This document shows, one piece after another, positions 1 to 64,000 of a DNA stretch of 64,000 nucleotides (its first letter is position 1; every line of letters begins with the position of its first letter). Location: contig JAOANR010000002.1 of assembly GCA_030278955.1 (NCBI GenBank), positions 7,119,982-7,183,981 on the forward strand. The letters are read 5' to 3'. The position numbers and the translations under genes are program-made. Source of the DNA: Hygrophila difformis (lineage: Eukaryota > Streptophyta > Magnoliopsida > Lamiales > Acanthaceae). A model generated the notes under the pieces. It was given only the letters and a program-made list of their open reading frames with translations. It did no database searches and was not told the DNA's origin.

Positions 1-200
1 CTCTTCATTGATCCAATAACTCCAAGGTAGTATGGATCAATTATTCCTTCTACTCAGATAGATCACGAACACAGAGAACGAATATGTTTGGCACTTCAAC
101 AATCAAGAACACTGTAAGAAGGATGATGAAGAATGAATCGTCCAAAAGTTGCCTCTACCATCTGACGTCTCTTTCTTTTGAAGTGCGCCAATCTTCCTAC
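1..200. other. Flanking DNA, no feature seen
   Basis: This is AT-rich sequence without a convincing coding frame, splice pattern or repeat end. It ends at the target-site copy of the MITE that follows. Confidence 0.5.
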
Positions 201-536
201 TAAGGGTATGTTTGGGAAATAATTAGAGTTTAGCGTCTGGAGTTTGAAGTTTAGAGTCTGGAGATTGAAATTAATGGTGAAAAATAGTTTTAAATTTGAA
301 TAATAGTGTTTGGTAATGCAATTTTAAATTAGAGTTTAGAGTCTGGAGTTTGGAAAGCTAAAAGTTGGGGGAGAGAAGCTGTAGAATTTAGATATTAGAG
401 ATTAAAATTTGGCAGTTACTGTAATTAGTATTTACTATATATAGGATTTGAGGCTATTTTTAGTATGTATTTTAAAAGTTAAACGCTAATCGCTAGCGTT
501 TGTTACCAAATGCAGCTTTCCCAAACATACCCCTAA
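201..536. mobile_element. Tourist/PIF-Harbinger-like MITE
   Basis: A 330-bp AT-rich element spans 204-533 and is flanked by TAA at 201-203 and 534-536. The left end reads GGGTATGTTTGGGAAA; the reverse complement of the right end reads GGGGTATGTTTGGGAAAG, so the terminal inverted repeats match apart from one extra G. There is no coding capacity. The interior repeats variants of 'agagtttagagtctggagttt'-like text. Three-base TWA target duplications and G-rich termini fit PIF/Harbinger (Tourist) MITEs. It ends nine bases before the proposed Helitron start. Confidence 0.65.
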
Positions 537-544
537 TTTATATC

Positions 545-1958
545 TATTATATCTTATAAGAGGGAGAGCTCCCAATCCCCCATGCTGAATTTTGATTCTG
601 GCCGTTGGATGAGACTTCCCATTGAATTCCTGTTAGTCCGATTCATTGCTCCATTTCTAATCACGTGTCGGGTGGGGTTCCACCCGTTTTTTCAATTTCC
701 TTCCTCACCTGGCCATTTGTCTCCGAGAAGCCCTCGTCTTCGATTCCTCTGTCCTAAATTTCCCACACGATGAATTTCTCGCTCCGGTCCGTTCCCACTA
801 CCAGGCGGAACCCTCGCACCGCATCCGTCGTCTTCCCTTCCCACATTTCCATCTCATTTCGCTTTCTTCGTCGTTCTGTTTCCTTTGCCCTAATTCCTCA
901 CTTCGTCTCCTTTCCTTACTTTCTCATTGTTTGTTAGGTTCTGCCGGAATTCTCTCCGCGCAAGCGGGCATCCCGGGTTACATTCGGCGGCCTTCGGGGG
1001 CCGCAGGATCCGTCGCCGCATCCCGCACTGTGGTGTGGCGGTGGCGCGTCGCTGGCCGGCGATCGACGGCAGCAACGGGTCGCGTAGCGCTGTAAATGGC
1101 AGTGGCCTTCGCTGCTGCCCTCGCCGGCGGCCATGGGCTGCCCTCCATGTACTGCCGGTCGTCATGGTGTTCTTGTTGCTTTGGTGCTCTTGAATTTTGG
1201 GGATTTTGAATTATTGGTTTATTCTTGAATTTTGTTAATTGTTGTTTATTCTTGAATTTTGGGGATTTTAGGTTTTCTGGTTCTGTAGGTATGGATTGGG
1301 GAGGACGTGTTTGCTCCGAGCCTGTGCATTTGTCGGATTCGGGTGGCGCAGTGACTTCATGGTTGTCACTTTTCCTGTTCTTTTATTTGGCATTGCTGCT
1401 TTAGTTTGTTCATCTGATTTTCACAGTTTGGTGTGTGAAACGGAGTTCGATAATTTTGTCCTTATGTTATTAGTTGGCCAAGTTTATGCACAAATAATCA
1501 ATAGTATCCTCTTTATTATTGTAACACTGTTCGGAAAGGTCTGGCAGGCACAACAGCTCTCACATGCACCAACAACTTATATGCAATGTGGATATTTATA
1601 TTCAGCTGAAACATGCATTATATGTAGGCTTGCTGCATTGAATACATTATTTTGGAGAGCGATAATTTGTTATCATTATTTCCGAATGCGCATATAAACC
1701 TTGGGCTGTTCAACTTGGATTTGCACCATCTTTTTGCGGTGATGGCTGCCTTGGCCGTTTCTTCCAACTGTCTATCTGCGAGACATGAGCATTCTTAGCT
1801 ACATTTCTGGTGAGAATAATTATTCTTGCTGTTACAGATTGTAAGTTAACTCATTTTTCAATAATATCTAATTCTATCCACAGTTGCATGTGTTTGGGCT
1901 TAAGACTATTGTCATTCTAATTTGCACCAACAATAATTATTTTATTCTGAGAAAACTT
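545..1958. other. Helitron 5' interior, GC-rich leader-like DNA, no confirmed gene
   Basis: From 560 to 780 the DNA is terminus-proximal Helitron sequence. Positions 780-1195 are GC- and CpG-rich and look like a plant promoter/5'-UTR or first exon that may have been captured. Open frames there overlap on both strands and match no family I recognise. Positions 1200-1958 are intron-like T-rich DNA leading to the first transporter exon. Confidence 0.35.
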
Positions 1959-3182
1959 TCAGCGGGAGGAGTCATTGCGTCAATCTTGGTGGTCACATGT
2001 TTGTTCTGGGTTGGCTTAGTGGATCAGGATGGATTACAGGCTAAAGGAACAACACTAAACCTTTCCAGTCTTCCGGTTGCTATTGGTCTCTATGGTTATT
2101 GCTACTCAGGACATGCAGTTTTTCCCAATATTTATATGTCTATGAAGAACCGTAGCAAGTATCCTACTGTACTCCTATTCAGGTAAAGTAGACATTATGT
2201 CTTTGTAGATATTCGGAATACTTATTGTTATTGCAAGAGGATTGTAGCAATTACTTATTTGAAATTGCTATATACACCTCTACTCTTTTTATTGAAGAAG
2301 ATCAATATTTTCTTCCTCCAACTTTGCATTTTTCTCTTACCTCATGTCATATTGTCATGTGCCTTAAAAAAAAAATTAAAATACGAAACCTTTTCCTCCT
2401 TACAAACTTTTAATGTTCTTTACTTGGCTAGGGGCTAGAGTTTGAAACGTCTCGTAAACTGGATCTGCATTCAATTCGTTATACAATGATTATTTCTTGT
2501 TAAGCTTCTTGTGCTCTTAGTTTATGTCTCATTTCAAGTGTGTGAATGCATCTAAGCTGATTCTATAACACATATTATATATGCTTCTGACTTTGATGAT
2601 GATCGAGATTTTTTCCTAAAATCCCTTTATATCTTATAACACCAAATATTTGAACAGAGTCATAGACAGAACAATTCTCTCAACTCTTGTTATATAGTAT
2701 GACCAGTTATTCAATAACCCAATTTCAACTTATGATAACATTCTTTATCTTTCTGAGCTGTCTGAATGTTCATCTTGTTACGTTTTACCATCAAAACGCT
2801 ATATTTTGTAAGTTACTTCATCCTATAATTTTCTTTTTAGTCTTATGTTCCCACTGAATTTTAAACTTGCGAACAAATGACAAATGCATCTTTGGAATCT
2901 GCACTGTTATGTACTCAGCAGCAGCAGTTATGAGGTACATGATGTTTGGAGAATCGACAGAATCACAATTCACTCTCAACATGCCCCATGATTTATTTGC
3001 TTCAAAAATTGCTCTGTGGACCACGGTTGTTTCTGTTTATTTTCGTTTTTCCCTTGCAGTACTTCTCTTTTAATTGGAGCATGGATGTATATTTTGTTCC
3101 AAGGTGTACATTATCGACTTCTTTAATAATTTGTGTCTCTCGTTATTCTTATGCAGGTAGTCAATCCATTTACCAAATATCC
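1959..3182 (+). pseudogene. AVT1-like: Fragment of AVT1-type vacuolar amino-acid transporter gene
   Basis: Three exon pieces translate to consecutive parts of AVT1-type (AAAP family) transporters. 1959-2182 begins SAGGVIASILVV and includes PVAIGLYGYCYSGHAVFPN, ending at a GT donor. About 2885-3025 includes MFGESTESQFTLN and ALWTT. 3159-3182 reads VVNPFTKY after a TATGCAG acceptor. The known protein imports or exports amino acids across the vacuolar membrane through about 11 membrane helices; only a few helices are represented here. The second exon lacks a clean acceptor and the sequence stops matching after 3182, so no full transporter can be made. It lies directly upstream of the ORC3 fragment in the same orientation, as expected for serial Helitron capture. 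Confidence 0.82.
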
Positions 3183-3282
3183 TTTCTTTTCATTTAAGGT
3201 TTCCATTAACCATACATGGCTTTGTAATTTGTCATAAACAATTTGTAACAGAGAGAATGTGACTTCCTAATAGGCGTCGGAC

Positions 3283-4765
3283 ATGTCGATTTTAGCTTCT
3301 TGGTACACCGAACAAGAGAACTGTGAGAAGCCAGTTGTTGTGATAATTGATGATGTGGAAAGATGCTATGGTCCTGTCCTGGCCGATTTCATTATTATGT
3401 TAAGGTATTGCCGATGTTTTGAGTCTACAGTAAATAGTCATCAGTCTTGAGTCTTGGCTTTGAAGCTAATGGCAAATAGGAGTGACTCGTGCTATCTGTT
3501 TCATTTTCTGCTTTTATATATTGTGAAATTCATTGCTCCCCCTTTCAATTCATTTGTTGTGGTTACTTTCTTTTATGGATCTCCCAAGTATAACTGCTTG
3601 CAATGTTGTTCTGTGTGGATCTAATCTGTACTAAAATACCAACAACTTTCTCTTGATAGGGAATGGGTAGTGAAAATTCCAATAGTTTTAATCCTTGGAG
3701 TGGCGACCACTGTTGATGTGCTGAGGGACATTCTATGCTCCAAAGTGTGCTCGCATTTATCTGTTTGTGAATTCACTCTGGGCACACCAGCTGAAAGGAT
3801 GGATGCTGTTGTTGAAGCTATCTTTCTCAAAAATTGTGAAAGCTTTAGTGTTGGGAAAGATGTGTCAACTTTCCTGAGAAATTACTTCCTTAGGCATGAT
3901 GGAACATTGACCTTATTCATAAGAGCTCTAAGGGTTAGTACACTAGGCTTAATGCTTTTTCTTTTCAGCATAGTTGCTATTTGCTTGTCTGAGATGTCAA
4001 GATCACACATACACAAAGAATTTAACGAAGAAATTTCTGCTGTCTAACAACTGTTTTTGTAGATGGCAATGGTCCAGCACGTGTACATGGAACCGTCCAG
4101 CATTGCTCTCAGGAAATTTGTTCATGAAGAAGGTGCAGAGGCAAGTTATCTATGTTTGTCACTTTCTGTCATTTAAGTGGTCTTCTGTTTGTTGATTCAA
4201 ACTTCTGCTTTTCTTTTTCTTGTTAAATTTTTTTAGTCTGTTTTTCTTGTTAAAAGCTCTAACTGTCAAATTTCTTTTATGTATTGATATAGGAACTTTA
4301 CTTGGATTTTACCTGCCTGTTGTGATTACAACATAAATAGTTCAAAATTGGACTTAACTTTCTCTATTGAATTCCATTCTACATACTAGGTTGTAATATT
4401 TTCTAAGAATGAGTACTGGAAAATAGTTTAGATGATTATGTACACTTTTCTTGGTTTTGTTTTTTGAAATAACCTCCAGCCTCATGTTTTATTTACTATT
4501 GCAGGGCACTGATGATGATGTATTACTTGAAGATAGCATGCTCAAGCAAGCTCTTGACCTTCCATCTTTGCAAAGGTTTTAATAGTAATTTGCTTTCAAA
4601 GTAATAGGTATATTTACCTAAAATTATGTAGATTTCTGATATTTGGCTGCGAATTTTACAAAGTGCCTTCAGCCTAGCACTAACTGTGTTGACTGGATCT
4701 ATGGTTTGTCTGAGCTGAAAAGACTCCATAGACTGCGGAGTTCTACAGTCATGGCAAGCTGTTGA
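3283..4765 (+). pseudogene. ORC3: Fragment of ORC3 (origin recognition complex subunit 3)
   Basis: Exon pieces: 3283-3404 (LASWYTEQ, then PVVVIIDDVERCYGPVL), 3660-3933 (EWVVKIPIVLILGVATT, then FTLGTPAERMDAVVEA and FLRNYFLRHDGTLT), 4063-4140 (QHVYMEPSSIALRKF), 4505-4575 (DSMLKQALDLPSLQR), and a remnant near 4705-4765 (LSELKRLHRL) that runs into TGA. The order and the splice phases agree with one gene. ORC3 is part of the complex that marks replication origins; this central piece has its AAA+-like segment but lacks both ends. The intron after 4140 would start with GC (GAG|GCAAGT). ATG 3283 is simply the first in frame; translation from it is not implied. Confidence 0.85.
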
Positions 4766-6217
4766 GTTAGTAATTCAATAATTTGGATGTTAAGACTGCG
4801 GAGTTCTACTAACATGTTCTCAAATATAGAAATGTAAGTTTGTTCCAAATGCCCTGAGAAATAGACCTGTTATATTTTTGTTAGGTCCCCACTTTCTGTA
4901 TATTTCCATGAGCATAGTTTTCCCTTGGTGTGTTGTGGTACTATTCCTCCAACACTTGTAGAAACCATGTGCATTTCTCAACGCCATGCATAAATATTGT
5001 AATTTTCCTCAATAATTAAACTAAAAGCACTTTTCAGATAGAAACATGTCGAAGAAAGGATTTGTGTCTTTGACATGATGTATTCCTTGTAGTGCCTGCA
5101 TGAAGTTGGAAAATAACGCAAAATTACCCTATTAGATTTTAAAATTTCTCATGTCAGGTTTCCCCCTTCAATTTTCTCTTTGACTTTATATACTTTTGTC
5201 CTATTCCAAAATTGTCTATACAAATGAAACCCAAAGCGCATGAAAATTGGTATTAGAGCCTAGGTTTTATTGAAGAACATATTAATTATATTCTTTATAA
5301 TATTTTATCTCTTATTGGTGAAGATTTAATTATTTAATGGATTCATTTATTTTGAAACCAAGTTATTTCCAAATTTTGGAAATAAAAAATAGAAATTTCC
5401 AGAGAAAATTCTTGAACTTTCTATAAGACAAGATTTTATTAAAAGTAATTTCTTTCATGAAAATGAGAGGAACTGACTGGAAAGAAATTGATCCGGATAA
5501 GTGTCTTTCTTCCTCCATGAGGAGCTAAGTGTCTGTCTTCTCCATTAGGAGAAATTATGTTTGAATAATATTTTTAACATTTCTTCAATAAAATCCAGGC
5601 TTCCAAATATTTCAAATATTCCGATATAAGTTAAAACCCTTTACCCCAAACCTTGTTACGTCCTAAGGTAGGAAACGAAATAGGATTGTGTTGTTTGCTG
5701 CTGAAGGAGACAAGAATCGGTGAACCATCGGTTGCGACTGTGTGGTTGGAGGAAGTCCGTAAAATCCTGGAGCTTGAGAAACCCGGCAGCAAGGCGGTGA
5801 AACCCACGGTATGGAGTTTAGTGCTTAATTTTATTATCGGAAGCATGATGGGCGGTTATTGGACTAAAGGAGATGAAGAAACTAAAACATGGGGTCAAAA
5901 TGTAATAAACCAAAGTTGGTAGGGTGAATTGAAGTTTGAAAAAGTCAAAATAAGTCTAAATGACCTTAATTTGGTCAAAGATGGTTTCTAATAGCCTAAA
6001 ATTGGAAATTGATTTTTGCATGGCCCAAAAGCGGAAGGGGTGTTTTGTAATGGCCTAAAATGTTTATTACCTCTTCTAAATTTTACTATCAAATTTGTTC
6101 TGTTCTGCATAGCCTGAATAACATTTAGTTAGGATGACATTGCACACTAGAAGGCCATTAATGTTTTGTTGAATTTATTTGATTTATCACTTTATCACAT
6201 TGCTTTTTATCTTTCAG
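4766..6217. other. Helitron interior without a recognised gene
   Basis: Mostly AT-rich intron-like DNA. Positions 5640-5925 keep open frames on both strands (89 codons on +, 71 on -), but neither resembles a family I know. They may be part of another captured fragment or chance. Confidence 0.35.
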
Positions 6218-6298
6218 GGAATTCTTCAGCCTGATATGTGGGGTGTTAAGCCCTCTGATAGATGGGATTGGGATGGTCATTGGGCCATGATAGCCAAA
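6218..6298 (+). pseudogene. Exon fragment resembling ribonucleotide reductase large subunit
   Basis: After a CTTTCAG acceptor the frame reads GILQPDMWGVKPSDRWDWDG and continues to MIAK. This resembles the conserved segment of class I ribonucleotide reductase large subunits (QPDMW...PSDRWDWD...IAK). Downstream residues no longer match and the frame stops near 6351. It is a single captured exon with no catalytic residues. The call rests on one short motif, so confidence is moderate. Confidence 0.55.
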
Positions 6299-6401
6299 GT
6301 GGATTGTAATGATTTTCCTGATGAGGATTTATATTTTAATCTACTGTCATAGTTGTTGCTGCTACTTATTGGCTTTCTTCTCTATTTTATTTATTTTACT
6401 A

Positions 6402-6440
<39 letters not shown>
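6402..6440. repeat. (ATT)n microsatellite
   Basis: About 13 uninterrupted ATT units lie between the reductase-like exon and the next exon-like piece. Confidence 0.9.
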
Positions 6441-6465
6441 TTATTTTTTATTTTATGTTTTCTGT

Positions 6466-6735
6466 AGATGGATGTTCAAAGTAAGTGAATGGGCTCACCT
6501 TTCATGCTATGAATTTGAATTGAGGTCTGGGTCAAGTGCTTCACATATTCTGGTATTTTTCTCCTTTACAAATTCTCATAGCATGAGCGTTTCAATCAGT
6601 TTTCTCTTGTCTTATCTTATTATCTTAATGATTACAATTTGTCTTCCTCTAATAATTTCGCTATTAAAGGAAATGGTAGGTGATATTATTTTGATACATC
6701 ATGAATTTGGAATGATTTTGGAATCTGCAAAATGA
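6466..6735 (+). other. Unassigned exon-like stretch in the Helitron
   Basis: A TTTTCTGTAG acceptor-like site precedes a frame reading MFKVSEWAHLSCYEFELRSG, followed by SSASHIL and a GT. A second block, 6670-6735, reads GDIILIHHEFGMILESAK. The composition looks protein-derived, but I do not recognise the family. It may be a fifth captured gene fragment. Confidence 0.3.
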
Positions 6736-7052
6736 CATCATGCATGTGAACAAGGGTACCAAAGAAGTAGCACTAGATAGTAAGTAACCTTAATTAAGAA
6801 ACTAAAGCGACAAACCTGTTCTCAAGGGTTGGGATATATAGTACTCTGATATGTGGCAACATTTTATATATACTTTTTATACGTGTAATGATAGAATTGT
6901 GAATCTATTTAATATGTTAAAATATTGATCTTATTTTAGTTATATAGAAGTAGTTCTAATGAGCACTAGAAAAACTATGTAGTATTATTTAGTACGAGAG
7001 ATGAAAATTTTTCCCTCAAGAAAGGTTTCTGAAAATTATTTGCTTTTGACAG

Positions 7053-7117
7053 GATTTGGGAAATATGGCGTACTTGTCATTATCGTAGTTGTTGGATATG
7101 GCTACATTTACTGGAAG
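7053..7117 (+). pseudogene. Single exon fragment of a DUF1664-type protein
   Basis: Between a TTTTGACAG acceptor and a GTAAAG donor the frame reads GFGKYGVLVIIVVVGYGYIYWK in two overlapping motif parts: GFGKYGVLVIIVV and VGYGYIYWK. Plant DUF1664 proteins carry a membrane-spanning segment with a closely similar HFGKYGVP...VVVGYGYVWWKG motif. The function of that family is not established. No neighbouring exon is present, and the Tat LTR begins 118 bases downstream. Confidence 0.55.
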
Positions 7118-7235
7118 GTAAAGCTATTGTACTGCAGTTCATTAGATATACCAATTTCTTTTATATTTCGTAGTGTGAATTTCTTAAATGTCAGATCACT
7201 TTACTAGATGAGCTATTTCGACTCTCTTATATACC

Positions 7236-7928
7236 TGTAGGTGCAAAAATGCGTAGACAGAAACTGCAAAATAATTTTATTAATTTCACAAGAAATGTTT
7301 ACAATTATAGAGAATTTCAATGAATTTAAAAGAAATATGTGAAGATCAAACGATATGAGTGTTCGACTTCTGTTACTCCTTTGATTCCTCCAACCTTGAA
7401 GACGTCAAGATGCTTTTGTGCTTCTTCTTCGGCTTCTTGGAATTTCTGCAGCGTTTTGTTGCTGTAGATCTCAAGTGTTTGAGTCTTGAGAGTGATTAGG
7501 GTATGAAGATGTATGTCTGGAAGTGAGGTAGTGACCCCAATATGTGATAGGGTGCCTCTATTTATAGAGGGAAAACCCTAGGGTTTGTGGATGATGGACC
7601 AATCAATGGGCTGGTCCAATCCAAATTTCTATCGGGTCAGTGAGCATGTGGGCCTTTCATCTGGGCTTGTTCACATTGATTGATTTCCATGGACTGGCCT
7701 GCTTTAAGTGCCCATTGGATCATAGGCATGTGGGTCTTTCATTTGGACTTGTCCACATTGGCCCAATATAATTAAATCCATTTGGCTTGATGGATCCAAA
7801 TGGCCCAATAAATATTAATAATTATTTCAAGCATTTAATTTATTTAAAATGCCTAGAAAATAATTAAATTAATATTTAAATTTACACGTGTCGCATTTTT
7901 AATGGCGAATAAATTTCACGTGTTTACA
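7236..7928 (-). repeat. Tat element 3' LTR
   Basis: 693 bp, ending TTTACA on the + strand. Aligns without gaps to 20942-21634, with eight differences. A TATAAATA box (minus strand) lies at 7559-7566. Confidence 0.95.
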
Positions 7929-7941
7929 GATGCCCCCTCGA
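7929..7941 (-). other. Polypurine tract of Tat element
   Basis: Reads TCGAGGGGGCATC on the minus strand immediately before the 3' LTR, as needed for plus-strand DNA priming. Confidence 0.75.
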
Positions 7942-8771
7942 GACTTGTTTAGGGCGAAATAAATATTTGAGACGTGAGCGAGTCTCGAAATATTTATTTT
8001 GGTGCTTACCCATTTTTTGTTGGGCCTTTTTGGCAATCTTCCCTTTTTTTGACATTTTTTTTCATGGAATTTTGTCGTATTCTTTTCCCTTAGGCCGGTA
8101 CCCACGAACGAACATCCCTTTGGTCCATGGAATTTATTTTTTTCGTCTTTTTCTAAATGTCAAGGCCTTTGTGCACATACCACATTTGAATCAAGTGGAA
8201 CACCCGCAGTGCATGTCCTATTTCCCTTCCCAATATTTCTGACATACACTATCTAATTGAATAGATTTGTAGTTTAGTGTGGCCCTCTTTTTTTTTAAAA
8301 AAATAATGATATCACACCTGCATGGGATTTCCTGTATCTCAAAATAATCTGAGCAACTATTCCCTGCACCATATCTTTTGACTTTGTATGAGATCCTAAC
8401 AAGTAAATAAACAAATCTTCTTTTGATTCAAACCAACAACTGTCTTGCTCCACTTCAACGGGGATTCTGCTATATCTTGAATTAAATCTGATTTGCACTT
8501 GGAGATTAACGCTTTAAACTTTGAAATTTATATCCAAATCCAAGTTCGATTTGATAAGGTTCGAAACGAATTCAAATATTCATAGAGATGCAAATCTAAC
8601 TCCTCTATAAATCAAACCACGAATTGACATACTTGGGCTATATTTTTTTTGCAATCGAGTTCAACTACAGCAAGGGCACAAGATAGCAAGTAACCCACAT
8701 AAATTTTGCTTTCCTTTTTTTCCCTGCAATGTACGTTCCCATGTTCTAATTAAACCGAGACTTTTTTGCAG

Positions 8772-8833
8772 GCACCTATTCGGGTTCCTCAAACAGTAAG
8801 GAAAAGTTTAACAATCCCAGAAGACCCATTCAG
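8772..8833 (+). other. Exon-like 62-bp block
   Basis: Flanked by TTTTTTGCAG and GTAAAC. It translates to APIRVPQTVRKSLTIPEDPF. It could be a captured exon or a leader exon of the PMD gene. Family not recognised. Confidence 0.3.
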
Positions 8834-9231
8834 GTAAACTAAAATCATCAATTGACAGCCACTCTCCTTTTCGTGTGTTTTTTTTCTTTTCCTTGTTTTT
8901 TTTCTTTTTTTTTCTCTTCATTTTTTTTGTACCAGTTTGCTTTCGGTTTCTTTCCCTGTTGCTTCTGTTTTTTTTTTTCCTGTGCATTGTTTTTGTTTCC
9001 TTTGTGTTTCTTGCCTTCTCGTTTTCCTGTGTCTTTTGTCTTCTTCGATCAAACTTAACAAAAGCAGAGAATCCCAAACCCCACAACGAGATTTCAGAAA
9101 CAAGACTTCCAATCAACTCCCGCTCCAATTCATCAACAATGCTTCAACCCCCGATCGACCAACTCATCAACATCAAAATAAAGTTTGTCTCCAACCGGAT
9201 CATAATTCAAAGCGAGAGAGGGTACCTGGTC

Positions 9232-9453
9232 GTCGTCATGGTAGACGGGATGTTTGGTCACACGGCGCTGCCGTTGGCCTCCATCCTTAACCTACCCGCC
9301 ATCAAGTCGTCATGGTAGACGGGATGTTTGGTCACACGGCGCTGCCGTTGGCCTCCATCCTTAACCTACCCGCCATCAAGTCGTCATGGTAGACGGGATG
9401 TTTGGTCACACGGCGCTGCCGTCGGCCTCCATCCTTAACCTACCCGCCATCAA
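9232..9453. repeat. Three tandem 74-bp units
   Basis: Units at 9232-9305, 9306-9379 and 9380-9453 are nearly identical; unit 3 has GTCGG where the others have GTTGG. On the + strand each can encode MVDGMFGHTALP...ASILNLPAI, but the first two copies stop at TAG after the next ATGG, so translation through the array is doubtful. Confidence 0.9.
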
Positions 9454-10230
9454 CAAGCCTTCGACAATGGCGGGGTTGGTGACGGCGCTGCCGTTCACCT
9501 CAACCGTTACTTGTTCGGAAGGCTCGCCGCTCATCCGAAGCCACGTCGCCGCTCGTCCGAAGCCGCGCTGCTACTGTTGGAATCAAGTGGAGGAGCCGCC
9601 GGAATTCTGTTGCTATGTTCGTCGTCGTCCGAGGGGAGGAGGCCGGCGCAGGGAAGCCGCCGCTGCTCGCTCGCCGCCCGCTGTTCGCGGCCGCCGCCGC
9701 TCGCTCCCGGAGCTTGCCACGCCGCTGCTCGCCATGGCTGCCGTTTGGGCCGCCGGAGAGAGATAGAGATAGAGAGGATTGACGGAGGGAGCCCGCCGCC
9801 GTCCCGCCGTTCGCCGCTGGAGCCCAGCACCGCCGCCGTCCCGTGCGAAGGAGGGAGGCCGCCGGAGTTCGCGCAAGGAAGCTCATCGCCGCCGTACGCC
9901 CGGAGAACGTCGCCACCCCGCTGCTGCTTCGCCGTTCGCCGTCCGGAGGCCGCCGCTGGCGCCCGCTCGCGGAGGCGTCATGTCCGTCCCGCCGTTGCTG
10001 GTTCGCGCAAGGGAGGTGGCCGGAGAGGAGAGGGCGCTGCCGGGAGGGAGACGACACCGTTCGAACCGCCGCCGCGTCCGTCCGCGGCTTCGCCCGCCGC
10101 CGCTTCGATTGAGAAGCCGCTGTTCGCGGCGAAGAGAAGCCCTCGGTGTCGTCGTACGCCGCCGTGTCTTCGTGCCGCGCCGCCGTCGATCGGATTTGAG
10201 GGGAGATGGTGGCTGTGTTGTTATGAAAAA
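9440..10230. other. GC-rich GCC/CGC-repeat island
   Basis: The composition shifts abruptly from AT-rich to dense CCGCCG/GCCGCC text. Long open frames appear on both strands (296 codons +, 278 codons -) because stop codons are rare in such sequence. The translations are low-complexity Arg/Ala/Ser/Pro, so I do not call a gene. Confidence 0.6.
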
Positions 10231-10881
10231 AAATGGGGAAGCAGATTTGGGCATAGAGTGAAATGGGGCTGCGTTTCCTTTGGTGGTGGGAAGAAGAAGA
10301 CACAATTTTTTTCTTATTCCACTTTAACCCCAACACTTAAAAACCCTAGAATTCTTGACCCCAAATCTTTAGTAATTAAATTTTGCCCCCAAGTATTCTA
10401 AACCTTAGGATTTAAGCCCTAAATTTTGGAAGACCAAATTTTGACCCCAACATATTTGGCATTTTGAGGATAGGTCCCAAAATATTTAATTTTAAGTCCA
10501 AAATTTATTAGTGAACTTAAAATTAATTTTAAACAATATTTAACATGTATTTTTTGTTTACATGTAAATATTTACTTTTTGTAGTGCCCAAATCTTTCAT
10601 TTGTGGAAATTTAATTCCAAGTCCAAATATTTAAAATGAACTTAAAAATTAATTCCCAAACTTGACATGCATTTTTTTCATTTATTGTGTTTATCTTGCA
10701 ATATTTTTTTCATGTCATTCAAAAATTGCATCGCATTTATCTTGCAATGTTTTTGTTTTTTTTTTCTTTTCTTTCTTTCTTTTTTTTTTCTTTTTTTTTC
10801 GCCTTCTTTTTTCGTGGAAATAACCCCATTTTCTTGGAAGATAACCGATTTTCCTGATTTTTTTTTTTTTGCAGTGGCGTA

Positions 10882-13698
10882 ATGGCTAAACAATTTATCC
10901 GGAGTGACGGGAATCACCTTATAGTTGGTCGTGATAAGGATGCCCAGACTCGTATCCTTATCGACACTCCAGTGACAGCCCCTCGTTCAAGGGTTAATGT
11001 TGAACACCCAGAGCATTGGACTCGCAGGTCTGTATGGAAAATTGTGCGAGCGGATGGATCAGAAGGCGAGGAGACTGCCCTCTCACTTCGATCTACTCTT
11101 CACAGATTGGGTAGCCGTGAGCTCGAGCCATTTCACCCGAACGTGGTCCCGGATCTCAGCGCTGATGCCAATTTCCCAGACTCTATGTTCGGCATGTTTT
11201 GTTTCTACCCAGGCTATTGGGAGTGGGCTGAGCATGTGCTTTGGCACCACAAGCAGCATTTGAGGCGTGCACAGATCTATGACGGTGTCCAGGCTTCACT
11301 CTTCATGTATTACTGCAGCAAAGGAGTACTTCGCGCATTTCTTGAACGGTGGCGTCCAAGCACGAACACCTTATGTACTCCCATTGGTGAGCTTTCACCT
11401 TCGTTGTGGGATATCCATGAGCTGGTTAGGCTTCCCCTACAGGGTGAGTTTTATGACGAAGCTGTACTGAGTGACAAGACTCTGAGCTATGGGAACGACC
11501 AAACCCCAACTAGCTGCAAGTACGGTCCAATTATCATTTCGGTCTCTCTTCTTTGTTTTTATTTTGTTTCCCTCTTCCTTTTTTTGACTAATTTTCCTTT
11601 GCTTGCAGATATCTGTTTTTGGCATACCACTCGATCTGCAAGAAGGATAAGGCGGTCTCCATTGCGGCGTGGGTGGAGTTTTGGTTCGGGAAAGGCAGGA
11701 AATATTCTAGCCCGACATTTCAGCCTCAAAAGAAGAGGGCGAGGGCACCTAAGGAGCCGTCCATCCCAAGTGGGACTATAATCAGAACGCAACTGCAAGA
11801 GCCTGTTAGTGGCAATATGGATTTTCTAGGCGTGGAAGTTGCTTACCGTGATGAGCTTTATCTTGCAGCATTCATTTCTGCTTGGATTTGTGGATTTGCG
11901 CTTCCCCATGGCCGTGTAGGCATGGTTCGACCATCTGTCTTTCGAGTTGCCAGTCACATGGCGCGTGGCACACAGTTTTCCTTGGCTATCCCCGTGTTGG
12001 CGAGCATATACCGAGGCTTGAGGATGATATGCACGTCCACTGACTTAAAGCAGTGCAATGCGGTTTTTCCTCTTCACTTTGTTTATCCGTGGCTCGCGGG
12101 GCACTTTCCGACCCATGATTGGCTGGAGGTTGCGGGGAACCCGCCCATGGTGGGGTTTTCGGGTGTAGATGCCTTTAGACGTATCAGTTATACTGCCGCC
12201 CAGAGATTGTTTACCAACATCTCACCTTCTTCTTTAGTGTGCTTTCGATTCACCACTGTGACGGCTCCTTTCACCTTTCATGACAATGAGTTCCTTATCA
12301 ATTCCTCTAGACGGGATCTTCTCATTTGTGTACGTTCGGCTTACTTGACGTTTAGATGCGGGTCTTCTTGCATTGTTGAGGCATACAGTCCACATCGTTT
12401 TAGCCGGAGATTCGGGTTTTGTCAGCACATCCCAGGGCCATTGAAGGAAGAGATCCTTTCTGGAGATCCGAGCGAGTTATACCGGTTATGGTTGGTGAGC
12501 ACCCAATTTCTCACGAAGGCGTCTCTTACATATCCTGGTGTATCGGGTTCCATTCTTTCGGCAACCCGTGATTATGTCAAGTGGTGGTCCCGCTGTCATG
12601 ATCCGCCTAGCAACAATTCAAACTCCGCCGTCCGTGTTAGCAATGATGAAGCACTATCGCCCAACTTTGCCCTAAACGTAGTGCGTTCGCCGGCACAACC
12701 TCTGTTGAAAAACAAAGAAGTAATTTCCGCTTTATCTTTTTCTGATGAAGGGAGGGATGAGGTTTTTAACTTAGACCATCTTAGTATCCCTTCATGCATT
12801 TTTGAGGAAGAAGCACCTTTAACAGGACTTTTAAATGAAAGTTTTGATGTCTTTGTTCTATTCCTTGATTTTGTCTTTCTTTGGTTTCTTCGCTTGTACT
12901 TATGCTTTCCCTGTTTCCTTTCAGGTTGTGGGCTTGGGCAGCACATCAGCGCCCGATGATGGTGATGATGATGCAGGAAGCAGTGCTAGTGTTCCTATAC
13001 CCTTGACGCGTGCCCCGCGCGTTCCTCGAGCAGATGTAGTGCCATCACCCGCCCTTCCTTTAGCAATGGCCGATCCTATTGCCCACTCAGCATCTCCGGC
13101 AGTGCGTCCCTTGGAGAAGGCTACTCCTGCAACAACTATTATTACACCCGATGAAATGAAGAGGCGAGCAAGCTGGAAGGTAATGGACTATTATTGGGAG
13201 ATAGTGAGAGACATAATTAAGGATGCGCCTTTGGAGAAGCTTGCGAGGGGTCGAGCTGCAGCGGATGAGTTTCTTGGCTCCATGAGGGATTGCAAGCAGG
13301 ACACATCTCGGCTGGAGTTATCATTGCACCGTTTCTTCGATGGGGCCACGATGCTTCAGGATTTGCGTACGAGGGTGGAGTCGCAAGAGTCGTTGCAACT
13401 AGCCGAAGCGGAGCTGGCCAAGAGAGATAGTGAGTTGCAAGCCAAGACGGAAGAAGTTAAAGTGTTGGGCGCCAAATTAGAAGAGTTGAAGAAACAAGTG
13501 GTCGAAATGGAGTCATCTCTTCAGCGAGCTACAGGAGAGGAGCAAGTTCTTAACGAGGCTCGCGCATCTCAAGAGGCGGTTGTTTTGAAGATCAAGAATT
13601 CCCCAGGCCCATCCGCCGAAGATTCCGCCAACTTGAAAATGATGGAAACAGCTTTCAAGAGGTCCCGAAAGGAGTTGCTACATCTACAACCTTACTAG
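10882..13698 (+). CDS. Plant mobile domain (PMD) protein, three exons, antisense in the Tat element
   Basis: Exon 1 is 10882-11519, exon 2 is 11609-about 12848, exon 3 is 12925-13698; about 880 residues. The first intron (GT at 11520, TTGCAG at 11606) joins the frame cleanly across KYLFLAYHSIC. The second acceptor is TTTCAG; the donor that keeps the frame is a weak GTCTTT at 12849. Exons 1-2 hold the aminotransferase-like plant mobile domain, with the signature FLERWRPSTNTL, then GELSPSLWDIHELVRLPLQG. Exon 3 adds a Pro/Ala linker and a heptad-type coiled coil (about 13370-13580, LAEAELAKRDSELQAKTEEV). PMD proteins such as MAIL1/MAIN act in plant gene silencing and genome stability, and PMDs also occur in transposons. 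Role here unknown. Confidence 0.75.
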
Positions 13699-13786
13699 CT
13701 TCATCATTCTTTTGTTCTTTATTCTTTGTTTTTCGCATTCTTCATTGCTTAGTTCACATGGAATTTGTATCTTGATCCCCTGGTGA

Positions 13787-13792
13787 AATAAA
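13787..13792 (+). terminator. Poly(A) signal of the PMD gene
   Basis: AATAAA lies 89 bases after the stop codon, on the gene strand, in an AT-rich 3' region. Confidence 0.5.
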
Positions 13793-14369
13793 GCTCTCAT
13801 TTCTTCATTATTTACATCATGAATGCACTTGCAAGCCCCGATGCAAAACTTTACACCATCCTTCAAATTTGAATACTAAAACACTTTAATTAAAATTAAG
13901 TGCTTTAGTGCATGTAGCCATAACTTCTCCAAACCCAGTGATGGATTAATTTAATAAATCCATTCAACATTTTAAAGCAATGTGTTGAATTTTAACTCAT
14001 ATGCTCAAATTTATTCTATCAAGAAATGGATTAAATTTAATCAACCCATTTACTTAATTTTTTTTTTGTAATGGATTAACTTAACCCAACTACATTTTTT
14101 TCCATCAAGTAATGAACCAACATAATTAATCCAATTACTTGATTGATTTTTTTTGTTTATGACTGAACTTAGAAAAATGATTTCCAAGTTGCCTATGTAC
14201 CCTGTGAAGGGATCAAGCCATTACGTAGTTCAAAACAAATTGAATTTGTTTATTTTGAGCCGTACACAGTTTATACTCTTGCGGGCCAGGAGTATTACAT
14301 TTTTTTTGCTTTTTTTTGTGACGTGCAGTTTAGGCTCGTGCGTCAAGGAGCATTTTCCTTGTCCATTCT
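13793..14369. other. Spacer between convergent PMD gene and integrase
   Basis: AT-rich, with repeated 'gattaaatttaat'-like text near 13930-14140. No coding signal. Confidence 0.4.
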
Positions 14370-15641
14370 TCAAGCGTAGAACTTCTTCAAGAACCGCCCA
14401 TTTATCGGTCCGATGCTCACTCCATCGTTATCAATCATCATGTAGGCTCCGTTTGTGAAGACTTCCGTAATGACGTATGGTCCATCCCATTTGGAGGTGA
14501 ACTTGTTCCCACTGCGGTAGTTGATGACAATGGGTCTCCGGATGGCGAGGACGAGATCCCCAACTTGGAACGAGCGTGCCTTGACTTTCTTGTTGTAGAA
14601 CTTTGAGAGGCGGGCTTGGTAGCATTCCAACCTTTGTTGTGCTTCGAGCCTTCTTTCATCAAGGGCTTCCAATTCTTCCAAACGCAGTCGGGCGTTGTCT
14701 TCTTCAGTGAGTCCTTCTTGGATGGCGACTCTTAACGACGGGATTTGTGTTTCCAGTGGCAACACGGCTTCCACTCCATAGACCAACGAGTATGGCGTTG
14801 CCTTGGTGGGTGTGCGGAAAGTTGTTCGATATGCCCATAAAGCTTCGTTGATTTTCTCATGCCAGTCTCGTTTTGACTTGGAGACAACCTTCTTCAATAA
14901 ACCGCATAAGGTTTTGTCGAAGGCCTCTGCCAGTCCATTTGCCGGCGGGTAATATGCAGCACTCTTTCGTTGAGTAAATCCAAACTTCTCACACAACTTG
15001 GTGATGGTGCTGTTGACAAATGATCGTCCGTTGTCTGTCATGATGTAACGCGGGACGCCATAACGGTAGATGATATTGATTCGGATGAAACTAGCAACAT
15101 GTTCCCCTTTGACTTCTCTAAAGGGTGCAGCTTCAGCCCACTTGGAGAAATAATCCGTAGCAGCAAGGATATAGCCATGCCCCCTGGAAGAATTTGGCAA
15201 CGGTCCAACGATGTCCATGCCCCATGCGTCAAACGGCCATGATGCCACAGTTGGATGCAACGGCTCAGGAGGTTGGTGGATGAAGTTGGCGTGAAATTGG
15301 CAGGCTTGGCACTTTCGAGCAAACTCCATGCAGTCTCTAACCATTGTCGGCCAATAGTATCCCATTCTCTTGATGCGGAAATGTAGCTTCGGCCCCGATT
15401 GGTGTGCGCCGCAAATCCCAGCATGTACTTCTTCCAATGCTTGAACAGCTTCAGTGGAGCCCAAACAACGGAGTAGAACCCCTTCGAACGACCTTCTATA
15501 CAAGGTGCCATTAAAGTAGAAGAATCGGGCAGCACGTCTTCGGATATCAACCTTTTTTCTCGGATCCTCGGGTAACTTCTGATGCTGCAAGTAGTCTACC
15601 AAAGGCTGCCTCCAATCTTCTTCTTCGTCGATTTCAAACAC
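14370..15641 (-). CDS. Tat integrase region of pol
   Basis: An open 423-codon segment. The zinc-binding HHCC part is HAGICGAHQSGPKL ... CQACQFH. The catalytic core shows D in WGMDIVGPLP, D in IMTDNGRSF and E in NGLAEAFDKTL, so the DDE triad is intact. The C-terminal GPY-type motif is WDGPYVITEV. Integrase inserts the cDNA into host DNA. The frame upstream is interrupted by a TAA near 15678, so it would only be made as part of a readthrough or parental polyprotein. Confidence 0.85.
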   Translation of the reverse strand: MFEIDEEEDWRQPLVDYLQHQKLPEDPRKKVDIRRRAARFFYFNGTLYRRSFEGVLLRCLGSTEAVQALEEVHAGICGAHQSGPKLHFRIKRMGYYWPTMVRDCMEFARKCQACQFHANFIHQPPEPLHPTVASWPFDAWGMDIVGPLPNSSRGHGYILAATDYFSKWAEAAPFREVKGEHVASFIRINIIYRYGVPRYIMTDNGRSFVNSTITKLCEKFGFTQRKSAAYYPPANGLAEAFDKTLCGLLKKVVSKSKRDWHEKINEALWAYRTTFRTPTKATPYSLVYGVEAVLPLETQIPSLRVAIQEGLTEEDNARLRLEELEALDERRLEAQQRLECYQARLSKFYNKKVKARSFQVGDLVLAIRRPIVINYRSGNKFTSKWDGPYVITEVFTNGAYMMIDNDGVSIGPINGRFLKKFYA

Positions 15642-15659
15642 TTCAACGGCCGTATTCTC

Positions 15660-16130
15660 GTCGAACTCCTCATCGTCTTAAAAAACCGGAGGTATCACCC
15701 ATCCCTTAGTCAGCGTGATGGTCATCTTGTCTTCTGGCGAGGTAAGTGTTGACGCCAGCTTTGCGAGGGAGTCAGCTTGTCGATTTTGGCTTCTTGGGAC
15801 ATGTTCAATCGACATAACATGGAGATATGCCATCAACCTACGTGCGTACTTGTAATATGGCACCAGGTCCGGTTTCTTGACTTCATATTCGCCAAGTAGC
15901 TAGTTGACTATCAACTTGGAGTCGCCGTAGACTTGAAGATATAGTTACTTGGCGTCGACTGCCATTTCGAGTCCCAAGATCAGGGCTTGATATTCAGCAA
16001 CGTTATTGGAGCAATTGCTAGTGAGGGTAATTGAATGAGGTAAGATCTCACCCGTTGGAGTGACGAAGACGATTCCTACTCCAGCTCCTTCCTTCTCCAT
16101 CGAAGTACATTTTCCATGGTTGTCTAGCTT
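15660..16130 (-). pseudogene. Archaeal-type RNase H domain of Tat pol, broken
   Basis: After the first RNase H the frame reads WKMYFDGE; it then shifts, and further pieces include NVAEYQALILGLEMA, VYGDSKLIVN and MSIEHVPRSQNRQADSLAKL. This is the second RNase H characteristic of Tat elements. Stops are visible near 15946, 15900 and 15678, and a frameshift near 16090. Confidence 0.75.
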
Positions 16131-18526
16131 CAGTTAGCATCACATCTTCGTCCGGAAGGTCGTCAGAAAGATCCCATTCAGCAGGTATCGGATGATCAGC
16201 TAAGAAGTCGGCCAGGGCTTGTCCTTTGATAGCCTTTTGTGGTACGTAAATGATCTCGAACTGTTGAAACAACAAGTACCATCGTGAAAGTCTTTCAGAA
16301 AGAGCAGATTGAGACAACACATGTTTGAGAGGATTTGCTTTGGATACGAGATGTACCGTGTGAGCTTGGAAGTAATGCTTCAACTTGTGGATGGCGAAGA
16401 CCAATGCTAGACAAAGCTTTTCGATTGGGCGGAACTTGAGCTCGTTCGGCGTCATCATCCGACTTAGATAGTATAGTGCATTTTCCTTGCCCCCATCATT
16501 TTCTTGAGCTAGCAAGGCGCCGACAGAGTTTTCTTGGGCAGCTACATACAGGATCAATGGTCGTCCGATCACTGGAGCAGCTAGCACTGGCGGCTTCATC
16601 AGATACGCTTTGACGTTGTCGAACGCTTTCTTGCAGGATTCATCCCACTCGAACGGAATACCCTTTTTCATGAGCTTGCTGAACGGTTGACATCTTCCAG
16701 CAAGATTGGGAATGAACCTCCGGATGTATGCGAGCTTACCTTGAAGGCTCTTCAACTCGTGGATATCCCGTGGCTCCAGCATCCTCAAGATTGCATCAAT
16801 TTTGGCTTGCTCGATTTCAATGCCGTGATTCCGTACAACAAAGCCGAGGAACTTTCCAGAGGACACGCCAAACGCGCACTTCAACGGATTCATCTTCAGT
16901 TGATGCTTGCGAAGGCGTTCGAACACGGTCCTCAAGTCTTGCAACTCGTTCCTTTGTCTTTACCACGAGATTGTCGACGTAGCATTCAACCAAGTTGTGC
17001 AGCATGTCATCGAAGATCTTTTGCATGGCACATTGATATGTTGCCCCTGCATTCTTCAGGCCGAAGGGCATAACTTTATAACAGTATATGCCTTTTGGAG
17101 TCCGGAACGCGGTCAGCTCTTCGTCTTCGGGCGCCATCTTTATTTGGTTGTAGTCGGAAGACCCATCCATAAACGACAATGCTTCATGTCCCGTGGTGGC
17201 ATCAATCATCAACTCGGTGATCGGCAACGGGAACTCGTCTTTTGGGCAAGCCTCGTTGAGATCGCGGAAGTCCACGCAGACTCGGATTTGTCCATTCTTC
17301 TTCCTCACCGGGACGATGCTTGAGATCCAGGTGGGATATTGCACTTCACGAATGAAGCCAACTTCAATCAGCTTGTTGACTTCAGCTTCAATTTGTGGGA
17401 GAAGCTCAGGGCGGAACCGACGTTGTGCTTGCTTCACGGGTCGTGTATCTTTCTTCACTGCAAGGCGGTGGACGGCTATCTTGGGGTCCAGACCGGGCAT
17501 TTCCTTGTAGGACCATGCAAAGACGTCTCTGAATTCTTTGAGTAGTGCCACATACTTTTCCACCTCATCTACGGTCAGTAAGGCACTGATAAACGTCGGG
17601 CGATGATCTTTCTCATCTCCTAAGTTCACTTCACAGAGTTCATCCACAGTGACCTTGATTTCTTCCTCAAGTTGCATCGGCGCTGCGTTGGCGTCTTCTT
17701 CACTTGGCTCACCGCAGTCAATGGTGATATGATGAATGTCAACTTTGTCAGCTTGATCATCTTCGTTATGCTTTGTGAAGATGATGGTCCGTTTTTTGAG
17801 CTTTAGCCATTCGTCGGATGAGACAGTCCACTCAACTTGACGCTTCATGCGGGAAGGTACTGTGCTTCTCACATCGTTGCCGTAGTTAGGGTCGTCCAAT
17901 ATCCCTTGTTTTACCGGAGACCGCTCTTTGCTAGCCGATGTTTTGATTTGTGATTGGCGTTTTGTAGAACCTAGCCTTTTGAAGACGGATTTTGCAGAGT
18001 CTTCTTTGGCAACAGCCCCGAGCCTATCGAAAACAGTTGGCTTCACTTCTTTGTTTGCTCGAAGCCGGCGAAAGACGGATTCTTTGTGCTCGATTGTCTC
18101 CGTTGAGCCAAGTCTATCATGGACACTTCGTTTTTGCTCTCCTTTTGACGGACTACCGATGCGATCAAATGCTGACTTTCGTGCAGGTTGGTCCTTTGGA
18201 GCATGATCCTCTTGATTTGCTTCTTCGGTGATGTAATTGGTCGTAGCTCGTTTTATGACGATACGAACCGGTGCCTTCACTGTTTGTTCCGCTTTGACGA
18301 ATATGGGCGCTTTCGATGCTTGGGGCGCCGTGTCAAATTCCGCAACATACCCAAGTCCACTCCGGTCACCCTTTCTTCGATTGTTGTCCGAGAGCTTTCC
18401 CAACGGAGATGGCTCATTTGGGTTGAATCCAGACTTGGTGTGCAGCTTGAATGCCTTTGGACCGAATTCCTTATCGTTCTTTAGTCGGCGTGCCTCACTA
18501 CCTTTGAGTTGAATTTTCACCGTTTT
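16048..18526 (-). pseudogene. Tat reverse transcriptase and RNase H, frameshifted
   Basis: 18526-16817 carries a linker with repeats of a 'FDRLGS/FKRLGS' motif (about 17900-18170) and RT motifs: EVGFIREVQYPTWISSIVPV, CVDFRDLNEACPKDEFPLP, YKVMPFGLKNAGATYQ and YVDNLVVK. The frame shifts near 16940 and continues as MNPLKCAFGVSSGKFLGF and the RNase H part (LILYVAAQENSVGALLAQ). The usual YVDD is YVDN, removing one catalytic aspartate. RT copies the RNA genome into DNA. A TAG at 18527 separates it from protease. Confidence 0.85.
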
Positions 18527-19394
18527 CTACGACATGCCAGGATCAATGGGCGTTAGTGGGAGTGTAAGCCCCTCGAATGCCTCTTCCAGGATCGATTTTC
18601 CCTTATCATCACGGACTGGTTGATCATCTTTACGTTCTTCTTCCCCGCACGAAGGTGCCTTAGCTTTGGACGAATCAAGGTAGTATTTAGCGTCCCCGTA
18701 GTAAGACTCGGCCACCGCGAATGGTTTGTCATCGGCGATAACCCTTTTGACGACGCCGTTGTGCACGTACTTGAAGCACTGGTGCCATGTTGAGGGAACA
18801 ACGACGTTTTCATGGATCCATGTCCGGCCAAGAAGCATGTTGTATGATGTTCTTGCGTCAATGACGTGGAAGTATGTGTTTGCAACCATCTCATCAATTT
18901 GCAAACGGACTCGGATTGCACCAAGGGATTTTTGCCCCCCTTGGTTGAAGCCTTGGATCAACATTTTGCTATTGGATAGTTCTTCCTCAGAGATGCCCAA
19001 TTCCTTCAGGGTGTGAAGTGGCATGATGTTGACGGCAGAACCCCCGTCTATCAGGACGCGATTTTACTCGCTTGTCGTCCACGTATCCAACGACGAACAA
19101 TGGTCGGTTATGAGCCTTCGAATTTTCCAGCTCCATCGACATGTCGTCGTCATTGAACGTGATGGACATCATGCATTCGTTGAGATGCGAATGATCCACA
19201 ACTTGTTTGGTGTGATCTTGCTTCGACGTGCTCCCAACTTCGATGACGGTGTTGCAGGTGGTGGAATTGTGAGGAACTTTGATCTCGATCGATCCAACTT
19301 GGATGGAAACGGTGTTGGCCATCTCTGCTTCGTCTGCCAAGGTGATTTTGCCTTGTTTGAAGAGATCCATGATTTGTCCTTGAAAACGAAGCAA
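18527..19394 (-). pseudogene. Tat protease region, frameshifted
   Basis: The active-site text IDGGSAVNIMP is reached by a frameshift near 19060, followed by an open 165-codon segment (LKELGISEEEL ... YNMLLGRTWIHE) ending in TAG at 18527. The LLGRTWIH motif is usual for retroviral-type aspartic proteases of gypsy elements. The enzyme would cut the polyprotein. Confidence 0.75.
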
Positions 19395-20875
19395 TCTTGG
19401 ATCGTGTGGCTCACCAAACGGTGGTACTTGCAGTATAGCGGCTCGTTGGTCATCCCAGCTTGCTCGGGACGTTTCATCCTTGGTAGCTCGATGAGGTTTT
19501 CTTTCATCAAGTCATCGAAGATGCCTGGTAAGTCGGAGTCAAGGAATGGGTACGTCTTAGCCCGCCTATCTTCCAATGACGACTTTTGACGTTGAGCTTG
19601 TGGTGGCTTTGGCTTGTCGTTTGTCACCGGCTCCTTCCCGCGTACCTTTACGAGAGCGACGCTTGTTGCCATCGCATCCTTTGTGGGTGGCTTCGACTGT
19701 GGCTTGCCTCCCTTCTTCCATTCGACTCGGTTGTTTGTACGAGTTTGTTGAACGGGCGGACCATAGGCTCCACTTGACGCCAAACTTAGCTCCATGTCGT
19801 GAGCACGAGTTGCAAGCTCCTCGAATGTCCGGGGACGAATGCCTTGCAGGATGTATCGTAGGCCCCATTGCATGCCTTGGATGCACATCTCAATCGCCGA
19901 CGTCTCAGACAAGCGATCCTTGCAGTTGAGGCTCAGGCTTCTCCAGCGGTTGATGTAGTCGATCACCGGCTCACCCTTTGATTGTTGCGTGTTCGTCAAT
20001 TCTATCATGCTGACGGTACGCCGTGTGCTGTAAAAACGGTTCAGAAACTCTTGCTCAAGTTGATCCCAACTGTCGATGCTGCCGTGTTCCAAGTCGGTAT
20101 ACCATTCGAACGCATTCCCCTTTAGTGAACGAATGAACTGTTTGACGAGGTGATCTCCAAACGTACCCGCTTCGTTGCATGTCTCTACGAAATGGGCGAT
20201 ATGTTGCTTGGGATTCCCTTTGCCGTCGAACTGTTGGAACTTGGGCGGTTGATAGCCTGCCGGCATCCTCAGTGAGTCGATGCGGGCGCTGTATGGCTTG
20301 AGATACGTCAAGGAGGATTTTGATCCTGCCGAGACCTCTTCCTTCAGCGTTCCCGTGATGAACTCTTTCAGTTGATCAGCCGAGATGAAGCCGTCAGGAG
20401 TGACTTGGACGTCAGCGGTTGCTTTTCCTTTTGCCGAAGCGCCTTGCCGGGAAGTCTCTCCATCGTCGCGGATCTCTACGGGCTTGTTCACCGCTTGGCC
20501 GCCGTTAGAGCCGTCCAGTCTGTTCATCATTTGCTCCATGCGTGCATCTTGCAACTCGGATCTCTTCACAAGCATTTCCACGATCTTTGTCAGGTTGGAC
20601 ATTTGCTCTTCAAGAGTGCTGGCTTGGGTTGTCATTGCAGCAGCATGACGCAGGGCGGATGTTTCTTCTTGATCTCCCCGCGGGCTTGACAACGGCGTGG
20701 AAGATCCCGATCTATGGTCGTTTCCTTCTTCCAGCAGCGGCATATCCGCATCAACTTCTTTTTCCCGCGCAGCATCGGCGGCCTCCATTGCTTTCTTCAT
20801 GTTCCTTGTGGTGACATTGGGCATAGCGGCACCGGATGTTGAAGAGTTGCTCTTGGAGGTGTTCCTTGAAGCCAT
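19385..20875 (-). pseudogene. Tat gag, near-complete but frameshifted at its 3' end
   Basis: ATG at 20875 ([12 protein letters not shown]) starts an open frame of about 490 codons. Residues 100-170 are coiled-coil-like ([20 protein letters not shown]). The Retrotrans_gag domain spans about 205-310 ([20 protein letters not shown] ... [13 protein letters not shown]). A Cys/His motif [18 protein letters not shown] near the end resembles the Tat zinc-knuckle-like region. The frame shifts near 19385. Gag forms the particle that packages the RNA. Confidence 0.85.
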
Positions 20876-20920
20876 TAGATTTCGTTGACGACGTCTGGAG
20901 GAGATGAAAGGCAGAAGTGT

Positions 20921-20938
20921 CCCACTGGGCGTGCCAAA
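20921..20938 (-). other. Primer-binding site of Tat element
   Basis: Minus-strand text just inside the 5' LTR is TTTTGGCACGCCCAGTGGG. The TGGCACGCCC core is of the kind used by Tat/Athila-type elements; it is not the initiator-Met site. I cannot name the tRNA with certainty. Confidence 0.65.
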
Positions 20939-20941
20939 ATC

Positions 20942-21634
20942 TGTAGGTGCAAAAATGCGTAGACAGAAACTGCAAAATAATTTTATTAATTTCACAAGAA
21001 ATGTCTACAATTACAGAGAATTTCAATGAATTTAAAAGAAATATGTGAAGATCAAACGATATGAGTGTTCGACTTCTGTTACTCCTTTGATTCCTCCAAC
21101 CTTGAAGACGTCGAGATGCTTTTGTGCTTCTTCTTCGGCTTCTTGGAATTTCTGCAGCGTTTTGTTGCTGTAGATCTCAAGTGTTTGAGTCTTGAGAGTG
21201 ATTAGGGTATGAAGATGTATGTCTGGAAGTGAGGTAGTGACCCCAATATGTGACAGGGTGCCTCTATTTATAGAGGGAAAACCCTAGGGTTTGTGGATGA
21301 TGGACCAATCAATGGGCTGGTCCAATCCAAATTTCTATCGGGTCAGTAAGCATGTGGGTCTTTCATCTGGGCTTGTTCACATTGATTAATTTCCATGGAC
21401 TGGCCTGCTTTAAGTGCCCATTGGATCATAGGCATGTGGGTCTTTCATTTGGACTTGTCCACATTGGCCCAATATAATTAAATCCATTTGGCTTGATGGA
21501 TCCAAATGGCCCAATAAATATTAATAATTATTTCAAGCATTTAATTTATTTAAAATGCCTAGAAAATAATTAAATTAATATTTAAATTTACACGTGTCGC
21601 ATTTTTAATGGCGAATAAATTTCACGCGTTTACA
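20942..21634 (-). repeat. Tat element 5' LTR
   Basis: 693 bp, the promoter LTR for the minus-strand transcript. It abuts the primer-binding site on its left side. ATACC follows at 21635-21639. Confidence 0.95.
21265..21272 (-). promoter_or_regulatory. TATA box of Tat 5' LTR
   Basis: Reads TATAAATA on the minus strand, in a CTATAAATAGAGG context typical of plant LTR promoters. The transcript would run leftwards through gag and pol. Confidence 0.6.
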
Positions 21635-21692
21635 ATACCAATTGATGGTTCGTGGTTGAAAACTTAATTGAGCATGCATGTTTTCAGTTTAT

Positions 21693-21880
21693 TATCTCTG
21701 TTTTTTTTTTTGGAAGAGCCATTGAGGCCTGGAAAAGGGGTGGTGGGAGCCCATGCCACAGAATTACAAAGGGGAATCAAAGGGAGGGATAGGGGGCCGG
21801 TGGGAATCGAACCTCCAACCTTCCGTTGGAAGTCAAGGGACTTAACCGCTTGGGCTAGGTCCTCATCCCTATCTCTGTTT
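21693..21880 (-). mobile_element. tRNA-derived SINE (minus) in the Helitron
   Basis: The element spans 21704-21869 and is flanked by an 11-bp duplication, TATCTCTGTTT (21693-21703, 21870-21880). On the minus strand it starts with a tRNA-like head and a B box near 21810 (reverse of GGGAATCGAACC) and ends in a poly(A) tail (T-run at the left). It has the same body as the copies at 23420, 47030, 47259 and 62484. Confidence 0.8.
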
Positions 21881-22119
21881 AATTGAACTGCATATTTATA
21901 CGATTAAAACATTTTGTGCTTTTCTTTTTTCTTTGTTCAATCAAACAATAGTAGTTGCATCCTTGGCATTAGTTTTGTGTTGGATCTCTTCATGAAGAAG
22001 GGGCACAAGGAGCTAGCAAAATATGGCAAATGACATAAAAACGATATGAACTATAATTATTTTTTCTTACCTATAATTATTTTTTCTTTCTCCATGGGCA
22101 GTGGTACACCCCTTTTACG

Positions 22120-22147
22120 CTGTGCATCGCACAGAAATCCAACTAGT
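22120..22147 (+). other. Helitron 3' terminal hairpin and CTAG end
   Basis: A perfect 6-bp stem with a 3-base loop (22120-22134) lies eight bases before CTAG at 22143-22146. T at 22147 is the expected target base. This geometry (short GC-rich hairpin just inside CTRR) is the Helitron 3' signature. Confidence 0.75.
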
Positions 22148-22888
22148 ATATGAATATGAATATGAACGACTCCGCTAGTTATTAATTCGTCTTGAGTTGG
22201 AACCTACTGCCCATTGTTCGGATATGCGTCAAAGTGCAAACTGTGTATCGTTTGAAGATATATAAAATGCTTGCATTTGGCGAAGTTAGTGGTCTAGCAA
22301 TACAAGAATCTTTGTTTTAGAGACTGAAAAATATTGATAAAGTCAGTTACTAAAAAGATTAGCGACTAATTTGCGACGGGAATTTGTTAGCGATCATAAT
22401 TTTAGCAACTGAAATTTTTTAGCTACCACAATTTTATATTCCGAATCCGATTTTGTTAGCATTATCTACCATTTACCAACCTCCACAATTATGATTGGCT
22501 CGCCAATTGTAATTCTAAAAAGAATAATCATGATTTGTACCCCTCTGGCTTTTATACTTTGAAAGTGACTCTTGTAAATAAATAAATAAATAATACTACA
22601 AGCTTGTTATATACTGATAGTAATTAATCGATGTTGTTTCAATTAAAATTGAGTATACGTATTACTACTAGTTTAAAAAATATTATTTTCTTATTCACTA
22701 ATAAAGTGACTAATAAAATTGTTACTAGTTAATAATCTGCGATATATTCCGCAGGAAGCCAAAAAAGTTGTGGATGCTCTAGTCAACAGAAGACCTTGGG
22801 GCAATGGTGTTGTTAGAATAATTTAATGGCCTCTTTTAATAATAATATATTATCGAGATACAAGAATTTGATAGTTGGAATCAATTTA
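22148..22888. other. Unassigned DNA right of the Helitron
   Basis: AT-rich, with degenerate 'tagcgac' text near 22360-22430 that may be a CACTA subterminal relic. 22755-22826 is exon-like: a TTCCGCAG acceptor, then 23 codons starting EAKKVVDALVNRRPWGNG, then TAA. No other exon of that possible gene is visible. Confidence 0.3.
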
Positions 22889-23272
22889 GGGTCTGTTCTG
22901 CACGCAGCTTCTGGGAGCTTTTGGTAGCTTTAGCGTTTATTTCAAAACAAAATTCTTGTTCTGTACACTAGCTAGCTTTTGAAAGCTTTTTGGAGCTTTT
23001 AGAAGCTTCTTTTTAGAAGCTACTTCTTGTAGCTTTAAAAATAAGCTAGCAAGCTTATTTATATCCATTTACACATTTAACCCAATAACCGACTCACTAC
23101 TCAATAGTTTACGTAAATATTTATCTTTTTATGTCATTTCATACATTTTTTGACAGCTACAGCTAGTTGTACAGAACACTTAAATAGACCTGACAGCTAC
23201 AGCTCTCACCCAGCTCCTTAGAGCTCCAGCTCGCAGCTACAGCTACAACTATGCGTGCAGAACATACCCTTA
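22886..23272. mobile_element. Tourist/PIF-Harbinger-like MITE
   Basis: 381 bp (22889-23269) flanked by TTA. Left end GGGTCTGTTCTGCACGCAG; reverse complement of right end GGGTATGTTCTGCACGCAT. The interior is rich in AGCT-type palindromic text (agcttttagaagctt). No coding capacity. Confidence 0.8.
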
Positions 23273-23404
23273 ATCACAGACGTTTTTGATGTAATTTAAT
23301 TTGGTTCTGGCCGGACATATTAATAAGGACCAAAGGAGTAGATAATTGCAGCTTTTCATCCATCATTTAAATTTCAAATATGTTTATGGTCCATATATAC
23401 TTAC

Positions 23405-23601
23405 TTATATACAACTATATGGGGTTGGGGACTTACCATAGTGGTCAAGTCCCCAACTCACAACCTATAAGTTGGGGTTCGAATCCTCACCTGCCCCCCT
23501 ATCCCTCCCTTTTGTTCCCTTTATAATTTGTGTGGCATGGGCTCCCAGCACCCCTTTCCCAGGCCTTTAATATTCTCAAAAAAAAATTATATACAACTAT
23601 A
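23405..23601 (+). mobile_element. tRNA-derived SINE
   Basis: The element spans 23420-23586 with a perfect 15-bp duplication TTATATACAACTATA at 23405-23419 and 23587-23601. The A-box-like TAGTGGTCAAG (about 23441) and B box GGTTCGAATCC (about 23476) form an RNA polymerase III promoter. The body contains TTTGTGTGGCATGGGCTCCC and the tail is A-rich. The long duplication and A tail indicate LINE-assisted insertion. Confidence 0.88.
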
Positions 23602-23837
23602 CTATTCATCAATCGAGATTTTGTCAACTTTTTTAAAATTTTAGAGATGGATTTAGAAAAATCATAAACTCCACGTAAGGGGATATATTCAATCAAAATT
23701 TTTTTAGATTTTTGTGAACTCTCGAAATTTGAGATATCCAATCTAAATTTTTAAAAACCTTTAAAATTTTGGAGGTATTTAATACGATTTTAAAAAACTT
23801 TAAAATATGCAAGTATTCAATACAAATTTTAAAAAGG
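23602..23837. other. AT-rich repeats of 'ttttaaaattttgg' type
   Basis: Short overlapping copies of T/A-rich text such as 'ttaaaattttggagg'. Open frames here are low-complexity. No gene. Confidence 0.4.
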
Positions 23838-25390
23838 GACCTAATAGAAGTTTTCTGGAGGTTCGAACATGAGGACTCCCTTCCGAGAAATGTCGGGAAA
23901 TCTTTTATCACTCTTATTCCTAAGGTGTCGAATCCAGTGGAGATTGGGGATTATAGATCTATTTCATTGGTGGGAAGTGTATACAAAGTGGTGACAATGG
24001 TGCTGGCAAACCGTCTGAAGGAAGTAATAGCTTCGGTGATGGGTGCTTCACAAATGGCGTTTGTGAAGGGGAGACAAATCTTGGATGGGGTGTTAGTGGC
24101 GGCCGAAGTGATTCACTCCAACCATGTGTCCGGGAGGCAAGGATTCGTTATAAAATTGGATTTTGCAAAGGCGTATGACAACGTGTCGTGGGAGGCGTTG
24201 TTTAGGGTGTTAAAGGTTATGAATTTCGAGGAGAAATGGATCGGGTGGATTAGGACGTGCGTTGAATCGGTTGTCGCAGCTGTGTTGATAAATGGTTTCT
24301 GGACCGAGTTTTTTAAAATGCATAAAGGTCTTCGACAAGGTGACCCACTATCCCCTTACTTGTTCGTTTTGTTAGCCGAGGTCCTCAATAGAATGGTGTG
24401 TCAGGCTGTTGGTTTAGGGCTGTATAGGGGCCTGGAGGCAAGTGGTAACGGCCCGATTATATCGCATTTACAATATGCGGATGATACGGTGTTGTTTTGT
24501 GACGCGGATTTAATACAAAAGTTCTACTAATTAAAAGGTTGTTCAGGTGTCTTTATCTAGCCACCGGTCTTAAGATAAACTTTGGGAAGAGCCAATATTT
24601 GGGATTAACTGTTCAGTGCAGCGGCTGAATGAGGCGGCAGGGACACTTGGTTGCGGTGTTGGTAGGTGGCCAATGGTTTATTTGGGGATACCAATTGGGG
24701 TGCGGATTAATGGTGTGTTAGTGTGGCATCCGGTCCTTGATAAAGTGAAGCAAAGACTCACGGGATGGAAGAGTAGGATGCTGACACAAGTCGTGCGGGA
24801 GACTATGTTGAATAAAATCCGTTATGAGCAGTCCACCGGTTTATTTCTTATCCTTATTTAAAGTACCAAGAGCTGTGGTTGATCGTCTTGAGTTAGTTAA
24901 GAGGAGGTTTTTTTGGAACGAGGAGGGGACGAAAAAGCTACATACCATTAATTGGAATTCAATTTGTACGCCTAAGGAAGAAGGAGGACTAGTCATTTGG
25001 CAAACGGAGTGTAATAACAGGGCACTGTTGTTGAAATGGCGTTAGAGGTTTGGGACGGAGTCATTATGGAGAGATGTAATCAATGCGAAGTACTAGGGGG
25101 TAACTCTCCTTTACTACCGGCGGCTAGGGGAAGGAGATCACTATGGGGAAAGGTCTGCAGTTCATGGGATAATTTGATCATGAGTGAACTGACTTGTAAA
25201 TTTGTAATACAGATTGGTGATGGATGCAAGGTGAGATTTTGGCATGATGGTTGGGTCTATGGTGGTCAGCCGTTGAAGGAATTGTTTCCAAGGATATATG
25301 CACTATCGGTGAACAAGGCAGGGAGGGTGGTGGAGTTTGGAAGGTGGAGTGGCCTCAAATGGGTTTGGGATATAGAGTTGAGGAGGCAAC
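23838..25390 (+). pseudogene. LINE reverse transcriptase and C-terminal region, frameshifted
   Basis: 23838-24530 reads non-LTR RT motifs in order: ITLIPKVSNPVEIGDYRSIS, ASQMAFVKGRQILDGVL, VIKLDFAKAYDNVSWEAL, KGLRQGDPLSPYLFVLLAE and LQYADDTVLFCDAD; catalytic YADD is at 24474-24485. A stop follows at 24528. Downstream pieces in other frames match the region after RT (WPMVYLGIPIGVR; LVKRRFFWNEE; RFWHDGWVYGGQPL). The normal enzyme primes cDNA at a nicked target. Confidence 0.85.
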
Positions 25391-26748
25391 TGCCGTAGAT
25401 CGAAACTTGTTTAGTGACAATATCCGGATTAATGTTGACTGAATTTTAGGGTTAGGTAAATGATGATTAGATGGATAGATATATGGATATTGATGAAGAA
25501 GCGAGAACACACACGAAAGATGGATATAACATAAGATGATGAAACTAAATTGTAAGATAAAAGATAAGGAAACTTATGAATGAAGGGGACCCGAACTTGC
25601 CAAGGGAAGTGAGACGAACTCAAGACAAATGGCTTCCTTCAAGTGCATCATTCATTGACAATCCATCGAGCAAGTTTCCAACTTGATGGCGTGAGGGAAA
25701 TGAACATAAGTTCAAGACAAACACGGATGGGGGAGAACACTTTTGAAAGAGTGCTCTCGGTTATGAACTTTGAAAATATGAGAATGGATTTCAATATTAA
25801 GCAAAGTTGTTTACAAATGAAGGGGGAGGACATATTTATAGGCCAAACCCCTTAGGAAACAAGAGAAATGAAAAATACATCAAAATTGGACCAAATGCGG
25901 TTTATATCGCATCGATGCGATGCGGTATAAACCGCATTGATGGAAAAAGACCGCATTGGCCATTACAAACCTATCTATTAAAAAAGGGGTCAATTCGGTT
26001 TATGAGGGCAATTCGGCATATATCGAATTGGCAACAAAATCGAATTGGGAACTTAGGAAATAATATTACTGTTGTGGAAAAAGCAATTCGGTTTAAGCAA
26101 TTCGGTCTATGGGAATACCGAATTGACCAATATCGAATTGAGGGAGACTAGGAAAATACTAAGGCAAATGCAAAAAGGCGATGCGGTATTAAACCGCATT
26201 GAGAGAGATGCGGTTTATACCGCATCACATTGGAAAGGCTGGGGGATCGATGCGGTATTACGAAACCGCATTGGGCGATGCGGTTTATTCCGCAGCGATG
26301 CGGTATAAACAGCATTGCTTAAAGCGCATTGATCCCCATGCCTTAGTCAATTTTGCATGCCTTTATTTTCTACACTATTACAAAATATATTATCCGACGT
26401 CCGGTGGTGGTTCCGGCTGAACTCCGGCCACTTTTCTGACGAGCTCCTTTTTGGGCCTCTTCATGCTTGTTGGGCTTTCCTTGTGCATCCTAAGGCCTTC
26501 TTCCATCTTTATTTAATTCCGTAATGGGGAATCCATTGGAATCCATGTTAATGGATTCCGGATTTGTCCGGGCTTGATCTATCCGGATCATTATTTGAAG
26601 CTTTTGGGCTTCTTGGGGCTCGAAGTTATTTGTCTCCTGCAAGAAAAATTTATACAGTGCATCAGAAAATTTCTTGGCCTTTTGTTTGGATACTGGGCCT
26701 TCGGGGATTATCGGAATAATTAATCCGTTGGTTCTGGCGACTACGCCA
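25391..26748 (-). repeat. CRM-like element 3' LTR
   Basis: 1358 bp. Contains the C-terminal 90-odd codons of pol and an array of GCGGT/ACCGC and TTCGGT/ACCGAA motifs (25885-26330), longer than in the other LTR. Confidence 0.9.
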
Positions 26749-28490
26749 TCCCCACCCCCTTGGGAAGGTTGAGACATCAACCGATCAGAATCCAACTCAT
26801 CATCCCTTTCGAATAGAGATAAATCAGCAACATTGAAAGTCGGATTAATATTAAAGTCTTCAGGAAGCTCAATCCGATAAGCGTTGTCGATTTTCTCAAG
26901 GACTTTGTAAGGTCCTGTTCCGCGAGATGCGAGTTTGCCATGTGTCTGTGCAGGAAAACGTTCTTTTCGCATGTGCACCCAGACCCAGTCTCCTGGTTTC
27001 AGCAACAGCCTTTTTCTGCCCCTGTTGGCAAATTTGGCATATGTCTCCGACGCCTTCAGCAAGCTATTCCGAACATTCTCGTGCAGATCCTTGATTGCCT
27101 TAGCCCTGTCCCTGCCATTGAAGTTAAGACGCTCACTACTGGGTAGTGGCAGAAAATCAATAGGGGTCATTGGGTTAAATCCATAAACAACCTCGAAGGG
27201 TGACATGTGTGTGGCACGATGAATATGACGATTATAAGCAAATTCAATGTAAGGCAAACATTCATCCCAACTTTTAGAGCTCAAAGAGGTAATTATGCGT
27301 AGGAGGTTACCCAACACGCGATTTACCGCTTCTGTCTGTCCGTCTGTCTGAGGATGGTAAGATGTTGAGAACAAAAGTTGTGTACCCATCTCACGCCAAA
27401 AACCCTTCCAGAAATAGCTTACGAACTTGGCATCTCGGTCTGACACAATTGACTTTGGTACTCCATGAAGACGTACCACTTCCCTGTAGAATAAATTCGA
27501 GATATGCCTGGCATCATTGGTCTTCACACATGGTATGAAATGTGCCATCTTGGAGAATCGATCAACTACCACAAAGATTGAATCTTTGCCTCTTGCAGTC
27601 TGTGGTAGTCCAAGCACGAAGTCCATTGATATGTCCAGCCAGGGTCCTTCTGGCACAGATAATGCTTGATATAAGCCGTGGGGTTTAAAAGTCGACTTGG
27701 CCTTCAGACAGACCAAGCACCTAGCAATGAAGCGAACAACCTGGGCTTGCATTTTTGGCCAGTAGAACTTTTCAACAAGGATTCCCACGGTTGCATCTTT
27801 TCCAAAGTGTCCCATGAGTGCACCGCCGTGAGCCTCTTGAATTAGCAACTCCCTGACAGATCCCTTTGGGATGCATAATCTGTTTCCATCATACAGGAAC
27901 CCGTTCAGTTGGGAGAACTCCTTGAAACCATTCTGCTTTGTCCTCTCGTACAACACTCTAAAATCTTCGTCAGTGGAGTACTGACTCTTGATATGCTCAA
28001 ATCCAAACAGATGAGTAGTTGCAAATGTGGCTAATGTTGTTCTTCTGGAGAGTGCATCTGCAACCACATTGTCTTTCCCTTTCTTATACTTAATCACGTA
28101 AGGGAAGGATTCTATAAATGTGCTCCACCGAGCATGTCTTTTGCTTAATTGTCCCTGAACCTTTATGTGCTTAAATGTCTCATGATCAGTGTTGATCACG
28201 AATTCTCTTCCTCTCAGATAGTGTTGCCATGTTCTCAAAGACAGAACAACATCATATAATTCCTTGTCGTACGTGGAATAATTCAGTTGTGCTCCACTGA
28301 ACTTCTCACTGTAGTATGCTATCGGCCTTCCTTCTTGAAGCAACACCGCTCCCATGCCCGTACCTGACGCATCACTTTCAATTTCAAATGGCAAATCGAA
28401 TTTTGGTAATGCTAGGACAGGTGCATGAGTGAGCTTATCCTTGAGGTCATCGAATGCTTTTTGCTGTGCCGACCCCCACTTGAATGGAAT
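26490..28490 (-). pseudogene. CRM-like RNase H and integrase, reading into the 3' LTR
   Basis: After the TGA, an open segment (634 codons from 28394) has RNase H (EIESDASGTGMGAVLLQEGR; DALSRRTTL), an HHCC finger (HGGALMGHFGKDATVGIL ... CLVCLKAKS), and DDE residues in DISMDFVLGLPQ, IVSDRDAKFVSYF and TDGQTEAVNRVL. The C-terminal tail (RGTGPYKVLEKIDNAYRIEL; PTFNVADLSLFE) is followed by about 90 residues encoded by the LTR. CRM integrases carry a C-terminal targeting region that also overlaps the LTR. Confidence 0.85.
26749..26763 (-). other. Polypurine tract of CRM-like element
   Basis: Minus strand AAGGGGGTGGGGA directly before the LTR start TGGCGTAG. Confidence 0.75.
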
Positions 28491-28496
28491 GTCCTT

Positions 28497-29525
28497 TCAA
28501 AGAAGTGCAGTGATCGGGGCCGCAATTACACAAAACTGTGGAACGAATCTTCTGAAGAAACCACTCAAACCCAGAAAACTGCGTACTTCATGCACAGTGG
28601 TTGGCGGCTTCCAGTCAGATATAGCCTTGATCTTTGATTCATCCACTTTCAGTGCATCTCTTCCTACGAAAAATCCAAGAAACGTCACTTCTGGCACACA
28701 GAAGCTACATTTCTCGAAGTTGGCATACAGGCGGACTTCTCGCAATCGATACAGTACCTGTTGCACATGATTTACATGATCGATTAGAGAACAGCTATAA
28801 ATGAGAATGTCATCAAAATAAACTACAACAAATTTTCCTATGAATTGTCGAAGAGTATCATTCATCAAACGCATAAATGTAGAGGGGGCATACGTAAGAC
28901 CGAATGGCATAACGAGCCATTCATATAGACCAAACTTCGTCTTGAATGCGGTCTTCCATTCATCCCCGGGCTACATTCTGATTTGATGATACCCGCTCTT
29001 TAGATCAATCTTGATGAAAAGACTTGCACCACCAAGCTCATCTAGCATGTCGTCTAGTCGCGGAATTGGGTGACGATATTTGACCGTAATACCATTGACT
29101 ACTCGGCAATCAACACACATACGCCATTCGTCATTTTTCTTTGGGACGAGGAGGACTGGAACGGCACACGGAGATAAACTTTCTCGAACCCAACCTTTTT
29201 CGAGCAATGCTTGCACTTGCCGCTGAATTTCCTTTGTCTCTTCGGGATTCATGCGGTATGCTGGTCCGTTGGGAATTGAAGCTCCGGGCACAAATTCAAT
29301 ACGATATTCCACGCCTCGGAGTGGTGGTAAGCCAGATGGCACTTCTTCCGGAAAAATATCCTGATTCTTGTCAAGCATCCTGGAAATTTCCAAAGGCAAA
29401 TCAGGTGTAGTAGGAACAGTTCTGTTGACATATTCATCAGGTTTAATTAATGCAATAAAACAGTGACCTGAGAAGTCAGGTCCTTGTGCTGCTTGCTGAA
29501 ATGCAGTCTTGGTCAAATCAGACAT
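28497..29525 (-). pseudogene. CRM-like reverse transcriptase with two stops
   Basis: 29525-28971 includes ALLEKGWVRESLSPCAVPVL, MCVDCRVVNGITVKYRHPIP and IKIDLKSGYHQIRM, then TAG. The same frame resumes with [18 protein letters not shown] and [11 protein letters not shown], so the catalytic YFDD is present, and then TGA at about 28497. Both stops are in frame, consistent with point mutations. Confidence 0.88.
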
Positions 29526-29865
29526 TGATCCAGGCTTGATGAACTCTCGCCAACTTTGGCTTTTCCTCTTTCCCTGGCCTTGTGGTCGGCTTCTGCTTGA
29601 GCTACTTTGTTCTTTAGCTTTTCTTGGTCTAGCCTGACAGCTTTCACAGATAAAGGTTTAAACAAATATTCTTTTTGTCCATGTTTAAAATATAAAACAT
29701 TGGATTTTCCCTTGTAAGTGGCATCTTAATCATAAAGCCACGGTCTTCCAAGCAAAACATGACATGTGTTCATGGGAACGACATCACATAATACTCTCTC
29801 CGAGTAGGTGCCCTTTGTGATAGGGACCCATGCCTGTTGGCAGACCTTGGTCTTGCCACTGTTGT

Positions 29866-31634
29866 TCATCCAGTGCAGTAAGTAGGAACTGAATGCTCCT
29901 CTGTCGGCAGCTGCAATCTGCGCATAGTATATAAACTAACCATATTAGTGCAGCTTCCGTTATCAACAATGACAGTGGCATTATTGCCCTGAATAGTACA
30001 ACGACAATGGAAGAGGTTCTCCCTTTGTTCGTTGGGTGGTATTTCTGGCTCTCTGTCAGCATTTAAGGCTCCCATTGCTACTAGCAGATTTACGTCTTCT
30101 TCATTGTTCTCATCGACTTCGGGATTGACTGGTTCATCAATTTGGTATTGTCTCAGATCTTCATCACAGTCATCCTCTTCTTCTGAATCAACAACTCTAA
30201 ACACTCCTGGTTCAACCTCGATCACTGGTCTTTCCTCTTCGCCAGTATTGAGTATCGCCACTCGTCTTGGATTATTGCATTCATTGGCATAATGGCCCTT
30301 CTTGCCGCATTTCCAACAAGTGATTTCTCTTTTGTCTTTGGCGGGTGGATGTTGTTCTCGGCCCCGATTTCTGTTTCTATTTTCCCGGTTGTACTCCTTG
30401 AAGTTCTTTCCCAATTCAAACCTTTTAGGCTTGTAACCTCCCTCATCACGAACCGGCAACGGTGTAGCCTGGGGGTTTTTGGATCTCTCTGTCCGCTCAG
30501 GTGGTCGAATTAACCAAGGTTTATTTGGGTTGTAACCGGTGGAAGTCCTATGGGTCCTTCTCTTGAGTTGATCCTCGAACTTTGCAGCTTTTCTTACTAG
30601 ATCTGTGATATTCACATATCCTCTCATGTCCATTTCTTCGAAGATTTCGGGTCTCAAACCTTTTGCAAATCTGGTCAGAGTGATCAACGGGTCTTCATTG
30701 AACTGTGCTCGCATCATACGCATTTCCATTTCGCGGTAGTATTCCTCAACAGTTCTTGACTCCTGCCTCAGACTGATCACCTTCATGTACATATCTGGTT
30801 TGTAGGTAGGAGGCACGAATCTTCTTTCCATGAGTTGCAGAAAATATTCCCAGTCGGTGACTTGGAGTTGTCCGGCATTGTGATGATCAATTGTGAACTT
30901 TTGCCACCAGAGTTGGGCATATTCCTTGAATTCCTGAACTGCCAATTGGATCTTTTTGAAGTCAGAGTAATTGTGGCAGTTGTATATCATCTCCATGGTG
31001 TTCTTCCAATCATGAAATTCATTAGGATCACCGGTTCCTCTGAAAGTAGGAATGGTGAACTTAATGCATTGCAGATTGTCATCCACATCATCTGGATCAT
31101 CTCTGTTTATTGCAGGAGCATTCCGGGGTCTGTTGGCATAGGTGGTGGAGGCATGGCCAAAGGATCATTGATGCGTAGTCCTTCGTCGACTGGAGGAGGG
31201 TGGATTGGTGCCATCGGAGGTGGCCTCGGAGCACGGGGCCCTTGTCGCCGATCAAATTTCCCGATCGCGACCTGTTCTTCTTCCCTTTCAGCTAGGGCCT
31301 CCTCTGCATCAGCCAGGTCATTTCCCTGAACGTGACTATTGCTTCCAGATGCTCCATTTTGTCCGGAGGTAGAAGGATGATAAAATGCATCTTCCAGCCT
31401 GCGTTCAACCCGTTGCATCAATCGCTGGGCCAAAGCCTCATCTTGCTGTTTCATGCGTCCTGCAAATTCATTGCTCAGATTATCAATGCGCTCATTTACA
31501 GCAGAAATATTCGAAACATTAGCATCAAGAGTTTGCTTAAGGGTTTCGAAGTTAGCCCTTTTAACAGTACTCTCGCTCATTGCTCGAAGCATCTCCATAA
31601 TGTCAGTCAAATTTGGCTCTGTGTTTCCTGCCAT
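29866..31634 (-). pseudogene. CRM-like gag and start of protease, frameshifted
   Basis: ATG 31634 (MAGNTEPNLTDIMEML) opens a segment with a coiled-coil-like N part (ANVSNISAVNERIDNLSNEF) that stops at 31107. The other frame continues from about 31125 to 29866: gag core IPTFRGTGDPNEFHDWKN ... KEYAQLWWQKF, a zinc knuckle CWKCGKKGHYANEC (about 30280-30320), an acidic stretch and protease text VIVDNGSCTNMVS. A second frameshift near 29880 cuts the protease. Confidence 0.85.
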
Positions 31635-32214
31635 GAAACTTAGAAAAATAATATAGATATAATGTAGGTCAGAAATCAAGTGCTGAAATATGTAGAGTGG
31701 ACTCTCAAATTTGCATTCAGTCGGGCACCTCAACACTATTTCAGTTCGTCACCTGCTCAAATAGTTCAATCAGATGCAAGAGAAGTACACACAGATATTT
31801 TGTACGCACAGTTCAAGAGTCAAATGAACTGTTCGACCCAATCAAAGAACGCACAGAATGTATGTATGTATGTACTGCAGTCTGATCAAGTTCACAGTCT
31901 TAAACATATATTGCAAGCAAAAAACAGAGATATTTGTCCCAATTTAGAAGTGGAAAAATAAAGCTCACAAGAAAATGCACTCGAGAATTAAAAACCCAAT
32001 CTACTCAAATGACTTCTCGGGCTAGGTTTCACAAAATGCCAGTCACGATATCCACTTTATTGTACTAGTACTCAAGTGGCTTCTCGGGCTAGATTTCAAA
32101 TTGTGCCAGTCCGATATTCACTTTATTGTAAATAAACTCAAAACACTCAAATATGTAAAAAGGGAAAAATAATACTGGAGAGGGAATTGCACTATGAACA
32201 CTTAAAAATTCTAG

Positions 32215-32490
32215 TGCCAATCAATGCGGTTTTGAAGGGGGCAATGCGGTATATATATCGCACCAGTAGACCGAATTGATGGCTTCCTTGGTGCTTGATG
32301 CGCAATTTCTTCAGGCAATTCGGTTTAGAGGCAATTCGGTTTAGGTGGAATACCGAATTGATGCTTAAAACTGAATTGAGTGTTGAGCCTTGGCAATTTT
32401 CTTCAGTGGGAGGGAGGGTCAATGCGGTTTGTGCCAGACAATGCGGTTTATACTGAATTGAAGGGTATAGACCGAAATGATTTCGAATTG
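32215..32490. repeat. Array of GCGGT and TTCGGT inverted motifs in CRM 5' leader
   Basis: AATGCGGTWT and AATTCGGTTT with their reverse forms occur many times, as in both LTRs. Neighbouring copies in opposite orientation could fold as short hairpins. Confidence 0.7.
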
Positions 32491-33033
32491 GATGGCCCGC
32501 AAAATTTGACTTTCTTCCTCCTTTTGCGGTTGGATGTCTGGTACTTCCTTAGGGAATTAAATGCAGTAGACTTCTTACAATATCCTCACACTAAACAAGG
32601 GGCCGAATTTGCATATGATTGGACATTTAATGATCACGGCTACACATACTAGCCTTTCCCATGCAAGATCAAACTATACTATTACATCAATCTGCCAAGA
32701 ACAAAGTGAGTCTTGAATGAACAAGTTGAGTATCACTATGAACACCAAGAACTCAAACCAAATCTAACTCCCAAACCCACAAAACCCTTCACTGTTTGCT
32801 CTTAATGATCTTGTTTAATCCAACAAACTCAAATAATCATGCAAGCACATTCATACAAGAGATTAGGACAACAAGACTAACATCAACAACAAACAAGATA
32901 TGGAGAAAATGGTATGGCCGAGAGTTACAAGGCACAAAATATTTTTAGGGTTTTCTAGATTTTTCAAACAAAGAGAAAATACAATTTAAGACACAGAAAT
33001 ATGGAGAATAATCCGATTGCACTAACAAGTTTG

Positions 33034-33045
33034 GCTCTGATACCA
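33034..33045 (-). other. Primer-binding site, initiator Met tRNA type
   Basis: Minus strand TGGTATCAGAGC, ten bases inside the 5' LTR. This is complementary to the 3' end of plant initiator Met tRNA. Confidence 0.85.
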
Positions 33046-33055
33046 AATTTCTATA

Positions 33056-34320
33056 TGCCGTAGATCGAAACTTGTTTAGTGACAATATCCGGATTAATGT
33101 TGACTGAATTTTAGGGTTAGGTAAATGATGATTAGATGGATAGATATATGGAGATTGATGAAGAAGCGAGAACACACACGAAGGATGGATATAACATAAG
33201 ATGATGAAACTAAATTGTAAGATAAAAGATAAGGAAACTTATGAATGAAGGGGACCCGAACTTGCCAAGGGAAGTGAGACGAACTCAAGACAAATGGCTT
33301 CCTTCAAGTGCATCATTCATTGACAATCCATCGAGCAAGTTTCCAACTTGATGGCGTGAGGAAAATAAACATAAGTTCAAGACAAACACGGATGGGGGAG
33401 AACACTTTTGAAAGAGTGCACTCGGTTATGAACTTTGAAAATATGAGAATGGATTTCAATATTAAGCAAAGTTGTTTACAAATGAAGGGGGAGGACATAT
33501 TTATAGGCCAAACCCCTTAGGAAACAAGAGAAATGAAAAATACATCAAAATTGGACCAAATGCGGTTTTGGGGAGAGTGATGCGGTTTATATCCCATCGA
33601 TGCGGTATAAACCGCATTGATGGAAAAAGACCGCATTGGTCATTACAAACCTATCTATTACAAGGGAAAAAGGGGTCAATTCGGTTTATGAGGGCAATTC
33701 GGTATATATCGAATTGGCAACAAAACCGAATTGGGAACTTAGGAAATAATATTACTGATGTGGAAAAGCAATTCGGTTTAAGCAATTCGGTCTATGGGAA
33801 TACCGAATTGACCAATACCGAATTGAGGGAGACTAGGAAAATACTAAGGCAAATGCAAAAAGGCGATGCGGTTTATACCGCATTGCTTAAAGCGCATTGG
33901 CAAAGCGCATTGATCCCCATGCCTTAGTCAATTTTTGTATGCCTTTATTTTCTACACTATTACAAAATATATTATCCGACGTCCGGTGGTGGTTCCGGCT
34001 GAACTCCAGCAACTTTTCCGACGAGCTCCTTTTTGGGCCTCTTCATGCTTGTTGGGCTTTCCTTGTGCATCCTAAGGCCTTCTTCCATCTTTATTTAATT
34101 CCGTAGTGGGGAATCCATGTTAATGGATTCCGGGTTTGTCCGGGCTTGATCTATCCGGATCATTATTTGAAGCTTTTGGGCTTCCTGGGGCTCCAAGTTA
34201 TCTGTCTCCTGCAAAAAAAATTTATGCAGTGCATCAGAAAATTTCTTGGCCTTTTGTTTGGATACTGGGCCCTCGGGGATTATCGGAATAATTAATCCGT
34301 TAGTTCTGGCGACTACGCCA
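33056..34320 (-). repeat. CRM-like element 5' LTR
   Basis: 1265 bp. Differs from the 3' LTR by scattered substitutions and by fewer motif units (33565-33905). TATAAATA on the minus strand at 33498-33505. Confidence 0.9.
33498..33505 (-). promoter_or_regulatory. TATA box of CRM-like 5' LTR
   Basis: TATAAATA on the minus strand in the context CCTATAAATATG. Confidence 0.5.
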
Positions 34321-34505
34321 GCAACCATTTGATTGGGAGTTAGAAATTTGGGAAAAAAAAATTTGCAGGTCATTTATGTCCAGCGGCTGAACAGGTTCAT
34401 GGCGGATCTCACTCGCCAGCAACTATTTGATTGGGACTTAGAAATTTGGGAAAAAAAATTTGCAGGTCATTTATGTCCAGCGGCTGAACAGGTTCATGGC
34501 GGATC
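34321..34505. repeat. 88-bp tandem duplication in the LINE
   Basis: 34321-34408 and 34419-34505 are alike apart from two substitutions and one A fewer. Both copies are preceded by CGCCA, which for the first copy is the end of the CRM LTR. Confidence 0.85.
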
Positions 34506-34830
34506 AAGAGAGATGGGTGGGAGAAAATAATGGCCAGTTCTCTGTCAGATCGTGTAGGATGCGTTCAAACGATGCATCCGAAACGTCCATGTCTCGGTTT
34601 TGGGCTCGGTTATGGGCAACCCCGGTCCGGCTGGAGTCGGTGGAGTGATTAGGGATGATAAAGGCGATGTGATTTTCGTTCTCTCGGACAATGTTGGAAC
34701 TAAAGACTCAAACGAAGCAGAATTGGAAGCAGTTTATTGGGTATGTTTGGCGATTATCCAGGACCAAGGTTTCCCACTACCTAAGCTTGTGTTTGAATGT
34801 GATTCGCAAAATGTGGTTCGTTGATTAAAG
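34321..34830 (+). pseudogene. LINE C-terminal piece with RNase H domain
   Basis: Starts with the rest of an 'RRQLFDWE'-type motif (FDWDLEIWEKK), present twice because of an 88-bp tandem duplication. 34600-34824 reads NPGPAGVGGVIRDDKGD, NEAELEAVYW and FECDSQNVV, an RNase H fold. The first catalytic aspartate expected before GSVMGNPG appears replaced (VLGS). Ends in TGA at 34822. Confidence 0.72.
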
Positions 34831-35242
34831 GAGCCGGACAAGACCCCTTTGAGATTTTCTCGTTACCTGGCACCGGTGATGGCCTTATTCAACTTTGGGG
34901 GAATGGTCAAAGCGAAACATATATTGAGGGAAAGAAACGAGCTTGCGGACATTTGGGCCAGGCGAGGAGCGGCCGGGGAAAGCAAGGTTGAAGGATGGTT
35001 ATGAAGGACATGACGATATGTGGGTGTGCAGACACGAAGCTGGTAGTAATAGCTGAAGGCCTTTCAGTTTCATGCTATTTAGATGCTTGAGTGTTTCCAG
35101 TGGGTGTTGTCTTTGTTTTTGTCTTTATGGGTTTGTAGAATTTGCCTGGCCTCACGGCCAGGGGATTGACTTGGATGTTTTTTGTACTATGCCTTTCGGC
35201 TGCTCCTTCGATAATAAAGAAATTTTCCAAAAAAAAAAAAAC

Positions 35243-36468
35243 TTGTAACAATGTATGAATTTTTTATTTTTTATTTTTTATTTTTTTGTGAACCATGAAT
35301 TTATAGACACGGTTTAGCATTTAGATATTTGCTCCCTAGCTAGCTAATTGGTAAACAATAGAGTTAGGATAGAATTGTCAAATTATGCCACATGACAATT
35401 TGCGGTTTCTCGGATGTTTCCATTCTTACATTGTATTTGTGCAATATTGTGATGTTATAGTAATGAAGTAGATCATAAAAATAATAGAATCCATCACAAA
35501 TACAATATCATGCATCAATTTTTAAATCTTAATATATCTTTATTCATCTAATAAACAACACACCTACTCGGAATTTGTTTCATGCCAATAAAGGTAAATA
35601 GTCACTCCACCTTCATAAAAAAAGGTGGACACAACAAAAATTTATGGAACCTTAAAAGGAAAAGAACCGGCCTTATTAACTAAGCCCATTGCCTTATATT
35701 AGTCCATCACATTCCAATATCCAATCCGGTGATAAATCTATAAGATTCAACATATGCATGGTGTTGAATTGACCCTCAAATGCATTAAATATATATATAT
35801 TTTCAACATGAGTAATAATGTTTGAAAATTTTATTCAACACTTTGGAATAATAATTCAGCACTTATGAGTGGTAGTTCAACACCTTTATATATGCGAAAT
35901 CAGCATTGCAACTTATTTGTCCGATGTCCATTAGATTTGTCGCATGCAAATTCTGAACTATATCTATATCCCATTTGGGAAAAGATAGACTAAATTGGCA
36001 ACAAAGACTTACCGAGAAATAATCATTAATGTCACGCGTCAAGTGGGGATGTATCCAACTAATACCCTTGGCTTCCTTGATCCTTCAAATGGTTTCAAGT
36101 TACGTTGCATGCAAATGTGAATCAATGCCAATATCCATGACTACTCACACAGAATGGGGATGTATCTAATTAATATTCCTAGAGTGTCACACAATTTTCT
36201 TCCTGAATTTGTTAGCTGATGATCCGTTTTTCTTCCAAACTGCCATAATCTGTTTTGGCAACTATCATTCAATGGTGATGGGTTTATGCAGAATAATAAC
36301 CAAAAATGTTCTTTATAATTACCAATTTTATCTTTTAATTTTGTTAATTGTCAAAACAATCATATATCATATAACTATTCTATTATGACCAATTTTGTCA
36401 TGTGGGTAGAAAATTATTTTCATATGTAAGTCTCATTCCCAAGTCAAAGTTTTTTGTGGTAAAAACTA
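35243..36468. other. Intergenic AT-rich DNA
   Basis: No coding frame of note. A 'ggggatgtatccaactaatac' type phrase recurs near 36045 and 36165 in diverged form, suggesting an old local duplication. Confidence 0.4.
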
Positions 36469-36734
36469 CTCCCCCGTTTTTCTTTTGAGTGTTACGTTTT
36501 AACTTTTTTTACTGTTCATTATAACACTTTGACTTCTATTTTTGTTATAGCTAGTTATAGAAGAAAAAAATATAGCCAAGTAAGATCATGTTGGATTCAT
36601 CTCATCTTGTACTTTTTAAATATGAAATTTTTAGAATTTTTACTTGTACCGAATTTCAGTTATTAATCATTGAAAATGTGCATTGACATACGTGCAAATG
36701 AGAAGTATAACCATTAAAAAAAACGGAGGAAGTA
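36467..36734. mobile_element. Stowaway-like MITE
   Basis: 36469-36732 (264 bp) between TA dinucleotides. Ends CTCCCCCGTTTTTCTTTTGAG and CTTCCTCCGTTTTTTTTAAT (reverse complement of the right end), i.e. CTCCCTCCGT-type termini of Tc1/mariner MITEs. Confidence 0.7.
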
Positions 36735-36920
36735 ACAATTTATGTGGTCGCACGAAGACTGCATGGTTCGCATATTTTGATGCTTAGGGGTTTTTTTTTT
36801 TTGGATGGCAAAACAAGTGTTTGAGGGTTAGATAGGGTTTTCTACGTAAGTCCCTGTGTGTTTCTACATATTCCTCAATTATTTGTAATATAAATTAAAA
36901 ACTGTCGCAAAAACCATTGG

Positions 36921-37582
36921 TGTTGGCACTAACATTTCATGCAGAATCATTTGGGTGTCATTGCAATGCTCTAACAACGATACAGTTATGGTTTTAAAGA
37001 TCAAAGCTTCACCAGCACCCGGACTCAAAGACCAAGACGTTCTCAGTTTATAAATAGTCTTTGAGTCAGTCTTTACTTTAAGTGATTTTATCTTCAATAT
37101 TCTACCAAGAGAGTTTAGTTTTCGTTTTAGAAGATATACTTCAAGAGAGTCAAAAACTTGTTCTTCATGGTGAGATGTTTTGAGAGTTTTTGTTCTTGAT
37201 AGAATTGTGTTGTAATTCACTGTATATCGCTTAGATCAAGTTGTAAATCAAGGAGAGGGAGTCTTCTTGATATAGCTAAAAGGATTCTTGATTCAGGGTC
37301 GTCAACAGGTTGAAGGAACAACAAAGATTGTCTCTGTAATTCTAGTTAGGGAGATTAGAAGTTGAGGGGGAGAGATTCAACTTCTAGATCGAGTTAACAG
37401 GATTGGTCTCGAGTCTTGTGTTTGTTCTTGTTCATAGTTGAGTAATCTTTGCCTGGATTGGAATCCCCCGGATGTAGGACAGGAGGTCCGAACCGGGTCA
37501 ACAAACAATTGTGTTCTTATATTTCTGCAATTGTGTGTGTTGTCAATACTTCGCGTAAACAACCTACTCACAGGGACTGTCA
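36921..37582 (+). repeat. Sirevirus 5' LTR
   Basis: 662 bp, begins TGTTGGCACTAAC, ends GGGACTGTCA. Promoter TATA at 37049-37056. Confidence 0.95.
37049..37056 (+). promoter_or_regulatory. TATA box of Sirevirus 5' LTR
   Basis: TATAAATA in CAGTTTATAAATAGTC, about 130 bp into the LTR; also at 44942-44949 in the 3' LTR. Confidence 0.65.
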
Positions 37583-37584
37583 AT

Positions 37585-37596
37585 TGGTATCAGAGC
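37585..37596 (+). other. Primer-binding site, initiator Met tRNA type
   Basis: TGGTATCAGAGC starts two bases after the 5' LTR; standard for plant copia elements. Confidence 0.9.
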
Positions 37597-37633
37597 CAAT
37601 CTTCAAACGTTTACTGGAGATTCAAGATTCAAG

Positions 37634-40600
37634 ATGAGTAGGGAAATTTCGCATCTTCGTCCACCAATCTTCGATGGAAACAATTTTAGCTACTGGAAAT
37701 CAAGAATGGAGTGCTATCTCAGAGCTCTTGGAGAAGATGTCTGGGATGCAGTTGAAGAAGCATGGGAACCACCAACAAGGACTGAAATCCCTGCGGTTGT
37801 CACTGCAACGACGACCACATCCGCTTCAACGGACACTACCTCTACCACTGCTACCACAACAACGGCTGTACCACCTGCTGCACCGATTACACGACTTGCT
37901 AGGAAGGCCGAATTAACTGTAGCAGAAAGAGCAGCAAAACAAGGGAATTACGCAGCTATGAACGCGATCAGCGGAGCTATGGAAGAGGCACAGCACAGAA
38001 TGATCAAGAATTGTAAAAATGCCTATGAGATGTGGAGATTTCTTGAAGTCAGGTTTGAAGGTTCTGCCGATGTTAAACTAACTCGATTACATCGTGTTGA
38101 ATCCTTATATGACAGGTTGGAGATGACGGATGATGAAAATATTTCAACATATTTTGAAAGATTTCAAAATGTGGTTAATCAATGCATAGAGCTTGGAATG
38201 CATTTTGATGAACAAAAATTGGTTCGCAAGATGCTACGTACGGTTTCTCCTAAGTATTCTGGAAAGATCTCAGTTCTTGAACAGAGTGAGAAGACCAACA
38301 CCATGACTTTGGAAGAATTGGTTGGCAACTTGCAAAATTATGAAATGAATCATCTGGAATCAAGGAGCAAAGGAAAATCGAAGAGTATTGCTCTAAAGGC
38401 TGAAAAGATTGAGGAATCAGATGATGATTTAGATGAAGAGTTATCCTTGATCACCAGAAGGATGGCCAAATTTCTTCAAGAAAAGAGAGCAAGACAGTTA
38501 CAGAAAGGAAAGCCTCAGAAATCCAGTTCACATGGTGTTTCAACTTCTGACAAACAACAGTCCAAGGGATCTAAGAAGTTCGAAGGCAAAGGCAGTAATG
38601 TCAAGAAACTCAAGGAACCTGAGAAATTTGACAAATTCTCTTCTATTATATGCTATGAGTGTGGAGGAAAAGGACATCTCAAAAAGGAATGTCCTACTGC
38701 CAAAAGGAAAGAAGGAAAAGCTTATCAAGCTACACTCAGTGATGACGAATGCGATGTTGAAGCAACAGAGGAACAACAAAGTGACTCTGAAGATGTTATC
38801 GCATTGACTATTCGAGACTGTAGTCCCCAACCAGGTATATCAAATTCAATAGATTATTCTACTGATGAAGATGATTCTATGAATGCAGGTAATATCAGTG
38901 AAATATACTCTAAACTGGCCGATGCATATGAAGAGTTAAAGTTTGAGTATGATACAGCCTTCAACGAGAATAAGAAGCTGTTAACACAACTGACTGACCT
39001 CGGAATTTCTTATGATAATCTATCTACTGAGAAGATCAAATTACAAAAGGAATTAAAGCTAGCAAAGCTCAAAGTTGAGGAACTTCAAGATGAATGCTCC
39101 AAACTTTCTGATGCAAAGACATGTTTGACCACAGAAAATCTACAACTTCAAGCCAAATGCAATGAACTCTCTCAAACGGTAAAAGGTAAAAATAAATTGG
39201 ATTCAGTTCTTTCTATATGCAAAAGACCTGGTGATCTTTCAGGTATAGGATACAAGAAGAAAGGTAAAGCAAAGAAATTCAAATCAACCAAGAGAAACTT
39301 TGTTAGTGGAGGATATCTTGGTGAACAGTCAAGCAATGCTGCTGCTTATAGAAATGTGCCAATTCAAGTCAACATTGCACCTCAAGACTCAAGGGATTGT
39401 ATATATTGTGGTTTACCTGGTCATCAAGCAGACACTTGTTTAAGGATTGTTCGAGATCCCTTAAATGGAAGACCTGTTGTCTGGCCGACGTTAGAACTAC
39501 AAAAGAAGATCCAGATTCGTAAGGCCTGGATATCTAAACATTCTAATCAACAGTCACTTGGTCTTGTTGTTGTATCTTTGCAGGCACATCAAAAGAACAC
39601 CTTGTGGTATTTTGATTCTGGATGCTCTAGGCATATGACAGGAACCAAAAATATACTACAAAACTTCACAGAACAAGATTGTGGAGAGGTGATGTATGGA
39701 GATGGTGCCAAAAGCAAAATCACTGGTTATGGTAAAATTGAAAAGGGAGTTCTTTCTAATCTCTCTAAGGTTTACTTTGTTGATGGTTTAACTACCAATT
39801 TGATCTCCATAAGTCAATTATGTGATGAAAATTCCTTAGTGCTATTTGATATGAATACTTGCTATGTCTTTAAAGATTACAAGTGTATCATGTCAGGGAA
39901 AAGGTCTACTAACAATTGTTATGTCCTAAAGGAAACAGTAGACAGGGCTTTGATTTTGAAAGAAGATCTTACAAGCCTATGGCACAAAAGAATGGCACAC
40001 TTGAATTATCAAACTCTCTACAAATTGAGCATTTCTGGAGCTGTCAAAGGGTTGCCAAAACTACAGAACAACTCTCAAATTTTCTGTGAAGGCTGTTCTA
40101 AAGGAAAACAAACCAAAGCTCAACACAAACGAGTCGATGAAATTACCACAAATCACTGCCTTGAACTCATTCACATGGACTTGATGGGTCCAATGGAAGT
40201 AGAAAGCCTTAATGGCAAAAGGTATGTACTTGTGATAGATGATTTTTCTAGATTTACCTTTGTTTGTTTTCTCAGATCAAAAGATGAAGCCTTTGAGTAT
40301 TTTGAGTCCACAAGCCTGAAGATCATGAATCAAAAACAAGGAAAAATCAAAAGGATTAGAACTGATCATGGGAGAGAGTTTGACAATCAACAGTTTACTG
40401 ATTTCTGTAAGCAACATGGAATTTCTCAAGAGTTCTCTGCCCCAAAGACTCCTCAACAAAATGAGATTGTAGAAAGGAAGAATAGAACCTTACAGGAGAT
40501 GGCAAGGTCTATGCTTCATGGGAGTACACTATCAAAGACCTTTTGGGCAGAAGCTGTCAACACAGCATGCCATATTTCAAATAGAGTTCTTTTGAGGCCG

Positions 40601-42682
40601 AAGACAAATTTCACTCCTTATCAAATATGGTATGATAAACTTCCTAATGTTAGATATTTTCATACATTTGGTTGTCCTTGTCATGTTTACAGAGACAGGG
40701 AACAGCTTAAGAAGTTTGATGCCAGATCAGAAAAAGGGTTGTTTTTGGGTTATGCTAACAACTCCAGAGCCTACAGAGTTTATCTGACTGATAGTAAGAA
40801 AGTTATAGAATCTATGAATGTTCTATTTGAAGACTCTCTAGCTAAAGGATTATCTGAATATGAAGATGGTCTGCATTATTTTCCTGTATTTGATCCACCA
40901 TCTGAGGAAACACATGAGCCATCATTTGAAGCTGATGTGATAACTGGAGCTGAATCAGAATCTTTGGTTGATACTGAGGAAGAGCAACAACCGCTTGACA
41001 CTGCTGTTGTAGATAAGAGGAAAGGACCAAGAACTTTCAAGCATCATTCTAACACTGATATCATTGGAGAATTGGATACACCTAGGCAGACCAGAAACAA
41101 GAAGGTTGATTACAAGCAACTCGCTGGAATGAACTGCTTTATATCCAAGATGGAACCAAAGAATGCATCTGAAGCTTTCAAAGATGAGTATTGGATAGCT
41201 GCCATGCAGGATGAGCTACTACAGTTTGAAAGAAACTCTGTATGGGAGTTAGTACCACCGCCTGACAACGTCAACATCATTGGTACCAAGTGGATTTTCA
41301 GAAACAAGAAAGATGAGCATGGAAACATAGTCAGAAATAAAGCTAGATTGGTAGCACAAGGCTACACACAAATTGAAGGTTTAGACTATGGAGAAACTTA
41401 TGCACCAGTGGCCAGAATGGAAGCTGTAAGGATTTTGCTATCTGTTGCTTGTTATCTAGATTTCAAGTTATGCCAAATGGATATCAAGACTGCTTTTCTG
41501 AACGGGAAAATCAAGGAGGAAATTTATGTAGCTCAACCAGCTGGATTTGAAGATCACAAACATCCAGACTATGTTTACAGAGTGAAAGGAGCCCTATATG
41601 GTCTTAAACAGGCACCTCGAGCCTGGTATGAAAGGCTGTCAAAATTTCTGGTTAACCATGGATATACAAGAGGAAATGTGGATAAAACACTTTTCATCAA
41701 ACACACAGATAAGCATATCATTGTAGTTCAAGTCTATGTTGATGATATCATTTTTGGATCTACTTCAGAAGAACTTAGAAATGAATTTATACATGATATG
41801 AAGACTGAGTTTGAGATGAGCATGCTTGGAGAATTGCATTACTTCCTTGGATTACAGATTAAACAAGAAAAAGATGGAATCTTCTTATCTCAGGAGAAGT
41901 ATGCAACCAATATGCTAAAGAAGTTCAACTTAGAAGAGAGCAAAGTAGCAAGAACACCACAGGGTATTCATGAGAAGCTTTCTAAAGCAGATTCTAGTTG
42001 TGATGTTGATCAAAAGCTTTACAGGAGCATGATTGGTAGTCTTCTCTACCTAACAGCAACCAGACCAGATATCTCATACAGCACTGGAGTATGTGCCAGA
42101 TTTCAAGCTCAACCCAAGGAGACACATCTTAAAGCAGCTAAGAGAATTATGAGATATATCAAGGGAACCATTGGACTTGGGATTTGGTATTCTAAAAGAT
42201 CATCATTAGATCTTATAGGATATACAGATTCAGACTGGGCTGGCAGTTGTGATGACAGACGTTCGACAACAGGAGGCTGTTTCTATCTTGGCAACAATTT
42301 GGTTAGTTGGTACTCAAGGAAACAGAACATAGTTGCTCTATCTACAGCTGAAGCAGAATATATAGCAGCTACATGTTGTTGTTCCCAACTTATGTGGATG
42401 AAACAAACTTTGGCAGATTATGGAGTGCATCAAGAGAAATTTGTGGTGCTCTGTGACAATACAAGTGCCATAAACATTTCTAAAAATCCAGTTCTTCACA
42501 ATAGGAGCAAACATATTGATATCAGGTATCATTTCATTAGGGATTTGGTTGAAGACAACATTTTTGATATTCAACATGTAGGGTCGTCAGAGCAGCTTGC
42601 TGACATCCTTACAAAAGCCATGGAGGGAGATAAGTTTGATAGGCTTAGAACTATTCTGGGCCTAAGTTTTCACACAAATTAA
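37634..42682 (+). CDS. Sirevirus gag-pol polyprotein, uninterrupted
   Basis: 1682 residues from ATG 37634, 37 bases after the PBS. Gag: about 1-620, with UBN2-type gag text, zinc knuckle CYECGGKGHLKKEC at about 339, a coiled coil at about 455-530 and a second knuckle CIYCGLPGHQADTC at about 589. Protease: LWYFDSGCSRHMTG, about 657. Integrase: HHCC from about 782 (LWHKRMAHLN), then D in HMDLMGPM, D in RTDHGREF and E in NEIVERKNR (about 848-945). RT from about 1200 (GTKWIFRNKKDE) with YVDDIIFG at about 1366. RNase H from about 1529 (GYTDSDWAGS; STAEAEYIAA). All catalytic motifs are present and there is no stop, so one protein could supply capsid, processing, integration and copying functions. 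Confidence 0.95.
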   Translation: MSREISHLRPPIFDGNNFSYWKSRMECYLRALGEDVWDAVEEAWEPPTRTEIPAVVTATTTTSASTDTTSTTATTTTAVPPAAPITRLARKAELTVAERAAKQGNYAAMNAISGAMEEAQHRMIKNCKNAYEMWRFLEVRFEGSADVKLTRLHRVESLYDRLEMTDDENISTYFERFQNVVNQCIELGMHFDEQKLVRKMLRTVSPKYSGKISVLEQSEKTNTMTLEELVGNLQNYEMNHLESRSKGKSKSIALKAEKIEESDDDLDEELSLITRRMAKFLQEKRARQLQKGKPQKSSSHGVSTSDKQQSKGSKKFEGKGSNVKKLKEPEKFDKFSSIICYECGGKGHLKKECPTAKRKEGKAYQATLSDDECDVEATEEQQSDSEDVIALTIRDCSPQPGISNSIDYSTDEDDSMNAGNISEIYSKLADAYEELKFEYDTAFNENKKLLTQLTDLGISYDNLSTEKIKLQKELKLAKLKVEELQDECSKLSDAKTCLTTENLQLQAKCNELSQTVKGKNKLDSVLSICKRPGDLSGIGYKKKGKAKKFKSTKRNFVSGGYLGEQSSNAAAYRNVPIQVNIAPQDSRDCIYCGLPGHQADTCLRIVRDPLNGRPVVWPTLELQKKIQIRKAWISKHSNQQSLGLVVVSLQAHQKNTLWYFDSGCSRHMTGTKNILQNFTEQDCGEVMYGDGAKSKITGYGKIEKGVLSNLSKVYFVDGLTTNLISISQLCDENSLVLFDMNTCYVFKDYKCIMSGKRSTNNCYVLKETVDRALILKEDLTSLWHKRMAHLNYQTLYKLSISGAVKGLPKLQNNSQIFCEGCSKGKQTKAQHKRVDEITTNHCLELIHMDLMGPMEVESLNGKRYVLVIDDFSRFTFVCFLRSKDEAFEYFESTSLKIMNQKQGKIKRIRTDHGREFDNQQFTDFCKQHGISQEFSAPKTPQQNEIVERKNRTLQEMARSMLHGSTLSKTFWAEAVNTACHISNRVLLRPKTNFTPYQIWYDKLPNVRYFHTFGCPCHVYRDREQLKKFDARSEKGLFLGYANNSRAYRVYLTDSKKVIESMNVLFEDSLAKGLSEYEDGLHYFPVFDPPSEETHEPSFEADVITGAESESLVDTEEEQQPLDTAVVDKRKGPRTFKHHSNTDIIGELDTPRQTRNKKVDYKQLAGMNCFISKMEPKNASEAFKDEYWIAAMQDELLQFERNSVWELVPPPDNVNIIGTKWIFRNKKDEHGNIVRNKARLVAQGYTQIEGLDYGETYAPVARMEAVRILLSVACYLDFKLCQMDIKTAFLNGKIKEEIYVAQPAGFEDHKHPDYVYRVKGALYGLKQAPRAWYERLSKFLVNHGYTRGNVDKTLFIKHTDKHIIVVQVYVDDIIFGSTSEELRNEFIHDMKTEFEMSMLGELHYFLGLQIKQEKDGIFLSQEKYATNMLKKFNLEESKVARTPQGIHEKLSKADSSCDVDQKLYRSMIGSLLYLTATRPDISYSTGVCARFQAQPKETHLKAAKRIMRYIKGTIGLGIWYSKRSSLDLIGYTDSDWAGSCDDRRSTTGGCFYLGNNLVSWYSRKQNIVALSTAEAEYIAATCCCSQLMWMKQTLADYGVHQEKFVVLCDNTSAINISKNPVLHNRSKHIDIRYHFIRDLVEDNIFDIQHVGSSEQLADILTKAMEGDKFDRLRTILGLSFHTN

Positions 42683-43022
42683 ATTTTGTTATGCTTTGGG
42701 CCGTTTGTTGTTTTTCTGTGTATTCTAACATTTCCAGGCCCAAGCAATTCATAAGGAGAAATGGATAGAGACAAAGTTTGATTCGCAAGGATTCTGATTC
42801 GACGTCTGCGCAGTGTCATCATACCTCTGTGACTACAGTAACCGTCTCTTCACTCCCTGCAGCTCACGTCGCCCGAAACCGCCATCATTGCTTCGCTGTT
42901 TCCTCTCTGCGAACGTGGTTTACGTTTCATTTCTCCTTCTTAAATACACTTGCTCCCATTTTATTCTGCACTACTTCTTCTTTGTTTTCTTTCTCAAGTT
43001 GTGCAGCTTCTATTTTCTTTCA
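42683..43022 (+). other. Spacer with likely splice acceptor before the extra ORF
   Basis: A T/C-rich tract (about 42935-43002) ends in GTTGTGCAG, with AG at 43005-43006, 17 bases before the ATG. Its in-frame translation is hydrophobic, but no ATG starts it, so it probably is an untranslated polypyrimidine tract. Confidence 0.5.
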
Positions 43023-44393
43023 ATGGCGTCTTCGAGTTCCCCCAAATCCCCAACTGATCCAAATATTGAATCCTCTGTGACGGAGGCTACTCCTATTTTG
43101 AGTCTTCCACCTACTGAAGACTCATCCGCTCTCCCTGCACCCCCTGTACCTGCTCTTCCAGCACCACAAAAGGAAACATTTCCTATGGAGTGGGATGATG
43201 AAACCACGACGGAGCATCCTCCAGGAGATACTGAAGATTTCTTTGATCGTGATGATGTTGTTGCTAAGGAAGAGGAACACCAGAGAGATGACGAACTCGA
43301 TCGAGAAGTTACTCCGGAATACCGTCCAGTTGCCAGTACCCCTGTAACACGTTCCCGCAAAAGGAAGGACAAGCAACCTGCAGTCGAGACAACGCAGAAA
43401 CGACCGAAGAAAGCTGCCCCTATGACTGTTCGTGATGCACTAAACTTCAAGTTTTATGACAAGGAGGCGCAAAAATTTGCCAAGGAGCTCAATAATCGAG
43501 ATTTCATACCAGAGGAGCAGTTCACTCACCCCATCTACAAGGAGTTAGGCTTTACAAAGTACTTGGAGGACTGCAAGCTTTACTACTGGGCTACGAAACT
43601 CGATGATTATTCTCCTGCATTGGTTCGCGAATTCTACGCCAATCTTCATCCAGACGTTATGGATACTGATTCGCCTTTTGGAGGGAAGATCTACATGCGA
43701 GGCAAAATCCTAGAGATTTTTCCTCAGGTGTTTAATGCGTTGTTGAAGGTTCAGATTAACAGCAACTTGGATGATGTTACGGCTTACTTGCCAAACTCCA
43801 ATGCTGAAGTGGCCTACGAGATTTCGAACACAAAGAGTGTTGCCTTTGGCCGAAATCAACTCCGGGTTCAACAACTTACCTTGAAGTTCAACTGTTTGTT
43901 TCGTCTGTGCAGTTCCAACATCCTTCCAACAACCAATGCCAGTCAAGTGTCATCTCATATGGGTAAACTCATGTTTTGTATTGAAAAATATCTTAACATG
44001 ACAAATTTTGGTCTCTCTGTGCTTTCTAAGATGCTAGGTTACACTCGCGGTTCAATTGGAAAGAATGACCTCCTCCCTTACCCTGCCTTGATCACCCGAC
44101 TCCTAAGGAAGAATGGAATCAAGGTTCCAAAGGAAGAAAGAATTCCTATCAAGCAGAACACTCCCACCACTGATCTTCGAAATTTGCACAATGACATTCT
44201 CCTCGGTCCTGCTCTGTCTGGCGCCGCATTGGTTAATCATCTTAAGACCATCATTCTTCGACAGAATGAGGAGGTTTTGAATGTCATCAATGCTGGTCTC
44301 CGCATCCGGAAGCAGAACAACAATATGTTGAAGCTTCTTCCTGGCTCATTTGATCCTCCACCCACTGGAGAGGAGGATGATGAGGAGATCTGA
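43023..44393 (+). CDS. Sirevirus 3' ORF (env-like position) with putative plant transposon domain
   Basis: 456 residues from ATG 43023 (MASSSSPKSPTDPN). Residues 1-135 are acidic, Pro/Ser-rich and probably disordered, with a basic cluster TRSRKRKDKQ that could be a nuclear signal. Residues from about 140 to 420 match the 'putative plant transposon protein' type (YKELGFTKYLEDCKLYYWAT; SPALVREFYANLHPDV; IYMRGKILEIFPQVFNALL). It ends in an acidic tail (GEEDDEEI). Sireviruses often carry an extra ORF here, called env-like. I see no signal peptide or membrane helix within the ATG-started protein, so an envelope role is not supported by this copy. Function unknown. Confidence 0.8.
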   Translation: MASSSSPKSPTDPNIESSVTEATPILSLPPTEDSSALPAPPVPALPAPQKETFPMEWDDETTTEHPPGDTEDFFDRDDVVAKEEEHQRDDELDREVTPEYRPVASTPVTRSRKRKDKQPAVETTQKRPKKAAPMTVRDALNFKFYDKEAQKFAKELNNRDFIPEEQFTHPIYKELGFTKYLEDCKLYYWATKLDDYSPALVREFYANLHPDVMDTDSPFGGKIYMRGKILEIFPQVFNALLKVQINSNLDDVTAYLPNSNAEVAYEISNTKSVAFGRNQLRVQQLTLKFNCLFRLCSSNILPTTNASQVSSHMGKLMFCIEKYLNMTNFGLSVLSKMLGYTRGSIGKNDLLPYPALITRLLRKNGIKVPKEERIPIKQNTPTTDLRNLHNDILLGPALSGAALVNHLKTIILRQNEEVLNVINAGLRIRKQNNNMLKLLPGSFDPPPTGEEDDEEI

Positions 44394-44399
44394 TTCATC

Positions 44400-44813
44400 A
44401 AGGGGGAGTATGGTCTCACAAGTTGTTCTGACTGACTGTGGTTTTTGGGTGATGATGACAACGCTTTGAGGGGGGTACACTCTAAACTGAATTTGATATT
44501 TTGATTTGGGTCTGTAACTAATTTGCTATTTCCATTGGTTACTGTTTTTGATACTCTTGGATGCTGATGCTTGTTTATTTTGCTGATGATTGTGGTTTGT
44601 TTTGCTGATGGACTAGATTTGCATGAACTTATTTGATCGATCTTTCTATTTTGTGACTTTGTCTTGCTGGTGCTACTCTTATCTGTTAATTACATTTATT
44701 GTACTTGATCTTTTAACCATTGTTGTTAGGTTGGTATTCTGAATTGCTATTCATCATACTGGTTTGAGACCTGTTTGTGATGAATCAACCTCTTCATGAA
44801 ATGAGGGGGAGAT
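44400..44813 (+). other. Repeated polypurine tracts before the Sirevirus 3' LTR
   Basis: AAGGGGGAG (44400-44408), GAGGGGGG (44468-44475) and GAGGGGGAGAT (44803-44813). The last abuts the LTR and is the working tract. Repeated tracts here are a known Sirevirus trait. Confidence 0.7.
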
Positions 44814-45475
44814 TGTTGGCACTAACATTTCATGCAGAATCTTTTGGGTGTCATTGCAATGCTCTAACAACGATACAGTTATGGTTTTAAAGATCAAAGC
44901 TTCACCAGCACCCGGACTCAAAGACCAAGACGTTCTCAGTTTATAAATAGTCTTTGAGTCAGTCTTTACTTTAAGTGATTTTATCTTCAATATTCTACCA
45001 AGAGAGTTTAGTTTTCGTTTTAGAAGATATACTTCAAGAGAGTCAAAAACTTGTTCTTCATGGTGAGATGTTTTGAGAGTTTTTGTTCTTGATAGAATTG
45101 TGTTGTAATTCACTGTATATCGCTTAGATCAAGTTGTAAATCAAGGAGAGGGAGTCTTCTTGATATAGCTAAAAGGATTCTTGATTCAGGGTCGTCAACA
45201 GGTTGAAGGAACAACAAAGATTGTCTCTGTAATTCTAGTTAGGGAGATTAGAAGTTGAGGGGGAGAGATTCAACTTCTAGATCGAGTTAACAGGATTGGT
45301 CTCGAGTCTTGTGTTTGTTCTTGTTCATAGTTGAGTAATCTTCGCCTGGATTGGAATCCCCCGGATGTAGGACAGGAGGTCCGAACCGGGTCAACAAACA
45401 ATTGTGTTCTTATATTTCTGCAATTGTGTGTGTTGTCAATACTTCGCGTAAACAACCTACTCACAGGGACTGTCA
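44814..45475 (+). repeat. Sirevirus 3' LTR
   Basis: 662 bp, two differences from the 5' LTR. Preceded directly by a polypurine tract. Confidence 0.95.
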
Positions 45476-45775
45476 ATTGGAAAATGAAATTTTTTGTGCC
45501 TAGCTCTGTCTAGTGATGGTTACGTTATTTCTCTTTTCTCAAGCGATAATAATGAAGTCAACTCTTAATTAGATAGATTCTTGGGAAGAAATTTTCAGAA
45601 AACAAATCCGACGTGTGATACGCGGGAGTACATGAATGAGACAAATGAAATGTGGATCCAACACTTTTTTCTCAAATCCAATTACTTGTGTTCGATATTG
45701 AACAACATTAACACAATATATGTCCTTCAGATGAGTTCAAACATAGGGTGTGGATTGAGTATAGATACATGTACA

Positions 45776-46220
45776 TGCAGATTAGTGGCGGATTCAGGAT
45801 TTTTCGAGAGGTAAGACTCATGTTTTTAAGGAATTGCAAAATAAGAGGGTTCCATAGTTACGAAGGCCAAACATCACAGGTGGCATTTTAGGCCTCACGT
45901 TCTCATCATAAAATCACCTTACCGTCAATTGTGAATTACCAAGAAATAAGGGATTTCGTTAGCCTGCGGTAGCTGCCGGTGTGCCGAGCGAAAAGGAAGA
46001 AAGGAGACTGCTGGTGATGGCAAAGAAAATGGGGAAGAGACAGAGGTGTTGAATGCACTAAAGTCTTGAAAGAATGAAAGAGAAGCAATTTTATGCATTA
46101 TTTTAAGCTTAAATAATTGAATAATGATTATATATAATAATAATATATATATTTTTTATAAATTGAGGTAGGGCTGGAGCCCTACCCAACCTGCACTTGG
46201 GTCCGCCACTGATGCAGATT
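45776..46220. mobile_element. hAT-like non-autonomous element
   Basis: 429 bp (45784-46212) with 8-bp duplication TGCAGATT at 45776-45783 and 46213-46220. Ends AGTGGCGGATTCAGG and, reversed, TCAGTGGCGGACCC. Eight-base duplications and CAGTGGCGG-type ends fit hAT elements. No coding capacity. Confidence 0.65.
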
Positions 46221-47029
46221 GCATGTATGTGATGGGAGATATATTTTGTGTAATAGAATAATGCTCTGTGCATGTGTGATGAGAAAGGTGTTCTATATGA
46301 TGTCTACGCATGCAAACTCTTAAATGAACTATACGGCAATCGGACTTTGAAGCATAAACTAGGGTACGAACTATAGGGCTTGATGTTGACCTGGTATTTG
46401 CTCAAAATTCTGCAAAATATAGATTTTCTAGTCGCAGTTACTGCAATTTGATTGCACATTTATTTAATAGTGTAAATTAAAGTATAAACACTTCATGCAT
46501 GAGCAAGTCGTTCTCCATATAAATTAACCAATTAAACCTTAAAATTTTAGTAGCTCCAATTAATCTAGCTAACCAAATGCTTTTCTTTAGAAAAACGCAG
46601 GGGTTATGATTTATTGAAGGAAAATATAAATATATATATTTATATTTTGGCGTCTATCATGTATTCCCAAGCCATATTGGGCCCAAGACTAATGCATCGA
46701 AGATCAAATGTGCATTGAAGGTTGCCTGTAAAGCAGAATTCTGCATACATAAAAGCTCGAACTCGAGACATTTGCTTAAGTTAACAGAGCCCATAAAAAA
46801 ACCAAAATATTGACTTAAAAAAAAAAAGAAGAAAAACTTTAAGTTTACGGGTTAAATTTAAAGAATGAGTGTGGGAGGCCATTAAATTTAATAAAATAAA
46901 ATAAAATTTAAAAAACTGATATAAATTTGAAAAGAAAAGTAATGCCTTAATTGGGAAAGGCAATAATAAAGTGATTGTTTAAAAAAAAGAAATGTATTGC
47001 ATTTGGAACAAATAATTCCTAAATTGAGA
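46221..47029. other. AT-rich intergenic DNA
   Basis: Nothing recognised apart from A-rich tracts (46795-46985) and a short TATATA palindrome near 46626-46646. Confidence 0.4.
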
Positions 47030-47212
47030 ATGTGACTTGACCCTAGTGGTCATGTCCCTGGCCTGCCTTCAAACCATATGTTGGGGGTTTGATTCTCATC
47101 CGGCCCCCTATCCCTCCCCTCTATCCCTTTTTGTAATTTGTGTGGTCTGGGCTCCCACACACCTTTGCCGACACATCGATGTCAATGTTTACCAATAAAA
47201 AAAAAAAAAAAA
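47030..47212 (+). mobile_element. tRNA-derived SINE
   Basis: A-box-like CTAGTGGTCATG (about 47043) and B-box-like GGGTTTGATTCTC (about 47086), followed by the family body (CCCCTATCCCTCC, TTTGTGTGG) and a 16-A tail. Flanks share TAAATTG, so the duplication is short or eroded. Confidence 0.7.
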
Positions 47213-47247
47213 CCATAAATTGGGGAGGGCAAAACAATGCTTCATCA

Positions 47248-47401
47248 AATGGCATATGGGCTCGATCCAAGGGAAGGTTGGAGGTTCGATACCCACTGGC
47301 CCCCTATCTCTCCCTTTTATTCTCCTTTGTGATTTGTGTGGCATGTGGTTCCACCATCATTTTCCAGGTCTTTAATGCCTCCTTTAAAAAAATGGCATAT
47401 G
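47248..47401 (+). mobile_element. 5'-truncated SINE of the same family
   Basis: Body 47259-47390 with duplication AATGGCATATG at 47248-47258 and 47391-47401. It starts after the A box; B box GGTTCGATACC is kept. It lies directly after the previous SINE's A tail. Confidence 0.75.
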
Positions 47402-47829
47402 CATTCAAATTTGTTCATGAGCAGCAAACCTGTCTTATCCCTAGGGCAATTTTGTTATGTCTTCTATGACTTGCAAAACAATAGCTTGGGCTTTCTCCAA
47501 CCAATGGGTCTATTTCTCTCTCTGAATTTTGTTTCAGGAAATGGCAGAGAACAATGACAAAAACGAATAAAAATTGGTAGTAAGAAATGCTAAACATGAC
47601 AAGGAATACTATCAACAAAATCACATTATGACCAAAAATAAAAACAATAGATTACGTAAGTAATGTACATCAAAGAAACAACAAAGCTCTCAACAAGGAC
47701 CAAACAACATGGAATATCTACCTAAAGCTAGAATAAGAAGTCAGAGCATACGTACACAACATCTGGGACTTTCAACAATTGTTAAAGCTACAAACCCAAA
47801 GATGCAACACATTCAAACTATGGATACAT
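47402..47829. other. Intergenic DNA, no feature seen
   Basis: AT-rich; open frames short and unremarkable. Confidence 0.4.
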
Positions 47830-50330
47830 TGTGGGTCCCAATTTTAATATTGATTACGAGCAGTTGTCGAAGTATGATCAGAAGAACGTGTAAACAGCGG
47901 AATGTAAAAACACAATGCAGCAGATTTGTTGACCCGATTCGGTCTCGTGACCTACATCTGGGGGATTCCAATCCAGGCTCTATACTATATGCAAACTCCT
48001 AGAACTAGACAGACCAAATCGTTATCAAACTCACAGACTTGCCGAATGACTGTAACTCCAACTCCCCCGGAACAACAGCCACAGGACAGACGGTCCTATT
48101 TGATATCTTCGTCAATCTGATCTTCAAGCTTCATGGAAATATGATGCAGAAGACGCTCTGAATCTCCGATCCCTTCAATCTTTACAGCTTATTCGCAAAG
48201 ACAACTCTCATGAACACGATCAAGAACAAGTTTTCTTCAACAAGAATGACTTTACTGAAGTGGTGAATTGCAAACCTCGTTGGTAGATATGATCTTCAAA
48301 TTGTACAACATATCATTAAGGAATTTTCTCACTCTCAAAGTATAAAATAAGAACTCTAGAGAGAAAAAACCGACTCGAGAACTGCAAAAATGAATTTTAC
48401 AACTCAATTATGAAAAACTCTTATCTCTTAATCTCATCTATGACTAAAACACTTATATAGAGGAGAGTAAATTCATAATCAGATGCAGAGCATATCCTCT
48501 ATGCAGTTGTAAACAGCAAATAACTGTCACAGTGCAACTTCCTACATATCTGCTGAAACTGTTCAATTCTTGTAGTCCTCGCGTCGTTCTGACTGCTGGT
48601 TGACAACACTTTTCAACTGTATAGAAAGCTCAAGACAATAACAATCTCCCCATCATTTTGAATAGATGATGATCCCATCAAAAGTGTCTAAATCACTAAA
48701 ACTGTTAGTCTCACAATCAAATATCACAATAAGATATATCCATAAATCCATAAGAATCATCAGTAGTTGATCAGTTGTTAAAACTATCAAAAAATTATAT
48801 CAAAATATAAATCAACAATGTAAATCCACATTATATATCAACATTACCATCAGCAACATATTAAGCCAAGCTTCTCCAAACTCCCCCTCAACATTAAGTG
48901 CGGGATAGACACATTTATTTCTCCATTCTCCATTCTCCCCCTTGATGGAAGCTTCATCAAACTCATAGACATCGTTCAAAATCCCTAATATCTCCTTAAT
49001 AACAAACTATCAAAAAAAGTCATTAGTTCAAAAATTTATTAATGGCAAAACAAATCAGTTTACCCATTGAACTGAATCGAGAAGCAATTTCAGTAACAGC
49101 TTCATCACAGCTACGTATCTTCATCACACCTGCAAAAAAAATTGGTAGGTTGTTGTAACCACATAAACACTGATACAGTAGTCTGTGAGTAATGATGACA
49201 CTTCAGTAACAGCTTCATCACAACCACGTATCTTCATCTCAAGTTCCAGTGGTTCAATCTTTGTGCTGGGTTGGTCCAATACCTTCCTTTTCTAACTCCG
49301 AAATCATAAGCCCGAAATTCTCTTTAATTGATATGGATTGTTCTCCTCGTGTGGTCTCAACATCTCTCAGTGGCATATTTTTCTTCTTTGGAATCCATAC
49401 TCTTTGTACTCTAAACTTTTTTCGAAGTTCTTCTGTTGGCCAAATAACAGCTCGACCATTTAATAAGTCTCTTACTATCCTGATGCATGTGTTTTCAGAA
49501 TGTCCTGGTAGTTGGCAATAACAGCAGTCTTTCTGTCGTCTGGACAACATTGTAACATCAACTTTGTCAGTCTCCTTATATTGTGAATTCAAGTATCCTC
49601 CACTTACGAACTTGGTTTTGCTTTGAGTTGATTTTTTCTTATAACCTATAACTGTTTGGTCACCAAAAAAATCTCTTATAGACAAAATTTCATCAAGTTT
49701 ATTTTTACCTTTTACTACCTTATGGGAATTGTGGTTTTCTTCTTTTAGGTCATCCAACTCCTTTTGTATCCCATCTTTTTCTTCTTGCAACTGTAGAACT
49801 TTTGATTCAAGTTTGTCAATGTTCTTTTTCAAGGTTTTGGCTTCTTTTAGAGCTTTGTCTTTCTCCTCAATCTCTTCATCACAAGTTGTCATGTTGTCAG
49901 TGAGATGTCGTAACAACTTCTTGTTCTCTTGTAGTGTTGTTTCATATTCTATTCACAACTATCATAGTCGTCAGCCAGTTGTTGAAACTCATCATCACTG
50001 TCACATGTATCAGAAACAACTTTATCAGTAGAAAAATGTATTTACTTTGAATTACCTTCCAACGGAGTGGGACTAGCATCTCTCAGGGTAAATGCAATGA
50101 CATCTGCAGTTTCACTACTGTGATCATCTTTAGTTCCCCTGTCGTCGTAATCACATAATGTCACATGAAGTGTTTTTTCTCCTTTCTTTCTTTTGGTTGT
50201 CGGACATTCAGAGCGAATTTGCCCAAACCCTTCACATTCATAACATCAAATAGAGGTGATTTTCTCCAATTTCTCATGATTTCTATTTTTTCGGTTGGAA
50301 CGTTCCCGAAACTTTTGACAATTTCTCACA
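47830..50330 (-). mobile_element. Decayed, internally deleted Sirevirus relic
   Basis: About 47833-48645 reads, on the minus strand, like a Sirevirus LTR: it follows GGGGAGAT|TGTTATTG and contains GGATTGGAATCCCCC and CGGGTCAACAAA, also present in the young element's LTR. Right of it are other purine tracts, then gag (49254-50330). Protease, integrase, RT and RNase H are absent, so an internal deletion has joined gag to the 3' end region. No matching 5' LTR is seen to the right. Confidence 0.7.
49254..50330 (-). pseudogene. Sirevirus gag remnant
   Basis: An open 220-codon part (49916-49254) has a coiled coil (LESKVLQLQEEKDGIQKELD) and knuckle CCYCQLPGHSENTC followed by IRIVRDLLNGRAVIWP, closely parallel to the young element's gag. 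Upstream to about 50330, first-knuckle text (CYECEGFGQIRSEC) is recognisable but the frame has stops (for example near 49955 and 50045). Confidence 0.8.
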
Positions 50331-51272
50331 CGAGTATTTTTAAAAGAATAATAATCCCGGTTTGATTTTATTTAATGAAACCAATTTATGATGATGGAGT
50401 TGAGATTAGGGATATATTTATAGGTTGTCACGTTTTTATTACTTGTGTGAAGAAACTGTACCCCCGAAAGCACACGGAGTCAAAAATTGCAATATTTATA
50501 GTAAGTACCGGATCGTTCACTGGAGGATGTGCGATAGAAGCAGGGCCCACGTCGTTTTATAAGATTTTCCACTAGTATTACTCAAATAGTTTGGTGTTTA
50601 GGCTATCAACTACTTGACATAATTTTAACTAAGTTATGAAAGCAGATAAAATTACTCTAGAAAGCGGAAGAAAGCAATGCTACAAAGCAGATAAGTCTAT
50701 TCTAAGAAAGCAATCAATTTTAATCTAGGAAAGCAATTAAAATTATTCTAAGAAAGCGATAAAATTTATTCTACAAAAGCGGTAGAAATTATATTAGGCT
50801 ATCTACATTAATCTAGAAAGCAGATTTAAATTGACAGAAGGGACAGGAACAAAAGAAGAAAAATGGGACAATATTCAGATGAGACACAATTAAACTTCTA
50901 TTTTGTTTACACAGATTTTCGTTTTGGATAATCCTTTCAGTTAGCTAACTCTCATGCTTTCTGTACTATGTTCCCTTTAAAAGACATGTAATTACAGTAA
51001 GAATTTACATGCTCTTAAGACAAAAAATTCTAAAATACCACAGATGCATAACTGCCCGGCCAGGGTATGCTATTTACCTGTGGTGGATAAGCATACCCAG
51101 CACAGGTAAAGAACGGAGAATCGTGGACATAGTTTTGAATATATAGATACTCATTTTCTATGTTCGATTATGAAGTAGCACAAGTAAATGAATGGCGGTG
51201 AAATTTGCAGTGAGCGATGGAAATAAGATTCAAAAAAGAAGTCAACAATCGAATACACAGTGGAATACAAAA
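50331..51272. other. Intergenic DNA with recurring 'gaaagcaat' text
   Basis: 50640-50830 repeats 'attctaagaaagcaat'-like phrases six or more times at irregular spacing. 51063-51110 holds two interlocked inverted repeats. A 66-codon frame at 50375-50575 is not recognised. Confidence 0.4.
51063..51110. repeat. Two interlocked inverted repeats
   Basis: GGGTATGCT (51063-51071) pairs with AGCATACCC (51090-51098). TTTACCTGTG (51073-51082) pairs with CACAGGTAAA (51101-51110). The order A-B-A'-B' is a pseudoknot-type topology. Confidence 0.7.
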
Positions 51273-51537
51273 TACTCCCTCCGTATCAGGCAAGATGTGT
51301 GGTTTGACTTTTCGGCACTGTTCATTGTTTAATTTTGACTCAATTTTATTCCAAATATATGTTTGAAAAAAAATAATCGAGTTGGGTCTTGTTAGAATCG
51401 TATTATCATGTAGTTTTAGAATATAATATTTTACATAATTTTTTGTTGTATATATTTTGAGATATTAACAATAGAAAATGTGCATTGAATTGTGTGGAGA
51501 AATAAAATAAGACAAACTAAATGGAGCAGAGGGAGTA
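51273..51537. mobile_element. Stowaway-like MITE
   Basis: 51275-51535 (261 bp) between TA dinucleotides; ends CTCCCTCCGTATCAGG and, reversed, CTCCCTCTGCTCCATT. Confidence 0.8.
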
Positions 51538-51642
51538 GAAGACATCAATAAAAAAGGATTACAAATAAATGTTCACTCGAATACCTGGATGGAGTGTTCG
51601 AATGGAAGAATGGGCTGCTGTGTGACTCGAGGGAAGTCCCTG

Positions 51643-51708
51643 CGGTTTGATCTCGAAACTTCCTTTGAGGTGGCTCGGTTTGATCCCGAAACTTCCTTTG
51701 AGGTGGCT
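51643..51708. repeat. Two tandem 33-bp units
   Basis: 51643-51675 and 51676-51708 differ by one base (GATCTCG/GATCCCG). Confidence 0.9.
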
Positions 51709-51874
51709 CGAATGGCTAGCTCGACGGAGGAGGCGGTGGTGGACTGGTGATTGGGGCTCGTGGTGGTCGCAATGGGCGCGGTGAAAACGAGAGTCAAAAT
51801 CTTGGGTGAGTTATGTTCTTGTGTTTGCTGTAAGTGAGAATTACAGCAAATTTGGAGAAGAAATAGAGCCTTAA

Positions 51875-52081
51875 CTTACCGACCGCACCGAGCTATGGGT
51901 AAAATGGTCGTTATTACCGACCGAAAAAATAACGGTCGTCATTCTTGTCATTACTAAAGTCCGGACGCAATAACGGATAAATTTCACCGACCAACATTAT
52001 GCGGTCCGTATTGCGGTCGTAAATACCGAATGCAACCCGAGGGTCATGAAACGCGGTAGCAATTAAAGAATTTTCTTGTAG
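51875..52081. mobile_element. CACTA-type end relic
   Basis: Dense ACCGACCG/CGGTCG subterminal motifs and an end TTCTTGTAGCG that is one base from TTCTTGTAGTG. Reversed, it parallels the right end of the element at 62702-63905, including TTATCCGTTATTGCG. The opposite end is not visible. Confidence 0.65.
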
Positions 52082-52219
52082 CGGTTGAACTAGGTATATA
52101 AAAAAAGTGGCCTACTATCACTACTAATAGGAGTATAGGACAGATATAAGTAATTCATTTCTACGCCATCACAATACATATATATATATACATAGACCCT
52201 CATTAACAATACATCAACA

Positions 52220-52740
52220 TACTCTCTCTGTTTTTTCTAAGTTATATGATCCACTTTTATGCAGTCCAAATACTACATTCGTCTCGGGTTTTTGTTACGG
52301 ATGTTTTTTTTATACTATTCATTATTTAAATTTGATTCAAATTTTTATTATAATTATGTACAAGAAAACATAATCAAGTGAGATCTTGTTAGATTAGTCT
52401 AATCTTATAGTTTTATAATATCAATTTTTTTAATTTTTTATTGCACACATTTTAAGTTATTAACCGTTAAAAATGTATGTTGGCATATGTGCTGGGTGGA
52501 TCCGTAACAAAAATAATGAGACGGGGGAAGTATTAAACCTCATAAATTAGAATTATAAAAGTTTGATATTTAAAAACTATATGACGAAACGAATCTAACA
52601 AAATCGCATTTGACTATATTTTTCTTATATGTTATGATAAAAATCAAGTCGAAGTATTAGAATGAGTAGTAGCAAATTAAAAGTCAAATTAAACTCTAAC
52701 ACATGGAAAAAAATAAAAAATAAAAAAATTGGAGGGAGTA
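52220..52740. mobile_element. Stowaway MITE containing a second, nested Stowaway MITE
   Basis: Outer element 52222-52738 (CTCTCTCTG ... GGAGGGAG) between TA. Inner element 52273-52530 (258 bp; CTACATTCGTCTCGGG ... GAGACGGGGGAAG) between TA at 52271-52272 and 52531-52532. Both lie within 1.2 kb upstream of the bHLH start codon. Confidence 0.7.
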
Positions 52741-52884
52741 CAAATCAAAATCTTTTCCAAGAAAAGCAAAACTAAAATGGAAATATAAGGACCACTTGGC
52801 TTCTTCCACCCTTTGACTAAATTCAAAACATGGACTACTTAATCTACTTTTCTTCTCAAACCCCACCCCCAGAAAGTCATCAAC

Positions 52885-52932
<48 letters not shown>

Positions 52933-53391
52933 TGAAATGATGACCCCGGGGTGGGGGCCCGCCAACTCATCAACAACAATACTTTTCCCCTTATTCCTTT
53001 GCTGAATAATCACCATCTTCCTTCCTTCACTGCAAATACTTTTCAACCTATTATTATTGTACTACTAGTTCATCAAAAACCTTTCTTCTGTTCTTCCTCT
53101 TTTCCTGCAATTCCCACTCATCCACTACTACTCTTCATCCTTACTTTTCTCATCATCACTTTTACACTAATTTATAAATCATATTCTCAAATAGCAGAGT
53201 ATATAACAACCATGTCCAAAATACATACCACTATCATCCCACACCAAAACCAATTTTTTCATCACCATCATCATAGATTCGCAGCAGTGCAACCATGATG
53301 ATTCCCCATGGCACTCCCACCCTGTTGCTCTAGCTTATCTTTCAAGCTCCAGCAGCACCAGCACCTGCAGCCGGTGGTGGTGGTGGTCTCC
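52741..53391 (+). promoter_or_regulatory. Upstream region and 5' leader of the bHLH gene
   Basis: Contains a W-box-like TTGACT (52813-52818), TATAAATC at 53172 and a C/T-rich leader. A 12-codon upstream ORF runs 53295-53333 (MMIPHGTP). An in-frame ATG at 53308 would extend the protein by 28 residues (MALPPCCSSLSF); the downstream ATG better fits relatives that begin with a short MD.F. segment. Confidence 0.4.
52886..52930. repeat. (TAA)n microsatellite
   Basis: About 15 AAT units, about 460 bp before the bHLH start codon. Confidence 0.9.
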
Positions 53392-56216
53392 ATGGACTTC
53401 CTTTTTAATATGGCGGATGTTGCAGAACGCGACGCCTTCCTCCACCTCATGATGCAGACTTTCGGCTTCTCTTACATTTGCCTCTGGTCTCACTCACACC
53501 AACCAGCTTCCAGGTTACAAGAATCTTACTAATAATTAAGCCTTATTGTACCCATCCCTCTTCAGTTAACTAATACTACTAATTAAATTATTTGAACTCA
53601 AAACCAACACGAAAATCATATCACAGCTGCTTGCAAAGCCTCGGTGGAACATTCCAGGAAGCAGGCGAGAGCAGCCAACAGGCAGCCAGCTCGTCGTCGG
53701 GTCCCCGAGCCAGGCAGCTCTTCGAGGCCTACCAAGGATCGGGACCAATAAATGTCGATTTCGAGTACGTACTAGGAGCTCTCCATCCTCTCATACATGA
53801 ATTGATCATATAGATCTTGAATGTCATTTGAAATCAACAAATTAAATTTTCATTTTTAAAATATATATACAGGCGTGTCCCTGGGCTTGCTTTCAGAAAC
53901 AAAGATCCTTACATGGAACTGAAGCTGCCAGAACTTCGAACCCTCGCTTACCGTCGAATACAGTTGGAGTTTTACCAAGTAATCATTTTTATCAAATTAA
54001 TTAATGTACTTCATTTTCTTTTACCAGATCAAATAGGACTGAGTCCTCATTAACTCATTCATTCATTCATTGTGTTTTGGTGTTTTTTACCTGCAGGAGG
54101 CCAGAATTCAGGTAACATATGTGTATCTCTTTCATCTATTGCAGTCTGGGGTTATTTCATTACAATGTCTAAATGTTTCCATTGTCATCACAAGTTCAGA
54201 CAGTTGTATTCATGGGATGCCCCGTCGGCGAAATCGAGCTAGGAATGTCGTCCGAACCTCCGGTAAGATTTAACCTAGCTAAACATTCAATGCCTCACTC
54301 AATAGTACACGGCATTTCGTTTGCATCATTTTATGCAACAACATTTCATCCAGATTGATCTGAAAATGAGGCTGGAGAGCTTATTCGGCCTTGTGGAATT
54401 GCCTCTTATAAATCCGATCGATCCGACGAACCAGCAACCCCCTTCGTCTTCTTCATCCTCTCTACATTCTCTTTCAATCGACATGGACAGCCCCGAATAC
54501 GGATCTCTATTGTTCAACATTCCCCCCACTTCATTCTTCCCGGAATCCCCAATTTCAGAAACCCTACTTCAAGAAGCCCTAAGATCAGCATCCACAACCC
54601 TAACACCTCAACCGCCACGGGCGGTGCCGGAGCCACCAATCAGCAGCCCTCACGAGCAGGCTATCAGGACTTTAAGCCAAATACGCAGCCTACCCTTTCC
54701 AATCGAGACAGTGGAAGCTGAAATGACGAAGGCGATGTTGGCAGTCATTCGTTCGCCCTCCATTTCTTCAACTGCTCCACAAAATATACCTCATGTTACT
54801 ACAACTCCTGTACTAGAACACAATCGTACAACAGCTTTTAGAGGATACCGTGACATGTTGGGACCGGGAGGAAGTTCGTCGACACGGAAGCACAGCATGT
54901 TTAAAAGGGCCGTCCTTTATTTAAGAAACTTGGACATTTTAAGACGAAGGGAGCAATCTGCTGCGCCGATTCAGGAAGGAAACCCTCGCCCAATTACCGC
55001 GCAGTCATGGCAACATACGATACAAGAACGAAGGAGACGAAAGAAGATCAATGACAGCCTTACACTGCTCAAATCATTAGTCCCTCCAGGATCGAAGGTG
55101 CATAAATTACTACAGATACTATAACCTAAATTTAACCGAATCTTCGTTAACATTTCGTTTATCTTGTGTAGAAGGATAAGGCATCGGTGCTGAGCAGCAC
55201 CACAGATTATCTCCGCAAATTGCAATCACAGGTCACAGAACTAGTCAAAAGGAATCAAATGCTGGAATTGCAATTGAAGTCCCTTCAAAAACGTGAACCT
55301 AGCAATGAACAGAAGCAAATGATGGGTGCCGGCGATCAGCAAAGGGTAAATGTGCAGATCACTCCAGTTTCAGCATCGAGTTCGGGAGCTAGGTTACTGG
55401 ATTTGAGAATAACTGTCAGGAGGGAATGCACCTTGTTAGATTTGGTTATTCGGACACTGGAATTTTTGAGACAGCAAAGGGATCTAAGTTTGTTGTCGGT
55501 AGAATCCAATCTGGGAATGTCTGTACAAAACATTCCGGTACATGAAATCATGCTCAGATTGAGAATTGAGGTACGCCTTAATTAGGTCATTTTAACCTTT
55601 TGTAAAATTTTCATTTCATCAATTCAAAACTTTACAATAGAACCTTCTATCATAGTTGCATTAGTTTATACTGAACTTAATAGATTAGTGCATATCTAAG
55701 TCTTGATAATAAAGTGTGAATCATAAATTAAATAAGGAGTAGGAGTTTCATTTAATATTCATCTATGTTCATAGGATGTGTGAACCCTTATTTTATTAAT
55801 TATGTTAACCTCTTCTTTTAAATAAAACTTTCACAGTCTAGTTCTTTTGATATTTCTTGTGCCCACTTTTGTGATCTGTCCCTATTTGACTGTTTCGAAT
55901 GAACTCTTCTGTCCTGACATGACACCAAGTAAATGACTTTTTTTACAAGGAAAATACATAGCAGCTACCTTAATTATCGCCCTGTCCCTTTAATCACTAT
56001 CAGCAACAACAACGCATGAATTCTTTAATTGTTTTTTTTTTTTTTTTTTTTATTTATAGTGGAAAACAATGATCAAACCATAATGGATTGAGTGGAAAAT
56101 GGACGAGAAAACTGTTGATTTTCTAATAAATTCTTGTTTTTCCTTTTGGCCCTTAGGGAGATGAATTTGACGAGGCAACCTTCCAAGAAGCAGTGAGAAG
56201 AGCAGTTGATGAATGA
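53392..56216 (+). CDS. bHLH041-like: bHLH transcription factor, bHLH041-like, 8 exons
   Basis: Exons 53392-53513, 53627-53764, 53873-53978, 54097-54111, 54200-54262, 54354-55097, 55172-55570 and 56157-56216 sum to 1647 bp, 548 residues, all with GT-AG borders. Residues 1-148 form a MYC-N-like region (FGFSYICLWSH; VPGLAFRNKDPYMELK; VVFMGCPVGEIELG). A Ser/Pro-rich middle follows. The basic region at about 365-396 has H369, E373 and R377 (HTIQERRRRKKIN), the pattern for E-box/G-box binding; helix 2 and a leucine-rich extension follow in exon 7. The C-terminal 90 residues look ACT-like (LLDLRITVRRECTLLDLVIR). It is likely a nuclear dimeric DNA-binding regulator. The gene appears intact; no frameshift or stop. 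Confidence 0.9.
54097..54111 (+). other. 15-nt microexon of the bHLH gene
   Basis: CTGCAG|GAGGCCAGAATTCAG|GTAACA encodes EARIQ in phase 0. It sits inside the conserved FYQEARIQTVVFMG stretch, so it must be included for a conserved protein. Confidence 0.85.
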
Positions 56217-57861
56217 TACATATATGACCTGCTTTTGCATTGACATTTTAGACGACCAAAAAGCACCACAAATCTTCTCACACTTGTTAAACCAATGCCC
56301 ACATATTTCTAAATATGCATTTGTGGGGTTAATTATTTAAAGTGGGTCTTAAAATTAGCCATGCCTAGAAGTTTCATCTTTTAATCGTTTTAAAATTTTC
56401 TATTTCATTTTTATTCATAGTCTTAACTTTAGAAAAATGGTAAAATTGGTCACCATGGTGCCAGAAATGCTCAAGTTTCTAAACCCATAAGTCATGTGTC
56501 ATCTCTTTAATGCGATCCATCCATTCATTGCTAATACGACAGATGTATGGAACATTTTAGAGATGACGCATGATTCAAAACTGACCATTTTTATTCTTTT
56601 TACTATTTTCCTAGATTCGTTAAGATTAGAGAATTTCAACCATTATTGATTAAAGGATGAGACTACTACTATACCTTGTAATGATCACAAGATCTACTTT
56701 TATAATTAACCCTCACTATTATGCAAATGCTGCACAAAAAAATATGGCCATTTTTCCTTTTTTTTTTTTTTTTTTTTACATTTCCTTCTAGTTACCTTCC
56801 ATTTTCACTACTCTTTTCCCAATTTTGGCAGTGAATGTATGTACATTCAATTCTTACAAGATTCCTGGACCATAGGTCCAAATCCAACGGGTTGATGCAC
56901 TTCTATCAAGTGGGAAGTGTTCACATATATAGAGTTTTGATTATATATCCAGTATTTGAAGTCACAGAACCGTCCAGATTATTTTTCATGGTTTTGATTT
57001 AGTGCAAGAGGTTTTTCAGTTTTCTAACAGTGTGGGCACTATAATATGTCATTTTGTTTTTAGAACTTGCGCTGTATTCTTTTAGAATATTGCATTATTG
57101 CAGTATAAAATGTCATTAAATTTATGGATTGTGTCAAGATATATATATTTTTTTTGTAAAGATTGACACATATGTGTTAGCAAATATAATTTGGGAGCTC
57201 AAGCCATACAAATGATTGTCAAGATATATGTTCGTATTTATATATTTGGTTTGAATTAATTTATTACTACAATGGAATTGATTGGAGAATGAACTCCATT
57301 TCAGGTGATGGAATTTCATATCATACAAATTATAAATGTATAAATGGAAGAGGTAGGATACAAGGTGAGAAATAACATAAAGTTTAAAAGTTATAGAACT
57401 TGATCACTTGACAAGTCCTCATTTTCCGGTTTCATGTGTTTGATAATACTAAAGCTTTTATTTTATTTATATTTTTCCATGGGCCATAAATTAAATTTTG
57501 GTATATGTATAATAACAGTCAAATGTTGCCTATTTTGACTGAGAAAATATATTTCTAAAACGAAGCTAAGGTTCGCATCAAATCGATGAAAGCAGCGTTA
57601 TCCAACAGATATCGAAAGGTGCATTCAAAAAGTGGTCAAAAATGTCAATTATTAGTATTTGATATATATTGCCCGAAATCTTAATACATGTTGAAAGAGG
57701 GGGAGAGATGCTCACCTAACCATGCGTCAATTCAATGTTTGTTTTATGCAGACTGAACGAAAATAACTAAGGATATAGTACTAATTACATAAACAATTAA
57801 TTACTATATTCCGAAACTGGTTCCGATCCTAATTCAGCATCCGAAGAAGGTGGTGATATTG
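56217..57861. other. 3' flank and intergenic DNA
   Basis: AT-rich with T-runs (56755-56777). Holds the bHLH 3'-UTR; no clear AATAAA within the first 100 bases. No other gene is seen. Confidence 0.4.
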
Positions 57862-57862
57862 A

Positions 57863-57892
<30 letters not shown>
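57862..57892. repeat. TTA microsatellite, left part
   Basis: (ATT)n interrupted by the LTR element; continues at 61761-61806. Confidence 0.9.
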
Positions 57893-57893
<1 letters not shown>

Positions 57894-58824
57894 GTTAACC
57901 AAGAAAAATTGCAGAAGGAAGAAAGAACAAGAACTGAATTGAATTAACTAGAAAGATTACAAAATAGAACTGAAACGGAATTACAATGCTGGAATTAAAG
58001 AAAGCAGTAAGGAATTTAAGACGAAAAGCAATAAATGAAAGGAAAGTACAGAAAGCAGAAGAAACTCTAAAAAAAAAAATAGAATAAATGCGTCTCTTGT
58101 AGAGTTTTGTTGGAGAGTTCATCCCTCTTCCATTCTGCCTCGGTTGGTATTTATAGGCAAAGGAGAGAACCGCCTTTGGAAATCGTGTGTAGCAACGAAG
58201 AAACCGTTTCTAATAACCGCTCTGCACCCCTAGCGTTGGTGATGCAGTTGGCGTTCGATGGAGGCTGACGACATGGATGCTGGAGGCTGGGATGGAGGCT
58301 GACGGCTACTTGGAGGGTTTCCTTATGGTGCCTGCCTTGGAGAGTTTCTTGGTGGCGGCTGGGCGCACTCACACCCCCGGAATCTCCTTTCCATCGATCC
58401 GCACACGGGCCGCATCCGGGCATCCCTGGCCGCCATGCTTGCGCTAGCCGCCTTGTCGCTTGGACGCCGTCTCAGTCTCTCTGGCCGCCACCGAAGGATC
58501 CCCGGTCGCCTTCTGAGACCTCTTGGCCGCCACTTGTGTTTGTGATGGCTTCGCCCGCTTGAATCTTGACTAACTTAGATAACCATAGGCTCACTTGCTT
58601 AGGAATAGGCTCACTTTAATGGGCTCACTTTGATAGGCTCACTTCAATGGGCTCACTTTGATAGGCTCACTTCTCAAGGCTCACTTCGATAAGCTCACTT
58701 AAATAGGAATAGGCTCACTTCAATAGGCTCACTTAAATAGGAATAGGCTCACTTCAATAGGCTCACTTCGATAGGCTCACTTCTCAACTTTTATTCAGTG
58801 GGACTCACTTTTATTGGGTCAACA
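57893..58824 (-). repeat. TR-GAG 3' LTR
   Basis: 932 bp. Near its right end it has an array of GGCTCACTT-based units (58590-58815). TATAAATA on minus near 58150. Confidence 0.9.
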
Positions 58825-58837
58825 GATGCCCCCCTCG
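58825..58837 (-). other. Polypurine tract of TR-GAG element
   Basis: Minus strand CGAGGGGGGCATC directly before the 3' LTR start TGTTGACC. Confidence 0.75.
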
Positions 58838-59233
58838 CGTAATTCGTCTGATTAGGACTTTCTAAGGCGAATTTACGCGTTCAATATAGGCTTGACCATC
58901 TTTTTTTTTTTTAAGTGCCGCCACCACCTTGGGTAGCTCAGTCCGCAGACCGGGTGTCGTTCATATGTTTCCAGCGTTTCCGGATCGGTCTTCCATCAGC
59001 AGCGCCACCAACCGCCGTCAAGGCCCTTCCAGCCGTCGCTTGCACGCGCCAGGCCCCGCCACTTGGGATCCTCCAGCCGCCATTGAAGAAGTCCTAGCCA
59101 GTCGCCATCCGAGCCTTGCCGGCCGCCCTTGGAAGAGCCCAGGCCGCCATCCTTCAGCCTTTCGTTATGCCGCCACTACTCAGCCACCAACTACTCGGCC
59201 TCCAAGGCCGCTGTTAGTCACGCTCTAGGGTCA
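58838..59233. other. TR-GAG 3' interior, no gene
   Basis: GC-rich 58915-59225 with CCGCC text; open frames on + are low complexity. Probably 3' untranslated DNA of the element. Confidence 0.4.
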
Positions 59234-60792
59234 CTATCCAGGGTTGTTTCTACCAAGAATCAAAGTAGAAGCCACCACTATTGGGACGTCTTCCTCTTTA
59301 CCCGATTTCACTTTATTGAAATGAGTCCCTTGTAAAGGAAGACGCTTTTCTTCCTGTTCCTCCAGGAATTTTTCCAAACAGGCCGCTCTCTCGGCCAGTT
59401 GGGCAAGATTACTTGCATCATGCACAATTAAATGTTCTTTTAGTCTAGGCAACATATTAGATACTGCTATGTTGGCTATTTCCCTCTCAGGAACTGCCAT
59501 AGTACATCGGCCCTTAAGCCGCTGTAACCTGTTAATGAAGGTACTTGCCGTCTCATCGGCATACTATTTTGCATTAATCAAGTCTGCGAGGCTCACCTGA
59601 GACAGTGGTGTGTAAAACCTGTCATGGAAGGCTCGCTCCAAGTCAGCCCAATTCTGAATAGAATTAGATCGCAACGACGCATACCACGCGAAAGCAGGAC
59701 CAGTGAGGGATGAGCTAAAGAGCCTCAACTTGAGCCAGTCGTTCGATGCTGCTTCCCCACATTGTGCAGTGAACCTGCCCACATGCTCCACGGTGGACTT
59801 ACCTTCATCCCCTGAGAATGTGGAAAATTCAGGCATCTTAAAGCCTCGTGGGTATGGTTGCATGCTATCTACCCAATCAGGGTACGGCTTGCGGTATATA
59901 GGCCGCTCCATCGGTCTCAGTTGCATACCGAAGTGTTGCTGCATCATGTCAGCAAGCACCTCGGGTAACACTGCTGGCGCCTGCACAGGCGGTATCGCCC
60001 CTGGGGTTGTAGCAGGAGTCACAACGGCTTGTGTTGCATTCTGTGGTGCCTGCCCCCAAGGTTGTGGCGTCTGCCCCCCTTGCAGTGGGGTCTGCCCCCA
60101 AGTTTGGGGCGCTTGTCCCCAAGGCTGAGTCGCCACGAAGGGTCCTACTGGAACGTTCGGCACATGAATGCCGCTTGACGTGGCTGCATACCAATGCCAC
60201 CAGAGGCCGCCGTACAGCCTGGAGACACATTGGAGGCCACTAAACAACCTGGCGCCGCATAGATAGGCGCTGGGGGCGCTTCAAGTCCAGGATTCGGCAT
60301 CAGGGGTGCCGCCGGGTTGAAAGCATAGGCTTTCTGGAATGGATTCACAAGTGGACTAGCCAAGCCTCCCATATTGGGGAGTGGTGGCTGGTTGATGGGT
60401 GCTGTACCCCAAGTTCGTAGTTGGCCGCCTGCCGGCCCTGAACCCGGCAGCGTGTTAGCGCCGTTGGCAGGAGCGGTTGTAGGAGCAGTTACTTCCTGTT
60501 GAGTTCGTAAGGCATTGATGCCTCTGTCAATTTGATCGGCCATAGCAGGCCGCAAAACGTCCATAAGATGCCTCGCTAGTAGAGGCATGAACTCAGCCAT
60601 CGATTATCTCATCGAGAGCCGCATTTGTTCTGCAAATGTAGGGGTCTGCATGATCCCCTGTTGTGGTGGTGCAGTATTCGTCGTCTCAGTCACCTCTTCA
60701 GACGACGTTCTAACAGGTGTCTTCTCTTGCAGAGACATTTCTTCAAACTTCTGTTTAAGATCACTCACCAAACGTCCAGACCTTAGACGCAT
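59234..60792 (-). pseudogene. TR-GAG gag with two stops and one frameshift
   Basis: ATG 60792 (MRLRSGRLVSDLKQKFEEM) runs to TAA at 60601-60603; it resumes at MAEFMPLLARHLMDVLRPAM, shifts frame near 60185, then reads a Gln/Pro-rich repeat (QPWGQAPQ, QTWGQTPL types) and the gag core (YPRGFKMPEFSTFSGDEGK; FSSSLTGPAFAWYASL; WADLERAFHDRFY). TAG at about 59562 precedes YADETASTFINRL and a tail to about 59234. The capsid-forming domain is recognisable; no zinc knuckle is seen. Confidence 0.82.
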
Positions 60793-60828
60793 ACACTTCT
60801 TTGAAGCGGATATGGCTTTAACTTCGGT

Positions 60829-60845
60829 CCCACTGGGCGTGCCAA
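60829..60845 (-). other. Primer-binding site of TR-GAG element
   Basis: Minus strand TTGGCACGCCCAGTGGG, two bases from the LTR and identical over 17 nt to the Tat site at 20921-20937. Confidence 0.7.
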
Positions 60846-60847
60846 TT

Positions 60848-61760
60848 TGTTAAGCAAGAAAAATTGCAGAAGGAAGAAAGAACAAGAACTAAATTGGATT
60901 AACTGGAAAGGTTACAAAATAGAACTGAAACGGAATTACAATGCTGGAATTAAAGAAAGCAGTAAGGAATTTAAGACGAAAAGCAATAAATGAAAGGAAA
61001 GTACAGAAAGCAGAAGAAACTTAAAAAAAAAAAAATAGAATAAATGCGTCTCTTGTAGAGTTGTGTTGGAGAGTTCATCCCTCTTCCCTTCTGCCTCGGT
61101 TGGTATTTATAGGCAAAGGAGAGAACCGCCTTTGGAAATCGTGTGTAGCAACGAAGAAACCGTTTCTAATAACCGCTCTGCACCCCTAGCGTTGGTGATG
61201 CAGTTGGCGTTCGATGGAGGCTGACGACATGGATGCTGGAGGCTGGGATGGAGGCTGACGGCTACTTGGAGGGTTTCCTTATGGTGCCTGCCTTGGAGAG
61301 TTTCTTGGTGGCGGCTGGGCGCACTCACACCCCCGGAATCTCCTTTCCGTCGATCCGCACACGGGCCGCATCCGAGCATCCCTGGCCGCCACCCTTGCGC
61401 TAGCCGCCTTGTCGCTTGGACGCCGTCTCAGTCTCTCTGGCCGCCACCGAAGGATCCCCGGCCGCCTTCTGAGACCTCTTGGCCGCCACTTGTGTTTGTG
61501 ATGGCGTCGCCCGCTTGAATCTTGACTAACTTAGATAACCCTAGGCTCACTTGCTTAGGAATAGACTCACTTTAATGGGCTCACTTTGATAGGCTGACTT
61601 CAATGGGCTCACTTTGATAGGCTCACTTCTCAAGGCTCACTTCGATAAGCTCACTTCAATAGGCTCACTTCTTAAGGCTCACTTCGATAGGCTCACTTAA
61701 ATAGGAATAGGCTCACTTCTCAACTTTTATTCAGTGGGACTCACTTTTATTGGTTCAACA
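60848..61760 (-). repeat. TR-GAG 5' LTR
   Basis: 913 bp, with fewer or rearranged GGCTCACTT units (61545-61745). TATAAATA (minus) at 61104-61111. Confidence 0.9.
61104..61111 (-). promoter_or_regulatory. TATA box of TR-GAG 5' LTR
   Basis: TATAAATA on the minus strand in CCTATAAATACC. Confidence 0.55.
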
Positions 61761-61805
<45 letters not shown>

Positions 61806-61806
61806 G
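61761..61806. repeat. TTA microsatellite, right part
   Basis: About 15 ATT units directly after the LTR. Confidence 0.9.
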
Positions 61807-62263
61807 TGATGATACTTTTTCCCTGTTAGTGCGTTAAATCATAGTGATTTTATGATTATAAGTAGCGATTCATAATTATATAACCATACAAAACAGACAA
61901 TGCACAGCCATGTCCAGCGTGTGTCATATACTCATATTAGGAATCTAGTATTACGATATGTAATTAATATTATTTCCATTTTGATCAAAGTTATAATTTG
62001 CATATCCATATTGAAACTAGCACGTTAATTTAACAATCTATCGCTTAAGCATATATGCTTAATTCTAGAAATTCAACATACCAACCTTACCCCTATATTC
62101 CTACTATCATTTCATCACAATGTCTTATTATTACAAGTTACCAGTATAAAATAATGTGAACATATTGGTTCTAATATATAGAATTCAAGAACTTTTTCAC
62201 TACTATTTGTAGGTTTTGAAGAGGTTTATGATTAGTTTTTTTCCCTAGATTTCGAAGAATATA

Positions 62264-62309
<46 letters not shown>

Positions 62310-62450
62310 AAAGACAAGAAGTTTGATTAATCGCGCGACTACTTCATTTTGATGAAATTTAGTAAGTAAAAACTTGACCCCGCTAAATTAAGTGACTCAG
62401 CGTTTTTTAAAGAGAACGGGCAAAACGAATTCAATCTTCTAGACGTCATT
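61807..62450. other. AT-rich intergenic DNA with (TA)n tract
   Basis: A TA-dinucleotide repeat runs about 62268-62306. No coding signal. Confidence 0.5.
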
Positions 62451-62451
62451 A

Positions 62452-62595
62452 ATATGATTTTCTTTTTAACTTTTGAAGGGTTTAATTTTTTTTTTTTGTT
62501 TTTTTTTGCTAAACAACCTATACAGGAAATATGATTTTCTTTTCAACTTTTGAAGGGTTTAATTTTTTTTTTTCTGAACAACCTATACAGGGAAT
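62452..62595. repeat. Two tandem copies of a T-rich phrase
   Basis: 'tatgattttctttt' ... 'aacaacctatacagg' occurs twice, covering the SINE tail and its flank. Likely slippage or local duplication. Confidence 0.7.
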
Positions 62596-63940
62596 GGTGA
62601 TGGGAGAACATGACATACAAATTACAATGCGATAAATAGGAGGGATAGGAGGGCGGGTGGGGAATCGAACCTCAACCTAAAGGTTGGGAGTCAGGGACTT
62701 GCACTACAAGAAAAAACCTATTTCCCGACCGAAAAATCCGGTCGGTAACACCAAAATGCTGATCGTTTCGGGAGTTACCGACCGCATTACCGACCGAATG
62801 TGTTGGTCGGAAATTTCTTGGTCCGAAATTTGCCGCCGACCTAAAAAAACTGTCGTCGGGGACCTGCCGACCGCGTTACCGACCGCACGTTGGTCGGCGA
62901 AATTACCGACCGAATTATCGACCGCAATGCTGTCGGTAATGTCTGGTCCCGAATGGTCCTGGAGACATTTCCCGACCGCATTACCGACCGAATTTTCGGT
63001 TGCTAATTTTAGCGACTGAATTAGCGACCGAAATGTGCGGTCGCTATAAACACACCATACATAAGAAAACTGTGCTCGAGAGGGCTCGAACCCACCACCG
63101 CATCATCCCTCAACGCCCACCTTAATAACCAACGTGGCTGGTTCTCATATCCCACCAATTATATCCATCCATGTGTCATATATCAAAGTCTTCCCAAATA
63201 TATTTTGGGAAATGCTGAAGAGAGGGCTCGAACCCTTGTAAGGGAGAGTTTTCCTCGCGCTTGTGTCATCCGGGTATCGTTCAATTCATGTCATTACATG
63301 TAAATCTTTATAATTAACCTATATATACATATATAAATTTAAATTTGTGAATTAACTATTAATTTGAAATAAAAATGAAATAAATATTAATTAAATTAAA
63401 TAGCTAAAATAAAACTATTAAAGAAAATAAATAATCATAAAATAAAATTTATCATAAAAATAAAATTATTTATATAGATAAAAAATTAAAAAATTAAATT
63501 ATATTTAAAAATATTCAATGAAAATAAGAAATAAAAAAATCAAAAATAAAATAAAGGGGAAAAAATTTAGCAACCGCACATTTCGGTCGGTAATTCGGTC
63601 GGTAAATTTAGCGACGACATTTTCGGTCGGTAAGTCGGTCGCTAAATTATAGTTTTTATAAAAAAAATAAAAAAAACATAAAAAATTTGGAAAAAAAATT
63701 ACCGACCGAAATTTTGGTCGGTAAAGCGGTCGGTCATACCGACCACCTTTGTTGCGGTCGGTAAATCGGTCGGCAATAAACACCCAAACGCAATAACGGA
63801 TATAAATTACCGACCATGGCTTGCGGTCGGTGATTCAGTCGGTAATACCGACCGCAAAATGTCGGTTGGTAAATACAGTCGGTGTTCCGGAATTTTCTTG
63901 TAGTGTTGACCACTAGGCCAAAAGTCATCATCCCGGTTAA
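62484..63940 (-). mobile_element. SINE (minus), split by a CACTA element
   Basis: The SINE body reads from a T-run to GGGGAATCGAACCTCAACC (B box reversed) and stops at 62701. Its tRNA-like head resumes after 63908 (GACCACTAGGCC). Same family as the copies at 23420 and 47030. Confidence 0.7.
62702..63905. mobile_element. Non-autonomous CACTA element
   Basis: 1204 bp with 13-bp terminal inverted repeats CACTACAAGAAAA (62702-62714 and 63893-63905) and TTG duplicated on both sides (62699-62701, 63906-63908). Both subterminal regions are packed with ACCGACCG/CGGTCGGTAA motifs in both directions, as expected for transposase-binding subterminal repeats. The middle (63050-63540) is AT-rich with no transposase. 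Confidence 0.9.
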
Positions 63941-64000
63941 TTTATTTATTGATATAATTTGGAGAAAAGTTCAATTATTATAGATTACATAATTAATTAA
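63941..64000. other. Window end, AT-rich
   Basis: Nothing recognised. Confidence 0.5.

Follow-up and report, generated by a model that had tools for sequence, protein, structure and literature searches.

An intron-bearing plant-mobile-domain gene antisense to gag-pol in a Tat-lineage retrotransposon of Hygrophila difformis, with a predicted fold similar to VANC21

Introduction

The plant mobile domain (PMD) is widespread in angiosperm retrotransposons and is also found in host silencing factors. In passages of a 2021 review it figures as a domain of unknown function (PMC8616336). A 64,000-nucleotide stretch of the Hygrophila difformis genome, in the following called the window, carries a PMD gene with introns on the strand opposite to the gag-pol genes of a retrotransposon, which raises the questions of how a retrotransposon keeps such a gene and what its product could do. 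A first-pass annotation had described a three-exon gene inside a Tat element and supposed that its product could interfere with host silencing, given that PMD proteins of the host act there.

Organization of the host element

The gene is carried by an LTR retrotransposon of the Tat lineage, 14.4 kb long and lying on the minus strand, which consists of the following parts:

7231-7235, no strand: left target-site duplication ATACC, from the sequence
7236-7928, minus strand: 3′ LTR with TG...CA ends, 98.85% identical over 694 bp to the 5′ LTR
7929-7946, minus strand: polypurine tract AAGTCTCGAGGGGGCATC, read from the sequence
14373-15677, minus strand: integrase (Pfam rve, Integrase_H2C2)
15681-16133, minus strand: additional RNase H (aRH), split in two open pieces with RVT_3 in each
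16051-16959, minus strand: RNase H (open frame, matched by Pfam over its residues 105-234)
16820-18526, minus strand: reverse transcriptase open frame (Pfam)
18530-19063, minus strand: protease open frame, a weak match (E=0.006) below the cut-off
19172-20875, minus strand: gag from a putative ATG (open frames, Pfam)
20919-20936, minus strand: primer binding site TGGCACGCCCAGTGGGAC, read from the sequence
20942-21634, minus strand: 5′ LTR, pairing with the 3′ LTR
21635-21639, no strand: right target-site duplication ATACC, from the sequence

Paired LTRs, a target-site duplication, a primer binding site, a polypurine tract and gag-pol identify an LTR retrotransposon, in which the Pfam matches on the minus strand give the order gag, protease (weak), reverse transcriptase, RNase H, aRH and integrase. 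We assigned it to Tat (Ogre/Retand group) because the aRH sits between RNase H and integrase, a position that according to passages of Neumann 2019 (PMC6317226) marks the angiosperm Tat elements, Ogre or Retand. All 120 reverse transcriptase homologues listed come without lineage names, and the assignment is thus given at the level of the Ogre/Retand group. The insertion is young, as the LTRs diverge by only about 1%; with a substitution rate of 1.3e-8 per site per year its age is roughly 0.4-0.5 million years. The pol region of the window copy is interrupted at several places, so that its domains are spread over different open frames, and the PMD gene is intact in this same copy.

Structure of the PMD gene

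The gene occupies positions 10882-13698 of the plus strand, between integrase and 3′ LTR, and encodes a PMD and a coiled coil in three exons with 883 codons (copy counts refer to the 30 copies described below):

10872-10874, plus strand: 3′ splice acceptor CAG, following a T-rich tract and 7 nt ahead of the ATG, in 30/30 copies
10882-11519, plus strand: first coding exon with the start of the PMD (sequence, Pfam, copies)
11520-11608, plus strand: intron 1, GT...AG (GTACGG...TTGCAG), antisense to the genomic RNA
11609-12848, plus strand: second coding exon with most of the PMD and a linker, 3′ border uncertain (12840 or 12848)
12849-12924, plus strand: intron 2 with a clear acceptor CAG and a weak donor
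12925-13698, plus strand: third coding exon, coiled-coil tail, stop TAG at 13696-13698 (sequence, Pfam, homologue model)
13787-13792, plus strand: AATAAA poly(A) signal, 87-103 bases after the stop in 30/30 copies

A three-exon PMD gene antisense to Tat gag-pol is thus borne out by the open frames, the Pfam matches, the LTRs and the position of the aRH. Intron 1 was also placed correctly at 11520-11608 by the first-pass annotation: its GT and AG are kept in all 30 copies, and its removal joins SCK to YLFLAY, where homologues carry SCKYLFLAY uninterrupted. For intron 2 the acceptor is kept in 30/30 copies and the donor allows several choices. The donor at 12848 leads to 883 codons, and the rival GT at 12840 would need a different acceptor to stay in frame. 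A rough donor matrix of our own, not a published one, rates the donors at 12719 and 12761 higher; the stretch that would be lost with them seems by eye to be common to homologues (FNLDHLSIPSCIFEE... versus LDLDNISINSQFFED... of P0026) and varies little among the copies, although it holds one of the two premature stops shared between copies. If intron 2 is left unspliced the frame ends at 12959, and therefore a shorter PMD-only product is possible.

The Pfam profile of the PMD (PF10536) matches exon 2 with E=1.6e-20 and 74 bits, against a curated cut-off of 34.9, and exon 1 alone with E=1.1e-6 and 28.5 bits, below this cut-off. The coiled-coil tail forms a long helix in the predicted model of a homologue. 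An identity of the tail with HAUS1, Fez1 or CENP-H was rejected, as the Pfam matches stay below the cut-offs of these families; matches of homologues to further coiled-coil families, with cut-offs not shown, were likewise taken as noise. The acceptor before the ATG and the AATAAA, both present in every copy analysed, suggest an upstream non-coding exon and a separate transcription of the gene, and together with the helical tail they agree with the first-pass description of the gene.

Of 7,992 candidates scored in the protein collection, 81 matched; those with names are plant proteins, and a few are nameless. The best homologue is 33% identical over 98% of the query, and because several homologues share PMD, linker and coiled coil we regard this as one conserved architecture. 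Among the viral contigs searched for relatives 42 stretches fitted the pattern and none was confirmed.

Copies in the genome and survival of the introns

A DNA search of the plant's own genome (915 Mb), in which 40 of 170 candidates were scored, the window copy included, found at least 40 copies at 95-100% identity, introns included. The whole gene is spanned by 39 of the 40 listed matches, and the remaining one starts at gene base 6. Their lengths are 2,811-2,828 bases, compared with 2,817 in the window, therefore none of the 40 has lost an intron. Thirty copies were analysed further, the window's among them; these are the best-scoring of the 40 scored among 170 candidates, so that young intact copies are favoured in the sample. 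The full 883-codon frame is found in 17 of them and is broken in the other 13.

The surroundings are shared as well. In 28 of the 29 other copies the blastn matches reach past 14370 into the integrase end, and in one (L020) they stop at 14051. For at least 12 of the 40 listed PMD matches, the window's included, one of 40 listed gag matches is found on the opposite strand and the expected side within 40 kb, ten of these pairs at a distance of 5.0-5.8 kb (5.6 kb in the window); one further pair within 40 kb among the matches listed is discordant.

Seen from the strand of the genomic RNA the introns read CT...AC, and by the established rules of splicing such introns should stay in this RNA. Because the introns are antisense and splicing of the genomic RNA should not remove them, the gene should survive retrotransposition together with its introns. 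This expectation of the first-pass annotation is supported by the copies, as both introns are present in 30/30 and the spans are full-length in all but one of the listed matches. The antisense layout thus shows a way for a retrotransposon to keep an intron-bearing gene.

Selection on the protein

Variation between related copies had been named beforehand as a test of the gene, and it is not neutral. Variants shared by two or more copies comprise 73 non-synonymous, 97 synonymous and 2 stop changes, while 110.2, 51.5 and 6.3 are expected from a mutation spectrum drawn from the same variants. Relative to this expectation the ratio of non-synonymous to synonymous changes in the real frame is 0.35 with p=1.5e-11, p values being rough here because the copies are related to each other. 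For single-copy variants the corresponding numbers are 185, 158 and 9, versus 234.3, 102.9 and 13.9 expected, with a ratio of 0.51. The codon-level analysis dropped 11 codons with several differences. Four other frames gave ratios of 1.27-1.51 (single-copy) and 1.45-1.99 (shared). However, one antisense frame reaches 0.54 (single-copy) and 0.46 (shared), which weakens the frame specificity of the selection and is taken as a mirror of the third positions.

Split by segment, the shared non-synonymous and synonymous variants number 20/25 in exon 1, 20/43 in the PMD of exon 2, 13/16 in the linker and 20/13 in the coiled coil; constraint is seen on the PMD and hardly at all on the tail. All eight single-copy indels break the frame and the sole indel found in several copies is +3. 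This pattern of variants should fit a protein that is selected during amplification and released from selection after insertion. Two premature stops are shared between copies, the first ahead of intron 2 and the second within the tail, so some copies have been amplified without an intact frame.

The 40 listed copies, and the purifying selection found in the real frame, make the PMD gene more than a chance occurrence. From the sequences we are nearly certain that a Tat-lineage (Ogre/Retand group) element carries it as an accessory gene in antisense orientation, with a PMD of the Gypsy type, with splice and poly(A) signals of its own and with purifying selection on its protein.

Position within the PMD family

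An unrooted tree of 25 PMDs was calculated, in which the reference sequences of PMC5418596 and a named MAIN sequence are not included. The window PMD and 17 homologues form one group in this tree with a support of 100 against the rest. The locus L059 stands on a separate long branch, the host PMDs L001 and L002 form another branch, and MAIN-like together with MULE-type PMDs form a third; L004 and L005 of this genome are the ones we take to be MAIN-like. The window PMD is 15-21% identical to the PMDs of host genes and MULEs in this genome and 15-20% to these two presumably MAIN-like genes. The comparison with MAIN/MAIL-like proteins that was suggested as a check has thus placed it with the Gypsy type; a grouping with MAIN/MAIL (PMD-C, see below) is not seen, given the labels assumed here. 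On the basis of its position in the tree we rejected the idea that a MAIL-type host gene had recently been captured.

Passages of Ikeda 2017 (PMC5418596) describe PMD-A1 and PMD-A2 as Gypsy-only, PMD-B as mainly genic and PMD-C as the clade with MAIN/MAIL, and our sequence tree agrees with this grouping. The window gene lies within a Gypsy element and apart from the genic PMDs, as is the case for clade PMD-A; the clade names PMD-A/B/C are carried over from PMC5418596, and the Gypsy context is that of the window gene, to which the homologues are joined by the tree.

The tree contains two separate Gypsy-type PMD lineages of this genome. The second, deeply diverged family is represented by one locus (L059, G000:C7:1605600-1611200), where an antisense exon encodes 677 aa of PMD, another frame of 261 aa the coiled coil, and tandem repeats rich in GC lie upstream. 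A gypsy-type integrase end is located there on the other strand, with a weak Pfam match below the cut-off and the remainder recognized by eye. L059 is one of at least 33 PMD matches over 1-346 with 111.9-116.0 bits, all but one of them without an internal stop. Another locus (L060, G000:C14:19849800-19855400) has a PMD gene split over several frames; next to it, on the opposite strand, is a frame that by eye resembles a MULE transposase with an OTU-like part and has no match in Pfam.

Predicted fold and the match to VANC21

VANC21 is the sole strong fold match of two homologue models, with TM 0.48-0.49 for these predicted models. A structure of VANC21 with its target DNA is PDB 9lnj, released in December 2025. 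VANC21 is encoded by the MULE VANDAL21 (Hosaka 2017, PMC5735166; Sasaki 2023, PMC10398659), and like VANC21 the PMD protein, with its similar predicted fold, is TE-encoded. VANC genes have exons (Fig. 5 legend of Hosaka 2017, PMC5735166), as the PMD gene does, and the non-coding DNA of VANDAL21 shows tandem repeats and fast divergence, as in the PMD element. On the other hand homology between VANC21 and the PMD is not detectable by sequence, VANDAL belongs to the DNA transposons while the PMD element is an LTR retrotransposon, and DNA binding and demethylation have been shown for VANC, whereas for the PMD they are proposed from the fold.

By sequence the match is not found again. Pfam matches of the window PMD exons comprise only the PMD and no DUF1985 (E up to 0.1), the same is true for P0010 (E up to 1), and for 55 proteins there is no DUF1985 among the best 25 of 87 Pfam families. 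Aligning PMD with DUF1985 in hhalign gave nothing, with thin profiles. A 58-row PMD alignment searched against the PDB found mostly coiled-coil chains, and no VANC21 among the best 60 of 200. An alignment of DUF1985 from this genome finds VANC21 with E 6.8e-6, and therefore the link between DUF1985 and VANC21 holds. DUF1985, the VANC domain, is common in this genome (at least 150 scored of 889 candidates), and 17 of the frames are 35-84% identical to an 18th.

No paper on a fold link between PMD and VANC was found in a search largely outside the subscription journals. In passages of PMC8616336 PMD and VANC stand side by side as two counter-silencing strategies, in passages of PMC6419827 they appear in separate talks, and the passages of both are without a structural comparison. 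The VANC21 structure was reported in print when still unpublished, as seen in part of that report, and passages of a 2026 meeting report (PMC12859917) mention unpublished VANC-DNA structures. As far as our literature search reached, a VANC-like mechanism for the PMD, as proposed from the models, is likely new.

Non-coding DNA around the gene

Two non-coding regions flank the gene:

9232-10240, no strand: GC-rich hypervariable block on the upstream side of the gene; a 74-bp unit is repeated three times in tandem at 9232-9453
13941-14135, no strand: four GGATTAA/TTAATCC motifs; a dyad-symmetric tandem array in other copies

The genes are 96.5-98.5% identical in 417 of 435 pairs of copies. Of the upstream GC-rich block a median of 6-12% of the length is shared between copies (range 0 to 71%). 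Identity is about 80% in the matched stretches of the AT-rich part and 80-83% in the spacer. The matched integrase is 97% identical, with a median coverage of 79-84% that goes down to 0 in some pairs.

The spacer was measured in 29 of the 30 copies (572-946 bp) and contains 3-11 GGATTAA/TTAATCC motifs in each of these 29. Four of five copies scanned have an array of about 5 to 9 near-palindromic units of 45-50 bp like TTTGCAAGTAATGGATTAAATTTAATCAACCCATTTACTT; in the spacer of the window copy Tandem Repeats Finder calls no array, and the four motifs only are seen. TGGATTAA occurs six times on either strand of the 64-kb window, four of these in the spacer. Motifs, arrays and fast divergence parallel the targets of VANC, so that the dyad array and the upstream repeats are candidate targets of the PMD protein.

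Possible function

We give an even chance to the PMD protein being a VANC-like DNA-binding factor that acts on its own element, with the fold taken from prediction and transcript, binding, target and anti-silencing all inferred. The PMD would be the VANC-like DNA-binding domain and the coiled coil would serve oligomerisation. The protein would be made from its own antisense transcript, enter the nucleus and bind to sites that recur in non-coding DNA of the family it belongs to, with the dyad array or the upstream repeats as candidates; once bound, it might oppose silencing or activate the element. The supposed action on host silencing may stand, but kinship with host PMDs is a weak argument for it, as the window PMD falls apart from the host and MULE PMDs (15-21% identity); the predicted match to VANC21 offers a better route. 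The fold link gives a concrete and testable hypothesis for the function of the PMD and, if it is true, VANC-type anti-silencing extends from DNA transposons to LTR retrotransposons.

The protein could instead be a cofactor of retrotransposition, acting on the particle, the pre-integration complex or the choice of target site, for instance in nuclear import or as a chromatin tether, and not on silencing. The location of the gene between pol and 3′ LTR and the helical tail of the homologue model would suit such a role, purifying selection is compatible with any protein function, and passages of PMC7264820 discuss whether antisense ORFs generally might function as accessory proteins do in retroviruses, nuclear entry included. 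However, the only strong fold match is an anti-silencing DNA binder and this analysis gave no link of the protein to gag or integrase, so that we hold a cofactor to be rather unlikely.

We judge it improbable that the element's PMD is a decoy interfering with host silencing by MAIN/MAIL1-PP7L. MAIN and MAIL1 do silence TEs together with PP7L according to passages of PMC7156037 and share the PMD with the window gene, and TE-made PMD proteins are proposed as counter-silencing factors in passages of the 2021 review (PMC8616336); but the window PMD belongs to another clade than the presumed MAIN-like genes, and no phosphatase domain is found among the Pfam matches of its three exons.

A function of the antisense transcript itself, in regulation by dsRNA or siRNA with the protein as a by-product, is very improbable. 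Such a role has been proposed for antisense ORFs generally (passages of PMC7264820), and in tea PMD genes yield phasiRNAs at 175 PHAS loci (passages of PMC10673657); against it stands the low shared ratio in the real frame compared with all other frames except one in antisense. Finally, a once-captured gene hitch-hiking as a passive passenger is hardly credible: the frame is indeed broken in 13 of 30 copies, but there is purifying selection, the acceptors are intact in all 30 copies, and the deeply diverged locus L059 has a PMD gene likewise antisense to the integrase end.

On a wider and more tentative view of the VANC-like reading, which we consider possible but not probable, PMD and VANC may be one ancient fold family of TE-borne, sequence-specific DNA binders. 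The antisense, intron-protected PMD genes of Tat elements would then be VANC-like anti-silencing genes co-evolving with the adjacent arrays, and hosts would have reversed the fold into MAIN and MAIL1. These belong to a distant clade and are host silencing factors, opposite to VANC in the direction of their effect; if true, this view ties VANC-type anti-silencing to the MAIN/MAIL silencing pathway.

Known relatives

The kind of gene described here is already known, as Gypsy-encoded PMD clades and antisense Tat ORFs are both in print; the first-pass annotation was right that extra antisense ORFs had been seen in Tat elements (passages of PMC7264820 and PMC11963269). As here, the PMD is encoded by a Ty3/gypsy element in PMD-A1 and PMD-A2 (passages of Ikeda 2017, PMC5418596, where counter-silencing is also considered for the MULE PMDs). 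It is present in 57% of Ogre elements according to passages of Neumann 2019 (PMC6317226), and passages of PMC9289625 also report PMDs in Gypsy elements. The passages of PMC5418596 and PMC6317226 contain neither an antisense structure with introns nor selection among the copies of one family, and neither the fold match nor the array seen here.

The antisense ORFs of the Retand lineage (TRP28; Grande gene23, RIRE2, Retand) have the same position between pol and 3′ LTR but encode TRP28, while the window gene encodes a PMD. Passages of the same papers (Vicient 2020 and 2025, PMC7264820, PMC11963269) report that roughly one half of the surveyed Retand elements have tandem arrays in this region, and that Grande gene23 has a promoter of its own; the word "intron" has 0 occurrences in the two papers.

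Other features of the window

An open frame on the plus strand at 3625-4047 matches origin recognition complex subunit 3 (ORC3_N, E 9e-20); it lies some 3 kb away from the element and probably represents a host gene exon. At 23733-24527 of the plus strand there is a reverse transcriptase fragment (RVT_1), LINE-like by eye. LTR-like direct repeats at 25391-26748 and 33056-34320, about 92-95% identical, belong to a second gypsy-type element with gag-pol frames at 26490-31164 on the minus strand. The 667-bp direct repeats at 36921-37587 and 44814-45480 are 99.7% identical and are probably the LTRs of a very young insertion, and two further direct repeats, each about 930 bp long and 94.9% identical to each other, are located at 57892-58824 and 60847-61760.
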